Shown: one piece after another, positions 1-64,000 of the stretch | Layout: every line of letters starts with the position of its first letter | Position numbering within the stretch: position 1 is the first letter of the stretch | Assembly (NCBI GenBank): GCA_021234155.1 | Contig: JAJEKV010000012.1 | Location: forward strand, 2,947,638 to 3,011,637 | Direction of reading: 5' to 3' | DNA length: 64,000 nucleotides | From: Isoetes taiwanensis | Lineage: Eukaryota > Streptophyta > Lycopodiopsida > Isoetales > Isoetaceae | Translations under genes and position numbers: made by a program | Notes under the pieces: model-generated | What the model was told of the DNA's origin: nothing | The model's input: only the letters and a program-made list of their open reading frames with translations | Databases searched by the model: none

Positions 1-1287
1 CAATCAACAATAACATACCCACCTCGGTGGTCCACCATATCCGCGATGCTGCAACAACACATCGGTATATCAACGCAACATGGGAAATCCTGCCGAGCTC
101 GACTCTTGGGGAAGGCGGCGGCAGGTCTCGGGATAACAATGTAAATAAATTCTGGCAAATGGATTTGGGCGGCATAGAAACATAGTCGTTGGTGAGTCCA
201 CTCCATCACGCCCCTCTGTGCATACTTTGCGAGGATAGGCTAAAAGTATTGGAGCTGGTAACTGCATGGGTTCATAGCCAAAGGGCTACTCTTTGGGTTG
301 CATCTCTGACTCCGATGGCGAGGAGGAGATCACTCTCCCGGAAGGTTCATGCCAATCACAGGCGAGCTGAGAGCCCGCCTTTGCTCGTGTCTGACTTGAA
401 CCCTAGAGATGGCGCATGCAGAGAGGTGTCGAGGCCCCGCCTACCGCCTGTGATTACCGGTGTGGGCCTAACCCACAATGTTCCTGACGCGTCCTTCATG
501 CGGAGGGATCAAGCGTGATCGAGACAAAGCGCTTCCTTGTCGGCCGGTCTGTCCGCCACCCGGCCAGGCGGGCTCACCAGCACCACGAGCCCGCGTGTTA
601 GAATTAATGAGCAAAACTGATCATTCAATCTGGGCTCGTTCTCTTTTCCCAATACACAAAGTGGCGCATTGAATGTCACAACATCATCCTCTGAAGCCGA
701 ATAATAAATACATATATTCTAAACTACCTAATCATCGAGTTAGGTTCATTTTGTTGGTACCCTATCATTCTTGGGGTAGCCAGGATACTTTATGGCTAAG
801 AATGAATGCCTAATCTATGAATGAGAGAGTGAAAACTCGGATCTAACTATCGGATCAACCACTAACCCGCATCTTAGTTGGCTCCTCCTCTGAAAGCATC
901 CATGCTGGATCTCGAGGCTTCTTTGGTCTTGGATGTTGCTAACCCGAGAGTGGGATTCCTCACCCTTTCTTTATTCGATGAAAAGCGTCCGTCTTTGCTC
1001 AATCAAGATTCGAGTGGAAGCCAAGAAAGGTTTCCCTTTAAGTTGTCTTGCTTATTCTCCACGCAATTTAGAGCTGGTCCCTTTGGTCAATAGACCCATT
1101 GCCATAGCAGATATTATATTCATGTGGCCTTAACATGTGCAATATCATGGTTTCCGCGAAGTCGTACCCTAGGGTACTACCCCTTTCACAGTGTTTGTGT
1201 ACACATGTAAATGCGAGTCAACATGTACTAGTGGCGATAACCGATTATAATATACGTATTCATACCATATATTGTGCGGGCGTCACA
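1..1287 (-). mobile_element. LTR copy A (1.56 kb LTR family), cut by window edge
   Basis: The stretch aligns by eye with 12050-13392 over its whole length, in the same orientation. Landmarks shared in order include the opening CAATCAACAATAACATACCC, a block beginning CTGTGCATACTTTGC and the final CGTCACA. The end at 1287 is the TGTGACG terminus of the minus-strand LTR. It is followed by AGCGA, one base from the AACGA target duplication of copy B. The copy is about 56 bp shorter than the matching part of copy B through many small gaps. Several short ORFs cross it, but none is conserved between copies, so I call none coding. Confidence 0.8.
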
Positions 1288-1478
1288 AGCGAATGCTACG
1301 AAACGAGTGTGCTCGTGCCCGATCCACGCCGGTCTGATGTAGCGGCTATTACGCATAGCATACGAGGCTTTCCATCCGTGACCCGTCTCCCACACGGTCA
1401 TCCCATAACATGCTAGCGCGAAAGTCGATTCCCGGATATGAAGGTCCTTACAACATCCACCTTGTCTCTGTAATAGAG
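1288..1478 (-). pseudogene. LINE reverse transcriptase thumb fragment
   Basis: This piece matches 13393-13580, which is LINE coding sequence just after the reverse transcriptase palm (a VVRTFKYPGIDF-like motif in the better copy). Similarity stops near 1478 at AATAGAG. The LTR to its left is inserted at the same LINE position as copy B, so the LTR-LINE junction exists twice in the window. It is a fragment without coding capacity. Confidence 0.65.
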
Positions 1479-3783
1479 TAAACTACAGCGAAACTTTTTA
1501 ATTGGCGTAAGCCATTGCTACGTTTAAACACTACGAAGAGGCCCAGTTCAGCGAAATGGCAGCCGAGCCCGTTCATGCAGCGAAGGTTTCTATATATATT
1601 TGGTAGCGTTTCTACGTTATTTACAAAGCGGCGGAACAAATTAAACCACTGGCATACTGCTCCACAACACGTGCTTGCCCTTTTTTCATTTTCCCGCCCA
1701 GTTTTAGCTAATAGGTAGTTTTTTAATTTGTTTTAATTGTGGGTCTGGGTTCACTTCATAGGCCCACTTACTGTTACCCCCTCCATTGAAGTGGCGATAG
1801 CGGCGTCTCACCGACCTATAGTTTGAATCCGGACTGATTTTAAGAAAAAAGAAAAAGAAATAAAATCTGATAGAAATAAAGGAAAAAAAATAATGAAATA
1901 GAAATAAAAATAGAAAAAAAATTTGGTTGCCTACCCTTTCATCGACTTGATAGTAGTTAGGGTGGTGATCCTTGGCTAGGTTAGGATTGGTGATCGCTTG
2001 GTGAAACGGTGACCCTTGCACAGTGCCACATTTAGTGTGCCATGCTTGAGTGGTGGGGTGTCATTAGCCCGTGTTGAGGATTTACTAGGAATCAACCTCC
2101 CATTTAGATGTACTTATAGCCCTTCCTGCTTGAAACTGTTGCCCGGTCCTTGTGATTAGCACAAAGGGTGGGTGTTGTACTCTTATGGAAGGTCGGTCGA
2201 GGAAAGAATATTTAATGAGATATACCTGTTACTACGGCGGTGTTGTTGGTGAGAATCCATCACTAATATAGGGAGTGGCATTATATTTCATTAAATGATA
2301 AAGTGACTTAGATGATAAGGTGGTCTTATACGTATGTTGAGTTGAGTGCTGCCAACCTACTGCTTGAGGAGTTTTTTCCCAATGGAGTCGATGCATTTGG
2401 ATCAGATCATAAGTTAAACATTGGAAGAGAATGATAAAGAAAAATGCATTGCACTCTCTTAGGAGCTTGTCAAACTTCAGGTAGATAAGCTATAGAGTGC
2501 TATAACCTCAACTTGGGCTGAGTAGAGTGCCTAAAAGCATCGAGCTTAGGCAATGGTTTGCTAAAATCTTAATGAACCATTTCAAGGCTTATGTATTCAC
2601 TAAAAATTAGGTTTTTTTTTTTTTTCTACTTTCGGACTCTTAGGTGTTGTTCTTTGGCTTTTCTTTCGGGTTGGCATATATTTATCTCATACCGCAGTTT
2701 CTTCTAAAGTTGCTATGGAGATACAAGGTTAGGCAGACTAGACTACAAGTAAGCGAGCCTCACACTTGGAGCCCTAGGAAGTTCTAGGGTGAAGCGGAAC
2801 CCCACATCAATGTGGTAGAGACCTCACTAAGATGAGGAAAGATCAGGAACTAACCATGGTCCCAGCCTAAGACACGCTTTTAATGAATTGGCTTTGCAGA
2901 GGCGAATGCATGCTGCCACCCCATGCGAGTTAGAGTTGAGTTACCACAGCGAGGAAGAAGGATGCCTAGACTTCCCTTTCGGGTCTCATGCGAGATCTTT
3001 GAAAAGAGCTTTTGGGCCTCGAGATGATAGACACAGAACACGAAAAGATTGATTCCCGAAAGGTATGCTTGGATAGATGGCAATGTATCCGTTACAATTT
3101 GGAAACATGATACATCTGAGTAGCAAATCCTAACTAGTCAGCGCTTAAGAGGAATCTTTGAAAGATAAGGCTGTGGAATGGAACACGGCTTGGACCAATC
3201 GAAAGCTTAGAAAGGAAACCATAAGCCCCACCTAGTTAAAGAGTGACGGTATTAGAACTGGCGTCACGGTGAAAGCCCGATAAAGAGTGGAAGGAAGAAA
3301 AATGATGCAAGACTATATAGTTTGCAATGGTGGATTACTCTCAAATAATCAACAAGACCAGAATTAGTTCGGGGAACATATGGAGCGGTATTGAAATCAC
3401 GATATCTGCTGGAGTTACGATTTTCTTAAAGCGAACCTATTGTAAATTCCGAATGATGACGTCGCGGTTAAGAGTGCAGCCCGAGGCGATGTGATAGTAA
3501 AGGCCATGATAAAACATAGAGGAATCCCCACAAATCACCGGGTTTAGACATGGGTCCCATCTGGCTGCATTGGCCGGTATGGAGTTTGAAGTAAAATTGA
3601 GGTTGATATTTCCCTCTTGGAATGGGGGTTCTTGTGCATCTCTTTTTGAGAATAATGACTTTGCCGGGCATGCATTTAAGAGACAGGGTGGTATAAAACT
3701 CTTGTCGAGGTCGACGTCTATAAGCGAAACGAAAAAAGCAAGGATTATATGTTGCTCAAAGAGGTGATCTAACTATGTCATTT
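1479..3783. other. Intergenic, no gene recognised
   Basis: No convincing coding region was found. 1479-1500 contains CTACAGCGAAACT, which recurs at about 11532-11546, so the stretch between may be the outer part of a larger unidentified element. 1838-1925 is A-rich low-complexity sequence and 2613-2627 is a poly-T run. 2700-3470 has balanced composition and open but unrecognised short frames. Organelle-derived DNA was considered but could not be supported. Confidence 0.4.
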
Positions 3784-6240
3784 TTAAAGCGGCTTGCTTA
3801 AGCCATAAAGAGCACCATTTACACATGGACTTGCACCCCGCAATGTCTTGGCTTCATTTTGAATTTGGGAAAGAGAGAGGTCGCATCGGACCCAATGCCG
3901 TTTATATTGGTATATGTGACTGGGAGAAGAATCCAAGTTTGTGAGCCTCGTGGAAGTGAAGGTGGGCATGAAAACATGGATGCCGCTGCCAAAAAGGCAA
4001 TTGAGAATGAAAGGCTTGCCTATCCTTACATGCACCATGATTTGTATTGGGGTCCAAACAAAGATGGAAATCCAAGATGATGAATGCAAAGGTAGACTTT
4101 GACCTCTTTAGGGCAGCCTACTTTATTTATTACCTTGCTGATTTTGACGCTGGCATTCTTGGAGACCATGGGTACCAATGAACAAAACCCGTAGGTTTCA
4201 AACATGTAATGCGATTATTTGAAGCACCGCAAGCGGAATCCCCAATAGACAAGGCCTTAAAAGTTTGATCACGAACCAGCCCATCGAACACCATGCGGGG
4301 CACTTGGAATTGCTCTCAACACATTGCACAAGATGACAAAACCAGTTAATTTCCTCCAGAGTTTAATTCGCCAGCACGATGCTTGACCAATTTGGACCAG
4401 TCACTTTAGCGCCATTTATGAGTTCTCTTTCAGACGCAACCAAAAAAATATTGATTGAAAGCAATTCTGAAAATACTCTAATAAAACATCTTTGGCATTG
4501 CTATGTTTTATTTTTGTTGCACTTTTTATTTTTATAATTTGTAAGTCATATTGAGTTGTTGTTTATTTCCTTGCCCGATTAACGAAAAAGCCTACTTGCT
4601 GGAATACTATTGCACAACTTGTCTAGTGCCATGCAAAAGAATGTCCAACAAATCCAACGGAGTTCGTCCCGGCCAATGAGAAGATGTTGGTGAAAAACAG
4701 ACATGAGGGCTTACTTTCTAGATGTCACCCATTTTGAGGAAACTCCGGAGAAGGAGATGAGTTCAGATTCCCTTCCCTACCTACAAAGTGTCAGAGGTTA
4801 GGCACAACAGCTATAAAAGCGTGAGGAAATATGCTAGGATGAATGAGTTGCGTGCGCGAAGAGTTGTTGAGGTTGAGGGCAATGGCGAGAAGTGATGGCT
4901 AAGAAACAAGTGTGTCACAATTACAGAGGTGTATGGAGTTGCATGTGACATGGGGCCCAGGCTGCTGTTCGTCGCATGGGAGCCATTTTGATCTATATCG
5001 CAGGCTAATTTAGGACGCCAAACAGCTTTGACACGACGCATCGCCAAGCGTGAGAGCGGTGTAAGAGGTATATGATCGCAAGATCCCCCAAGGCATCCGG
5101 AGGTAGAGCTGAGAGGTGGGTGCAAGTGTGAAAGGAACAATGATAAAACCACTTTCAGTAAGAAGACATTTTGCTGCTGTGTACTATGAGATTGTGAGAG
5201 GAGGTCAGAATTATGCCGTGCAGGCGGAAACAAAAGTGGCAAAGGGTAGCAGCAAGAGAGAAGGTTATGGAGGATTCGAAAAGCGCCTGAAGTATTGTTC
5301 TGACTATAACTTATTTGCCTACATTGGCAAACTTTTAGAGGTAGCTACGGCTAGCAGCAGTGCAAAGGATGATGAGGTAGATTTGAAGGCTTCGGTTAGA
5401 GAATGAAAAGCAGTCGAAACCTCACTTTGTCGAGGAAAATGCTGGCAAAAAGATCGTTACAAATGCTCAAGTGACAAGATGGCTCTTAGAATTACTAGAC
5501 ACAAAGAATCGACTTTGCAGCTTTGGGTAGGGAAAAATACGGTGTTGAGAATAGACAATGACCATATCGCAAATATCAAAGATTTTAGATTCCGAGTCCC
5601 TTAGAGTCTCCAAGGAGGCGTGGTATTTCATACCTCCCTCGAATACCTATATGACAATCCCGGTGGGATGATGTAAAGAATCGAGACTTTAGATATTGTC
5701 AAGTATGTGCGGATAATCGGCCCAAGTTGGTTGGTATGCCTTAGGGTGTGGACATCGTGCATTTGAGATGTTTGTTGGATTGGATGATGGCGATGGGTTC
5801 CGCTCCATCAAAATAATGGATATATTATACCAGAGCCCAAAGATGCAATGCTCAACATGCAAATCACGCATGCCTCCTTGCCCGGCTATGGTTGCTCGCG
5901 GGAGGGATGGAATGCTTCACCGGCCCAAACACAACGTGAAATGGACCTTTGGATGGGGTGAGAAGAACCGCGTGAAGGTGAAGAGGTACCGCATTAATCG
6001 ATTACTCCCCGCCAGTGTGATAGTAGTAGTGCGAATGTGGATGCGCATTTATTACATTAACCCATGAGCTACTCTACATTAATTTTTTTTTTTGATATTT
6101 TTCCACGAGATCTCGGATGCACATGAATGAACTAACGTTGATCGAGGATTTTTTGTCTAAATAACATTTTGGGGTTGGAGTTACCGGCCGCATTGAGTTG
6201 TTTGTGTTGTAGTTAAGTAAAAGTAAGTATGTTAGTGATT
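3784..6240. other. Unidentified stretch with short open frames
   Basis: Open frames lie at 3859-4080, 5116-5406 and 5768-6067 (+) and at 4811-5242 (-). The 5116-5406 frame is rich in Lys, Ser and Ala and, after its stop, seems to continue in a second reading frame to about 5660. This looks like a decayed coding region, possibly from a transposon, but I cannot name the family. Treat all frames here as unproven. Confidence 0.3.
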
Positions 6241-6493
6241 TTGAACATCCCAATTAGGATGGATGCCAATTAGGGATTAGTGGACTTCTAACTTCGAGAC
6301 TTCCAACTCGCTCACCCCAGCTTAGTCTCTTTTCGAGACTTCTCGAGACTTCCAACCTCGCTCACCGGCTTAGTCTCTTTAGTTTTCTGTTTTGTGTATC
6401 TAATTTGCCCCCCTAGGATGACATCGCTCACTTTCGGTGGCATAATTAGATCAAGCAGGAAACTTCGAAAAGGAGTAAGCCAAGAGCGCAACC

Positions 6494-6594
6494 CTCTTGA
6501 ATGGTTGTCGTCACCGGGCTTTATATTCTCCATGGCAAACAATATAGACTTCTCGAAATTCTTGTTACCTCCTTTAGAAGGAGCTTGCGATTAC
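6494..6594 (+). repeat. Direct repeat, copy 1
   Basis: About 100 bp running from TCTTGAATGGTTGTC through AATATAGACTTCTCGAAATT to a TTACG end. It recurs at 6944-7045 with few changes, 450 bp downstream. Together with the foldback elements between the copies this suggests a local tandem duplication. Confidence 0.75.
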
Positions 6595-6631
6595 GTGGGT
6601 TCATTAGATGTTAGTGATTGATGAGTTCAAG

Positions 6632-6744
6632 CATCGAGACTTCCCGTTTTTCTTTCCCCCTCGCTCTTTGGGCAATGTAGCTTAGTTTACATGCTAAGTT
6701 CCATTGTCCAAAGACCCGGGAAAAGCAAAGGGGACGTCTCGATG
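6632..6744. mobile_element. Foldback MITE-like element 1
   Basis: A 113 bp near-palindrome that starts CATCGAGAC and ends GTCTCGATG. The arms continue inward (CTCTTTGGGCAATG against CATTGTCCAAAGA), so the whole unit can fold into one hairpin. It has no coding capacity. Two relatives lie at 6794-6902 and 7917-8026. Confidence 0.7.
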
Positions 6745-6793
6745 CTGAACCTGTGTCTTGAGTTAATTGGATGTTAGTGATGATGAGTTGGGG

Positions 6794-6902
6794 CATCGAG
6801 ACTTCCCAATCTTTCTTTCCCCTCCTCTTTGGGCAATGCAGTTTACATGCTAAGTTCCATTGTTCAAAGAGGGGTGAAAGCAAGGTTTGGGAAGTCTCGA
6901 TG
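6794..6902. mobile_element. Foldback MITE-like element 2
   Basis: A 109 bp near-palindrome with the same CATCGAGAC/GTCTCGATG ends and the same inner arms as the element at 6632-6744. It sits inside the 450 bp duplicated segment. No coding capacity. Confidence 0.7.
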
Positions 6903-6943
6903 CTTGTATTCGTGTCTCTTTCATCCCGGCACGAGCGTGACAT

Positions 6944-7045
6944 TCTTGAATGGTTGTCAACTCACCAAAGCTTGATATTGTTCACAAACAATATAGACTT
7001 CTCGAAATTCTTGTTACCTCCTCTAGAAAGAGCGGGCTTTGTTAC
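6944..7045 (+). repeat. Direct repeat, copy 2
   Basis: Second copy of the repeat at 6494-6594. Both contain the shared core AATATAGACTTCTCGAAATT followed by CTTGTTACCTCC. Confidence 0.75.
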
Positions 7046-7450
7046 GACTCTCTTGTGTAGTCTCTACCTTATGTCAATGTAGCTTAGTCACTTTGCTAGG
7101 TTATATTACACAAAGAGGCTCACAATGGGAGTCGAACAAAAATCGTTCGCTCTAGAGGTTGAACTTGCTATGATCGAGGAGGTGAGAGGCGCCTCTAATT
7201 TCAAGCCAAAGTGGTGCACGGGTGTTGTCCATCTATATAGCGGTTGTTAGGCACCAAATCATGGAACATCCTAACTCACCAGCTATTGATGGAGAACCTT
7301 GAGCATCACTATGACTTCAAATTAGAGTACGCGTCCCCTTTGGCAAGGTGGTGGATTGTAGGTAACAAGGTTTTGAGTACTCTATTTTTATTGTGGCGTG
7401 GATGATATCAGCCTAGTGGTTGCTTGCGATTCGCTGTGGTTGCCGCCCGA

Positions 7451-7620
7451 TGGCATGCCAAATCGCCATTTGGATGCCATCCGGACCTATAATTTGTACC
7501 TCCATTCCTTTGGGTGGCACATGCCATGCAAACCCATTTGGGTATTGAGCATGTGCCACCCGGAGGAAAATAAAGTACAGATATAGGTCGATAGCATTCA
7601 AAGCCCAATTTGGCATACCA
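7451..7620. mobile_element. 170 bp palindromic foldback element
   Basis: The left end TGGCATGCCAAAT pairs with the right end ATTTGGCATACCA. The arms pair nearly throughout, and the innermost 12 bp stem (GGTGGCACATGC at 7513-7524 with GCATGTGCCACC at 7549-7560) is perfect. This is the structure of a foldback MITE. It is unrelated in sequence to the CATCGAGAC family beside it. Confidence 0.7.
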
Positions 7621-7916
7621 AAGTTATTCCCGACTTGGGTACCGGAAGTACCTTGTGAACCTTCGATGGATCAGATTCGCCCGGGCTGGTCCGAGGCTGT
7701 TTATTGGCCCTTCGCGTGAGATTACTTCTCATCGGCAAGATTCTCAATGCGAAAGGGCAAGCAACAACGGGAGGTCGGGCAGGTCTGATCCAACGAACCT
7801 TTTTCGAGAACCTTGCATTTACATGAAAAGAAACATAGAAAGAACTATCATACATGAACCCGGTCTTTGGGGTAAGTTCGACATAAAATAAGATAGCTTC
7901 GGTGATTGGCGAGTTC

Positions 7917-8026
7917 AAGCGACACTTCCCTACTTTCTTTCCCATACTCTTTGGGCAATGTAGCTTAGCTTGAATGCTAAGTTCCATTGTCCTGGAACGA
8001 GTAATGGGATGGGAAATTCTCGATAC
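7917..8026. mobile_element. Foldback MITE-like element 3 (diverged)
   Basis: Same family as 6632-6744: CTCTTTGGGCAATGTAGCTT in the left arm and GCTAAGTTCCATTGTCC in the right arm. The left terminus has lost several bases (CGACACTTCCC in place of CATCGAGACTTCCC). The right terminus reads GGGAAATTCTCGATA. Confidence 0.6.
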
Positions 8027-8074
8027 TTTGACTTTGATATCCATTGACCCATGCTTGCACTCACCTATCTAGTG

Positions 8075-8130
8075 GTTGGAGAGTGGATCGTGTGTATCGA
8101 TGGTTGGAGAGTGGATCGTGTACCTATCTG
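8075..8130 (+). repeat. Short tandem duplication
   Basis: GGTTGGAGAGTGGATCGTGT occurs twice in tandem within this stretch. No gene is associated with it. Confidence 0.6.
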
Positions 8131-8249
8131 AGTCATGAACCATCATACAATACATGAAACAAACATCATACATGAAGGGAAAATTCCACAAAGGTAACAA
8201 AATATATGGAAGACAAAAACTTGTAACAAAAACTTTTACTTTTAATTCA

Positions 8250-10900
8250 TAGTGCCGGGATGGTTACAATAGTTTTTGAACATCCTCCTTCGATTACAAT
8301 AGACGGTGAGGGTAGTCATCACCTCTCTCTAGACATCACCGTCTTCATCAATTTCATCATCGCACTTCCGTCTTCTTACGCCCGGTGGCTAGGCTCAACC
8401 TCCTCTGGCCTTTTCCCTTCTTTGGGAGCGTCCTCGAGATGTGTTCTTTTAACGACTCGTTGCTTTGTTTATGCGGGTCGTTGGCATTGGAGAGTCCGAT
8501 GGCTCGCTGCGTACCATTAAGTCCTCATCTTTGATCTCTTGTATTACTTGGACACGGCCTTTACGTATCGACTCCTCTTACGTATCTTATTTGTCGTCAG
8601 GTTGTCCGAGAACATGTTCTTGTCTAAATCATCTTCGGCATCGACAAAATGGATGCGTTGAATGTCCTCGTCAACATGGTTAGCGGCATTTCTGACAGCG
8701 GCTCGTCCTCACTTGTCTTGAAGTTGTCCTCTTCCACCCGAATGCATCCATGAAAGGCTACTGACTTATCAACTCTGGATGCACCAACTTTTGCGATTCA
8801 AGAGGCCTTGTTTGAGAAGTTATATACAAGTTTGTCGGCCTTCTTATGGGGAGGCGATTTGTTATGTCACACTATGTATATATTTATAAGCACTCGGTTT
8901 CTCTCACTTGCACTATTGGAGGATACCAAGGAGAGGATAGTCATTCTTGCGAGGGCACATGTAACGTATCGATAACTTGTCCATGGGCTTGCCACCATGC
9001 ATAAGATTCCATATTTGGTTCCTTCTTGTGACTCTCGATTGCATCGTGAAGCTCTTCATCGCCCACCTTCCACTCAAGTTACGGTATTGATTAACTTCGG
9101 CAATGAAAACTTTGTAGTCCATTTGTTGGGGTAAAACGTTTTTGCAACCTTCTTCAATGAACCCATCACTTCTTTATCGTATGCTGGTCCATATCATGGT
9201 TGTGTGGGTCTAAGGCATGTCTTGGCGCCATGAAGATCATTATAGGACTTCTTCCATCGTTCATTAAAAGTCTAGCGGTCTTTGCCAGCTTAGCATTGTC
9301 AAAGGGTGCATTAGGGCCATCGGCGTTCTAGAAAAGGATTGAATGGAGTGCCGGCACCTCCACACCTTTCGATGCTTGCCTTGAAGAATCAAGGGTTTTG
9401 ATGGCATGACAAACGGGTTGCATGCACTTGACAACATTCTTAGCGCCTCTCCAAAATGTCTCCCCCCAAGCATTTCTCGAAGAAGCGGCTTCTTTGCCGG
9501 TGTTTTGAACATTTTTTTCCCTGCGCCTCCTCTCCCATTCAAAGAACTACTTGTATGGTTGAAGGTCGAGATAATCGAGTCGCGACACTTTGAGCACTCT
9601 TTCAAGACAAATGTAATTGGAACCAAACCGGGGTGCCGGGATTCATGAGTGCAAAGGGCCTTGGCGTAAATGACTTGTATATAAATTAAATTGCCTTCTT
9701 TGTGATGAATTTCCGCGAGGCGGCCGGGCCTTTTGAATGGGATCTTTGAACCAAGCGTCTTTGTGAAAACAGTCCTTCAAAGAATAAGTTTAGGCAATGG
9801 CATTGGCGGTGGTGGCGTGCAATCCACGGAAATTCGGACTCAACATTTCACCCGCTAACTTACAATTAGATGCATTGTCCATTCGACCTGAAATATTCTC
9901 TTGGTCCAAAACTCTCTATCCACGACCTTTGTCTTTTGAAAAATCCAATCTCCCCGGTGACTTGGTGGGTTTGGTTTCTCTGTTTTCAAGAATACTTACG
10001 CCCCATATCTTTATCATGAAATTTATAAGATGGTCCTTATTTACATTGCTCCAACCATCGGTGACTAGAGAGCTGGCACGCTTGGTAACTTGACTTAACT
10101 TCAGTTCCACCCTCTCGACCATTCTTCCATGAATTTCATCCACCATTTTGTTATTAAGCATGTTTGTATGAAGGCAATCTAAAAGCTGGCCTGCTTTGGC
10201 AACTTCCCGAAGGCTTCTTTGATTGCTTTGTATCCAAAATATGTGGAGACAACCCTGGGCTATAGAAAGGCCTCTACAACCTTCAATTCGCGTCTTCTTC
10301 GGTTATTTCGATGTTAATCGTCAACCCTCCGTTGTTTAGTCCGTCTTTTCCACTAACCGGAATTGTCTACGCCATTCTTTTTCGCCCGTGCCTTAACCCA
10401 CCTATCGACCCTAGTCCACCCTCCGGTTGGTGCGTTATTTACCGGAGGAAGGTGGTGTAATTGATCTCTTCTTCTTGGCATGGTGAAGGTTCTTGGCCAT
10501 CCCTTGGGCGTGTTCTTACCCTTCTATTATTTTTTTCGACCCAACACTTCAAGTGCATCTTGTCATTATGTCGTGATCTTGCATACATGTTTGCACCCCA
10601 ATTTTAGGATCCCGTAAAAGATGAGCTCGTATTCTTGTCGGCGGATCCATTTATTGACGCGATGGTACCCACAAAATACACATTGCCACTCATTCGACCA
10701 AATTCCTTCACAAATCCCCACCGGGACCTCTCTTTTTCCACCACGAGTTTCGACATATAATTCTTCCACGCGTCTTTGTTCAACTCCCCGCGGGTTCTCC
10801 ATGACCACAAGAATGGCCGCGCACTCCCTAGACGATGATGCATGACGGCCGGATAATGGGATGCATGGCGAAGCGGCTTTGATGTAGATGCATGACCAGC
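8250..10900 (-). pseudogene. hAT-type transposase remnant
   Basis: Minus-strand frames, broken by many shifts, show the order expected of a plant hAT transposase. First comes a BED-finger-like region near 10560-10690 (CVFCG, then GCKHVC). Next is a DUF659-like block at about 9930-10150 with SLVTDGWSNVNKDHLINFMI, a typical signature. Last is a C-terminal dimerisation-like stretch near 8900-9110 with YAWWQAHG. Spacing fits one element of about 2.6 kb. No single frame spans it, so no active transposase is encoded. Terminal repeats and 8 bp target duplications were not found by eye. The family call rests on the DUF659 block. Confidence 0.65.
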
Positions 10901-11704
10901 CGGCATCCCTGCTGCTATCTAAAATTACCGCCCCTGTTTTAGTATGCTAAAGGGTAAAGACTCCTTAATCGTCAAAACGGCGTCGACGTTTCTATATCTG
11001 CCAAGAGCAAGCTCAATCGCAAGATATGTTACATCGACGTCCCGTTGAGCGTAGCGAGTGAAGGACGGGAACCTATAGGTCTCTAAGGAAATGGGTAGGA
11101 ACCCAAGGTGGGTCTAAACTCCGCGGAAGGAGGAATCTCACTTTCACAATTCGTCGCCGCCCCTGGACGCAATAACCCACACTCAAAGGTCAACCGTTTC
11201 CCAAAGAGTATGTGGACTCAACCCGGTAGTCAACGCTCGAGGCTAATTCTAGAGCTAAACAAGTTTTCCTTATATATAATATTTCACCACAAAATAGACC
11301 CAACAAGCAAAAGTTTTTCCCTTAGCAAAAGGCCCAAGATGCTTTGCAAAGTTTGGCCGTAGTTTAAACCATTTGTTTAAACTTTACTGAAAACATCTTC
11401 GGCGTAGCAGTTTAAAATGCGGTTATTTTTCGCCACTTGAACTCTGAAATAGTTTCATAGAAGAACTTTGACTGGATGTTTAAACTGCGAAGATGTTTTC
11501 GGCGTAAGTTTAAATCGGTTTATTTAAACGCTACAGCGAAACTATTTCTGTTCGTTGGTTTAAAATACTATTTTCGCTTTTAACCGGAACCAGCGTGGCC
11601 AGCAGTTTATTTTTAAACTTCTTGTTTTTTGGCAAAAGTTTTCGACACGGAATTTTTTTAGCCGTGTTTTTGACGTGATTAAACGTCAAATTTGTGCCGT
11701 ATCA
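10901..11704. other. Intergenic with foldback sequence
   Basis: No gene was found. 11355-11640 is rich in TTTAAAC motifs and holds the inverted repeat annotated at 11389-11500. The motif CTACAGCGAAACT near 11532 is also present at 1482, in direct orientation. Confidence 0.4.
11389..11500. repeat. Inverted repeat
   Basis: GAAAACATCTTCG at 11389-11401 is the perfect reverse complement of CGAAGATGTTTTC at 11488-11500. The arms extend inward as CAGTTTAAA and TTTAAACTG after a 6 bp bulge. It may be a MITE or the end of a larger element. Confidence 0.65.
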
Positions 11705-11837
11705 AGCGAAAAATGATTGTGATATTATAAAGCGTGTCTGATGTTGAACCTATCCCCGCTCTCTAGCTTATCCCGGTGTTACTTGCTAATTCTTGGACCC
11801 TAGACCTCTAACCCATACAACAATAAGGGTTCAACGA
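11705..11837 (-). pseudogene. LINE 3' piece beyond the LTR insertion
   Basis: On the minus strand the sequence just outside the LTR reads VEPLLLYGLEV-GPRI, the conserved segment that follows the reverse transcriptase in this kind of LINE. A comparable segment lies near 49720 in the LINE on the plus strand. The coding sense is continuous with the LINE at 13398-15500 once the LTR and one AACGA copy are ignored. The 3' boundary is uncertain. Confidence 0.6.
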
Positions 11838-13392
11838 TGTGATCTGACTCCTATCGATGCCCCGTCATATACAAACTGGAGATCATCCCACAAACCAGCA
11901 TCTGCTCGCTGACATGAGGCCGTCCACCTATCATCGGGCTCTTGCTGGTGGCCAAGAACCCGACGGGGAAGAATGGACGTGTCATTCATCCCGTCTCCCT
12001 CGGGATCGATCTAGCTGCGGAAGCGTAAACACACATGAGCACATGACATCAATCAACAATAACATACCCACCTCGAAGGGTGGTCCACCATATATCACCC
12101 GAGGCTGCAACAACACATCAGTATATCAACATAACATGGGGAAATCCTACCCAGGCTCAGACTCTTGGGGAAAGACTGACGGCTTGGGTCTCCGGATAAC
12201 AATGTAGACAGAATTCATGGCAAATGGATTTGGCTAGCATAGAAACATGGTCGTTGGGTAGTCCACTCCATCCGCCCCTCCTGTGCATACTTTGCAGATA
12301 GGCTAAAAAGTATTGGAGCCTGACCGTAGCCTGCCGGGTTCATAGCCAAAGGGGCTACTACTGGGTTGCATCTCCCCAGCTCCCGATGAGGCAGGAGGAG
12401 ATCACTCTCCCCCAGAAGGTTCATGCCAATCACGTCGGCGAGCTAGAGAGCCCTTTGCCGTCATTATCGACTTGAACCCTAGAAGATGGCGCATCACCCA
12501 AGAGGTGTGAGCCCATACCCTACCCGCACGCAGCTGCGTGGTATTAGGCCTAGCCCACAATGTTCCCCTACCGTCGCTACGCACCGGAGGGATCAATCAG
12601 GATCGAACAAGCCCTTCCTTGTCAGCCGGTCTAGCTCCGCCACCCACAGCCAGGCGGGCTCTTATGCACAGGCCGCATTAATTGGGAATTAATGGGCTAA
12701 AACTATGATCATTCAATCTACTGGGCTCTGGGTCTCTACCCCCCTTCCCAATACACAAGAGTGGCGCATTGAATGTCACAACATCATCATACAGAACTGA
12801 ATAATAGAATACATATATTCTAAACTACCTAATCATACAGAGTTAGGTTCATTTGTTAGTGCCTATCATTCTTAGGCTGTAGGGATCGCCTATGGCTAAG
12901 AATGAATGCTAATCCTATAGAATGAGAGCTGAAAACTCGGATCTAACTATCGGATCAACCACTAACCCGCATCTTGGTTGGCTCCCACTCCTCTGAAAGC
13001 ATCCATCTTCTTTGGATCTCGAGGCTATTTGGTCTTGGATCGAAATTGCAACCCGAAATTCGATTCCTCCGCTCTTTTCAAAAAGGCGTCGATCTTTGCT
13101 CAATCCGAGATTCGGGGCTGGAAACCGAAAAGGGTTCCCTTTTAGGGTTTATGCCCCTTTATCTCCACAATTTAGGGCTGGTCCCTTTTGGTCAATGGGC
13201 CATTGCCACATGGCAAAAAGATATTATATTCACATGTGGCCTTAACATGTGCAATATCATGGTTCACAGGGTCGTACCCTAGGGTACTACCCCTTTACGG
13301 TGGCTGTGTACATGTCGTCTGAGTCAACATGTACTAGTGGCGGTCGATTATAATATAATTATTCATACCATATATTATTCGGGAACGTCACA
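11838..13392 (-). mobile_element. Solo LTR copy B with 5 bp target duplication
   Basis: A 1555 bp LTR bounded by TGTGATC and CGTCACA on the plus strand. Flanks are AACGA at 11833-11837 and AACGA at 13393-13397, a perfect 5 bp target duplication. LINE coding sequence lies on both sides. No primer-binding site or polypurine tract adjoins it, so this is a solo LTR left by recombination. It matches copy A (1-1287) closely and the LTR at 23225-24793 more distantly; the shared TGTGACG/CGTCACA termini and the PBS of that third copy set the orientation to minus. Confidence 0.85.
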
Positions 13393-13397
13393 AACGA

Positions 13398-14840
13398 AAG
13401 TGCTCAAACAGTGTGCTCTAATGCGCCTGATCACATAGGTCTATTCAGATGTGCGGCTATTCGCATAGCATCTGTGGCTTTCCATCCCGCTGACCCGTCT
13501 TTCCACCACGATCCCATAACATGCTAGCGCAAAAGTCGATTCCCGGATACTTGAAGGTCCTTACAACATCCACCTTCGGCCCCTGGTAATAGAGATCCGG
13601 GATATCATCTTTGCGAGAGAGGACCGGCCGAGCTTAGTTTTACTGTGGAGGTTCACCGTCATTCCCCGTTGTGTCCACGAACCCACTAAGAGCGTTCAAA
13701 TGCAACGGTGCATACTCCCGTATGGGATAGCAAGTCTACATCATCCGCATAGAGCAATTGCCTTATCTTGTATGCCTCTAGTAGTCTGGGCCACCGCCCC
13801 ATGTTCTTGCATCCGGTCTCCAACTTGTCAATGTAGATACCAAAGAGCGTTGGAGATAACGGACATCCCTGTTTAACCCCTATGGTGCTAGCAACTCGGG
13901 ATCGATGCGGGCAATGCGATATATCCCATCATAGAGTCTATAGATGACATTTTGTAAGTCCTGTGGGGCATGCGGACCTGCAAAATCTTTACAAATAGTC
14001 CCGAGGACCGTATCATATCTGCCTTGAAATCTAATGGAAACAAAGATGCAGATGGTCCTTGCCGCATTGCGAGTAGCTTCCATAAGGATTCGAGAGTGAA
14101 TATATGGTCGACAGTGGAGGGTGGGGCAAACCCCCGCCAAGCCCCTAACCAGCTGCCGCGCTCCGGCTTCCCTCGACCCCGAAGTTAACTTCTTCTCCAC
14201 CACACACGCTAAAAAGCTTTATGAGACCATGATCATGCGGTAGTTCGCCCGAATCATCCCTATTACATGTCTTATGAATTGGGGTGATCTTGCTAACCAT
14301 CCACTCCCGGAGGCCCTCCCTTATGGCCTTTGGTTAATGATCGCTGTCGAGGCCCTAGCAAAGTGGCCCACCCCATTTCAATAACTTCGGCTTGAAGTCC
14401 CCAAAGTCCTTTGCTTTGCCATTAGCCGGTGTCTAAGGCCCCGTTGGATGTCTTCCTCAGGAGAGCCGCAAAGCATTTCTCCTACGTCGACGGAACCCGG
14501 CCAGCCTCCCGGGGATCATACAACTCCTCCAAGCGATGCATCCACCGGTCTATGGTAATATTACCGGGTGGTTGATGCCTCTTGTACAACACCCCACGCC
14601 CGTAAGGCTTTCGGCTCGATCATCAACAAATCAAACATGCGGCTGGCGATGGTCCGCAATGTGCGCATGCTTTTTGGATTTCAAGAATGCTCTATAGTCT
14701 GAATGGCCCGTTGCGCGGTTTGTGGATCCGGAGACGAAGCGCGATTGGGTCTTTAGAGCCTTGCACTTTCGATGTCAAACCCGGGGATTACGAGGGAATC
14801 TGCGGTGTCCATTCAGCGGCGATCCCTCACCGCAAAGCAT
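13398..14840 (-). pseudogene. LINE reverse transcriptase, broken
   Basis: Reverse transcriptase motifs are read on the minus strand. GVKQGCPLSPTLFGIYIDKL is at about 13820-13880, followed by the catalytic LLYADDVDLLS at about 13730-13765 and the thumb near 13550. Upstream there are a decayed palm-A segment (about 14040-14090) and an NYRMIMVS-like segment near 14250. Frames change several times, so no protein is made. The LINE is cut on its 3' side by the solo LTR and continues at 11705-11832. Confidence 0.8.
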
Positions 14841-14843
14841 GCA

Positions 14844-15509
14844 CTAGGCTGCCGCGTGAGTAAAGGCGTTTACAAACCACTCCCACCTATCATGTAACGT
14901 GCAAAGGGCATCAATCCCCCCGCGGTTCACGTTCCAACACGGACTCATATTACGCTTTGCTTTTCGGTAGTCAGGGGTGTATCTCAACCCCTGATGGTTT
15001 CTACTCTGTGATTCCGCTACTGAGTGCTCCCAATCCAAAGTGACATAAAGTGGATAGTGGTCCAACAAAGCCTCCTCATCTCCTGTTCGTGTGCCAATTG
15101 AGAGCTCGCTGATCATGTCAAGTCCTACCACTGGAGCAAGGAGATAGTCTACCACGCTAGCTCCACCATCATGTCTATCGCTCTTGCAAGTAAAACCCCC
15201 TGATTGCAGCCATCTGATCATACCATTGCACACTACCATGTCAAAGACCTGACAGAGTTGAACCAACTCCCTTCCAAAGGCGTTGGTGACTGTATCTTGA
15301 GACTGTCTGGCATGTTGGGGTGTAGCTGTTTCAAGCCAGAGTGGGTCAGAATCGGCCTCTCCCTGGAAGGTAACCGACTGCAGCTGTGCAGTGCGGGCAT
15401 TGAAATCTCCTAACAAGAGCACATGCCCTTGCTGGCGATAAGAAAGAAGCAAGATGCTACCATTGCAGCAACAGCACAAAGGGACGTTATTCCTTTCAAT
15501 ATTTTGCAT
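14844..15509 (-). pseudogene. LINE apurinic-like endonuclease domain, 5'-truncated
   Basis: An open frame of 221 codons shows the endonuclease motif LLGDFNART and, near its end, LLDHYPLYVTLDW, which corresponds to the SDH motif. This is the AP-endonuclease-like domain that nicks target DNA for retrotransposition. The N-terminal third is missing, so the LINE copy is 5'-truncated at about 15500, where it abuts the broken gene on the opposite strand. Confidence 0.8.
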
Positions 15510-16867
15510 GATCCTGTGTTTACTAGGTCTAGGCTTGCATTTATAGGAGCTTCAGGTAGATCTAGGTTGGCTGAGTTGTCATTAGAGCAAAGAAAGTCCC
15601 AGTTTTATCTTTTCGGACTGAGCCGGACCTATTAAATGACTATGATTATGAAATATCTCATAGTAGGGGCTGTCAAAAGAGACTCTGTTTCTATTTGCGT
15701 TCAAGGTTTGCTATTAGAGCTGCTGGTGAGATTTGGAGTGTAATGGATGTTGATTTAACCATTGAGTCTGATAACACGAGTGAGTTTTTGTTGTATGATG
15801 AAAGAACGAGCAAGAATTGGGGTACAACAGTTACCAGATTCGATGCTTCTCACTTCAAACCTCCTATATAGAGTTATGAGGAGAATTTTCTAGTGACATA
15901 TAAACAATATGTGCACCATTTACCTGCCAAGAAGTCTCCAGCGCCTCGACCTTTATTTCTTCAGCCAATTGACAGGCCTAGAGATGTAAGTATTTCGCTT
16001 TCCTACTTATTTTTGTTTTCTTGTTTATTTCTGACATGCATTTATTTTCATGGTATGGGAAGACCAGGGTTGGTCAGAATGCATTAGCATCCTGGTTATT
16101 AATTTCTTTCAATTTATTTCAATTAGTCTATTCTGATGTTTGCATTATTGTGTTGTGCAGGTATGACAAGTCTACAGATATTCAAGTGAATGCAGCTATG
16201 AATATTAATGCTCGTCTGTATAATGAAGATGGGACATTGAGGATGTACGAGGATGTTCTTAAGGAAGAAATGAAGAAACAGGAGTCGAAATGTCTTGGTT
16301 CATCGTCCTGTAAAGTGTTGCAGAAGTCGACTGAGATAAATGTCAATTCTGGTATTTTCTATACTTTATTTCTCCTTGAATTGCGGCTTTCTTATTCTTT
16401 ACAATAACATCTTATGTTCTTTCAGGTAATAAGATGAAGAAAACTGCTTGTGCTGTTTCTGGTCTGGAAGAAAAGGAGAATAAGTTGCCTATCGAAACAG
16501 GTTATTACTTATCTTGTTATTTTTTCTAAAAGTGACATTAAAACATGTTAGTGATTGATTCTCTTTTGCATGTTTAGTTAATGTTATAGCAGATAAACAT
16601 GCTAGAGATAGTAGCTTGGTTGTGCAGCATGGTGAGCTTACAGTTGTAGAAAAGCAAGTGCCCGTTGTTTACGAGAATGATGATGATAACTTCTGGGATG
16701 CCGTCTTCAATGCTCATCCTGAGTTATGTCGTGCGCATACTAATATCAATAACTCTGGTGGCCACTCTTTTGCTGGTGCAACATTGAATCAGGGTGTGAT
16801 TGTTTCAATTGCAGATGCCTCTGGATTAGCTAGTGTCCTTCAGAATTGCAACAAGGTTTCCAAGTAA
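15486..16867 (+). pseudogene. Spliced gene of unknown function, 5' end lost to a LINE
   Basis: At least three exons join in frame: 16161-16351, 16426-16500 and 16578-16867 (stop TAA), all with GT-AG introns. The last exon encodes an acidic, Asn-rich tail. An earlier exon (about 15486-15984, donor GTAAGT) contains a TAG and a frame change near 15640 and does not join exon 2 in phase. The 5' part is replaced by the minus-strand LINE. I do not recognise the protein family. The intact downstream splice sites suggest a once-functional plant gene disabled by the LINE insertion. Confidence 0.55.
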
Positions 16868-18104
16868 ATTTCTGCTGTGAAAACTTGTGTTTTGGATTGT
16901 ATTTGGGATTGTTTTGATCAATGTGATAATTTGAATTTCTGCTGTAAAAACTTAAGATTTGCATTGTATCTGGGATTGTTTTGATATGAATGTGATAATA
17001 TGATTCAAAGCAATACTAGTGGCGCCGCTTATATAAGCTTCGCCACCAACAGAAATTTCCACAGAAGAAACAAAAATAGGAATCCAGGAGGAAAAAGCCC
17101 CCAATTGTTTACGAATTTGGACAATAGTTAAGATCATTTCGGAGTGAAAGGAGATACAAACTAGGAACAACTACTAGCAAGACCAGTGACCTTTGAAATC
17201 TCAAAACCTGATATCTTTACATTTCTTGCCTGGAAGATAGTTCCTCTACAATTAAATAGAGTACACATCAATTGTTTGTAATATCAAATCAACGGAGAAT
17301 GTCTGCATGATTTAATTGAGGACATTTCATCCAGTCCTTTTCTTTCTATAGAGAAGGCCTGTATCAATAATGGAAATGGAAAAAATCGTTTGGAGGATAG
17401 CTAAAGCAAATTTGGATATTTCTTGCTCTTTTTAGCAGAAATGTTGAAATCTAAAAACGAGATATCTTTAATCAGTTTTCGCTTAGAAAATAGTTTGCTT
17501 ACATAGCAAGGAATAGAATAGAATAGAATAGTTTGTAATGGAGGAGGACGGGAAAGAAAAAGTGAGAGGGAGAAATGGAAATTGCCATTACAAATGACGA
17601 TAGAACATCTGCATGACTTGAATGAGAAGAGTCTGTGCAGATCCTCTACGAGCATTTTAAATAAAAAGCTAATGCAAAGCTTTCATCAAGTACTCGAAAT
17701 TTTGACATTATTTGATCTAGCACGTCAACACATGAGCCTTCTATTGTATTTTCAATTAAAGGAATGCATTCCAATGAATTCCCTACTAATTAACATAAGA
17801 AACACAAACTTTATATATCTGGAATCCGTATATGTTCCCAATGAATTCCCTACTGACAAACATAAAAAACACAAACTTTATATCTGGAATAAAAGTTAGA
17901 TGTTTTCTAGTCCTCTTACTAGAAATTCCATCTAGGGTATGGCTCATCTATACTACGAGAACAGGGGGTTTAAATCCCCAATTGTTTTGATGAATCTGCA
18001 TGAGCTTGGCATATGAGTAACTATCTTGCTATTTGTTTTTTCCTTAACAGCCCGACCAGTTATGTAGAACACATTTCTTAACATCCATTCAGTAAAATTT
18101 CTTG
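16868..18104. other. Intergenic, AT-rich
   Basis: No gene is supported. 16868-16995 holds a near-duplicate pair around TTTCTGCTGTGAAAACTT and TTTCTGCTGTAAAAACTT. GAATA repeats lie at 17513-17530. A tandem partial duplication of TTCCCAATGAATTCCCTACT occurs near 17770-17860. Confidence 0.5.
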
Positions 18105-20003
18105 CAGTGGAATAAGGCAAGGTTGCCCTTTAGCTCCTTTTTTGTTTACTATAGTGGCAGAAGGACTTTCGCAACTATTGCATGAGGCTGAAAAGGATGG
18201 TTTGGTAAAGGGATTATTATTGGTGGAAGGTGAACAGGTTTTGGTTAATCAGTTTGCAGACGATACCTTCTTGCTTGTGGATAGTGAAGAGAATAATGTG
18301 CAGATAATCAAAAAGATTTTGGATATATTTTCAATTGCATCTGGTTGTCTCCTTAATTGGGCTAAGTGTAGTGCGTTATGGGTGGGGAAGGAAGCAGTTC
18401 CGCATTTTTTATATGAGTATGCCTGGAAGGTTGTTGTACCATCTGCAAAGACAAAGCTTCTAGGAGTCCCCTTTGGTCTAGATATTGACATGAATGAAGC
18501 ATGGGATGAAATTATCTTAACTTTACAAAGGCAACTAATTTGGTGGAGAGGTTCAAAGTTATCCTTGGCAGGTAGAATTCAAGTAGCTAAGTCAGTATTG
18601 AACAATACGCATATTTATTTGGTTTCGGTTCTATTGGCTCCAGCTTCTAAGTTTGCAGAGATAAAAAAAATTGTAAGAGATTTTGTCTGGTGTACTGATC
18701 AAGGAGGCACTGTGAAGGTGGCGTGGAAGAAATGTATGTTGTTTAAACAACAAGGAGGACTTGGTATGTTGGATCTTTCTTTACAGGGTAAGGTCTTAGC
18801 TTCTAAGCTATTGTTCAGTTTGTTGAAAGATGATTGTGCATCACCAGGTATGAAGTTACTTAAACAATCAGTAAAGAAGTGTATGGTTTTTCATAAGCGA
18901 GGTGTGAGAATTGAGCTCTCTTGGGCATTGTTATATCCATTAAAAGCTTATTCACATGCCTCTCCAGTACTGAAAGGCTTGCTTCGGGCCTGGAAAGTAG
19001 TCCAACAGGTGATTATATTTGATTGGGAAGCTTGTCTCCATGCATCTTCCCCCTTTCTGTGGTTGCCTTTGTATACTCATGGACAACTACACCCAGTTGT
19101 AGAATTTATGCATGCGCATTCCCAAGCGAGGTGGAGGAGAGCAGGTATTATTTCTATTGACCAGTGGTATTTTGGTATTGACATTGCTCCTTGGCAATGG
19201 TTTTAGGAGACATATGGGTTGTTGGATAAAGATATCAGTATATGGGCTTATGTAGCAAGTGCTCTTCCTCTAATTAAGAAGGTGGGTAATAAGAGATGCT
19301 GGAACTTTGTTCAAGGTATTAACGAAGGCAAGAAGCTAGTAAGTTCATGCTACAGATTGCTTACCTCCTCAAGTACTTTATCACCTTCTTGAAAATGGCA
19401 CTTACAGACTTTGCCTTCTCAATGGCAATCCATCTGGAACCTTGTTTGGTCTAAATATAATCCTCCAAAGGTAAATGTTCTACTTTGGCAGGTGATTCAT
19501 CGCTCTTTGAGAGTTAATGAGATGGTTCATCGCTTTACGCCGGGAGTAAGCCCACTTTGCCCAATGTGTGAGCAGTGCATTAAAACATTGGAGCACTGTT
19601 TATATTTGTGTGCAGAGCTGAGTAGTCTTAGGTCCTGGCTGCATTCTCTTTTTGGAGTATCTTTGGAGCACTTTCTTTTGGGTATTTATCCAAATCAGTA
19701 CTGCTTCTAAAAGGATTGCATTTCACATGGCAAAGTCTTGGCTAATATGGAGTGTATAGAAGCGCAGGCGAAGAAAGCTCTTTTATGATAAGCGTATTTC
19801 TTCTCAGGGGGTGCTTCAAGAAATTCGTAAGAAGTTGTATAATTGCTTTCAGATCTCCAATTGGCCTGATCGTATTCAAATTCCAATATGGAGTGATCAT
19901 CTAAAAGTGATTGATGCTTCAGGGACATTTCTTACTTCTGGAAGTACTTTGTAATATTTTGAGTGTATAATATGAAGTAAAACACGTTCTTCAAAAAAAA
20001 AAC
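18105..20003 (+). pseudogene. L1-type LINE, 5'-truncated, reverse transcriptase C-terminal half
   Basis: The reading frame opens within the reverse transcriptase at GIRQGCPLAPFLFT and runs through the catalytic motif NQFADDTFLLV. A region around WWRGSKLSLAGRIQVAKSVL follows, and then a zf-RVT-like zinc cluster at about 19447-19640 (CPMCEQC, then HCLYLC). All these segments share one frame, broken only by TAG at 19204 and by a TGA near 19390. A 3' A-run at 19993-20002 marks the end of the retroposon. With the endonuclease and first half missing it is a typical 5'-truncated insertion. The FADDT motif separates it from the YADDV-type LINEs at 13-15 kb and 48-49 kb. Confidence 0.85.
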
Positions 20004-21357
20004 ATGGGGTGGCTCTGAGTTTCCATGTTCTTGCGCCATAGGTGGGGCTTCCAACTCCCACCAATTTTATCATGTCCAATTATCCTGTCCAATTTACTTG
20101 AATAAATGAGTCAACTATTCTGCCCAATTTTTCTTACGCTTGCCTGCGTAGTTCATAGATATGAGATGCGCATACAAAATATAACGCGTGGAAGGATTAA
20201 GGATCAAGAATCAAGAAATGAATCGCCTTCTGCCTGGACTAGTAAAATGGAGACTGTAGGAAAATTGAGCTGCGGGAAATTGTAACTGTAGGGAATCGGA
20301 ATTGTTGAAGGCGGAGTTGAAGCTAGGCAAATTGGTTGGCTGGGTGTTGCTGAGAAAATCGAAGACAAAGCACCGGAGCTGAAGCTAAAGAGGAAACTCT
20401 ACTGCAGAAAGAACATGGATCGAGCTGGACCCAAAGGACCCAACTGCAAAAGAACTGGGGACCGATCTGGTTCTTGGAACTATATTGAGAACTAAGGACA
20501 TTGTTGTAAGGTTGAAGATGATTGTTGTTGTTAGACAGGACAAAGGAAAGAGATGGGAGCTAGAGATCCGTTGTTGCTATGGCTATCAGCTGGCTAAACC
20601 AGTTTCCTCTGTGCCATGCTTTTTGCCCTATTTCCCTTTATGCTATGCTCTGATGCAAGTCCATCAAAGCAACAAATCTAGGTTGGCACCTTGAGCTGCC
20701 AGCTTGTTGCATCGGCCATGGCTTCCTGCTTGGCTCCGAATGCCCATTCGTTTAGATCTTTTTAAGCTTTTGATAATGGTCCACGCCTTTTTTTGTAATA
20801 TATTTTTTTTCTAATAGAAGCTGCTATGATTTACTTTATCCGCTGCAAAATTGTCTGGAACCATAGCAACCCTACCTTTACCATTTTCTTTATCTTCCAT
20901 TTGCCTCGAGCTTCCAATTGTTGTCAAACCTTGATGGTGAGGTCTAGAGCATATTTATGGTCCTTTTACTATTGTTGCTCGGCAAATCGCTTTTTGGAGG
21001 TGCTCTAATGTCCAACTATGATTAGTTTTATACTCTTACAGCAGTTATTGCTATCATAGTATGCTCTTAGGTCTAGGGCCTCAATGTTTATCAAACTTTT
21101 GGAATCAAGCCCATGACATACACCTATATACATACTCTTTCTTCCTTTAACCATGCTTTTCATTTCCTAGATATGAAGGTAGAACCATTTGCACCTTATG
21201 TTACTGTCTCTTTATGTGAAGTTTTATCTCAGCTTGCTCTCCCATATTCACAAAGTCAGGAATCTTATTATCTCTTTTTATGCATTGTCTATTGTCCTCT
21301 CATCCAGTTGGAGGCCTTTGTGTCTGCATTTTCTTTCGCTTTTAAGACTGCACAGTT
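20004..21357. other. Intergenic; retroposon body ahead of the 21.4 kb tail
   Basis: No coding gene was recognised. The last several hundred bases lead into the retroposon tail at 21358, so they are probably the 3' untranslated part of a LINE or SINE. The 5' boundary cannot be set by eye. Confidence 0.4.
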
Positions 21358-21401
21358 TGTCTCCATGGACGATAAAAACTATATTCTATTCTATTCTATT
21401 A
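21358..21401 (+). repeat. Retroposon 3' tail with TTCTA pentamers
   Basis: GTCTCCATGGACGATAAAAA is followed by repeated TTCTA units. The same layout (GTCTCC, then ATAAAAA, then a pentamer microsatellite) recurs at 25586-25624 (+) and 62526-62570 (-). Confidence 0.65.
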
Positions 21402-23211
21402 AATGACTATGTAACTATACTCTAATGCAAATAAGAGTCTAATTTATATACTTATGAAAGATGCAAAACCTAACAAAACAAGTTGGTTGCGAGAGAAGTC
21501 AGTCTTTGGGAAACTTGATTGTTTCTAAAATGCGAAACAACACATTGTAATGATTGTATTGAATCAACATGTATATGTAATGCGTTAGATTGTATGCATG
21601 CAGAGAACATTGATGACACCATGTATTGCATGACATACATGCATTGGGAGCCAACGTGGCATCTCCAAGAACCCCCTTAGAACGCCCCTCCCCCAACAAA
21701 GTCTCTCAATGAAAGAAACCAAAACATTTGATTCAAATACTCAGAAGGTAACTAAGGATGCACATGCACTTGCATTTCTTCTCTTGCAGCCTGAAGTAAC
21801 GATTTCAAATAAGTTATAGCCATATCTATGTCTATGTTATTCCTGGATTTAACTGAAACCTAAACGAGTATGTTGTGAAGGTTATTGCTGTTGCATTTTT
21901 TTTAAAGTTTAGGTCAGAAAAAAAATTGTCTGTTTGTTGTAGATGCGACTTAACCCGCGCCCGGAAACTCTAAGGTTTGGGTTGAGGCCAGGGCGCGGCA
22001 TGAGTCGCCTAGTGCCATATTTCTGCTTATTCTGTCTGTCCTTTTTCAGTTCGATGCACCTTTAACTATAGCTACAGATTCATGCCTACAGTTCTGACTA
22101 CAGTTTCAGTAAGCTTTAACCTTCTACAGATTTGGCTTGCTTCCTATTTCTGACTTTGTCCCACTTTTTATATATCTCAAGTTATTGATATTAACCTATT
22201 ATAGTTTTAAGCTATTCTATAATAGCTTATACTATTCTTGGTTTCGGGCTTGCTATGCTATGAACATGCCTTTGCTATGCTATTGCTAGAGATTAATCCA
22301 TTAATACTAGTAGTTCAACTTAGCACTGGTAAACTTTTTTTTTTTTTTTTTTTTCCTGAGTATGTTCTACTAAGACAAATTAAGTCTAATGTATTAATAT
22401 AGATCGGCTACGAATCTATCAATATTAATACTAATAATTGAGCACAGCCGATGATTATAATGGCTTACGCCTTTTTTCCACGGTAGTCTTATTTCTAAAA
22501 GTCACATATTTTATCAAATGATATCTGGCCACCTATTGTCCTAAAAGAAAATCACTTTTTCACTATGAAAATAAGACATGTCTTATTTAGGTTTGGAATA
22601 GGTTTGGATTGTAAATGGAGTCTTATTTTATTCCAGGAGATCCTATGCTTGCTTCTCAGGGTAAATCTGCTTGCCTATGCTTACATGGCGAACACCTTTA
22701 TCAAACTGCTCTGGAGTTGGACGAAAATTCTTATCTTATCTTTTTGAAGAAAAAGTAACTCAAAATGGGTTTAAGGAGCAGACTAAGGCAAAACTATTGT
22801 GGCCAAATTAGGGTTTTATGGGGATATTTATGGTTATTTATTCCAACCATCTTTATTTATAATGACCCTAAAAAATATTAGAATACTAAAATTCTCCAAT
22901 GGTCCCTGTATTATTTATTATGGATTTGCACCACTTCCACCAGGGAATCTATTTTGGCCAATTCTTTGACCTATTTCTAGTGGAATATTGGCTTCATGCA
23001 CAATTTTTCACCAAAGTCACTAAAATTTATGGATTCTATTACTATTATTTTCTAATTTAACTTAATTTTAAGGACGACCTTACCCGTGGAAAAATTTTCC
23101 CACTTTTTGAGGTTCAATATTGGGATTTTCACCCCAACTTTTTTACTAGACCAGTTAGTTTTCTATCATAAGGTGATGGCCAGTGCTGGATCTTGGCCAG
23201 CCAAGGCCATA
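21402..23211. other. Intergenic; right part is truncated retroelement interior
   Basis: No gene was found. 22330-22354 is a poly-T run. The sequence from 23211 down to at least 23100 should be the 5' leader of the minus-strand LTR element whose LTR is at 23225-24793, but no gag or pol frame follows, so the element is truncated. Confidence 0.45.
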
Positions 23212-23223
23212 GCTCTGATACCA
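23212..23223 (-). promoter_or_regulatory. Primer-binding site, initiator-Met tRNA type
   Basis: On the minus strand the bases are TGGTATCAGAGC, the standard plant retrotransposon primer-binding site complementary to the 3' end of tRNA-iMet. It lies one base outside the CA end of the LTR, as expected next to a 5' LTR, and fixes the orientation of this LTR family. Confidence 0.9.
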
Positions 23224-23224
23224 T

Positions 23225-24793
23225 TGTGACGCTCCTTGTGCTATATACAGCAGCCCATCGTATACATCGAAGGACCTTCCCCATCCAACGGCCACCCATC
23301 ATATGGGCCCTCTGTCTAACTCGCATCTGGGGACCAGACTATCGAGTAGAGGACACAGAGGTGTCATTTCGTCCCGTCCTCTAGGGGTCCCTATGCCAGG
23401 GGAAGCAAAATATACAACATAAGCACTAGCAATAATAACAACAAACTACCTCGAAAAGTAGTGATAATCCATCCATCCATGTCATCGAATACAACAATAC
23501 AACAAATTCATCAAATAGAGGCTCTACCCAAGGCTCAGACTCAAGGGGGAATTGACTGACGGCTGGGGGCCTCCAGATAGAACAGGCCAAGTTATCGCAA
23601 TGACTTGGGCTGGCAATAGACAATGGCTAGGGTTGACCACTCCATACGTCCCACCTGTGCATACTTTTTGGATAGGCTAAATCAGGCTCTATCATGACTG
23701 TAACTTGCCAGAGACATAATATCATGGTATCACCCAACAAGAATACTCCACGCTGCAAACCCCCCCCCCGTCGATGAGGTAGGAAGGGTTGCATTTCCGC
23801 TTCCCAGAGTGCAGTGGCTCCATGGGCAGCTAGAGGATCGTGGCGACACACATCTACACCCGATTGAACTTCCCAAAACAAGAGGCAGGCCAACACCTAC
23901 AGCTCTTGAGAGTCTGGGTGACACCATTGACCCAGGAAGCGTCGGACTCATACTCGGCCCACACAAAGTGACCGACTATAAGCCTAGCCCGCTATGGGTC
24001 CTCAGTAGCCACGCTCAGCAGGGACCTCCCTCCACTTTGCCACTGACCCCGTTATATAGTGCTCCATCACTCCATAGACTCTGTAGCCAGGTGGGATCTA
24101 TGCACATGCCGCATTCATAATAATGGGAACTAATGGGTCTAAACTAAGAGCATCATCTACTAATGGCTACTAGGTCTCTACCCGCCTTTCCAATACACAA
24201 GAGGTGCACTATGCGATCAAGCACATCATATCAACATAAACTTGATAATAAATGAGAATAACAATTAATCCTAAACACGTACATCTAACTTATAGTTAGG
24301 GTTCATTGGTTAGGGTTCATGTTTAGAACAATAGGTTCTAGAATGGCTCTAATAGGATACAACATGCAACCCAACTGGAATCCACTCGAAATACCTGCTC
24401 CTGACGCACTACCACTAGCACCCTGGTTCTCCATCTCTAGCAGGTGGGTTGAAAGACGATCCTCTTATGTTGCTGCAACTCAGGCTGTCGAAGGCGATCT
24501 TCGAATCGGAGCTGTGATCGCAAACGGTTGGGTCTGGGGTTGGTGGAGCCAAAAGTGGCTAGGGTTTATGGTTTAGCCTTTTATATGTTAAGGTTTACAC
24601 ATAGGTGCGTCTATTTGGCGGTTTGCCTATAAAGTGAGGCCATGTGGAAATGGCTTCTTACCTTTGGCTAAGTAATAGATAAGTTAGTCCTTCTCCCACA
24701 GTGGTCGCATACAAGTCTATTGATGTAGAATTGTATGGTGACGTGGCCATAAAATATACATATTTATACTGTATATTTTAGGAAAACGTCACA
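23225..24793 (-). mobile_element. 5' LTR of a truncated retrotransposon (copy C)
   Basis: A 1569 bp LTR with TGTGACG and CGTCACA at its two ends and an iMet primer-binding site immediately beyond the left end. It shares ordered blocks with copies A and B (CTGTGCATACTTT, a CCAATACACAAGAG-like block, GTTAGGTTCAT-like blocks) but is clearly more diverged. No second LTR in the expected position and no pol frame were seen to its left. Confidence 0.85.
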
Positions 24794-25585
24794 TTTCTTG
24801 CCTCTTCAGTGGGTCACACTTGACCGCCATATTATCTACTTCCAGAAGGTAGTTGGTATGGATAATGAACATCTCCCCAACCTGGCTTATAGAGTGGCCA
24901 TGGCCCACAGCATCTCAAGGCATGCTGGAAGGAGAGGCGGGCACAGTAGTTCTCCAGATGGAATATACAAGAGGATAGATGCACACAAGTTCAAACCGAA
25001 GAGGACCACCATCATCTGCGGCAATACCTTGATGATTGCTTCTCCAGTAAGCTTAGGGATGCTGGTGCTCTTGAACATGTTAAGACAACATACCACAAGC
25101 TCTAGATCATCCCCACGCTTACACACAGTCCATAGCGCTACCTCTATACACATTTTCCATTGAAAAAGCACAAATTGATAGCCTCCATTCGCAGATGAGC
25201 GAATTGAGACGAGAAGATGGACTCGGGAGGCACATGAGAATAGATCACGTGTGTGTGTTAACAGGCGCCATTGAAGATGAAATCCGCACTCTGTAATAAT
25301 GTTCGGTATTCAATCACATCCTGCCAGCTATCTTGAAGTTGGTGCGCCAACCAAAGAAATGCATACCTTATTGGATATAACCTCAATGGGTTCACTAGGA
25401 TCTTATCTCCGGGACATCATGGATGCACATGATTAGTTATGTCCTGGGATGCCGCATTAACATGCATCGCATTGTACCATTGCACAGTCAGCATACCTAT
25501 TACTGCAATCCTATTACTGCAGGGTTTTTTAATCCTAGCAGTGATACATTTGTTGTATTCCTTGTTTAGGTTCCATGGGCCAATT
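24794..25585. other. Probable retroposon body
   Basis: No domain was recognised. It ends in the GTCTCC/pentamer tail at 25586-25624, so it is most likely the 3' part of the same retroposon family as at 21.4 kb. Short opposing open frames at 24798-25171 are not supported. Confidence 0.4.
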
Positions 25586-25624
25586 GGTCTCCGAATATAA
25601 AAATCAATTCAATTCAATTCAATT
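25586..25624 (+). repeat. Retroposon 3' tail with TTCAA-type pentamers
   Basis: GGTCTCCGAATATAAAAATC is followed by four AATTC/TTCAA pentamers. It parallels the tail at 21358-21401 but with a different pentamer. Confidence 0.65.
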
Positions 25625-27290
25625 AAAACCTTTTCATGTTGCTATCAACTCAAATCCATGTTGTGATGGCATATCATCTTTTGGAAATTTACCAACACGA
25701 GTGTGTTATAGGCATATGGCAAGGTTTAAACCAACCTCAAAATGAGATATTGGCGAATATCGCCATTAATAGTGTGGCTTATCTGAGTACTCACGGTCTA
25801 CCTTGGGTATGTAGAGAGGGCTCAGAAGTGCCTCATAGATTGAGTGGATGGATGTAAAGAGCATGTTATTATACAAGTCCATGTCCATTTTGTCTCCTTA
25901 GGCAGCAAGCGTCTCTGCTTGTTGAGCCATAATAATTCATTGTGATATGAATGTTGTTGATGTGTTGTGGGGAAAACCTAGGTGTGTTTCTGTAAAAATA
26001 TTTTTTTCTTTTCCAGAAACCCTAGTGTTTTGCTCTGGCAAGGTTAAAGTTGTGCTCGGAGTGTTCGGCCCAAACCCCGCTATATGTGGCTTAGAAATTT
26101 CAAAAAAGATAAAAGAAAAAACTTCCGGCTACATGTTATACTAGAATTGCGAAAAAAAACCCCTTCGATATATGACATATGTATGGTTCAAGTCCAGAAA
26201 AAATCCCTTTGGGTCACCCACCTTGTTCTTATGTCTAAAACTATGTGAATTCCCCTTGAAGTTGTGTCGATTATGCTTCAAATAAGATGCGTGATTTTCT
26301 TTTTCTTTTTATTATTCTTTCTGAAGGCATTGAAAGTTTCATTGTAGCCATTTGGAATTTCAAGAAGTCTATTCAAGTTACAAGAACTTTCCAAAATACC
26401 TTTTTGAGTGCTATATTCTTAAGTATGCATGCAACAGGATCAAAAGATCCTTCGCCTGAAGTGTATTGCAACTTCTTCAAGATCAAAGTTTTGGGGATGG
26501 CACCAAAGCCATTGGTAACTAGGCAGTATGGGCCTCTTAGACTTCAAATGTTCATCTGAAGCTGCTAAATATTATGTGCAAGGCAAATCATGCAGTTGTC
26601 TCATGGAGGGACTTACATAGGAATTTGTGGCACCGCAAAGCGATCGGGTCGGGCACATTGTGCCATAAATGTACATCTTAATGAACAACTTCATGCAAAT
26701 ATTTGAAGCGCCATGTTGATATAAACATTTGAACATCTAAAGCTAATTTCACTTTCCACCCTTCAAAAAGAAAGTTGTAATATAGATCTTGGGCAGCTCT
26801 ACACTTGATAACCACTCTTCCATCTATAACAAAAGATCGCTTAGACTTGGTCCTCACCAGACTTGGTCCTTGCACTCCAACCTTCAATTCCATTTCAATG
26901 GTATGCTATGGTTACGGGATTCCATCAATGTTATGTTATGAGAGGGATAAAGGCCTAACCTGCGTGTATTATGCTAAAACAAATTGAGGGCCATTTTGTC
27001 CATGCACAATTAATATACAGGGAGAACGTCGTTATTTTCCTTAACAAAATGATCCCCTTTACCTTTCGATCTGGCCAACGATGTAGGTGCCTCAGATCTG
27101 GCAAAGGATATAGGCCCCAGGATGCCAGATGGCGGGTGCCAGCTTTTGATTCCATTTTTAGAACAAGATTGATGCCAAAGACTGCCCTTTCCATTTTTGT
27201 TTTTGCCAGTTCTTGGAGTGATTTTGAGTTTTTACCAGTTGTGTTCCTTGATTCAGATTCAAATTTTGAAAATCGTGGTTTTCTTGAAGA
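25625..27290. other. Intergenic
   Basis: Short open frames (25636-25857, 26287-26559, 26971-27294 on plus; 26678-26893 on minus) have no recognisable domains. Splice-like sites exist but I cannot build a gene model. The last frame ends just before the two-exon gene at 27291 and might be its upstream exon. Confidence 0.4.
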
Positions 27291-27916
27291 TTGATGAGCA
27301 GACGAGTCTTAGACTTGATAAAAAAGGCTTCAACAAAAAGGAAAGATGACGCATATGCACAAAGGTATCATGAGTGGGGAAACAGATATGGTGCTCGTTT
27401 TGGTACATCAACAAAATGCATTCAAGAATTCAATCTAATAGAGATGAGAGAATTTGGGCAGCATCTAGTCTTCTTTATGCAACAAATTGTGAAAAAAAAA
27501 TGGGAAACCCTACAGAGCTACAACAATCACTTGGTCAATTTTGGGAGGTAAGTGAATGCTATTGTAGCAGATTTGGTTTCCAAGGTATTGAGAGTATATG
27601 ATTATATTTATAGAATGTTACAAATTGATTATATCAGATTTTTCAACAGGTTATTGCAATGTATTATTGTTGAACATTATTATAGCAGATTTTGAATATT
27701 ATTTTAGCTATGAAAGCATTCTTTGATTTCAGATTGTTGAGACAGGAACGTAGAACTCGGATACGGGAAACAGCGATGGATGAGCCTGATATTAATATTT
27801 TTGAGCATTCCTTCTTTGCAGCTGCCAAGGAGGCAGCAAATCATGCCATTGCAAAAATCATTGCTGCCCAGCCAAGGAAGCAACGCTTGAATCTTATCAT
27901 AACTATTGCATGGTAA
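27291..27916 (+). CDS. Two-exon gene of unknown function
   Basis: Exon 1 (27291-27547, donor GTAAGT) joins exon 2 (27733-27916, acceptor TTTCAG) in frame. The product is 146 residues ending at TAA. The protein is basic and helix-prone: the N-terminus is MSRRVLDLIKKASTKRK, and the second exon has an EHSFFAAAKEAANHAIAKII helix. I do not recognise a family. Beyond the stop, another frame stays open to a possible donor near 28002, so the true gene may be longer or this copy may be frameshifted. The start is the first Met; upstream exons are possible. It lies about 1.4 kb downstream of the 3' end of the convergent FKBP gene. Confidence 0.45.
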
Positions 27917-28334
27917 ACTTTCTAATCCATGGCAGTAGGGAGTTATATGGGACAAAATGTGTTGAATTTGAACTTGTTGAAGACCATCATGGTCGTTTTG
28001 TAAGGTTAGTTCTTCGTTATTCCTTATTGTGCCTTGTTTTTTGCTTTGTTTATTATTTGATATTCTGATTTATTTCTGAATCTCTCTCTCTTATGTTGTA
28101 GGTTTATGCAGAAGCCCTGAAAAAATCACCCTGGAAATATTAACAATTGCAAGGAATCAGATATGAGAAAACCTGTTGAGGTTTATGAATACATTAATGC
28201 TAACTACTTGGCAATTTGGAGCTCCATTTAAGGATTTATGTTTACTTTTTCTTTTAGCTAGTAAGTAATACGCAATGCTTTATTGTCAAAACTAATATAT
28301 TTGTATTGTAATTGATAGGTTTCAGACGTCTGTT
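27917..28334. other. Possible downstream remnant of the 27.3 kb gene
   Basis: 27917-28002 stays open in another frame with a possible donor (GTTAGT). 28103-28230 contains a further short open piece after a TTATGTTGTAG acceptor. Neither can be joined cleanly. Confidence 0.3.
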
Positions 28335-28468
28335 GATTCTTGCTTGCAATCCTTCCATATTATCTCACGAAAAAATATGTGCTTTGTAGTACATTGGACT
28401 ATGGATTCTTGCTTGCAATCCTTCCAATTATCTCACAAAAAAATATGTGCTTTGTAGTACATTGGACT
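28335..28468 (+). repeat. 69 bp tandem duplication
   Basis: Two copies of a unit that begins GATTCTTGCTTGCAATCCTT and ends GTAGTACATTGGACT, at 28335 and 28404, differ at a few positions. A third copy starts at 28469 and breaks off after GGATTCTT. Confidence 0.85.
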
Positions 28469-28544
28469 GGATTCTTTTCCTAATAAAAACATGTTAGAAA
28501 AAGTTGATATAAAAATCTGAAATGTAAAAAATTATTGTTGTTGG

Positions 28545-29000
28545 GGTATATTCGGACCCGTGGTTAAGTTAAGTTATCATTTTTAACAGAATTTACATTC
28601 GCACTACTAGTTAAGTTAGCAGATAGTTAAGAAATTTAGTTAACTTTTTTAACCAAAAGCACTAACTAAACTTGTCTTTGCACCTTGTTCGGTTCAATTA
28701 GCAAAATTAACTAAAAGTTAACTAAATTAGAAATTAGCACTAAAAGTTAAATCACCCCATAGAGGTCACTTTAAATTTAGTTAATTGTGCTTAAAATTTT
28801 TATGCCTTCGGCTAACTTAACTAGACATGTTCGAAAGCATTTAGTTAACTAGATAAATTATTTTTTAACTAAAGTTAACTAAATGAGTGCGAAATGGTAT
28901 TCCATTAAGTTAGCCTAACCTATTTTTTTGACTAGCTTTGGTGTGAAGACAACCATCCAGTTAGTGTTAACAGTAACCGAACACGAACTATGGCACAGAG
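28545..29000. repeat. AT-rich foldback region, possible hAT-type MITE
   Basis: The stretch is packed with AGTTAACTAAA-like motifs in both orientations. TTGTTCGGTT at 28685-28694 faces AACCGAACAC at 28975-28984 as an inverted pair. These resemble ends of plant hAT MITEs, but no target duplication was confirmed. Confidence 0.4.
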
Positions 29001-29335
29001 GTCAACCCAAAACTTTCTGGACCAACTATGTTCTCATGCCAACAGATCTAAAATAACCCACTCTAGCCACCATTATGTTCTCGACCCAGCTTCATGTCAA
29101 CAACTAAAATACCCGCTCTAATCAACATTAAGAACAGACAAAATAGAAGCATCCAAAAGAAAAATCACCAGATTCCTGAAAAAGCTCATCTTAACAGGCT
29201 CACAATTGCTCAGACTATTAACTTTAACAAGTTAAAGTGCCAATGCCCCAAAATGGCATTACATCATTTGCTTTAATTTCCAATTGCCACACCCTTAACC
29301 ACTGACATCTTTATGTCGGACTATAGGTATACCCA

Positions 29336-32300
29336 TCATGCCGCAGCATCCACAGCCATTGCTTCAGCAGTGTCTTCTTTTACAGTATCACCCTTGCCTG
29401 GTTCCACCTTCTGGCAGTATACAGAACAATCAGCATTCTAATAAAAACCATCAAATGCACAACACCAAGAAATACATGTAGAATTATATAATTAACCTCA
29501 TTATCTACAAGATATCGTTACCTTAGATTCAGGATCTTCCCAACTTAGCCAAGCAAAACATGTTTCCATACATTTTTGCTTCCTTTTATTGTATTCTATT
29601 TGTCTCTGTTTGAAGGTCTTGTACTCTAGCCGAACTTCCCTGCACAGCATGCCACTCATCAGAAGAACAGCATGAGGGCCAGCATAAAGCATGTAATCAT
29701 AGTACCTATTATTTGGATCAATTTCCAATGCTTTTTTTATATCCAATTCTGCTAAATCCATATCTGCAGTTTCAATGTATGCCTGGGCCCTTCTATACAA
29801 TGCTTTCACATTCTGCGACTCTAACTCTAATACCTGAACTCTTCTGTCACAAATTAGCAGACAGACAAAGAAATAATCAAGTCCATGCTTGACTTCAAAT
29901 CTCACCTTAGTGCACAATTTTGCAGCCTCCTTGTAATCTTTAAGCTTCAACTTGCATGCAGCATTATTCAAATTACATGACACCTTCAGTGTTTTTGCTT
30001 GCTTCTTCTGATCTTCATCAAATGAACTGTCATATTCTATAAATTTTACTGCCTATTAAAACGAAAACAAAGGTATTAGCTTACATAGTAAATTCAGCAG
30101 CATAAGAGAAGAGAATACTTACTTTCTCATACTTCTTACTAGCCCGCACATATTTACCCTGTTTAAACAAGGCATTTCCATCTTCCTTCTTTTTAATTGC
30201 TGCCTCAATCTTCTCTTGGGTGTTCATGTCCCATGATTCCTTTTCCTGTTTATCATTTAGCCAATACCATAAATAGTTCTGTTCCATAAAAAGTTTACTA
30301 AGTCCTATAAACTAACTTTACCTTGACAAATGACGTTAGTTCTACTTCATAAATTAGCTTGGAGTTTGGGGGCACTACTGCAAGGTCCCTTGGGGTAGCA
30401 ACTTCACCAAACCCATATTCAGGAGCAATCCAAATGGTTGCAATTTCACCTTTCTTCATAGATGCAACTGCCTTGTCCAGACCTGAGATGACTTGCTCTG
30501 TGACAATAACATGCCTTAGAATCATAACCCTACGCATAGCCTTTTCATGAATGAACCAACATAGCATTGTCATGCATGAACTTCAAGCCTGAATTTCAAT
30601 ATTTGCAAAAATATGCCATCCTGAACTAAATTTATATGTGCTGTAGCTCTTCATGCCTATCCTGAACTATTATATGTACCGTAGCTTCTCATGCCCAAGG
30701 AACTGCACGCAAAAACATACCCTCATCAATCTGGAACTCCAACTCTTCACCCTTTTCAAAAACTGTACCCTCCTCCAACTTAGCTTCATACTTGACTGCA
30801 TTGTAGCAGTAATGAAAAATCAGTAATGCACCCTTGGCATAAGACCAGAGTTCAAATAAGCATAAAATCTACAGATAAACGTACTTTTGACTGTTGCTCC
30901 ATCATTAGGCTTTTCATAACCCTCCCCAGGCTTCAAAATTTTCTTTACAACTTTTTTATCCGTAGTAACATTTTCCACTACCTTCCATGAAATCAATTCC
31001 AAGCTGATAATTAAGGTAGCATTTGAAGGTACAGAAACTCCATCACCCTCAGCTTCATGTCCAGCTTCTCCAAAGCCATCTGCAAAAGGAAGCTCTTAAA
31101 TCAATTCCCCCATATCATGGAACCATCTTCTGAAACCATATATTACGTATTCCACAAAAAATCTTACACTTGGGCCTCACAGTCAAAATCACAGACTCTT
31201 CTCTTTTCATAGTCTTGACCGCTGCACTTATGGCGGGACAGAAGTATCCTGCAACACACCTAGAACTATCAAAATCTGGTCCTATATTGTCCTCAAACAT
31301 CAAACAACTAGACTACTGACCATCCTTCACATAAAACTCAACTCCAGATTCAGGGGTCTGCTTCACTACTTCCCCAGTCTCAAGTCTCGCTTCAAACTTG
31401 ACTGCACAAAAGTTTATCCACCGAAAAATGAGCAGAAGACATTTAATCACATAAAACCTTATAAAGCACGCAAGTTACCTGTGACTTCATCAGCATCCTT
31501 TGGCATCTCCCACTTCGTCCCTTCTTTGACTATCTTCTTTAGGATACCACCGTCTTTACAAATATCTTTCACACTTGCCCATGAAATTAATTCCACTTCA
31601 AATTTCAAAGTTGCATTTGGAGGAATCTTAGGAGGTGATCCCGATTCCCCATATGCTAATTCGGATGGAATTGTGAAGACTGCAGTTTCTCCTTTTTTCA
31701 TGCTAGCTATACCCAGATCCCATCCTTTAATAACTTGACCTGCGAAAAAGAACATTAGAGAAGATCATACCGCAGTTTTCTTAAGTCAAAGCCTTAAAGT
31801 CTTCGAAAATTCCAAACAAAAAGTGATTTTAAGCTTGCTGACTTAGTGAAAGAACTACAGAAAATGGAGACACTCCAGATGTACATAAAAATTATGTTTT
31901 TGCTAGGTAATAGAATCTGCATTCTTCAACCAAGTGCAACACAGTTGACGATATATTAACTGGATTTAATTCGAAATATAACAGGACGAATGTACCTTGA
32001 CCAAGTTTAAAGGTGAAAGGCTCCCCGATCGCGACTGGAGTCGAACTTGGTACCATCCAGCAGAGTTCCTACATAGTGTACTGCGAAAAGAAAAAACATC
32101 AGCCCATCAATCGGAGACCGACTGCGCTCGAGAATTAATGCATCAAAACTTAAACAATATGAAACTTAAAAGCCTCATGATCTGGTACCTTTCACTTCAT
32201 CACCGGATTCAGGATGCTCCCAACCTTCACCACTTTTGACTAAAAGCTTCTTGAGACCTTTACCAATATCACGCTCTTCACCTTCCTTCAAGGACTCGGG

Positions 32301-32381
32301 AATGGGTCTATCGGCATCATCTATACCAGCAGGTTCTGCAAAATCGTCGGCTTCAGGCATTTCAAAATCATCATCCGCCAT
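29336..32381 (-). CDS. FKBP62: FKBP-type peptidyl-prolyl isomerase with TPR domain (ROF1/FKBP62-like), one frameshift
   Basis: Thirteen exons with GT-AG introns: 32381-32189, 32080-31996, 31739-31479, 31401-31321, 31248-31168, 31079-30885, 30795-30722, 30495-30322, 30245-30123, 30052-29906, 29833-29706, 29639-29522 and 29437-29336. The product is about 587 residues, close to plant ROF1/ROF2. It has three FKBP domains (about 57-150, 163-262 and 280-385) and a TPR region (about 395-545). FK1 keeps pocket residues ([20 protein letters not shown]). FK2 and FK3 lack the pocket Trp ([17 protein letters not shown]), so only FK1 is likely catalytic. In the family, the TPR binds HSP90 and the protein modulates heat-stress factors in cytosol and nucleus. 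Exon 2 (CGATCGGGGAGCC) is two bases short of frame at about 32025: either a real mutation or an assembly error. All later exons are in phase. Confidence 0.9.
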
Positions 32382-32491
32382 GGCTGCTTTGCAAAATCAA
32401 CAAGCGGAGTTTGCTATACAGGTAGTGTGCTCGGAATTGGTAGATTGGAGAAGGGAAGAATGGTGTTTATGGTTTATTTTGAATGGAGGAC

Positions 32492-32516
32492 CTTCTGGAC
32501 GCTTCCAGAGCGTTCT
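32492..32516 (-). promoter_or_regulatory. Heat-shock-element-like site of five pentads
   Basis: The plus strand reads CTTCT GGACG CTTCC AGAGC GTTCT, five contiguous alternating nTTCn/nGAnn units with exact 5 bp phasing. Three TTC units are perfect and the two inverted units are GAC and GAG instead of GAA. The site lies 111-135 bp upstream of the FKBP start codon, with an AT-rich CAAAATAAACC stretch between that could be the TATA region. FKBP62/ROF1 genes are heat-induced through HSFs, which fits. Inference from sequence only. Confidence 0.6.
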
Positions 32517-33599
32517 GCCTTATATGTGTTACCGGATAACGGGCAATCGTCGGTAACGTATTTGGGTTATTTTTTTATGCCTCAACCAACAAAAGTTGGC
32601 ATTCGACATTAGTTTAAGGTGTCGAACTTTTAACGAGACTAGTCTAGAAGGTCCCTCGGTTTTTGAATGTTGGGAAGACTATTTGAAAATCTTAAGGCGA
32701 ATTGGATTTGTCTTGTAGGAAGCTTTGTCATCTAGCAGATCCATCTTTGTCCTTTAGCAAAGCGAGGAGGTGGGAAAATAAAACTGCAATGGAAATGGCC
32801 TATATTTCTTCTCTTTCATTTTGTTTATGTGGCAAAGTGGTTAGGGGGCTTTCCCTTAGACATCAAACCTCAGGGTTTTCTCTAGGTTAGGATGATAGCT
32901 TTATTTCGATGGACTCAGGTTTTGACCTGGAGAGGAAGTAATGCATCCCTATTTCTTGGCGCTCAATGTCTTAGACTTGAATTTGATCTATTCACTCAGA
33001 TTTTTTCCTCGTGCACCAGTTGGCTCAGATTCGCATAAAAACCTTCAGGTCTCTTGATCCATGGGAACACGGAAATCTTCCTTCAGAATGTCCCTAAACC
33101 TTCGTATCATAGGGGTTGGAGAGATGAAGATAGACACTCACTCAGACCTGGATGGGGCTTTGCAAATTTTTGAATAATGTCATGCATGTACATGCTGAAG
33201 AAGTAGTCTCTGCTTGCCGGGTAGGAGCTGTCATATCTAATCGCCCTCGCCATCTTCCCGTACAATTTCCGGATACACTTAGTGGACTCCATATCTCATC
33301 TCGTCTCGTCCAGCGAGAGCGGGAGCGGGCATAGTGCACATATGGCCGCCTTTGGCAGAAGACTAGAACGTGCTGAACTCGCCATACTCATGGTCCGTCC
33401 AACCAATGCGTTTTTTCCCTAAATTGATCTGCGTAATTGGCACTTTCCACCTGTTCATTATTCGTAAGGGGGATGCCCTCAAAAAAAAAAGGCAGCTCCG
33501 ATCCAATTGAGTATGAAGGCGACCACGTGCCACATTCTTTTCATCTTTGCCGAACCGAAAAGATGAAATTCGGAGCCTTAAATCAGAGATTGAAGGGAT
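32517..33599. other. Intergenic upstream of the FKBP gene
   Basis: No gene is supported. Overlapping short frames on both strands at 33107-33339 are unconvincing. An A-run lies at 33480-33490 (in a CTCAAAAAAAAAAGG context). The 5' part of the LINE at 33636 may begin within the last hundred or so bases. Confidence 0.45.
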
Positions 33600-33635
33600 T
33601 CGCTGGATGACCTGGTTGTTTAGAGAAAAGCCGAA

Positions 33636-34011
33636 TTGTCTTCTAATTTCCCAAAACCGTCAATAGATTTTAGGGCACAGATTGAATCTCTGGAAGGCAA
33701 ATTACCCTCTCTGGTAGCTGAAACTACCAAAGAGCAAATGAAAATTCACCATGCAGAGATCTCCTCAGAGCAAAGAGACCAAGAAGCTCGGGCCAAAAAC
33801 CTGAAGATATCTGGTCTACATGAGATTGAGGGAGAAAATATTGCAGAAACGGTGAAACATTTCTTCTCAGTTCATGGCCCAAATCATGTATCTACAAGAA
33901 GATTGGGAAAGTCGGACTCTCATACCCGACCTATCTTGGTCAAATTCCAGAATAAAGAGGCAAGAGATCGTGTGCTTCATAACAGAAGTGCACTAAAAGG
34001 AGAAAGGATAT
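33636..34011 (+). pseudogene. LINE ORF1, 5' portion
   Basis: The frame encodes a charged, coiled-coil-prone N-terminus (around IESLEGKLPSLVAETTKEQM) and then a stretch typical of LINE ORF1 nucleic-acid-binding proteins (LVKFQNKEARDRVL). It runs into the MULE terminal repeat at 34012, and the codons after that point belong to the transposon. The same frame continues at 47127-47275. Confidence 0.75.
34003..34011 (+). repeat. 9 bp target-site duplication, left (AAAGGATAT)
   Basis: AAAGGATAT immediately precedes the left TIR and is repeated exactly at 47118-47126 after the right TIR. A 9 bp duplication is the hallmark of Mutator-type transposition. Confidence 0.95.
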
Positions 34012-34068
34012 GGAAGTCCGTATATCTCAAGCGGGATCTGGTTAATGTGGCCAGATTTCCCGTTATCA
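34012..34068 (+). repeat. MULE left terminal inverted repeat
   Basis: 57 bp identical to the reverse complement of 47061-47117. It contains GGTTAATGTGGCCA at 34040-34053, embedded in a small palindrome (CTGG...CCAG). Confidence 0.95.
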
Positions 34069-34567
34069 ACCACTACATTGCCATGCCCGCCATCCATCCG
34101 ATTGATGGCCATGGGGTTTTGGCGCATTAACCCATTCATGGGGCAGGATGCCATGCGAGAGCAGCCATGCGGGATATCCCATGCTACTTGCCATGCCATG
34201 CCAAATCCGCATTAACTGCAACCTGCCAACCGTACCTGCAGAAGTCCCTTGAACCGAATCATTTCTGTCCTGCAGTCATATCATCGCTTTCTGTCCCTTC
34301 AACTTCAACGGCCCGGCCACGTACGTTGCCATACCAAGCGAACTAGACGATTTTATTTCACTTCCATTTCAGGTAATGTCACATGGTCACCCATGGTTAA
34401 TGTGGCCATCAATCGAGGGGATTAATGTGGCCATAGATTTTCAAAATGTCCACCACAACGGTCACTACAACGGTCATGGGTTTAGGGTATATATGGGATG
34501 TCGTGGGTTAGGGTTTAAGGCAATTCATTGGGTTTCAATTCAGTTGAGATCAAGCAATCGAAGAAAC
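34069..34567. other. MULE left subterminal region
   Basis: The first ~130 bp show imperfect inverted similarity to the right subterminal region (shared CCCATTCATGGGGCAGG-like block). Scattered copies of the TTAATGTGGCC motif occur near 34396-34435. Confidence 0.6.
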
Positions 34568-35052
34568 ATGGTGAGGACCAGCAACAAATTTTCGAAAGTG
34601 CGAGTCCCCAATGTTCACACTATTGAAGATGTCGTGGTTCACTTGAATTGGCTTCAGGAGGACGTTGGAACAATTCTTGCAGAGAATAACAGTATCCACA
34701 CATTTAGAAGTGAGCATCTGCTTTTTCCTTCATATGAATTGTTTATTTGTGGTTGTGATTTGATTGTAGCTACACGCTTTATTTATACTGAGAGAGTGGA
34801 GAAAGGTGAGATCAACTTGAACCAGCCCCGCATTACATAGATGACAATGATAGGCCCAATGGAGGGAGCAATGATAGCCGAGTTGAAAATGCGATTATCC
34901 AAGCCAAGGCATTGAAGAAATTGCCGGCTTTGGACTTCTGTGGCGAGGCAACACTCAAGCCCCGCTTTGTTAAACCGTATGAGACACGCAAGTTGGAGAA
35001 GAAGCGTCTCATCGAAGATGTGCTGCAGGGGTTTGATGCAAGTCTTTGCTGA
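34568..35052 (+). CDS. MULE accessory gene, two-part, unknown function
   Basis: A frame starting at MVRTSNKFSKVRVPN (34568) runs to a possible donor GTGAGC at about 34709. A second open stretch (about 34815-35052) encodes a Lys/Glu-rich C-terminus ending KKRLIEDVLQGFDASLC and a TGA. The acceptor that would join them is unclear. I recognise no domain. Both parts lie between the left TIR and the first motif array, where MULEs carry accessory or captured genes. Confidence in the exact exon structure is low. Confidence 0.4.
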
Positions 35053-35240
35053 AGTCCTCGACCACATGTTGTGGTGGGAGTCCATATCCGTGCTGAAGTT
35101 ACCGTCGAGAGCGCGCAGAGGCCATGCAGGATCGGGTTGTTTCTGGATTGAATTACCATTAGCCTTGTATTACCTTTGAAATATATTATATCATACTATT
35201 GAACTCTATTACTGTTGTAATTGTATGTTGACTAAACTAC

Positions 35241-36690
35241 AGTGGCCACATTAACCAAAATGGGTTAAGGTGGCCATGGGTTAATGTGGCCATGGGTTAA
35301 TGTGGCCATAGATTAATGTGGCAATAGGTTAGTGTGGTCATGTGCCAACCATTGAATACCACACTTTATACCATGGTAGCACACTTTAAAGGAAAAGCCA
35401 CTAACACTTAGGGTTAATGTGGCCATGGGCTAAAGTGGTCACATTAACCATTATCGTTTAATGTGGCCATGGTTAATGTAGCCATGACTTAAGGTGGCCA
35501 CATTAACCACTATGGTTTAATGTGGCCATGGGTTAATGTGGCCATGGTTTAATGTAGCCATGACCTAAACTGGCCACATTAACCATTGGCCACATTAAGC
35601 CATGGCCACATTAACCCATGGTGGTTAATGTGGCCAAAGGGTTAATGTGGGCAATGGGTTAATGTGGGCAATGGGTTAATGTGGACACTGTGTTAATGTG
35701 GCCATGTGGCAATAGGTTAGTGTGGTCATGTGCCAACCATTGAATACCACACTTTATACCATGGTAGCACACTTTAAAGGAAAAGCCACTAACACTTAGG
35801 GTTAATGTGGCCATGGGCTAAAGTGGTCACATTAACCATTATCGTTTAATGTGGCCATGGTTAATGTAGCCATGACTTAAGGTGGCCACATTAACCACTA
35901 TGGTTTAATGTGGCCATGGGTTAATGTGGCCATGGTTTAATGTAGCCATGGCCTAAACTGGCCACATTAACCATTGGCCACATTAAGCCATGGCCACATT
36001 AACCCATGGTGGTTAATGTGGCCAAAGGGTTAATGTGGGCAATGGGTTAATATGGGCAATGGGTTAATGTGGCCAATGGATTAATGTGGCCAATGGGTTA
36101 ATGTGGACACTGTGTTAATGTGGCCATGTGGCCATGGGTTTATGTGGCCATAGGTTAATGTGGCCATGGGTTAATGTAGCCTTGGGTTAATGTGGCCATA
36201 GGGTTAATGTGGCCAAAGGCTCGTGGGGTTAATGTGGCCATAGGGTCATAGGGTCATGGGTTAATGTGGCCCTAGGGTTAATGTGGCCATATGGTTAATG
36301 TGGCCATAGATCATAGGGTCATGGGTTAATGTGGACATAGGGTTAATGTGGCCATAGGGTTAATGTGGCCCCGGGTTAATGTGGCCATAGGGTTAATGTG
36401 GCCCTAGGGGCCATAGGGTTAATGTGGCCAAAGGCTCGTGGGGTTAATGTGGCCATAGGGTCATAGGGTCATGGGTTAATGTGGCCCTAGGGTTAATGTG
36501 GCCATATGGTTAATGTGGCCATAGATCATAGGGTCATGGGTTAATGTGGCCATAGGGTTAATGTGGCCCTAGGGTTAATGTGGCCATAGATAATAGGGTC
36601 ATGGGTTAATGTGGTCATAGGGTTAATGTGGCCATAGGGTTAATGTGGCCCTAGGGTTAATGTGGCCATAGGGTTAATGTGGTCATAGGT
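35241..36690 (+). repeat. TIR-motif array 1
   Basis: Copies of GGTTAATGTGGCCA and its close variants recur about every 20-25 bp. In the left part some are in inverted orientation; from about 36000 onward almost all read GGTTAATGTGGCC on the plus strand. A 388 bp block beginning GCAATAGGTTAGTGTGGTCA is duplicated (35321 and 35709), and a shorter block around AAAGGCTCGTGGGGTTAATG occurs twice (about 36213 and 36430). The motif matches the one in the TIR. Confidence 0.9.
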
Positions 36691-36942
36691 TGCACTTAAA
36701 ATCTTCGACAATGCATCCACGAAAATCATGGGTTAATATGCCTTCCTATAAGCCATGATTAATCAGCCAATATGTGGCAATCATTCTTTCTGGGGTGGCG
36801 AAACTGTGCCAATCAATTCCTATGTCCAAACCATTAGGCTCGTACGAGTAGGCCAAAAATTGGGGAAAAGGAAGAACTCTGATTTCTGATATCTCGGGCT
36901 TCAAGCAGAAACAGGGCTCCATACTGCGCATCGATTAGGGCT

Positions 36943-38381
36943 ATGGCGAGTTCGATCAGTGCAACCGTTGCTGAAGAAATGTCTGTGAGCGAGGCAAGTA
37001 GGTCGGATTTGTCGGATTCGCCTGCAGTTCGAGATGGAGATGAAGCTTTCTTGCCTAATGTGGAAGAGCTACCAGCAGCTTTGAGGGATTTGAAGGAATC
37101 GGGGGCAGCAGTAAAAATCCAAAGTGAGGTCGATTCCAAGCATCCTGCTTCTCTGAGGAAGCTCAAGAAGGCTTCGCGCAGTGCTGCTGGGAAACTGGAG
37201 GCCCAACAACCCATGCATCAGGCAGATTCCGAGGTGGATGATCAGGCCCGGGAAAGGGGTTTTTTTTACAGTAAGAAAAGAAGCAAATGGTGTTGCCTCT
37301 CTGATGATTGTGGGTGGAACGGGAGGAAGAGGGCTAGACTAGAGGAGCATTTGAAGAGAAGGCATGGGCTGGTTGTGGAGGTTGAGCGGGCAGCTTGGGG
37401 CAGGAGAATGCAGGAGCAAGTTAAGCACAGGAGGAGGCCAGGCCGGGACCTGAGCCAATATGTTCAGAAGTATAGGCTGGATCCGGTTCACAGGTGGAAG
37501 GTAAACAGGAGCCAGTTCTTGAGAAGGGCACAGGCAGATTCAAAAGCAATTGCATATGCCCTACTTGTGGACATGCCCGATGGCACAGAGAAGGATTTGG
37601 AGGTGAAGAAATATGCCGAGGATTATGTGCAAAGGAGGGCTTTGGAATGGGACAGATCCAAGAACACTAAAATAGCTCTGTACAAGAAGAATATCAAAGA
37701 GTCTTATGCTTTTGATTGCACAGAAGAACAATGGCACGAGAGGGAGTTGGATGCCAATATGGCATCCTGCATGGATGAGCTGCAGTCCGAACTTTTGGAG
37801 AACACATGGTATTTTGACAGTCCAGCACATGATGGGTCGGAATCTAGTGAAGATGTAGCAGAGGAGAGTGCACTACCGACCCCTGGAACCCCTGTAACTA
37901 AGCTTTCAGCAGATGCAGCCGGATTGAGCATTAATGCTCCAATTAAGACCTCCCGGGTTGAAGCAGCCGAGAGTTCTAGTGTAAAGGATCCGGACTCCCC
38001 ACTGCGCCAAATGCCTCTTCATCTTATACCTGATAGCCCAGGAAGCCAGCAGGCCAGGGTTAGAACCGTCCTCACCTTAGAAGCTGATTTTGTGCTCAAT
38101 CCTGATTTCTTGCAGAAAGTTGAAGACCTGCACACCATGTTCCTATCTTCCAAGAAAAGAAAACTGAAATCTAGCAGGTCAGAACTTCCTGAAGGTTTGT
38201 CATATTGTTGTCTCTGGCCACTGCACCTAAAGAGCCCCTTGTGGTCTTGGGGATCAGCTCGGATGGGTGAGTTTGTGATAAGCAAGGAAGATGCAGCAGC
38301 ATTCGAGCACCCGGGTACTGACAATCCAGAGAAAGTGGGTGCTTCTTGGGTGAACGAGGAGTCGGTCGGCTCATATTTTAT
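36943..38381 (+). CDS. MULE-borne C2H2 zinc-finger protein, N-terminal exon of an Ulp1-like gene
   Basis: A long uninterrupted frame (about 480 codons) ends at a donor, TTTTAT|GTAAGT. It starts MASSISATVAEEMSVSEASR. Residues ~125-147 form a C2H2 finger with spacing C-x4-C-x12-H-x4-H (CLSDDC to HLKRRH), followed by a basic region (KHRRRPGRDLSQYVQKYRL) and acidic Ser-rich segments. The downstream exons carry an Ulp1-type cysteine protease tail. Plant MULEs often capture Ulp1-like genes (Kaonashi-type), so I read it as one captured or co-evolved gene. The zinc finger might bind DNA. Confidence 0.65.
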
Positions 38382-38882
38382 GTAAGTTTACTGTTCCTTT
38401 GGCTGTCCTTTTTTTAAATTGTGTTTTCGTGGCTGATTGTGCCCAAAACCCGTGATTCTTTCTCACTTCATACCCGTGAGTCTCGTAAGTACCACCAGTT
38501 CTTTCATCCTGGTCTGTTCGGACTATATTTGAGGCATGTTGATACCTTATGGAAGAAACTGCTCCCTCCCAAACCGAGCTCAGACTTGCTCTTCTATTGG
38601 CTGCCAATATGTGCCAAGTAAGTAGTCAATTTACATATTCTGCTTTTAATCTGAAATTGAACTCATTTCTTGCATTATTGCTGAAGTTCCCATTGGAGTT
38701 TGTTTGTCTACTGTGGAGATGTAGACATTTGCAATTGTGTTGGAACAAGCTGCCCCAGTCTGCTTCATTTCGACTCACTTGGCCGGCATTCTCACCGAGT
38801 CTACCCATTTGGCGTAGTAAGGCATCAATTTCGTGTTGCTTTTTTAATGTAATTACGTGTGTTGCTTTAATGTAAGGTTCTG
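38382..38882. other. Intron or broken middle part of the Ulp1-like gene
   Basis: Weak open pieces (38421-38621 and 38549-38875) could hold small exons, but the frame changes and no conserved motif is visible. The catalytic His of an Ulp1 protease would be expected here or in the preceding exon and was not identified. Confidence 0.35.
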
Positions 38883-39220
38883 GTGTTATACATCAGATTC
38901 ATACAGCAGGTTCATGGCCACTGGGGGCCTGATTTCCCTGACTGGCTCTCAATACCAATGGTTGAAATGCTAATCTCAACAGACAATGGTTCAGATTGTG
39001 GCATATTCACAATTCTTTGTGCACGCAGATTCATTGAGGATTTCATTGTGAATGACTGCACAAAGGAAGCTCGTGAGGTAAGCAATTGTGTGGAATTGCA
39101 GATTCATTGTCTTGTGATTCATGAATTCTGATTCTTGAATTGTGTGCAATTGTGCAGGTCAGTCCGGAATGGTTCAAAGAAAGTGCAAGTTGCAAATTGC
39201 GTGCATCTACACAGATGTAG
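38883..39220 (+). CDS. Ulp1-like cysteine protease C-terminal exons (in MULE)
   Basis: The frame contains STDNGSDCGIFTILCARRF, the conserved (Q/D)NGxDCGxF motif with the catalytic Cys of Ulp1/SENP (C48) peptidases. It ends at a donor (GAG|GTAAGC near 39079), and a second short exon after TGTGCAG at about 39159 finishes at TAG 39218-39220. C48 enzymes cleave SUMO. Only the Cys box is clear, and the missing His/Asp context makes activity uncertain. It presumably forms one gene with the zinc-finger exon upstream. Confidence 0.6.
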
Positions 39221-39537
39221 TATTGGGCAAATTGCAGGAGACCTTGGTGAGCACAAAGAATGTTAAGAAAGGCAAGGCCAAGGGAAGGCTGAATAAGTAG
39301 ACTATAATTTTTGTGGAAGTTTATCATAACAGAAATAGAAACATGGTACTTTTTTATTGCAGTAACTTTATTATAACAAAAACTTCTTTATAATAACTGA
39401 GACAGAAACATGAGACTTTTCTAGAACAGGAATTTCTTCATTACTGAAACTTTTTCATTGTACAAACTATTTCAGAACAGAAACTTTTTCATTACAGACT
39501 TTTGATTACATAAACTTTTTTCGCTACTGAAACTTCT
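39221..39537. other. MULE intergenic
   Basis: AT-rich sequence with repeated AACTTCTTCA/GAAACTTTTT phrases from 39340 to 39540, a short degenerate tandem. No gene. Confidence 0.5.
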
Positions 39538-40017
39538 TCACAAGGCCATGGTCTGTCGGCCTATGATGGTATGCCTGGGAAATGCATACCCTATGTGTCC
39601 TGTTGAGTCCTCCGACACATCATCTGACGACAGGTCACTAACGACGTGAACGATCTTCATCTTCTTTGCTTCTGGCTCCCTGCTAGTGCTGGCTTCCTCA
39701 TTGGGATGTGCTAGTGCTGGTGCTGGCTTCGTGTGCTTTCTCTTGCATACCTTTGCCTTCCTCCTGAGTGGCGTAAGGGGTGCTGATTTCACCGCCGAAG
39801 ACTCAAGCTTCAGAACCTGGCGGGCTTAGGTCCTGCAGAAGAGGCCAGATCCTTCAACATTCGAAGGATTGGACATCGGCTTCGAGTTATGGCCATTGGA
39901 AGAAGAGGCGCCTGCAAGAACCTTGTCGCCTGACACTAGATCGAACGGGAGGATCAGGAAACTGTTCCTTTTTAACCCTGAAAGTTTCGTATGCAATCCA
40001 CGCACGTTTTTAACCAC
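39538..40017 (-). pseudogene. MULE ORF, basic/Ser-rich, with one in-frame stop
   Basis: Two open stretches in one frame (40017-39826 and 39825-39538) are separated by a TAA. The product is rich in Lys, Ser and acidic residues (PLRRKAKVCKRKHTKP, VSDLSSDDVSEDS) and looks like a disordered nuclear protein. An intron might remove the stop, but none is obvious. No family is recognised. It lies between the Ulp1-like gene and array 2, convergent with the former. Confidence 0.4.
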
Positions 40018-40199
40018 GTGTTGATTGAATCATTAACCAACCATTGAATATTAACCACATTAACGAACCATTTAACCAACCATTGAATATCAACCAATTA
40101 ACCATTGAATATTAACCATTAATGGAAGCCTTGGCAAATTTTCACAATTCTATCTTAAAATAGCATGGAACATTCAATTACCCTAATGTGGATGAAATT
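40018..40199. repeat. ACCATTGAATATTAACC-type short repeats
   Basis: Four or more copies of ACCATTGAATATTAACCA and variants in tandem. The same phrase occurs at 42776-42880 beside array 3, so it is a second repeat class that borders the TIR-motif arrays. Confidence 0.75.
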
Positions 40200-41135
40200 G
40201 AGACGTGAGCCATGGGTCATGGGTTAATGTGGCCATGGGTTAATGTGGCCATGGGTTTATGTGGTCTTGGGTTAATGTGGCCCTTGGGTTAATGTGGCCA
40301 TGGGTTAATGAGGTCTTGGGTTGATGTGGCCATAGTGTTGATATGCCCATGGGTTAATGTGGCCCTGGGTTAATGTGGTCATGGGTTAATGTGGCCTTGG
40401 GTCAATGTGGTCATGGGTCAATGTGGCCATGGGTTAATGTGGACTTGGGTTAATGTGGCCTTGGGTTAATGTGGTCATTGGCCATGGGTTAATGTGGCCA
40501 TGGGTTAATGTGGCCATAGGGTTAATGTGCCCATGGGTTAATGGCCTTGGGTTAATGTGGCCTTGGGTTAATGTGGTCATGGGCTTAATGAGGTCTTGGG
40601 TTGATGTGGCCTTAGGTTAATGTGGTCATGGGTTAATGTGGCCATGTGCTTAATGAGGTCTTGGGTTGATGTGGCCATAGGGTTGATGTGCCATTGGGTT
40701 AATGTGGCCCATGGGTTAATGTGGCCATGGGTTAATGTGGCCATAGGGTTAATGTGGCCTTCGGTTAATGTGGTCATGGGTTAATGTGGCCATGGGTTAA
40801 TGTGGCCATGGCTTAATGTGGCCTTGGGTTAATGTGGCCTTGGGTTAATGTGGCCATTGGCTTAATGTGGCCATGGGTTGATGTGGCCATAGGGTTGATG
40901 TGCCCTTGGGTTGATGTGGCCCATGGGTTAATGTGGCCATGGGGTCAATGTGGCCATGGGTTAATGTGGCCATGGGTTAATGTGGCCTTGGGTTAATGTG
41001 GTCATGGGTTAATGTGGCCATGGGTTAATGTGGCCATGGGTTAATGTGGCCTTGGGTTAATGTGGCCTTGGGTTAATGTGGCCATGGGTTAATGTGGTCT
41101 TGGGTAAATGTGGGCTTGGGTTAATGTGGCCATAG
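40200..41135 (+). repeat. TIR-motif array 2
   Basis: About forty near-regular units of ATGGGTTAATGTGGCC with a ~20-22 bp period, almost all on the plus strand. Unit variants (CTTGGGTTAATGTGG, ATAGGGTTGATGTG) alternate in higher-order order. The core equals the motif at 34040-34053 in the TIR. Confidence 0.92.
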
Positions 41136-41773
41136 GGTCAATAGGTTTATATGTAATGATGGCATTTAAAGTTTTGAACTTACTTTTATGCTTTAAACAC
41201 AACCTGCAGCATAGCCCGAAGCATCAGGGATACCCTTAAGCATACCCTTAAACATTACTAATTTGCTAGTGTAGTGACCTTTTCTTCAATGAGTAATGAT
41301 GCACATCATTTTATTATTACAATTATCATTTCAAAATGATGACGCTACCATTATCAAACTCCGCCATTGTAGTGGAACAAATGTTAATGTCATATTCTAA
41401 ATCCAATGGTTATTTCTTCAAAGTGCACCCTCCAATTTTTTCATGAACATGACTAAGAATAATTGAATGACATTCGAACGCGCTCTCACTATTAGAATAT
41501 TGGACCATGGTCTACTTTTTAATTACGAGTCTAATTGTCTACTTTTCGGGGCATGGAGTGTACCTTGGTAATGATATATAGGATTATATGGGATAATAAT
41601 TAATAAATTCGTACAAATTTAAATAATGATTTTTAGGAATCTATGGGATAATAATAATTAAATTCGGTGTACGAAATAATTTCTGATTTATCGTATTAAT
41701 TCGCATATATATGCCCGCGAAGGTTTCATTCTTCCCCAATTTTTTTTTTCCTCTTTCCTTTTGGCCTTAGAAC
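41136..41773. other. MULE intergenic, AT-rich
   Basis: No gene. 41570-41700 contains a partial duplication of GGATTATATGGGATAATAAT and ATCTATGGGATAATAATAAT. The stretch leads into the acidic ORF and may hold its promoter. Confidence 0.45.
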
Positions 41774-42213
41774 ATGAAGAGATCTGCACGGCTGGCCGCT
41801 TGTTGCCTTGGAGAAGAACCCGAGGTCTCTTCTAAGAGACCTCGGACAGAGCCTCGGGTGGAATTCCCACCCCTGGCTGAGGTTTTTGCGAGCCTCGTGG
41901 ATACGTGGTCATCCTCTTCCTCTTCTGATTCCGAATCAGAGGAGGAAGAAGAGTCTCTGTAGCCGCCGAATTCTTCACGGCCCAACTTGAGGGAAGTGGG
42001 ATATCTCCTGAAGACAACGTCTGGTCTTCGTCGTCGGAGGAAGCAGAGGAAGATGAAGAGGATGCAGATTCCGCAGAGGATGAAGAGGAGGATTTCGAGG
42101 AGTGGCTCCTCTGGCTGAAAGGTAGTTTTGAAGTTTGAATTTTGTTCATTTACATTTCAATTTCCTAATCGTTTCGTGACCTGTAGATGATGCAGAAGAG
42201 GAAGAAGAAGAGT
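41774..42213 (+). CDS. MULE small acidic protein gene
   Basis: The start MKRSARLAACCLGEE is followed by a Ser/Asp/Glu tract (SSSSSSDSESEEEEE) and a TAG at 41960. A +1-shifted frame continues from about 41950 through a second acidic tract (EEAEEDEEDADSAEDEEED) to EEWLLWLK. A donor there (AAAG|GTAGTT near 42122) and an acceptor at CCTGTAG 42186 allow a final exon ending in EEEEEE and TGA. So either a short intron or a frameshift lies near 41955. The acidic, low-complexity composition gives no function; many MULE accessory proteins are of this kind. Confidence 0.45.
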
Positions 42214-42281
42214 GAAAGCTTGGGCCTCCTTTTGTTTAGGAATGTACATGCTGGGCTCCCTGTTTTTTTCTTGTACATGCA

Positions 42282-42629
42282 GGCCTCCGGGCTTTTTTGA
42301 ACTTTTTTTTTCTCTTGTAAAGCCTTCGCCTTCGGCCTCTGATTTCAAGCCTCCGGGCTGAAGTAAATTGTGAGTTCGGCATTTATATGTAAAGCCCTCT
42401 GGGCAAATTTTCTGAAATACAGACTGAAAACTTTTGAATTCAGACTCAATTTGGTGGCCTCCGGGCCTTTTTGAACTTTTTTTTTCTCTTGTAAAGCCTT
42501 CGCCTTCGGGCTCTGATTTCAAGCCTCCGGGCTCAAGTAAATTGTGAGTTCGGCATTTAGATGTAAAGCCCTCTGGGCAAATTTTCTGAAATACAGACTG
42601 AAAACTTTTGAATTCAGACTCAATTTGGT
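42282..42629 (+). repeat. 174 bp tandem duplication
   Basis: The unit starting GGCCTCCGGGC and ending near GACTCAATTTGGT occurs at 42282 and 42456 with very few differences. It lies directly downstream of the acidic ORF and looks like duplicated 3' untranslated sequence. Confidence 0.88.
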
Positions 42630-42879
42630 TCCTGCTTCACTAAAAATGTTGTGAACGTCTATAACTGTAAAAAGCAATTCCACGGGGTTTTAGGATTCCA
42701 CGGGGTTTGGGGTACACGAAAATGTTGTACTAAAAATGCTGCTTCACTAAAAATGTTGTAAACGTTTACAACCTTTGAATATCAACCATTGAATATCAAC
42801 CATTGAACATAAATCATTTGAATACCAACCATTGAGTATCAACCATTGAACATTAATCATTAACCAACCATTGAATATT

Positions 42880-43660
42880 TAATGTGGCCAAGACTTCATG
42901 TGGCCACATTAACCCAATTTGGTAAATGTGGCCAAGACTTCACGTGGCCACATTAACCCAATCTGGTTAATGTGGACAAGACTTCATGTGGCCACATTAA
43001 CCAAAATGGGTTAATGTGGTCAACACTTCATGTCGCCACATTAACCCAATTTGTTGAATGTGGCTAAACCTGGCCATGGCCACATTAACCCAATCTGGTT
43101 AATGTGGACAAGACTTCTTGTGGCCACATTAACCCAATCTGGTTAATGTGGCCAAGACTTCATGTGGCCACATTAACCCAATTTGGTAAATGTGGCCAAG
43201 ACTTCACGTGGCCACATTAACCAAAATGGGTTAATGTGGTCAACACTTCATGTCGCCACATTAACCCAATTTGTTGAATGTGGCTAAACCTGGCCATGGC
43301 CACATTAACCCAATCTGGTTAATGTGGACAAGACTTCTTGTGGCCACATTAACCCAATCTGGTTAATGTGGCCAAGACTTCATGTGGCCACATTAACCCA
43401 ATTTGGTAAATGTGGCCAAGACTTCACGTGGCCACATTAACCCAATCTGGTTAATGTGGACAAGACTTCTTGTGGCCACATTAACCCAATCTGGTTAATG
43501 TGGCCAAGACTTCATGTGGACACATTAACCCAATCTGGTAAATGTGGCCAAGACTTCACGTGGCCACATTAACCCAATCTGGTTAATGTGGCCAAGACTT
43601 CATGTGCCCACATTAACCCAATTTGGTTAATGTTGCCAACACTTCATGTGGCCACATTTT
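42880..43660. repeat. TIR-motif array 3, alternating orientation
   Basis: Here GGTTAATGTGGCCA and TGGCCACATTAACC alternate, separated by AAGACTTCATG or CAATCT, giving a ~45 bp palindromic unit repeated across ~780 bp. Higher-order duplication is visible (the block from AATGTGGCTAAACCTGGCCA recurs at about 43065 and 43275). Hairpin formation is likely. Confidence 0.9.
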
Positions 43661-43748
43661 TTTTTTTTTGGGGCAAGGTTGGTTCTACATTGCATTTATA
43701 AAAGAGACACAACTTTATAAAAGACATGAGTTTGTTTGGCCACAACCT

Positions 43749-45917
43749 TCACTCTTGAAGATGCCCTTCACACTCTCGCGAAAACACACTAGAACCAACA
43801 AGCTTCTTTTGCCTCTTCCGACACTCCACGAATGGAACTGGCCTCACCAATGTTTTTCCATTGAAGTCCTCCACGATGGGTAGACTGGGTGCAGCAACAG
43901 TGTCTAACTTGCAAGTGGTCAATCTCTCCAACTTCAAACTAAGCTCCCGTAGGAGGAAATCTGCCTCCAAAGCAACTTGTGGGCTACTAGATATGGTCTC
44001 CCTAATGCGTGCCATGCTCGCATTTATGCTACTCTCAATTCTTGTGGTGGGGGAAATCTTCTCCTCACCAATGCCATCCTCAGGTACAATCTTCTCCTCG
44101 CCATTGTCATGCTCCAATCCTGTCACCAATGTGCAAGTATCCTCTGAACTAGATGGTGCCCGGTTATCAAGAAAACCATCATCGTATGCCTCTCCAAATA
44201 CCCTCAAGTTCTCCAAACCGCCAGCTTGAGAACCATGCAATGTTCCACAAACCCTTAAAATGTCCTCCTCACTATACTTGGCCATCATTTGGATCACTTT
44301 GACCTGGTGTTTGCAAATGTTACCTTTCGTACCCCAAGGGCAGTCACAGGATGACCAGTGCTCATGGGCAACATCCACAAGGTAGGGGATAGCCTCTCGG
44401 CTAGCATCCCATGCATCCATATTTTGACTCCACACTTCTGCCCTCCCTTCTTTGAAGTTCAACCATCTAACAGCCTCATCAGGAATGACACGTGCCCCTA
44501 TAATTGCTGTCTCAACTATGTGCTCCTGTCTCTTATTCACTTTGAAACCCTCATCCTTCTTGAACCTGTCATAAAGAAGGTGTGTTTCCAATCTACAAGT
44601 GAGCATGTAGATCAACCAATCAATCCTCCTACCTCTCAAGGCGTGCTTCGAAACCCCTAGCTTTCTCTTCATTTGGTTGTGATAAGCCTCTATAGCCGCA
44701 TTTGTCTCTTGGTTGGTATGAGGATAGATTCTTGTAGCAATGATCCAAGTGGTGATGTTCTTAGTCCAAGTCCTGTTCATGTACTTAACAACCCTCTTCC
44801 AAGATTTGTATTTCTCCTTGAACTCATCCAATAGCCTCAAAGCTTCCCTCTCACAAGCATCCACATAATCCTTACCAAATCTTCCATCCGCTTCCACATG
44901 TGTGTTATACATTATGTGGCCAAGGTCCTTAAACATCTCCCCTCTAACCTTCTTGTTCTTCACATGCTTCAAGAGCATTTTCATCCAATTTCTCCTCACA
45001 TGCCAAATGCACAATTGTATTCTAGAATTAGGCCAAACCTTTTCCAATGCATTAATCTCTGCTTTGGCATCATCAACAATAAAACAAGAGGGTTGCCAAG
45101 TGGGATCCACAGCATGGATGTGATTCTTCAATGCAAAGAGCCAAGGTCGGATGTCCTCTTCTGCCTGGCTAGACGTGAGAACCCAAGCAACGGGTACACC
45201 ATTTCCATGACCATCGTATACTAGCAAGGTGTACAGGCTATAGCAATGGTCGTTTGTCTTGAAAGTTGAGTCCATTGCTACATCATCATTCTTGCCATGT
45301 TCTAAGAGAATCTTCATCTGAAAGGGAGTGATTATCCCTAGAGTAAATGGTACACCTTCTTGGTACAAGAACACTGATTCTGGGTGCAATCCTACCCACA
45401 TCCTTACACTCAAAGCAACGTCCTCGTGTAACATCCAAGTGTCCAATGCTATCTTCCTAGACAAATTGTAGAGATCATCCATGTGAAGGAATTGATCTCT
45501 ATTCTTCACATTATTCGGATCCATCTTCTTCTTTAGAGCCCATTGCTCTTCATGCTGCCTGTATACCTCCTGTGGGTTGTGATTCTGTATCAACTGATTC
45601 CTGGCCCAATCTTTCTTCTCCTTTGATAACCAAGGAGCTAGTTCGTGCCTGGTCTTCGCACATTCAGGATCATTAACACCATGACATACTTTGCCTTCCA
45701 GGTCAATGTGTTCCATCTCATGAAAGGTTATTTTGGTGCATTCGGGATTCAAATACAATTGCTTCGTCGTAAAATGGCACCTACACCCTCTCTTGATGCT
45801 CGTACCCCTCTGTCTCTTTGAGTATGATGGGTCAATCCTCTTTGTTTCAGCAACCATAGCTTTGGTTGTTTTCTCCTTCACTTCACGGCGTTGTTTATGG
45901 AGATCTTTTTTGCCCAT
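43749..45917 (-). CDS. MULE transposase (MURA-type), uninterrupted
   Basis: An open frame of 722 codons from MGKKDLHKQRR; a Met 21 codons further upstream (45980) is possible but the intervening sequence is hydrophobic and follows an AG acceptor. Domains: an N-terminal Cys/His region (KRGCRCHFTTKQLY, about 45-70), the catalytic core with DDE-type aspartates in MDSTFKT (~213) and IVDDAKAE (~280) and a QLCIWHVRRNW box, then a SWIM zinc finger CDCPWGTKGNICKH (~523-537). The family cuts DNA at Mutator TIRs and pastes it with 9 bp duplications, as seen here. It lies near the right TIR and is transcribed leftward. No stop or frameshift is present, so the protein may be functional. Confidence 0.9.
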   Translation of the reverse strand: MGKKDLHKQRREVKEKTTKAMVAETKRIDPSYSKRQRGTSIKRGCRCHFTTKQLYLNPECTKITFHEMEHIDLEGKVCHGVNDPECAKTRHELAPWLSKEKKDWARNQLIQNHNPQEVYRQHEEQWALKKKMDPNNVKNRDQFLHMDDLYNLSRKIALDTWMLHEDVALSVRMWVGLHPESVFLYQEGVPFTLGIITPFQMKILLEHGKNDDVAMDSTFKTNDHCYSLYTLLVYDGHGNGVPVAWVLTSSQAEEDIRPWLFALKNHIHAVDPTWQPSCFIVDDAKAEINALEKVWPNSRIQLCIWHVRRNWMKMLLKHVKNKKVRGEMFKDLGHIMYNTHVEADGRFGKDYVDACEREALRLLDEFKEKYKSWKRVVKYMNRTWTKNITTWIIATRIYPHTNQETNAAIEAYHNQMKRKLGVSKHALRGRRIDWLIYMLTCRLETHLLYDRFKKDEGFKVNKRQEHIVETAIIGARVIPDEAVRWLNFKEGRAEVWSQNMDAWDASREAIPYLVDVAHEHWSSCDCPWGTKGNICKHQVKVIQMMAKYSEEDILRVCGTLHGSQAGGLENLRVFGEAYDDGFLDNRAPSSSEDTCTLVTGLEHDNGEEKIVPEDGIGEEKISPTTRIESSINASMARIRETISSSPQVALEADFLLRELSLKLERLTTCKLDTVAAPSLPIVEDFNGKTLVRPVPFVECRKRQKKLVGSSVFSRECEGHLQE

Positions 45918-46009
45918 AGGCACGATGGTAACTAAAACAAAAAGCCACACTTCAATTCTTGTGGTGAAACATTCAAACATATATGCACTAACAAGCCATT
46001 AATTAACTA

Positions 46010-46292
46010 CCATAATAGGGCCACATTAACCACTATTACTAAGTAAGTCCACATTAACCACATTAACCACCACTTAGGGCCCTACAATAACTATGGCCAC
46101 ATTATCAACTTCTAAAGGCCACATTAACCACTACAATCGAAAGCCACATTAACCACTTATTAAACCACCGCTAATGCCTGAGGCAACAGACTATGGCCAC
46201 ATTAACCATCACTCAGTTCAAACACTACCACCCTTTCCTAAACTTACCACCACTACCAACCCACGCGAAATTTAAGAGCTTGGGTATGGCCA
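46010..46292 (-). repeat. TIR-motif array 4 (upstream of the transposase)
   Basis: Dispersed copies of GGCCACATTAACCAC lie on the plus strand, the opposite orientation to array 2. The array falls directly upstream of the transposase start, where a promoter is expected, so binding of the transposase there could affect its own expression (inference). Confidence 0.75.
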
Positions 46293-46653
46293 CATTAACC
46301 GACAACTGACCTCACGATCTTCAGATAGGCATGCTCGTCAACGCGCTTCTTTGCCTCTCCGCTCTCTCTTGACCGGGACCATTGCTTATAAAATGTAGTA
46401 TTAAACCACGGATATTTACGCTCCCCAAAGATGAAGTCTGAAACTCTTCGTTACTTGGAATATAGCAAAGAAGGAACAACAGAATGAGCCACTCTTTGGG
46501 ACTGTGTGGTGAGTTTCCATTTCCCATGTCAGATCCTTCCTTGAAAACGGGCCTGGGGGAGGATCTTGAATGGGGAGGATCTGTAATTCGAGATAATTTG
46601 CTGCTTACATCGTTTTCTGGAAAGAAATGAAAAGCAAACAATTCAAAGCTTAC

Positions 46654-46689
46654 CTTCTTGACCTCCGGATCGGTCATGTCGGCCGCCAT
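46654..46689 (-). other. Possible first exon of the transposase gene
   Basis: MAADMTDPEVKK ends at a good donor, AAG|GTAAGC. The transposase ORF region starts after an AG acceptor near 45935. Phase does not match directly, so an extra exon or a non-coding first exon would be needed. Weak. Confidence 0.25.
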
Positions 46690-47060
46690 CTCCTACAACA
46701 ACCCGACGAATTCAAGTCCCGGAAGGGGAATGGGTAGAAGGGGATTTCTGAAATTCTCATCCAAAGCGAATTTCTTCCACGGCAAGGCATTTCACTGTCT
46801 GATGCGGAAGCGGTTGAAAGATTTTGCTCTGAACTATCCATTTCAGGAAGAGGACGCTAATGATTCAAGTGACTTGGGCAGGTACGGTGGGCAGGCAGGT
46901 TGCAGTTCTTAATGGGGATGGATGGATCGCACGGCAAGCAGCATGGAATATACATATCCCCTTCGCGAACTTCGCATGGGCATCCGGAACCCCTGCCCCA
47001 TGAATGGGGTATGGCGGCTGAAGCCCATGCCCATCGATGGGGATGTCGGGAATGAGTGGC
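46690..47060. other. MULE right subterminal region
   Basis: 46658-46912 has a plus-strand frame with no recognisable domain. From about 46920 the sequence is imperfectly inverted relative to the left subterminal region. Confidence 0.5.
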
Positions 47061-47117
47061 TGATAACGGGAAATCTGGCCACATTAACCAGATCCCGCTT
47101 GAGATATACGGACTTCC
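47061..47117 (-). repeat. MULE right terminal inverted repeat
   Basis: Reverse complement of 34012-34068 with no mismatch over 57 bp. It carries TGGCCACATTAACC at 47076-47089. Confidence 0.95.
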
Positions 47118-47126
47118 AAAGGATAT
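47118..47126 (+). repeat. 9 bp target-site duplication, right (AAAGGATAT)
   Basis: Exact copy of 34003-34011, directly adjoining the right TIR. Confidence 0.95.
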
Positions 47127-47275
47127 GGTTAGATTTGGATCTAACTCCCATTCAATTGGAAATTTGGAAGCAGGACCGGGGCCGGGCCAAAGTGAAAGAA
47201 GCAAGAGACTCAGGACTGGTAGCTCATCTGGATCAGGGAGGCAAGGCGATTGTCACAAACAGAAAGCATAAATAG
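47127..47275 (+). pseudogene. LINE ORF1, 3' portion
   Basis: In the frame set by 33636-34011 this part starts LDLDLTPIQLEIW and ends at TAG 47273-47275. The plus-strand frame from 46922 to 47275 is a chance fusion of TIR and LINE sequence. Confidence 0.8.
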
Positions 47276-47283
47276 GATGCAGG

Positions 47284-49428
47284 GGCTTTGAGAGTCAGTC
47301 TATGGAATGCACATAGGCTAACTCAAGCTAAGGTCGATGCTACTTTAAAAATATGGGAAGACCAAGACTTGCTTTTGTTTACCGAAATATGGACACATCA
47401 ATTCCATCTTCCACTGGATATAACAGGTTTTAAGCTTCTGGGTCAAGTATGAAATAAGAAAGGGACAGGAGCAGGGATAGGTTTTGGAAGAGTTGCAGTT
47501 TACAAAAGAGAAGATTCCATGCATGAGATCCAAGTTTTGAAGAATGATATTAACAACCAATACATTTGGTTGCTGGTAAATGAAAGCACGCAGTCGATAT
47601 TCATAGCAGCATGCTATTTTGCTCCGGATCATTCACCCATATACAACAATCGTGAATTGGATAAAGACAATCCTTTTGGCAGTTTATGTTCTGATATCTT
47701 ACAGTTTCATCACAGGATGAAATACTGGTTGTAGGAGATTTCAATGGGCGCACGGGTTGCCAGCAAGCTAAAGCTTTTGACAACTTAGCAAACCCTTGCC
47801 TTGATAATAGAAAATCTGATGATATTGTTTCAAACGAAAGGGGTCTAGAAGTAAGCACTATGTGCCAGATGAAAATACTCAATGGAGTACAGTCATTTGG
47901 TCATTCAGGAAAGCTCACATATCATAATCATGCAGGAGCCAGTACAATTGACTATTTGCTTGAAGGAATAAGGATTTAATTGCTGATTTTTTCGTAGGAG
48001 ACAAACAACCAGAATCAGATCATAGGCCACTGTATATGGTGCCTAAGACGCAAGCAATTTCAGAAATGCAAAAGCCATGTTTCCATCCCAAGCTCAAGGT
48101 TGACTATGAGCATCATTTAGCATACAAAAAATTAGTAGAAGAGCACCATACTGAAGCCATTTGGTCAGGGACTTTTGAAGCAGATGCAAAACAGTTCCAG
48201 GCCATTGTATTTGAAGCAGCTAGACATATCTTAGGTCTATCCAGAAAATGCCTGCAAGGCAAGCCTTGCAACTCATGGTGGGATTTTGAATGCCAAGAGG
48301 CGAGGAGCACACTACCACAGAATTGTACATGCAAACCTAAATGGTATAAGAAGTTGATCAGACAAGAAAAGCGTGACTTTTTTGCACTACATCAGGCAGA
48401 GTTATCTGACCAATTTTGGAAAAATTCAAAAAGTTTCTGGAACACGCTACAAGGCAGACCAGAGCTAGCTATTTTGGACATGGAAGTTTTATGCAATTTA
48501 GTCAAAGATATGTATGAAAAGGAGGGCGCAGATGGGATGCCAAAAATGGCTCTTAGTGCAAACTTATTCACAGTATCCGAGGTAAGAGATTGTCTATCCA
48601 CGGCAAGCAACAACAAGGCTCGTGATGCAGATGGTCTATGTATGGAGCTTTTTAAGTGGGGAGGCGATAAAACCGTATCTATCCTGACAGATCTGCTAAA
48701 CAAAAGCCTCAGGCAAAGGCTGCCAACCAATTGGAGAACCAACCGTGTACATTCAATCCACAAGGGAGGAGATAAAAGAGTAGCAAGTAACTACAGAACG
48801 ATTCTAATTGGTAGCGTATTTGCCAAAATTCTAGGCAACCTTTTGGAAGGGAAGCTAAGCTCCTGGGCAGAGCAAGCAGCTGTGTGCTCAGAGTGTCAAG
48901 CAGGTTTCAGAGGTAATCATAGCACATTGGGTCATGTGCTTACCCTCAGGACATTGTGCCACGCAAGAAGCTTAGTGATAGAATGCAACAGATTGGTGTT
49001 CCTCTAAGCATTAGAGAGGCAGTCTCACAGCAATATGTTGAGGTGTTGATTAAAGTCTCATGGGACCATGGCATGGAAATTAGGAGCACCATAGGGGTAC
49101 GTCAAGGTTGTCCTTTATCTCCAACACTATCCGGAATCTTCATAGATGAATTGGATGATTGGTTGAGGACCAGATCTCTTGCAGGCACAAAACTCGGCAT
49201 GTATGTTATTCGGCTTCTTCTCTATGCAGATGATGTGGTTCTATTAGCAAGCAAACAGAGAGTATTACAAGATCATTTGAATAGCCTGGAAGCATTCTGT
49301 GAAGCGAAATACATGAATGTGAATACAAATAAATCGATGATCGTGGTATTTGGCACCAAAGATAGGCTAAATTTCACATACAAGGGGCAAGTTCTAGAGA
49401 CTGTGGACTGTCACAAATATCTGGGGAT
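47284..49428 (+). pseudogene. LINE ORF2: endonuclease and reverse transcriptase, frameshifted
   Basis: The endonuclease begins near 47284 (LRVSLWNAHRL), with a catalytic box VGDFNGRTGC near 47728 and PESDHRPLYM near 48010. The reverse transcriptase follows, with KARDADGLCMELFK (48617), a GGDKRVASNYRTI box, VRQGCPLSPTLSGIFIDEL (about 49099) and the catalytic LLLYADDVVLLAS (about 49213). Frame changes occur near 47455 (TGA), 47715, 47975 and 48950. The enzyme would nick target DNA and prime reverse transcription, but this copy cannot. It is the same clade as the LINE at 11.7-15.5 kb. It is interrupted at YLGI by the 135 bp element. Confidence 0.85.
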
Positions 49429-49563
49429 TGTGATGGTTAACTATCAGGTCTAGAGCGTGTGATTTGGTTTCGTCCAAATCATCGTGGCCTTTTCGGTTAG
49501 GCTGCACGGCTACCACTCCAGAGGTAGTGGGTTCGAGTCCCGTCTAGACCCTTAAATGTGACA
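49429..49563 (+). mobile_element. 135 bp TG...CA element with tRNA-like fold, copy 1
   Basis: It begins TGTGATGG and ends TGTGACA, flanked by GGGAT at 49424-49428 and 49564-49568. Ignoring it and one GGGAT restores the LINE frame (YLGI followed by DITSNY), proving insertion. 49447-49550 folds as a cloverleaf: acceptor GGTCTAG/CTAGACC (7 bp), hairpin GATTTGG/CCAAATC, stem CGTGGCC/GGC-TG-CACG, stem CTACC/GGTAG, and a T-arm with GGGTTCGAGTCCC, a perfect B box. TG/CA ends and a 5 bp duplication are LTR features, so it resembles a solo LTR of a TRIM/SMART element. A SINE is the alternative. Confidence 0.85.
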
Positions 49564-49568
49564 GGGAT

Positions 49569-50310
49569 AGATATAACGTCTAATTACAGTTAGAATAATT
49601 GTATAAAAAGAAGAGTGTCAGGATAAGAAGCTGCTTTGTATAGCATGTTGGCGAAGTGCAGCAGGGCATCACTCACTGATTGAGGACTGAAAAGAATCTT
49701 GTTTAAGACTCTTGTTCAAACCGTCCCCGTTGTATGGTGTGCCTGTGTGGGGTCCTGGCATTTCAACTCAAATGTGGAAGCGGATAGAAGCAGCTCAGAA
49801 AATGTTCTTAAGGGAGGAACTTGGCATCTGATCCCAAATCCCATATGATAATGTTAGCAGAAGTGGGCATGTTCCCACTCGAACTTGAGAGCTTATATCA
49901 GTCCATAAATTTCTATAACCAGATTAGGGGAAAAGAATCCGGCCGCCTATCCCATCGAGCAATGCTAGATTCAGATATAGGATGGCAAAGAAGTCTTATG
50001 CTTTGGGCGAACAAATGGGGCGTAGACAGTTTAAATTGGCCAGCTGATGAGCAAGAGACAAGAATTTTGCTAGAAAAATTAGCAATAGACCGTCTATGGG
50101 CTGAACCTGGGAAACAAATGATACAATATCAGACTAGTGTCAACCATCTATGTTGGATATTAGAGTCAAATGTAAAATCAAACTTGAATTCAAGGTCTAG
50201 CTAGTTGAATTTAAAACTCAAGTTCAACCAACTTCTCAACAAAGCTTATGAGCTAATACTTCATATTAAAGATAGATAGATCAGAAAGATTGGAATGCCA
50301 TACTTTAAAG
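49569..50310 (+). pseudogene. LINE ORF2 C-terminal region
   Basis: It resumes after the 135 bp element with ITSNYS and NNCIKRRVSG-like sequence. 49821-50204 is an open stretch (MLAEVGMFPLELESLYQSI, then a Trp-rich segment) typical of the region after the reverse transcriptase in these LINEs. A frameshift lies near 49800. The element end is not sharply defined. Confidence 0.65.
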
Positions 50311-50315
50311 GGAAC

Positions 50316-50450
50316 TGTGATGATTAACTATCAGGTCTGGAGCGTGTGATTTGGTTTCGTCCAAATCATCGTGGTCTTTTCGGTTAGGCTGCACGGCTAC
50401 CACTCCAGAGGTAGTGGGTTCGAGTCCCGTCTAGACCCTTAAATGTGACA
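50316..50450 (+). mobile_element. 135 bp TG...CA element with tRNA-like fold, copy 2
   Basis: Same length as copy 1, with three substitutions. It is flanked by GGAAC at 50311-50315 and 50451-50455, a different 5 bp duplication, so it is an independent insertion. The substitutions keep the stems paired: GGTCTGG still pairs with CTAGACC through G-U, and GGTC pairs in place of GGCC. It lies 752 bp from copy 1 in the same orientation. Confidence 0.88.
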
Positions 50451-51071
50451 GGAACTCAATTGCTCCACTGCATCAGACCATGTGACAAGGAGAACTCTTT
50501 GAAGGTAGCTTACAGACCTTTGTCATGCTTTTGCAACTACTGCATTCAATTTAAGTGGGATAAATGCATCAATATGAGTCGAATTGGTGATTGGGAAACC
50601 AGTGAGTTGAGGTTGAAGAATCCTAAGAATACATGTGATAGCAATGATTTGCAAGAAGATGACGAGTATGATGTTGAGGAAGAAGAAGAGGATGAAGATG
50701 ATGTAATGAGTTCTATGATAGAAGTGGATGACAATTTTGCTGTAAATGCTGAAGAAGGAAATGAAGAAGGGGTAGATTTTTATGTACTTAGATGCGCTGA
50801 AGCAAAGAATACTTTGCTAGAAAATTATAAGGATGGATGGGGAAATGTATTTGGGATTGAAGAAGTTATTGTGTCAGGACATTATTATAAATAAATTGAT
50901 GGTGGTCTAAGGTTTCAACTATTGCAGAATAAGCCAGTGGCCAGTGTATACAGCCATCTTGTTAGACTTTCTAAATTTGACATGATTACAGATGAAGATG
51001 ACTCAGACTTGTATTTCATGGCAGAAGAAACTTGCCAGCAGATCATGAGTAGTCTACCACCTGCATTATAG
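50451..51071 (+). pseudogene. Cys-rich plus acidic protein fragment, unknown
   Basis: The frame from about 50454 has a Cys cluster (AYRPLSCFCNYC, then CINMSRIGDWE), an acidic tract (EEEEEDEDD at about 50675) and a conserved-looking segment (VDFYVLRCAEAKN). TAA at 50892 interrupts it, and the frame continues to 51069 (LQNKPVASVYSHLVRLSKF). The layout recalls uncharacterised transposon-associated proteins, but I cannot name it. Copy 2 of the 135 bp element is inserted at its upstream edge. Confidence 0.45.
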
Positions 51072-51469
51072 AAGGTAATTTGTACAAAATCATTTCTGCA
51101 GTTTAAATGTGGAAATCATTTCTATGTCAATCTGCCAAATTGAGGCATATCTGCAGTTTAAGTGTGAAAATACATTGAAATAGCTAGACAACAACACTTT
51201 AAGACTGAAAATGTAACTGAATGAAAATGACAGCAGTTTAAGACTGAAAACATTTAAAAGAACAACAACAATATACAACAATATACATACATATATCTGC
51301 AAGATTGAAAGCTTCTAAACAATTTAAGATATCACAAAATTGAGGCATATCTGGCACTGTATAGTAATGGCAATATAAGGTCTATAATTTTTTACATGCC
51401 TCTATGTCCAAATTTGAGGCGATAAGTACTACTATTCTTCAGAACAAGTAATTCTTCAGAAAATATTCT
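51072..51469. other. Intergenic, AT-rich
   Basis: No gene. GCAGTTTAAGTGTGAAAA/GCAGTTTAAGACTGAAAA phrases repeat between 51100 and 51260. It likely holds the 3' untranslated region of the minus-strand gene to the right. Confidence 0.5.
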
Positions 51470-54353
51470 TCAACACTTCAAATATTTTTGCAGCTGCTCC
51501 AACTGATCAAAACTGAAAGCATTCCCAAAATCATCGACTAACCATTGAATTTGACCCTTGCAGTAGGCTTTGACCAATAGTTTATGCTCATCACCAATGT
51601 TCTTCTGAAATAGTGCATCAAGAACACCTAGAGATGTTCTTGTATAAGCTTCTGGCCTAGTATATATCTTCAATGGACCAGAAATATCATGAACCTCTGC
51701 AACTTGTCTAAGTATTGGAGGCAAGTATGAATTTAGAATCTCATCTTGAGGATCACTCATGAAAGTAGGCACCATGATGGAGGTAAATGGTGGGGACATA
51801 AAAGTCTTGTACACTTCATCATCTGCAAGAATTACATTATTTCCATACTGTGGGAAAACTTCATACACTCTATGGAGTGGCTTCATGAAAACTGGGTTTG
51901 CAGATTCTAGAGGCCATTTGAAAGGCATCTCATCACAATATTTTTGGTCCCAAACAAATACAAAATCTTTTTTGTTCATGGGACATAGAATATCAATAAC
52001 TTCATGAATATTGAAGTTGTTCATGGAGGACCAAATTGCTAGGTCAAACAACCTGGAAGCTTCTTGCAAGTATGCACACCTGGCCTCAACACAACCATTT
52101 TGTTAGTTATAGACGATCTCAATAACTGAGAGCTCAGCCTTCTTAGGTCTTCTCTTAATTGATTGGTTCTTCTATAAGTCTTTACGAGCACGCCATTCAG
52201 ATCTAGTATTAATAGTTTCTTTTTCATAGGTACAGCGCAATTCAGTACACCTATTAAATAAAAGAACATTCAATTCAATCAATGAATCAAAAGAAGAGTA
52301 CGAGTGAAATGTAGAATTATTAACATCGGTTACATTTGTACTTTAAACCCGGTTGACCTCACAATCATAAAATTAATTAAGTGAATACAACTTCAATGGT
52401 TCCACAAATATTGAATTCAAATTAAAAAGTCATAAACCTGGAAGTTAAATTGGAAACATCTAAGTCCTCATCACTTGGGACTACTTTCTTAAACCCTGAA
52501 CATTAAAACATCATTTATGAATTAGTGCTCTCAAAGAGATGTTTGAATTTCTTCTAAGAAGATCCAAGTATTTATACCTTCATTGTGTACAGATTGTGCT
52601 GCAGTATTAGGCTCCTGTACTTCACCTGTTTTTACCCCAGTGGGATCTACACTTGCAATATTAACAAGGGTTGACATTATATTTTCCATAATGTCCTTTT
52701 CAACATCCTTTTCATTCACCTGCAAGTTTTCCTCCTTTTCTTCATTCAAATCAATGTGCATTCTTTTTCTCAGTGGATACTTTCTAGCCTCCACAACTTT
52801 TTTTTTTGTTAGTTCTCTCAACCCCTTTCTTCTTGCTGGTCCCAACTTCAGTGACCTTCTTGCTACTTGAGTTCCCTTTCTTTTTGCTAATTAACTCATC
52901 CTTCTTTGACATATCCTGTTTTTGTTTTTTCTTGGCTGGAGTGTCTAATATTTGACACTCAACTTCACTAGTATTTAGACCTGCCTCTGAATCCTCTCCA
53001 ATTTTACCACTGCTTCTCAATTGTCTTAGGCTTCCCATCTTAGACTGATCCTGGACAATTTCTGGCTCGTCCCTTGCATGTCTCAACCTTCTCTTTGTGC
53101 TAGTAGAAGGGGACTTCAACTGCTCAGGCAAAACATCTTCAACATCAGGCTGAGTATTTGATCCCAAATCTGGCCGAGCTTTCTGAGTTACTTTAGGATC
53201 AAAAGAAGCAACCTGCTCAATTCCTGTTGGAGTACTCATACCAAGTTCAATATAAAGGTATTCAGGAATGTTACATTCACATTTCAAACATCTGCCCTCT
53301 TTGAACAATGCAGCACATATTACATGATATTCATGTTCACATTCAAGAACTACAGACATCTTGTAGTTATTATGAAAACTTAAACCACAAGCACTACAAT
53401 AACTTTGCAAAAAACCTGGAAGCCTTCTTTTGATGGTGTTGATGCAGAAAGGAGAGCTGGTGATTTGCCTCAGAATTTGAAGGTTACTTGCATGTTCGTT
53501 TCCTGCATTTATCTCAACATCCAATTGAATTAATTCAGCTTCCAATGCCTCCTTCTTCATAGGAAGATCGGGATCTCCAGGTTTGCAAACAGACTCCAAG
53601 AACTCACATGCATATTCTTCAAACATCAATTTCTTTTCTAAATCTGTGATTTCTAACTCCACTTCCTTTGTAATAACCACAGCTCTCTTCTCGGCAATAG
53701 TGGACTCTAGCTTTTCCATACTGCTTCTTTTTTCAGACAAAGTTTTAAATATTTTATCATTGGATTTCTCATCAGCAGCCAGACTAACAACAATATCTTG
53801 CATTTCCTTTTCCATCTCTGCCTTTTTATTCTCAAGCTTCCCTAAGTTTTCTGTCACTAACTGCAGGTTATGCTTCAAATTAGTCTGATCAAGAGTAGGC
53901 TTAGGAATACCTTTTGCAGAAATAGCAGGCTTTGAATCAATTTCAGCTTTTGCTTTTTGAACATTTTTTTTCGACTTGCATTTCTTGTACATCATAACCT
54001 GTGCCCCATATGAAGCCCAATTTATCTGATGACCTTCAGGATCAAGCAGTCCTTCAGGGCAATTTTCCCATGCAAAGGCAAGAGCCAATTGTTTTCTTAC
54101 TTCATTATTAGAAACACCATCTGGGTAAAACACACAATAAGCTTTCCAATTTTCTCCTCAAATGTGGTTGAACAAAGACAACCTTGATTGCAGACTTCGA
54201 CTTTGAATTAAAACTTTCCTGCCAAACGGATTCCCATTGTTCCTTTGTGATTTGGGTTGCTATCCAATTGAATTTCATATGGGGCTGCAGACCCTCATTT
54301 GGCAACCCGTGCATCTCAACAAAATCCTCCGCTGTTACTGCTTCTTCTACCAT
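51470..54353 (-). CDS. Coiled-coil/zinc-cluster protein with C-terminal FCP1/SCP-like domain, frameshifted
   Basis: From the N-terminus: a conserved-looking start MVEEAVTAEDFVEMHG (54353), a long coiled coil (about 53500-53900), a Cys/His cluster with C-x2-C...H-x2-C...C-x-C spacing (about 53270-53400, RING- or PHD-like), a Lys-rich tail and a small exon near 52440-52500. An FCP1/SCP-like domain follows: KKKLLILDLNGVLV (about 52180-52225), then RLFDLAIWSSMN and ADDEVYK, ending at 51470. SCP phosphatases use DxDx(T/V); here DLNGV lacks the second Asp, so catalysis is doubtful. Frame breaks occur near 54150, in an A10 homopolymer at 52797-52806, and near 52070. One gene or two adjacent genes is possible. 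Confidence 0.55.
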
Positions 54354-54449
54354 GTTGCTTGATTCACGACGATTAGTTCCGGATAAACAATCTATATTGT
54401 GCGCCGGAAAGGAATTTGAAACTCTGCTAAAGGATTTCAAACTCTGCAA

Positions 54450-54934
54450 AAGGAATAAAACATGAAATTGAGGGGAAACTTCGGGCGCGGGAACCGAGGT
54501 GCTTTAGGTGCTAAGTGCTTTCGCTTTTTTTTGGGTAGCATTACCATATTTACACGCTTATCTCTCTTCCCTCAATCCTGATATCCTCTTCTTCTAGGAG
54601 CATAAGATCCATGACTCTAATCATGAGGCCATGGTGGGTAGAACCCTTCCCCCTGATTTTAGCTTATGGTCTATTCAAGCTAATGACTCTTCTGCGAGTA
54701 TTGCAATTGCCTGAAAAATAATCTTAATATGTCTAATATTTACATGATTAATGGAAGGGATGGTAGACGGTAGATTCTACTTTGCAGTATTTTTAGGATT
54801 AAGTTAGCTTTAGTTAACATTATGCTTATAATAATCCAGGGGATAGGGTAGGAGTTTGGAATAAAGTCAAAAGTAGTCTAGATAATCACGGTTTTTGATG
54901 AGTGTATTTCGAGGGGACTTAAATATGGTTACTA
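54450..54934. other. Intergenic
   Basis: Upstream of the minus-strand gene. It contains an AT-rich stretch and no recognised gene. The 5' part of the following LINE may begin here, since a D-F-N-M-V-like word at 54920 could be endonuclease sequence. Confidence 0.45.
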
Positions 54935-57035
54935 ATGCTTTTGAAGAATAAGAATTTCAGGCCCCTGGGTGCTCAGGAAAAAAATGCCCGGCGGGAACTC
55001 ATCTGTGGTCATAATCTGATGTTGGCAAGGACCAGGCCCAACTCCTACAGCTGGACTGATAAAAGGGTTGCTCCTACCTTGTGTCTTCACGACAGGTTTT
55101 ATCTCTCCCGGAATCTCCTCGGAATTACAGTAATAGAGTGGTCAATTCGAAAGGGTTTACCCTTTTGACCACTATCCCCAACAGGTTGGTGATATTGGCC
55201 CTATATGGAGAAAAAAAAAACACATACTTCAAGCTTTGAATATCAGCCTTCTGGAGCAGGATGATTTCATGGATAAGCTGCAACAAGTCATCAACAGATA
55301 TCCTAAACCTGTAGGGGCTTCAGGCTGGATGTTTTGGTGGATCAAGGTTTCTAAAGCTATCAAGAATTGGCTCAAGGAGTGGGCAAAACCATTCACAAAA
55401 CGTAAATTGGCTTTTCCTTATAATTTAACGGATTCCCCAGAGATGAGAAGGATAACTTTCGAGGTGAAGTTGAGAGGGGGGAGATAAGAATTGCCAGAGG
55501 GATGGAAGCTAAAAGCCAAGATTCGAGAAATTAAGGATGATGGAAGATGTAGTTCTAAATTCTTCTTTGTCAAGGCAAAGGATAAGATTAAAAGGAACCA
55601 AATCTTTGCGGTTAAAGTGGGGGATGACTTCATCTCAGATGAGATTCAGATCAAAAAGGCTGCTGCTGAGCACTTTACCAACATCATGGACACTAATCAG
55701 GATAGCCATCAAGATATTATGGACAGATTCATCAATCTTCAGGCTAAGATTAGTAACGAGGATAATGCACATATGGATAGGCCATTCTCGAATGTTAAGC
55801 TTCTTCAGACTGCCAGAGAGATGGACAATGGCAAAAGTCCAGGGCCTGATGGCCTTCCTGTGGAATCCTACATCAAGGCTTGGCCTATCCTTGGTCCGCA
55901 TCATATGCATCGCCAAGGAGTTCAAAAAATCAGAAGTGTATGGATGCTAGGATAAATACCCGGCTTATTATATTGATTTCAAAGGTCGACATGCCTACCA
56001 CGTTCTCGGATTATAGAGCTATCTCCTTATCCAATGTAATTTACAAGCTCATTTCTGATCCTATAGCCAGGAGGCTTAAACCTCGCGGCCGATAAGATTA
56101 TCGCCTTCTTCTCGGTGCTAATCTTAAAGATAGGTTTATCCTTGACAATGTGGTGACAGCCATCCTGGGGCTGAGCTGGGCCAAGGACTCAAAGCAGGAT
56201 ATTGCCCTTATCAAACTCGACATTACCAAGGATTTCGACACTGTAAGTTGGAACTTCTTTTTTAAGTGTTGTAGGGCCCTGGAATTCTCAAATGAGGTAA
56301 TTCTTATCTTTAAAACCATCCTTATCAATTCTAGATCTTCGATCTTAATTAATGGGGAGTGTAGCCCCTTCTTCCCTTTGCGAAGAGGGGTCAAGCAAGG
56401 CTGCCCACTTGCCCCCTTCCTTTTCTTGATTATAATGGAGGCCCTTCGTGACAAGATGGAGAAGGCTAAAGGTTTAACCTTCATTTTGCAGATGGTACCT
56501 TTCTACTGGTCTCTATGGATCATCAATCTATCATTAACACTGGAGGACTTCAGGGCTGCCTCGGGTTGCAAGAATAATCCCATCAAATCAAAGGTTTTGG
56601 CTAGAGATCAGGTAAAAAGAGAGCAAACAGCTGCTCTCTTAGGCTGTAAGTATATCCTACCCACTAGTTCTTCTAAGATCTTAGGTATTCTATATGCTAT
56701 AAAGGGCAGTCCCTCTGATATCTGGAATGAAATTATTGAGAAGTTTTAGAGGAAATTGATAGTCTTAACTCTAAATACATCTTTAAGCATGGAAGGGCTA
56801 TTTATTGCGAATTTTATGTTCTCCTCTTCTCATGGTATCAGTCCTCTGTCATCGTGACCCCTAAGAGGGTCTCCTCCAAACTTCAGAGCATTATTGGTAG
56901 ATCCATTTCCTGCGGACAAAACAGAAGGTGTTGGACTCCATTCTCTATGGAGGAATGCTGCAAGAAGAAGATGTAGGGGAGCTTGGGGGTCATTAATATT
57001 GAGAAGCAGGGGTTAGCCCTTACTTCTAAGTACTA
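54935..57035 (+). pseudogene. L1-type LINE, decayed, cut at its 3' end by a gypsy element
   Basis: The endonuclease end (TRPNSYSWTDKR, RFYLSRN) is at 55030-55110. Reverse transcriptase motifs follow: MDNGKSPGPDGLPVE (about 55820), FSDYRAISLSNVIYKLI (about 56007), IKLDITKDFDTVSWNF (about 56208) and GVKQGCPLAPFLF (about 56387). The FADD motif is lost to a deletion after 56490. Many frameshifts are present. Sequence similarity to a LINE stops where the 81 bp hairpin and LTR begin. Confidence 0.8.
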
Positions 57036-57116
57036 TGACGACCATACGGATACACGACTATACGGGTATTCATATCATACGAATATTATACCCGTATGTA
57101 CAAAAGATGGTCGTCA
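57036..57116. repeat. 81 bp hairpin at the start of the gypsy LTR
   Basis: TGACGACCAT (57036-57045) pairs with ATGGTCGTCA (57107-57116), and the inner TATACGGGTA pairs with TACCCGTAT. It either opens the LTR or is a small foldback element. Its TGACG start and CGTCA end recall LTR termini. Confidence 0.65.
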
Positions 57117-57139
57117 CACAGATGCAAAAGGGTAGTTGC

Positions 57140-57202
57140 ACGGAGCAAGGTTTGAACTCACAACCTTCCAGTGGCAAGTCAAACACCTTCGTTAAGTGCC
57201 CT
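57140..57202 (-). other. tRNA-Gly-like sequence, antisense in the LTR
   Basis: On the minus strand the sequence reads as a partial tRNA: TTGCCAC in an anticodon-loop position (GCC anticodon) and GAGTTCAAACC in B-box position. The acceptor stem does not close properly, so it is not a working tRNA gene. It is more likely a SINE fragment or a retained tRNA-like segment. Confidence 0.45.
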
Positions 57203-57649
57203 TCCAGTATTTGTTAAAAATGTTCCCTCATGTTTTTCTCATATGCGGGGCTGTTTCCAGGAGGTTCTAGAATATTCTAGAGCCTACATGTATGCACGAC
57301 ACTTGGCATGATCTCATCCATTTTAGTGGTGCGATCCTGGCCGTCGGCCTATATATATAAGGAGGCATCTCCTTCATGTCGAACCATTCCGGTTCAACGC
57401 CAGTCTTGAGCCTTCTAGGCATCTGTCTCGTTTTCCTGCTTGCCTTTGAGCCATTGTACTCTTGATTCCTTCTGTTCATATATCAGATTCTTTACCCATC
57501 TTGGCAAATTTCTTTTCATTATTTCTTGCATATTTTCCTTGTTTTCAGCGTGGGTTCATGACGGTTTGAACCGGAATGCCTTCACGGTTCTTGCACCTTT
57601 CGATCCTAAGCATTTTTGCTCGTGACGGGTGATTTTATATCTATAGAAG

Positions 57650-60590
57650 AGGTTTCGACTTTATTACAGCCAGGTCCGAGAACTTGTTCAAGTATGCCCG
57701 GCCGATTCGCGGTTGGACAATAAAGAGCTTAAGGAACGTGTTGCTTCATATGGTTACGCTTCTAGTTCGGATTGAGGCTATCGAGCCTAAGATCAGCCCT
57801 GTCGAGAAGTTTGGCAAGACTCGCCCAAGTTCGTGGTTTTGAATCAGATCAAGCTTGTTCCAGCTCCACCCTCATAGATATCCCACGGCTCAGGAACAAG
57901 TTGAGCTGATTGGTTCTCTCCTCACAGGGCCAGCCCTAAGTTGGTTTGCTCCTTTATTAGAGAAAAAGAGTCCCAGAGTTGCAAGTTTTTCTTTGCTTTC
58001 ACCTGCAGAGCTTCGAGGCATGCTTTGGAGACACCGATCGTCAGCGCACAACAGTCACAAAACTTTGCAATCTAAGGCAAGGCTCTCATCCAGCTTCAGT
58101 ATACGCATCAGAATTTCGTCAAATTGTGGTAGATACTGCCTAGGATGATGTTGCACTTCGAGATTGTTTTGAAGGGATTACATGAGGATGTCAAAGATAT
58201 GTTGTTGTCTATGGAGGATCCTCGAGTTTTGGAAGAAGCCATCATTTGTAGTTCGATGTGATAATTGGCTCTTGAACGTGGGAAAGAGAGTGGTCGGGTC
58301 TTCTCAATCACACAAGCTTTGTAGCTCGTCCTCCCCGGTGTCATCGGTAGAATCCAACAAAATCAAGACCCACGAGCCTATGCAGTTGATCGGGCGGATT
58401 CGAGGACCTTTATCGTCCGCGTAGAAGCGAAGACGGAGAGAGGCTCACCTTTGCCTCTACCGTGGAGGAGCCGGACATATTGCTCGTGGATGCTCGCTGA
58501 AGCTTCCAAATCAGTAGAAAAACTTGGGGGGCGATCCGGTGTAGTAGGAGTCTCTCGTCGGCTGGCCTCCTTTTCTCGGACTCCTTCCACATTTCTTGAC
58601 ATGTTTATTCCGGTTGGATAAGGTCGGAAGGCATTCTTCACCCCTATATCATTGAAATCATAAGTTGGAGGATTGCAAGTGTTAGCGCAACTTGATTGTA
58701 GTGCAATTGCTTGCTTTATGGATAGTGTGTTCGCCAGTAAGCACGCCATCCCTAGAAGTAAAGTTGAGCATCCTGGTTCTGTCATAGTGATTGATGGATG
58801 GAGATCTCCTGGTGCGATCCGCAGAATGTCTTTGCGCCTCTTGGGTTTTGTTCGAAAGGGTTTCTTGTAGTATTTTCTTCAATCTCATTGCTAGCCCTCA
58901 TGACCACCGATTCAGCTGTTGTCACCGGCTTGGCTACTCCTGGTACTGATGACGAGTTGGCTAGCTCGAGCTACATAACCTGCAGATTGATTGGCGTACT
59001 AGATCATTTCGGTTTGCTGGTTCTAGCTCTAGTTCCAGTTCATCTGTAGATCAGGTCTCTACACCAACATCGACTTCGATCCATGTAGTATCGTGGGCCT
59101 CTGATTCCGTCCTTTTGTTGCTGTTTACGTTTCCATGTTACGATTCGACTCTTGCCTGCGGCTTCCAGTTCATGCCCCAGTTGACCATATTCTTGATGAT
59201 GTCCGGTTCCGGCTCCGGCTCAGTTTTTTGCTCTTGCTCCGATTCCGATTTACGCTCCCTACTTGATTCTTGCTTGATCCACGATTTCTGCTCCGGTTCT
59301 TGATCGATTCATGCTCCAATTCATGTTCCAGTTGCTCCTGCTCACCTTCATGTTTCCTATCACCTTTTTTGTAGAGGCTCCTTCATGCCCTCGGTTTTTG
59401 TATCTCCCGAAGATTTCTATTCGCGAATTTGATAAATCTAGAGGCAAGATTCAAATTCGGTGTTTGCAATCGGGTTCACCGTCGGCTAATTTTCGGCACC
59501 GGCGAAGTCTGCTCCAATGCTCCCAGATAAATATGACGACTTCCCTGATTTTTTTGACAAAGTCAAGGCCAGCAAACTCCCAGAGCATCGTCCATATGAT
59601 TGTCCTATTGATTTGTAGCCGGGGATAACGCCGCCATATGGTCCGATACATGGTCTATCTCTGTTGAGTTGAAGGTTTTGCGGATTATATTGAAGAGAAT
59701 CTAGCCACCGGCTTCATTCGACATTCTCGGTCCCTGGGAGCCCTATCTTCTTCGGTCAAAAAGAAGGATGATTCATTTATCCGATCGTTGATTATCATGG
59801 CCTCAATAAAATCGCAGATCTTTGAATCGCTATCCGTGCCTCTCGATCCCGAGTTGTTGGAACGACTCCAAGGTGCGTATTATTTTCACGAAGATTGATC
59901 TTGGGTACCTACAATCTTATTTGGATCGGGGAGGTTATGAGTAGAAAACAGTCTTTCGCTCGGTATGGCCATTTTGAGTACACAGCTTATGTCGCTGGAC
60001 TTATCAATGTCTCATTGTATTCCAAAGATATGGCCAATGATGTTTTAAGAGTTCTTAGACACTTTGTTATCATCTATTTGGATGATATTCTTATTTATTC
60101 TAAGACTCTCGAAGAACATGAGAGGCATGTTCGACGTGTCCTTCGAAGCGTGAGCATGGGTTATATGCCAAACTTGAGAAGTGTCATTCGAAAGGGGATA
60201 ATGTGGAGTTCCTTGGCTATCGTGATCACCCACATGGAGTCTCTATGGACCCAAAAGGTCACACTGTTTCGAGTGGCAAACACCTTCATCCGCTTCGAGA
60301 TGTTGGCGTTTTCTTGGGTTTTCCAATTTCTATTGGCGTTTCATTGGGATTATTCAAAGATTGTCCGGCCCTTTGACACGTCTCCGCAGTTAAGGACATG
60401 CCATTTGAATGGACTATGGAAGCGGAATCTGCTTTCATTACCCTGAAGCATGCTTTCCCCACTAACGGCGCCCGTTTCTTGCTCATGCAAATCCCTTTGC
60501 GCCCATATGTTGTCGGCGGATGCTTCTCGATTTTGCACTTGGTGGGATCTTGTCACAAGAGGGGACTTTTTGGCATACTATAAGATCTTT
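57650..60590 (+). pseudogene. Ty3/gypsy gag-pol remnant, Sushi/Tcn1-like
   Basis: Gag-like sequence lies at 57855-58150 (LTGPALSWFAPLLEKKSP). A degenerate zinc knuckle (GGAGHIARGC) is near 58460. A Ser/Pro-type low-complexity linker spans 59150-59340. The reverse transcriptase runs from 59515 (LPEHRPYDCPIDL) through DYHGLNKI (about 59795) to the catalytic FVIIYLDDILIYS (60064-60105) and SKTLEEHERHVRRVL. An FLGFSNFYWRF-like segment at about 60310 is in another frame. Stops and frameshifts occur throughout. No integrase or chromodomain was recognised and no second LTR was found. The HRPYDC word and the YLDDILIYS box point to the Sushi/Tcn1-type chromoviruses (inference). Confidence 0.75.
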
Positions 60591-60599
60591 TGAAGGCAA

Positions 60600-61160
60600 T
60601 GCTTTGGTGATGGAGGCCGGGAATAAATTATTAATCGCATATTTCTTATTAGCCGAATGGCTTTAGCTAAACTTGCTCTATATTAATCCCAAAACTTTCG
60701 TGGTTTAGCTAAACTCTACATATTTTTTCTTCCCATACTTTCTAGCGTTTAGCTAAACTTTTAACCCAAACATCATCCCAAAATTTCTATGATGTGGCAA
60801 ACAAAAATATTAAATGAATTATTATACTTTTTTTTTAAATGCTTCCCACTTATTTTAGTCATTTCTTTGTGAAAACATTCTAAAATAATGCTAACTAGCA
60901 AAATCTATGACTTTAGTTGAATTATAATGCTAGAAACCAAACTACTAATCATATATTTCTTATAAACTAAAATGATATTAGCTAAACTAGCCCAAAATTC
61001 ATTCTAAAAGTTTCTATGGTTTAGCTAAACAATACAAAATTTCACTCTTACTTTCTAGCGTTTGGCTAAAGAGCTCCAGGTTTGGTGCAGTCCTGAAAAA
61101 AGTTTCCCAATTTTTTCCATTTACTTTAGCCAATTTTTTTTCAGAAAAGTCGCCAAATGG
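60600..61160. repeat. AT-rich repeat with GTTTAGCTAAAC motifs
   Basis: Two related segments (about 60640-60800 and 60945-61080) share TTATTAATCGCATATTTCTTAT-like starts and TTTCTAGCGTTTAGCTAAA-like ends. GTTTAGCTAAAC is itself a palindrome. It may be a pair of MITE copies or one foldback element. Confidence 0.5.
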
Positions 61161-62525
61161 CTAAGTTTAGCCCTTAAATTATTCCATGATGGAGGCCAGC
61201 CACCAAACAAGGCATTGGTCTTGTGGAGCAAGCAAGAACAATATGGCGGGGCTTGACATATCTTAATTAAGCAAGAGAAGCATCTCATTATATTCCGCAA
61301 AGGAAGCTTAAAGCGAAGGAAGCATCTCCTTATGTTCGGAAGCTCAAATGGAAGAATTATTTGGATCAGACACTGGTTGACCAGGTATGGAATTGTATTC
61401 TTCAATAAGAGCTATGAAAAAATTGATGTTAGCATGTCAAGGGCCTGCTACAACAAAAAATACCGATGGAAGTTAATGTATGCAGGAGACATTACTTTCT
61501 TTGGACTGAAAATCCGCCTACACAGACTGGCATAGTTATGCTAAGTATTTACTTATTTGCATTCCTCCACTTATTTCAAAGCTAGTGTTTTTTCAAGGAT
61601 TATTTGCATTATGTTCTGTCAGGCTATGCAAATAGGATGTGTTCGCTCTCTTTTTTGTATAAATTAGAGTGATTTCTTTCCACACTCATTTGATCTTTTG
61701 GACAAAAGGTCTACATTAGGTGATCGATTAACAACCGAGAAGCCTAATGTACCTTTTGGCCCTTGCATCTTTACCCTTATCAGGCTAGTGATGTATTGGT
61801 TGGTTGTAGGTACGGGTTTCTCTTCTTAATATATTCTCTTTGTCCTATAAGTTTTAGGTGATTTAGAATTTGGTATTAGAAGATTGCCTTATTAAGGATT
61901 GACTCATGAAATTTAAGCGTACAAGTACATGGACTTGTCTACCTCGTTTGGAACATGTTACTTGTTTTGCAAGTCTTATGTTTGCACTTTAAGCAGCTGC
62001 TAAGGTACTTTGTTACTACTGTTTAATATATGGCCATTTTGGCTGAGACTTCCTGCAAAGGAGGTAATGGGTTCTCACATAATCCATTATAGTTTGTTGA
62101 CCTATTAAGTACTGGACCAAATGTCTAGTTTTAGCTAGCCGCATGCTTGTAGCTTAGTTTTTGAACCAAAGTTATTATTATCTTGCCGCTTTTTGTTTGG
62201 ATTGTAATAGGCTTCTATCTATCTTGATAAGTGCATGTCATATTAAGGAATATTCATGGTGTTTAAGTGATTTCAATGTGGATATAAGGATTTTGTTAGA
62301 AGTAGACTGGTTCCAGTATTTCATTACAAACAGAGATATGTGTATTCTCAAACTGGTTAAGGCACAACTGTGAAAAGGGATTTTCAATCTTATAGAACCT
62401 TGTTGGCTATCACTTTGCCATTTCCACCAGATTTGTAGCACTTGGAGAATGTTTTATATTACATATGTAGCGATCATAGTTTTTTTTAGCTTATCATGTT
62501 ACTTGCTACCATTTTCCACCATTTA
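61161..62525. other. Intergenic
   Basis: Short open frames at 61332-61535 and 62161-62373 have no recognised domain. No repeats are obvious. Confidence 0.45.
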
Positions 62526-62570
62526 GAATATAATAGAATAGAATAGAGTTTTTATCATCCACGGAGACTA
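62526..62570 (-). repeat. Retroposon 3' tail with TTCTA pentamers (minus strand)
   Basis: On the minus strand: GTCTCCGTGGATGATAAAAAC followed by TTCTA units. It belongs to the tail family of 21358 and 25586. The retroposon body should lie at higher coordinates. Confidence 0.65.
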
Positions 62571-64000
62571 ATTGGCCTATGGGACCCAAACAGGAGACGC
62601 AACAAGCATATTACTGTCCAGGTTAAAAAAGACCCCTCCCCACCCCGACGGGTTGTTTGGGGGAAAAACCGTGATAGGAATAGGTTTGTTGTCAAACTGT
62701 ACAAATACAAATATATATCATGGAAGTTAAAAATATGTACATGTATCGGTAAGTGCCCGAGGGACCAAGCTGATCTCTACGCGATCCATGATATCTTGAA
62801 GGTATGATCCCAACCTCCGATCTGGGAGCTCGTGGTTTCGGCATCTCATCACGGTGGCCGGCCAGGATCATTTCGGCTCAAAGATAACGTATCCCAATGT
62901 CGCCGATATTTACGATTTATTTATTATCGAGCTTTCTTGCCGGGATCATGGGGAAGCCTTTACATATCCTAGTAGTTTGTGCTAGCTTGCGACCTCTAGG
63001 CTTTTGGTGATGCAATAGAAGTCTTCAATGACTTTGAGGTTTTAGTACTATTCAAAGTTTACTTTGTAGTTAAGTTTCTTTTTACGTTGACAATGCATTG
63101 TAGGATGTCAATAGGAGGAGCATTGGCAGCTATTTCATCTGGCTTGATGAAATACAACTTCATGTATCCTATGGAGAGGATCTTCCAAGTGTGAATCGCG
63201 ATAGTGATATGTCGTAAACGCGTTTTTTTTCTCCAAACTACATTGTTTAGTTCAAACTGTATGAAGGAATTTGTAAGATCCCGATCCTAGTAAAAAATAT
63301 GTTATAACAATTGTTTTTGTTGATAATGGTTATGTTTGTAGATCGAACAAGGTTGGTAGTGAGATACCTGAGAAAGATCTACCTTTTGCTAAAGCAGTGC
63401 ACAGATATCCTATCAAGGTTAATGCCCCATTTGAATTTGTCTTGTGGAACAAAGGCAGGTTTATCAGTCGAAATGTTGGTTGAAATCCTGGTTATCAAAA
63501 TCATCTCTTTCTGGGTTCTGCCAAGAGCTAATATCCCTCGTTAACAGCAGGCTTTTGGATCGAAGCATTCTTGGCCATTGATTTATGCCATGTTATAGGG
63601 TATAACAAGCAAGCAAACTGTGAGGAGGTGCAAGCCGGCGTGCGATTCAACTTCCTAAGCCCGGCCGTCGCGTCTTTGTTGAACCTCGATAATCAATCCC
63701 TACTGACCCGTCGGACCTCTGATAACCCATTGTCAGCTTGCCGAACCTCTGATAATCCATCTACAGCCTGCCCAAACTTCTAATAATCCAGCTAGAGATG
63801 AGGAACCTTGCCTGCCTGGTTAAAGGGGATAAACACCCCTGCTTGTCCATTACCTTAGATAAAGGGGCTCGCCCCTCTGGACTTGCCCATTTATTTGAGG
63901 TAATGGGCTCTCAGGGATGTTTATCCCCTTTTTTTTGCTTGCTTAAAAATTCATATTCGAGGATGGACGTGATTGCAGCTGTTTATTAATCGCATAATTC
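62571..64000. other. Retroposon body or intergenic sequence to window end
   Basis: No domain was recognised on either strand. Short open frames (63311-63544, 63571-63783, 63798-63989) look spurious; the two last include a tandem CGGACCTCTGATAACCCAT/CGAACCTCTGATAATCCAT duplication near 63710-63790. The final TTATTAATCGCATA resembles 60628-60642. Confidence 0.4.

Follow-up and report, generated by a model that had tools for sequence, protein, structure and literature searches.

VANC proteins reportedly, by the title of a paper, act in anti-silencing in eudicots. In Arabidopsis, VANDAL elements carry tandem arrays of a short motif that is bound by their own VANC protein (PMC5735166). The 9-base motif that VANC21 of VANDAL21 binds lies in tandem arrays outside the coding sequence, also within introns, and the protein causes methylation loss; the targets of VANC6 carry other motifs (PMC5735166). 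Unpublished work on the coevolution of VANC structure and target DNA is mentioned in a 2026 meeting report (PMC12859917). In the Spm element, TnpA binds subterminal repeats and is required for transposition (PMC2613891). Two further systems are MULEs of Aedes, among them Muta1, which have a repeated short motif in the TIR, target duplications of 8-9 bp and many nonautonomous derivatives (PMC5225508), and Galileo of Drosophila, which has several transposase-binding sites in its long TIRs (PMC3688188).

The window (the whole 64-kb stretch of Isoetes DNA that was analyzed) contains a Mutator-like transposon (MULE) at 34012-47117 that is inserted in a LINE. The element starts with GGAAGTCC and ends with GGACTTCC. 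Its left TIR (34012-34068, forward strand) is perfect over 57 bp and can be aligned imperfectly to about 34271, its right TIR lies at 47061-47117 on the reverse strand, and the two 9-bp target site duplications at 34003-34011 and 47118-47126 are identical (AAAGGATAT). The ends of the element had been given exactly by the first-pass annotation of this DNA. When the flanks of the element are joined, the frame of the LINE ORF1 is open; the insertion breaks ORF1 and a downstream ORF (33636-34011 and 47127-49007), and more LINE-like reverse-transcriptase pieces were seen by eye at 18082-19206 and 56096-56749. The MULE transposase domain is present (PF10551, 69.8 bits against a Pfam cut-off of 27.6).

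The likeness to VANDALs is found in a MULE with an extra gene, in dense arrays of a short motif outside the coding sequence, also in introns, and in related elements that have related proteins with different motifs (PMC5735166, PMC10398659); lineage-specific arrays of this kind, a VANDAL feature, were also found in the present family. Unlike in VANDALs, the second protein has no match in Pfam, not even to DUF1985, the motif is 14 bp long with ends shared across lineages, and anti-silencing is here a presumed function. The presence of the motif in a long perfect TIR may be a further contrast. The original VANDALs, whose TIRs are absent or short and degenerate, are unlike the window element with its 57-bp perfect TIR, but some elements of that group have TIRs of 46-174 bp (PMC6446971). 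With TnpA of Spm/En the element shares a candidate DNA-binding protein other than the transposase together with repeated short motifs, and in CACTA elements too the motifs vary from family to family and the proteins show little resemblance (PMC2613891). Yet the GGAAGTCC ends, the MULE transposase domain and the 9-bp duplication set it apart from Spm/CACTA with their CACTA ends, tnp2-type transposase and 3-bp duplication, and the Spm sites are subterminal whereas those of the window element are mostly internal (PMC2613891). Muta1 differs in that its motif, in about 9 copies, lies within the TIR, and neither a second gene nor internal arrays are described in the available part of the source (PMC5225508); Galileo differs as a P-superfamily element with its sites in the TIRs (PMC3688188).

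At up to two mismatches, GGTTAATGTGGCCA was found 160 times in the window against 0.64 (sd 0.73) expected from 100 shuffles. All 160 matches, of which 71 are exact and 142 have at most one mismatch, lie within 34012-47117, with none outside; at up to three mismatches the numbers are 179 inside the element and 3 outside. It had been proposed that the TIR core motif is amplified in four internal arrays, and the matches bear this out with coordinates that were right within tens of bases. At up to two mismatches the motif is present once in each TIR (34040-34053 and 47076-47089, as previously noted) and in arrays that adjoin both genes. While the arrays and TIRs had been listed in the first-pass annotation, it lacked the second gene and a subterminal motif pair at 34395 and 34420 (34395-34433, forward strand), which has a similar counterpart in the copy on contig C41.

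Array 1 (35243-36685) has 68 motifs at up to two mismatches, mostly at a spacing of 16 or 17 bp and in mixed orientation, with a duplication of 388 bp, and about 260 bp separate its end from the second gene that follows. In array 2 (40222-41132) 47 motifs in a 16-bp unit are forward throughout. Array 3 (42877-43638) contains 33 motifs in mixed orientation, the 44-bp unit consisting of two inverted motifs, and its near end is about 110 bp beyond the transposase stop. Array 4 (46018-46300) has only 8 motifs, all reverse, with irregular spacing and unlike flanks, despite which the motif core is kept; it differs between the window and C41 by small motif-bearing insertions and substitutions. Anchored profiles, whose anchor columns are constant by design, show the strongest conservation in the 14-base block for most arrays; the spacers between the blocks are about 2 to 12 bases long and vary in both length and sequence. 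In arrays 2 and 3 and in the arrays of C907, conservation extends to adjacent motifs and to some positions of the spacers.

One possible explanation for such arrays is that they are selfish satellites that arose from the TIR core by slippage and unequal exchange and are bound by no protein. The tandem layout, the nested duplications (the 388-bp unit is one of them) and the strong variation of the arrays from copy to copy are what this would produce. Still, we consider it quite improbable: the 14-base block is conserved above most spacer positions (in profiles whose anchored columns are constant by design), the motifs of array 4 are irregularly placed among dissimilar flanks, arrays recur by the second gene in several lineages with altered motifs, and short MITE-like copies retain 4-7 motifs.

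The reading that we prefer, and hold with moderate confidence, is that the arrays are clustered sites for a DNA-binding protein encoded by the element, most likely the product of the second gene, with a predicted role in activation or anti-silencing. This gene (36943-38385, forward strand) is an intact ORF of 480 amino acids, convergent with the transposase gene, and its protein has a C-x4-C-x12-H-x4-H stretch that looks by eye like a finger of the C2H2/BED type. For the window protein there is no Pfam match at E up to 1, to DUF1985 or to any other family, and DUF1985 is absent at E up to 10 from all seven sequences or pieces in the alignment of this protein. Two database searches, with about 8000 candidates scored in each, gave no homologue at E <= 0.001, and PDB sequence searches with both protein families returned nothing at E below 0.1. 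The single-sequence AlphaFold model (pLDDT 40) was not used for structure; this poor model, the lack of a recognised domain and a finger that was seen only by eye count against the preferred reading. As two-sequence estimates without error bars, the dN/dS values of the second gene are 0.44-0.49 against the C196 copy, where an adjacent noncoding stretch gives 0.79, and 0.22-0.30 against the C151 copy, which has 5 stops in the compared pieces.

The main exon of the transposase is located at 43749-45931 on the reverse strand with a predicted start (the ATG-to-stop frame is 43749-45980) and contains the Pfam MULE domain; a SWIM domain stays below the Pfam cut-off, and inspection of the alignment by eye shows DDE-like residues. 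It is matched by four database proteins, among which those of Adiantum (33%) and Ceratodon (36%) are the best and a further one is from Oxalis (28%); judged from these sequences, fern and moss proteins are the closest to the transposase of the host plant. AlphaFold gives a weak model of it (mean pLDDT 52), and the best fold match in the PDB is the ISCth4 transposase (Foldseek E 1.6e-6, with a low TM of 0.21/0.35), which we take to be an IS256-family, Mutator-related protein. Further upstream, a putative intron with splice-like ends GTCAGT and TTTTGTTTTAG (45932-46310, reverse strand) encloses array 4, and homology to the N-terminus of relatives continues beyond it: a candidate N-terminal exon piece, PPPGPFSRKDLTWEM (46518-46580, reverse strand), resembles the relatives P0001-P0004, and a first exon may lie at 46654-46689 on the same strand, by upstream homology and splice-like signals. 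This suggests that the N-terminal exons are at about 46311-46689 and that array 4 is intronic. In the window copy the putative exon pieces are in different frames and cannot be joined into one. Compared with C41 and C196, the window transposase has left the frame at the conserved YGPKD segment of the N-terminal region (about 45900-45931). With the start of the main exon thus out of frame, a full transposase may not be made from the window copy. The dN/dS values of the transposase, again from two sequences and without error bars, are 0.36 against C41 and 0.31, 0.92 and 0.51 against three pieces of C196.

In the host assembly (1.66 Gb, 1110 contigs) the exact motif occurs 3343 times, against once for the reversed control. 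The first 100 exact sites listed fall on 14 contigs, of which 12 have the TIR or the genes of the family in the DNA inspected, so the motif is not a general satellite; the sites listed on C27 and C138 are single, with no TIR detected. Doublets of the arrays were not found in genome and viral contig collections, from which the plant's own genome was possibly left out. At least 97 matches to the second protein (32-100% identity) and at least 79 to the transposase (49-100%) were found in the same genome. Based on 76 of these matches for the second protein and 62 for the transposase, with further fragments dropped by eye, the two genes are neighbours within 25 kb in 28 pairs, 26 of them convergent, where 0.14 pairs are expected by chance, and the second gene can therefore be regarded as a standing part of this MULE family. 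Other copies have arrays as well: in C196 they adjoin the same genes in the same order as in the window, and C41, a 5.4-kb relative that lacks the second gene and for which a 9-bp target duplication was looked for and not found, has subterminal, internal and transposase-proximal motifs. That C41 has arrays without the second gene counts against the second protein as the binder, although a protein supplied in trans could serve this copy. Seven MITE-like elements, 361-447 bp in length, have the TIR and 4-7 motifs each; when shifts of up to 4 bases were allowed in the search, five of them have a 9-bp target duplication (0-1 mismatch), one has an 11-bp duplication offset by a few bases and one has none.

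Another hypothesis, the one put forward in the first-pass annotation, is that the transposase itself binds the 14-mer and that the arrays are extra sites for titration, for autoregulation or for bringing the ends together. The motif lies in the TIR, the part on which a MULE transposase has to act, and in the ends of the MITE-like elements, and the TIR of Muta1 of Aedes has 9 subterminal repeats of 12 bp (PMC5225508). Between lineages the transposase also differs together with the motif (identity of 67%, 76% and 71% in C1034, C1025 and C985, which have other motifs), so that it could be the binder. However, the arrays flank both genes and lie far from the ends, with which the more than 150 internal sites would compete; the second gene, though conserved, would have no role; and in elements with a different motif the transposase changed less than the second protein. 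We therefore regard this hypothesis as unlikely, and the product of the second gene is probably the likelier partner and the best candidate for binding the arrays.

This difference between the two proteins was seen when elements of different lineages were compared. In all seven convergent pairs with a second-gene identity of up to 62%, the second protein is less alike than the transposase (62/83, 50/67, 49/77, 48/76, 42/71, 41/71 and 40/75%, second protein/transposase), whereas close elements are mixed, with the transposase being less alike in five pairs (93/81, 91/89, 85/78, 83/81 and 81/79%). DNA was obtained for the best 30 of the 97 second-gene loci, as the match with 1.5 kb on each side (L053 and L057 overlap), and 25 of the 30 have at least 16 copies of GGTTAATGTGGCCA. 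Three close loci (L051, L052 and L056) have few or no motifs (0-3) in the inspected flanks, which is evidence against the second-protein model. L054 and L055 (50% and 48% protein identity) have zero GGTTAATGTGGCCA but 37 and 62 copies of a second motif, GGTTAATCAGGACA, which is also present in the C1034 member (50%). Upstream of one second-motif element, the locus L063 (C1078:17132700-17135200) appears LINE-like by eye and is possibly a nested insertion; it has neither the first nor the second motif at up to two mismatches, and no TIR was noticed there. More distant members have other words again: GGTATTTCTTGCCA and GGTATTTCCAGACA in the arrays of C1066 (42%), GGTGTTTCTGGCCA in those of C985 (41%) and C924 (38%), and GGTAAACCTGGACA in those of C907 (36%); the third motif can be written as GGTATTTC(TT/CA)G(C/A)CA. 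In every lineage the motif is 14 bp long, and the consensus words differ in their core, whereas GGT on one side and G(C/A)CA on the other are common to all. In the count matrix (up to two mismatches) the commonest motif of every element is its own; the third and fourth motifs overlap heavily, and there is minor cross-matching between others; the window element, for instance, has 7 matches to the second motif. Proteins and arrays thus appear to diversify together, in a comparison of few lineages without a tree, and since whole elements are inherited together, this concordance is partly plain ancestry.

In three of the four lineages for which a TIR was read, the TIR matches the arrays of its own element. 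The TIR of C1025 aligns with that of the window and has GGTTTATCCGGACA at the offset where the window has GGTTAATGTGGCCA, and the TIR of C985 has GGTGTTTCTGGACA where its arrays have GGTGTTTCTGGCCA. With five array models, each of the five TIRs (window, C41, C1025, C1066 and C985), from four lineages, scores best with its own arrays, at 26.5, 26.5, 13.7, 4.6 and 21.5 bits in the same order; the TIR stretches of C1025, C1066 and C985 were chosen by eye for their likeness to the window TIR, at one end each. For C1025 the third motif is a close runner-up (12.0 against 13.7 bits). Of 2000 shuffles made for each of the window, C1025, C1066 and C985, the own score was reached by 0, 1, 135 and 0, respectively, and the match of C1066 is therefore not significant. 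A motif common to the TIR also bears on a host-side explanation, in which the arrays mainly attract small-RNA silencing and their turnover is an escape from it. The noncoding regions of VANDALs are targeted by RNA-directed DNA methylation as well as by VANC (PMC10398659), but escape alone fails to explain why the 14-mer stays similar from array to array and recurs in the TIR, and we think such an origin very improbable.

A motif of constant length that lies by both genes and in a likely intron, is rewritten along with the second protein and is matched by the TIR is what a binder encoded by the element predicts. In the mechanism that we favour, the product of the second gene would recognise the 14-mer in the TIRs, the subterminal sites, the gene-flanking arrays and the transposase intron, and the bound protein would coat the noncoding parts of the copies of its own family. 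Through anti-silencing or activation, such a coat may keep these copies open to transcription, and the transposition machinery may still recognise them because of it; anti-silencing or activation would be the likeliest output, with end marking second. By analogy, the second protein probably acts like VANC of VANDALs or TnpA of Spm, through a predicted binding to its motif. The data suggest that each element family has its own protein-and-address system. A wider claim, which we put forward tentatively and rate at somewhat below an even chance, is that this is a second sequence-specific system of anti-silencing or activation in transposons that evolved independently, with a protein family that has no detectable likeness to VANC and a 14-mer, common to the element ends and the internal arrays, that is rewritten throughout the element as the protein diverges, so that one genome contains four or five motif lineages.

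The first-pass annotation knew of no described MULE with such an arrangement, which finds no support in view of the VANDAL motif arrays bound by VANC (PMC5735166), and because these are already known the present arrays are not categorically new. What looks new among MULE arrays is an unrelated second protein together with a motif shared with the TIR; in the literature searched, as far as the accessible parts of the texts go, no MULE combines these with several versions of the motif in one genome. An architecture like that of VANC with a protein of no known family suggests that motif-directed control of chromatin by transposable elements may have arisen on more than one occasion. Since the motif is also in the TIR and exists in several versions in one genome, the family is a natural set in which proteins can be paired with motifs, and it is a possible source of new sequence-specific DNA-binding or demethylation modules.

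Other repeats were also observed in the element. Between arrays 2 and 3, at 42282-42629, there are two direct repeats of 174 bp that are 97% alike and contain CTCCGGGC-like words. A second small repeat, AACCATTGAATA, adjoins the motif arrays (35347, 35735, 40039-40112 and 42769-42878), and 11 of its 12 matches at up to one mismatch are inside the element. A 17-bp tandem repeat, ACAGAAACTTTTTCATT, is located 3' of the second gene at 39426-39540 and is also present in the relatives L041 and L043.
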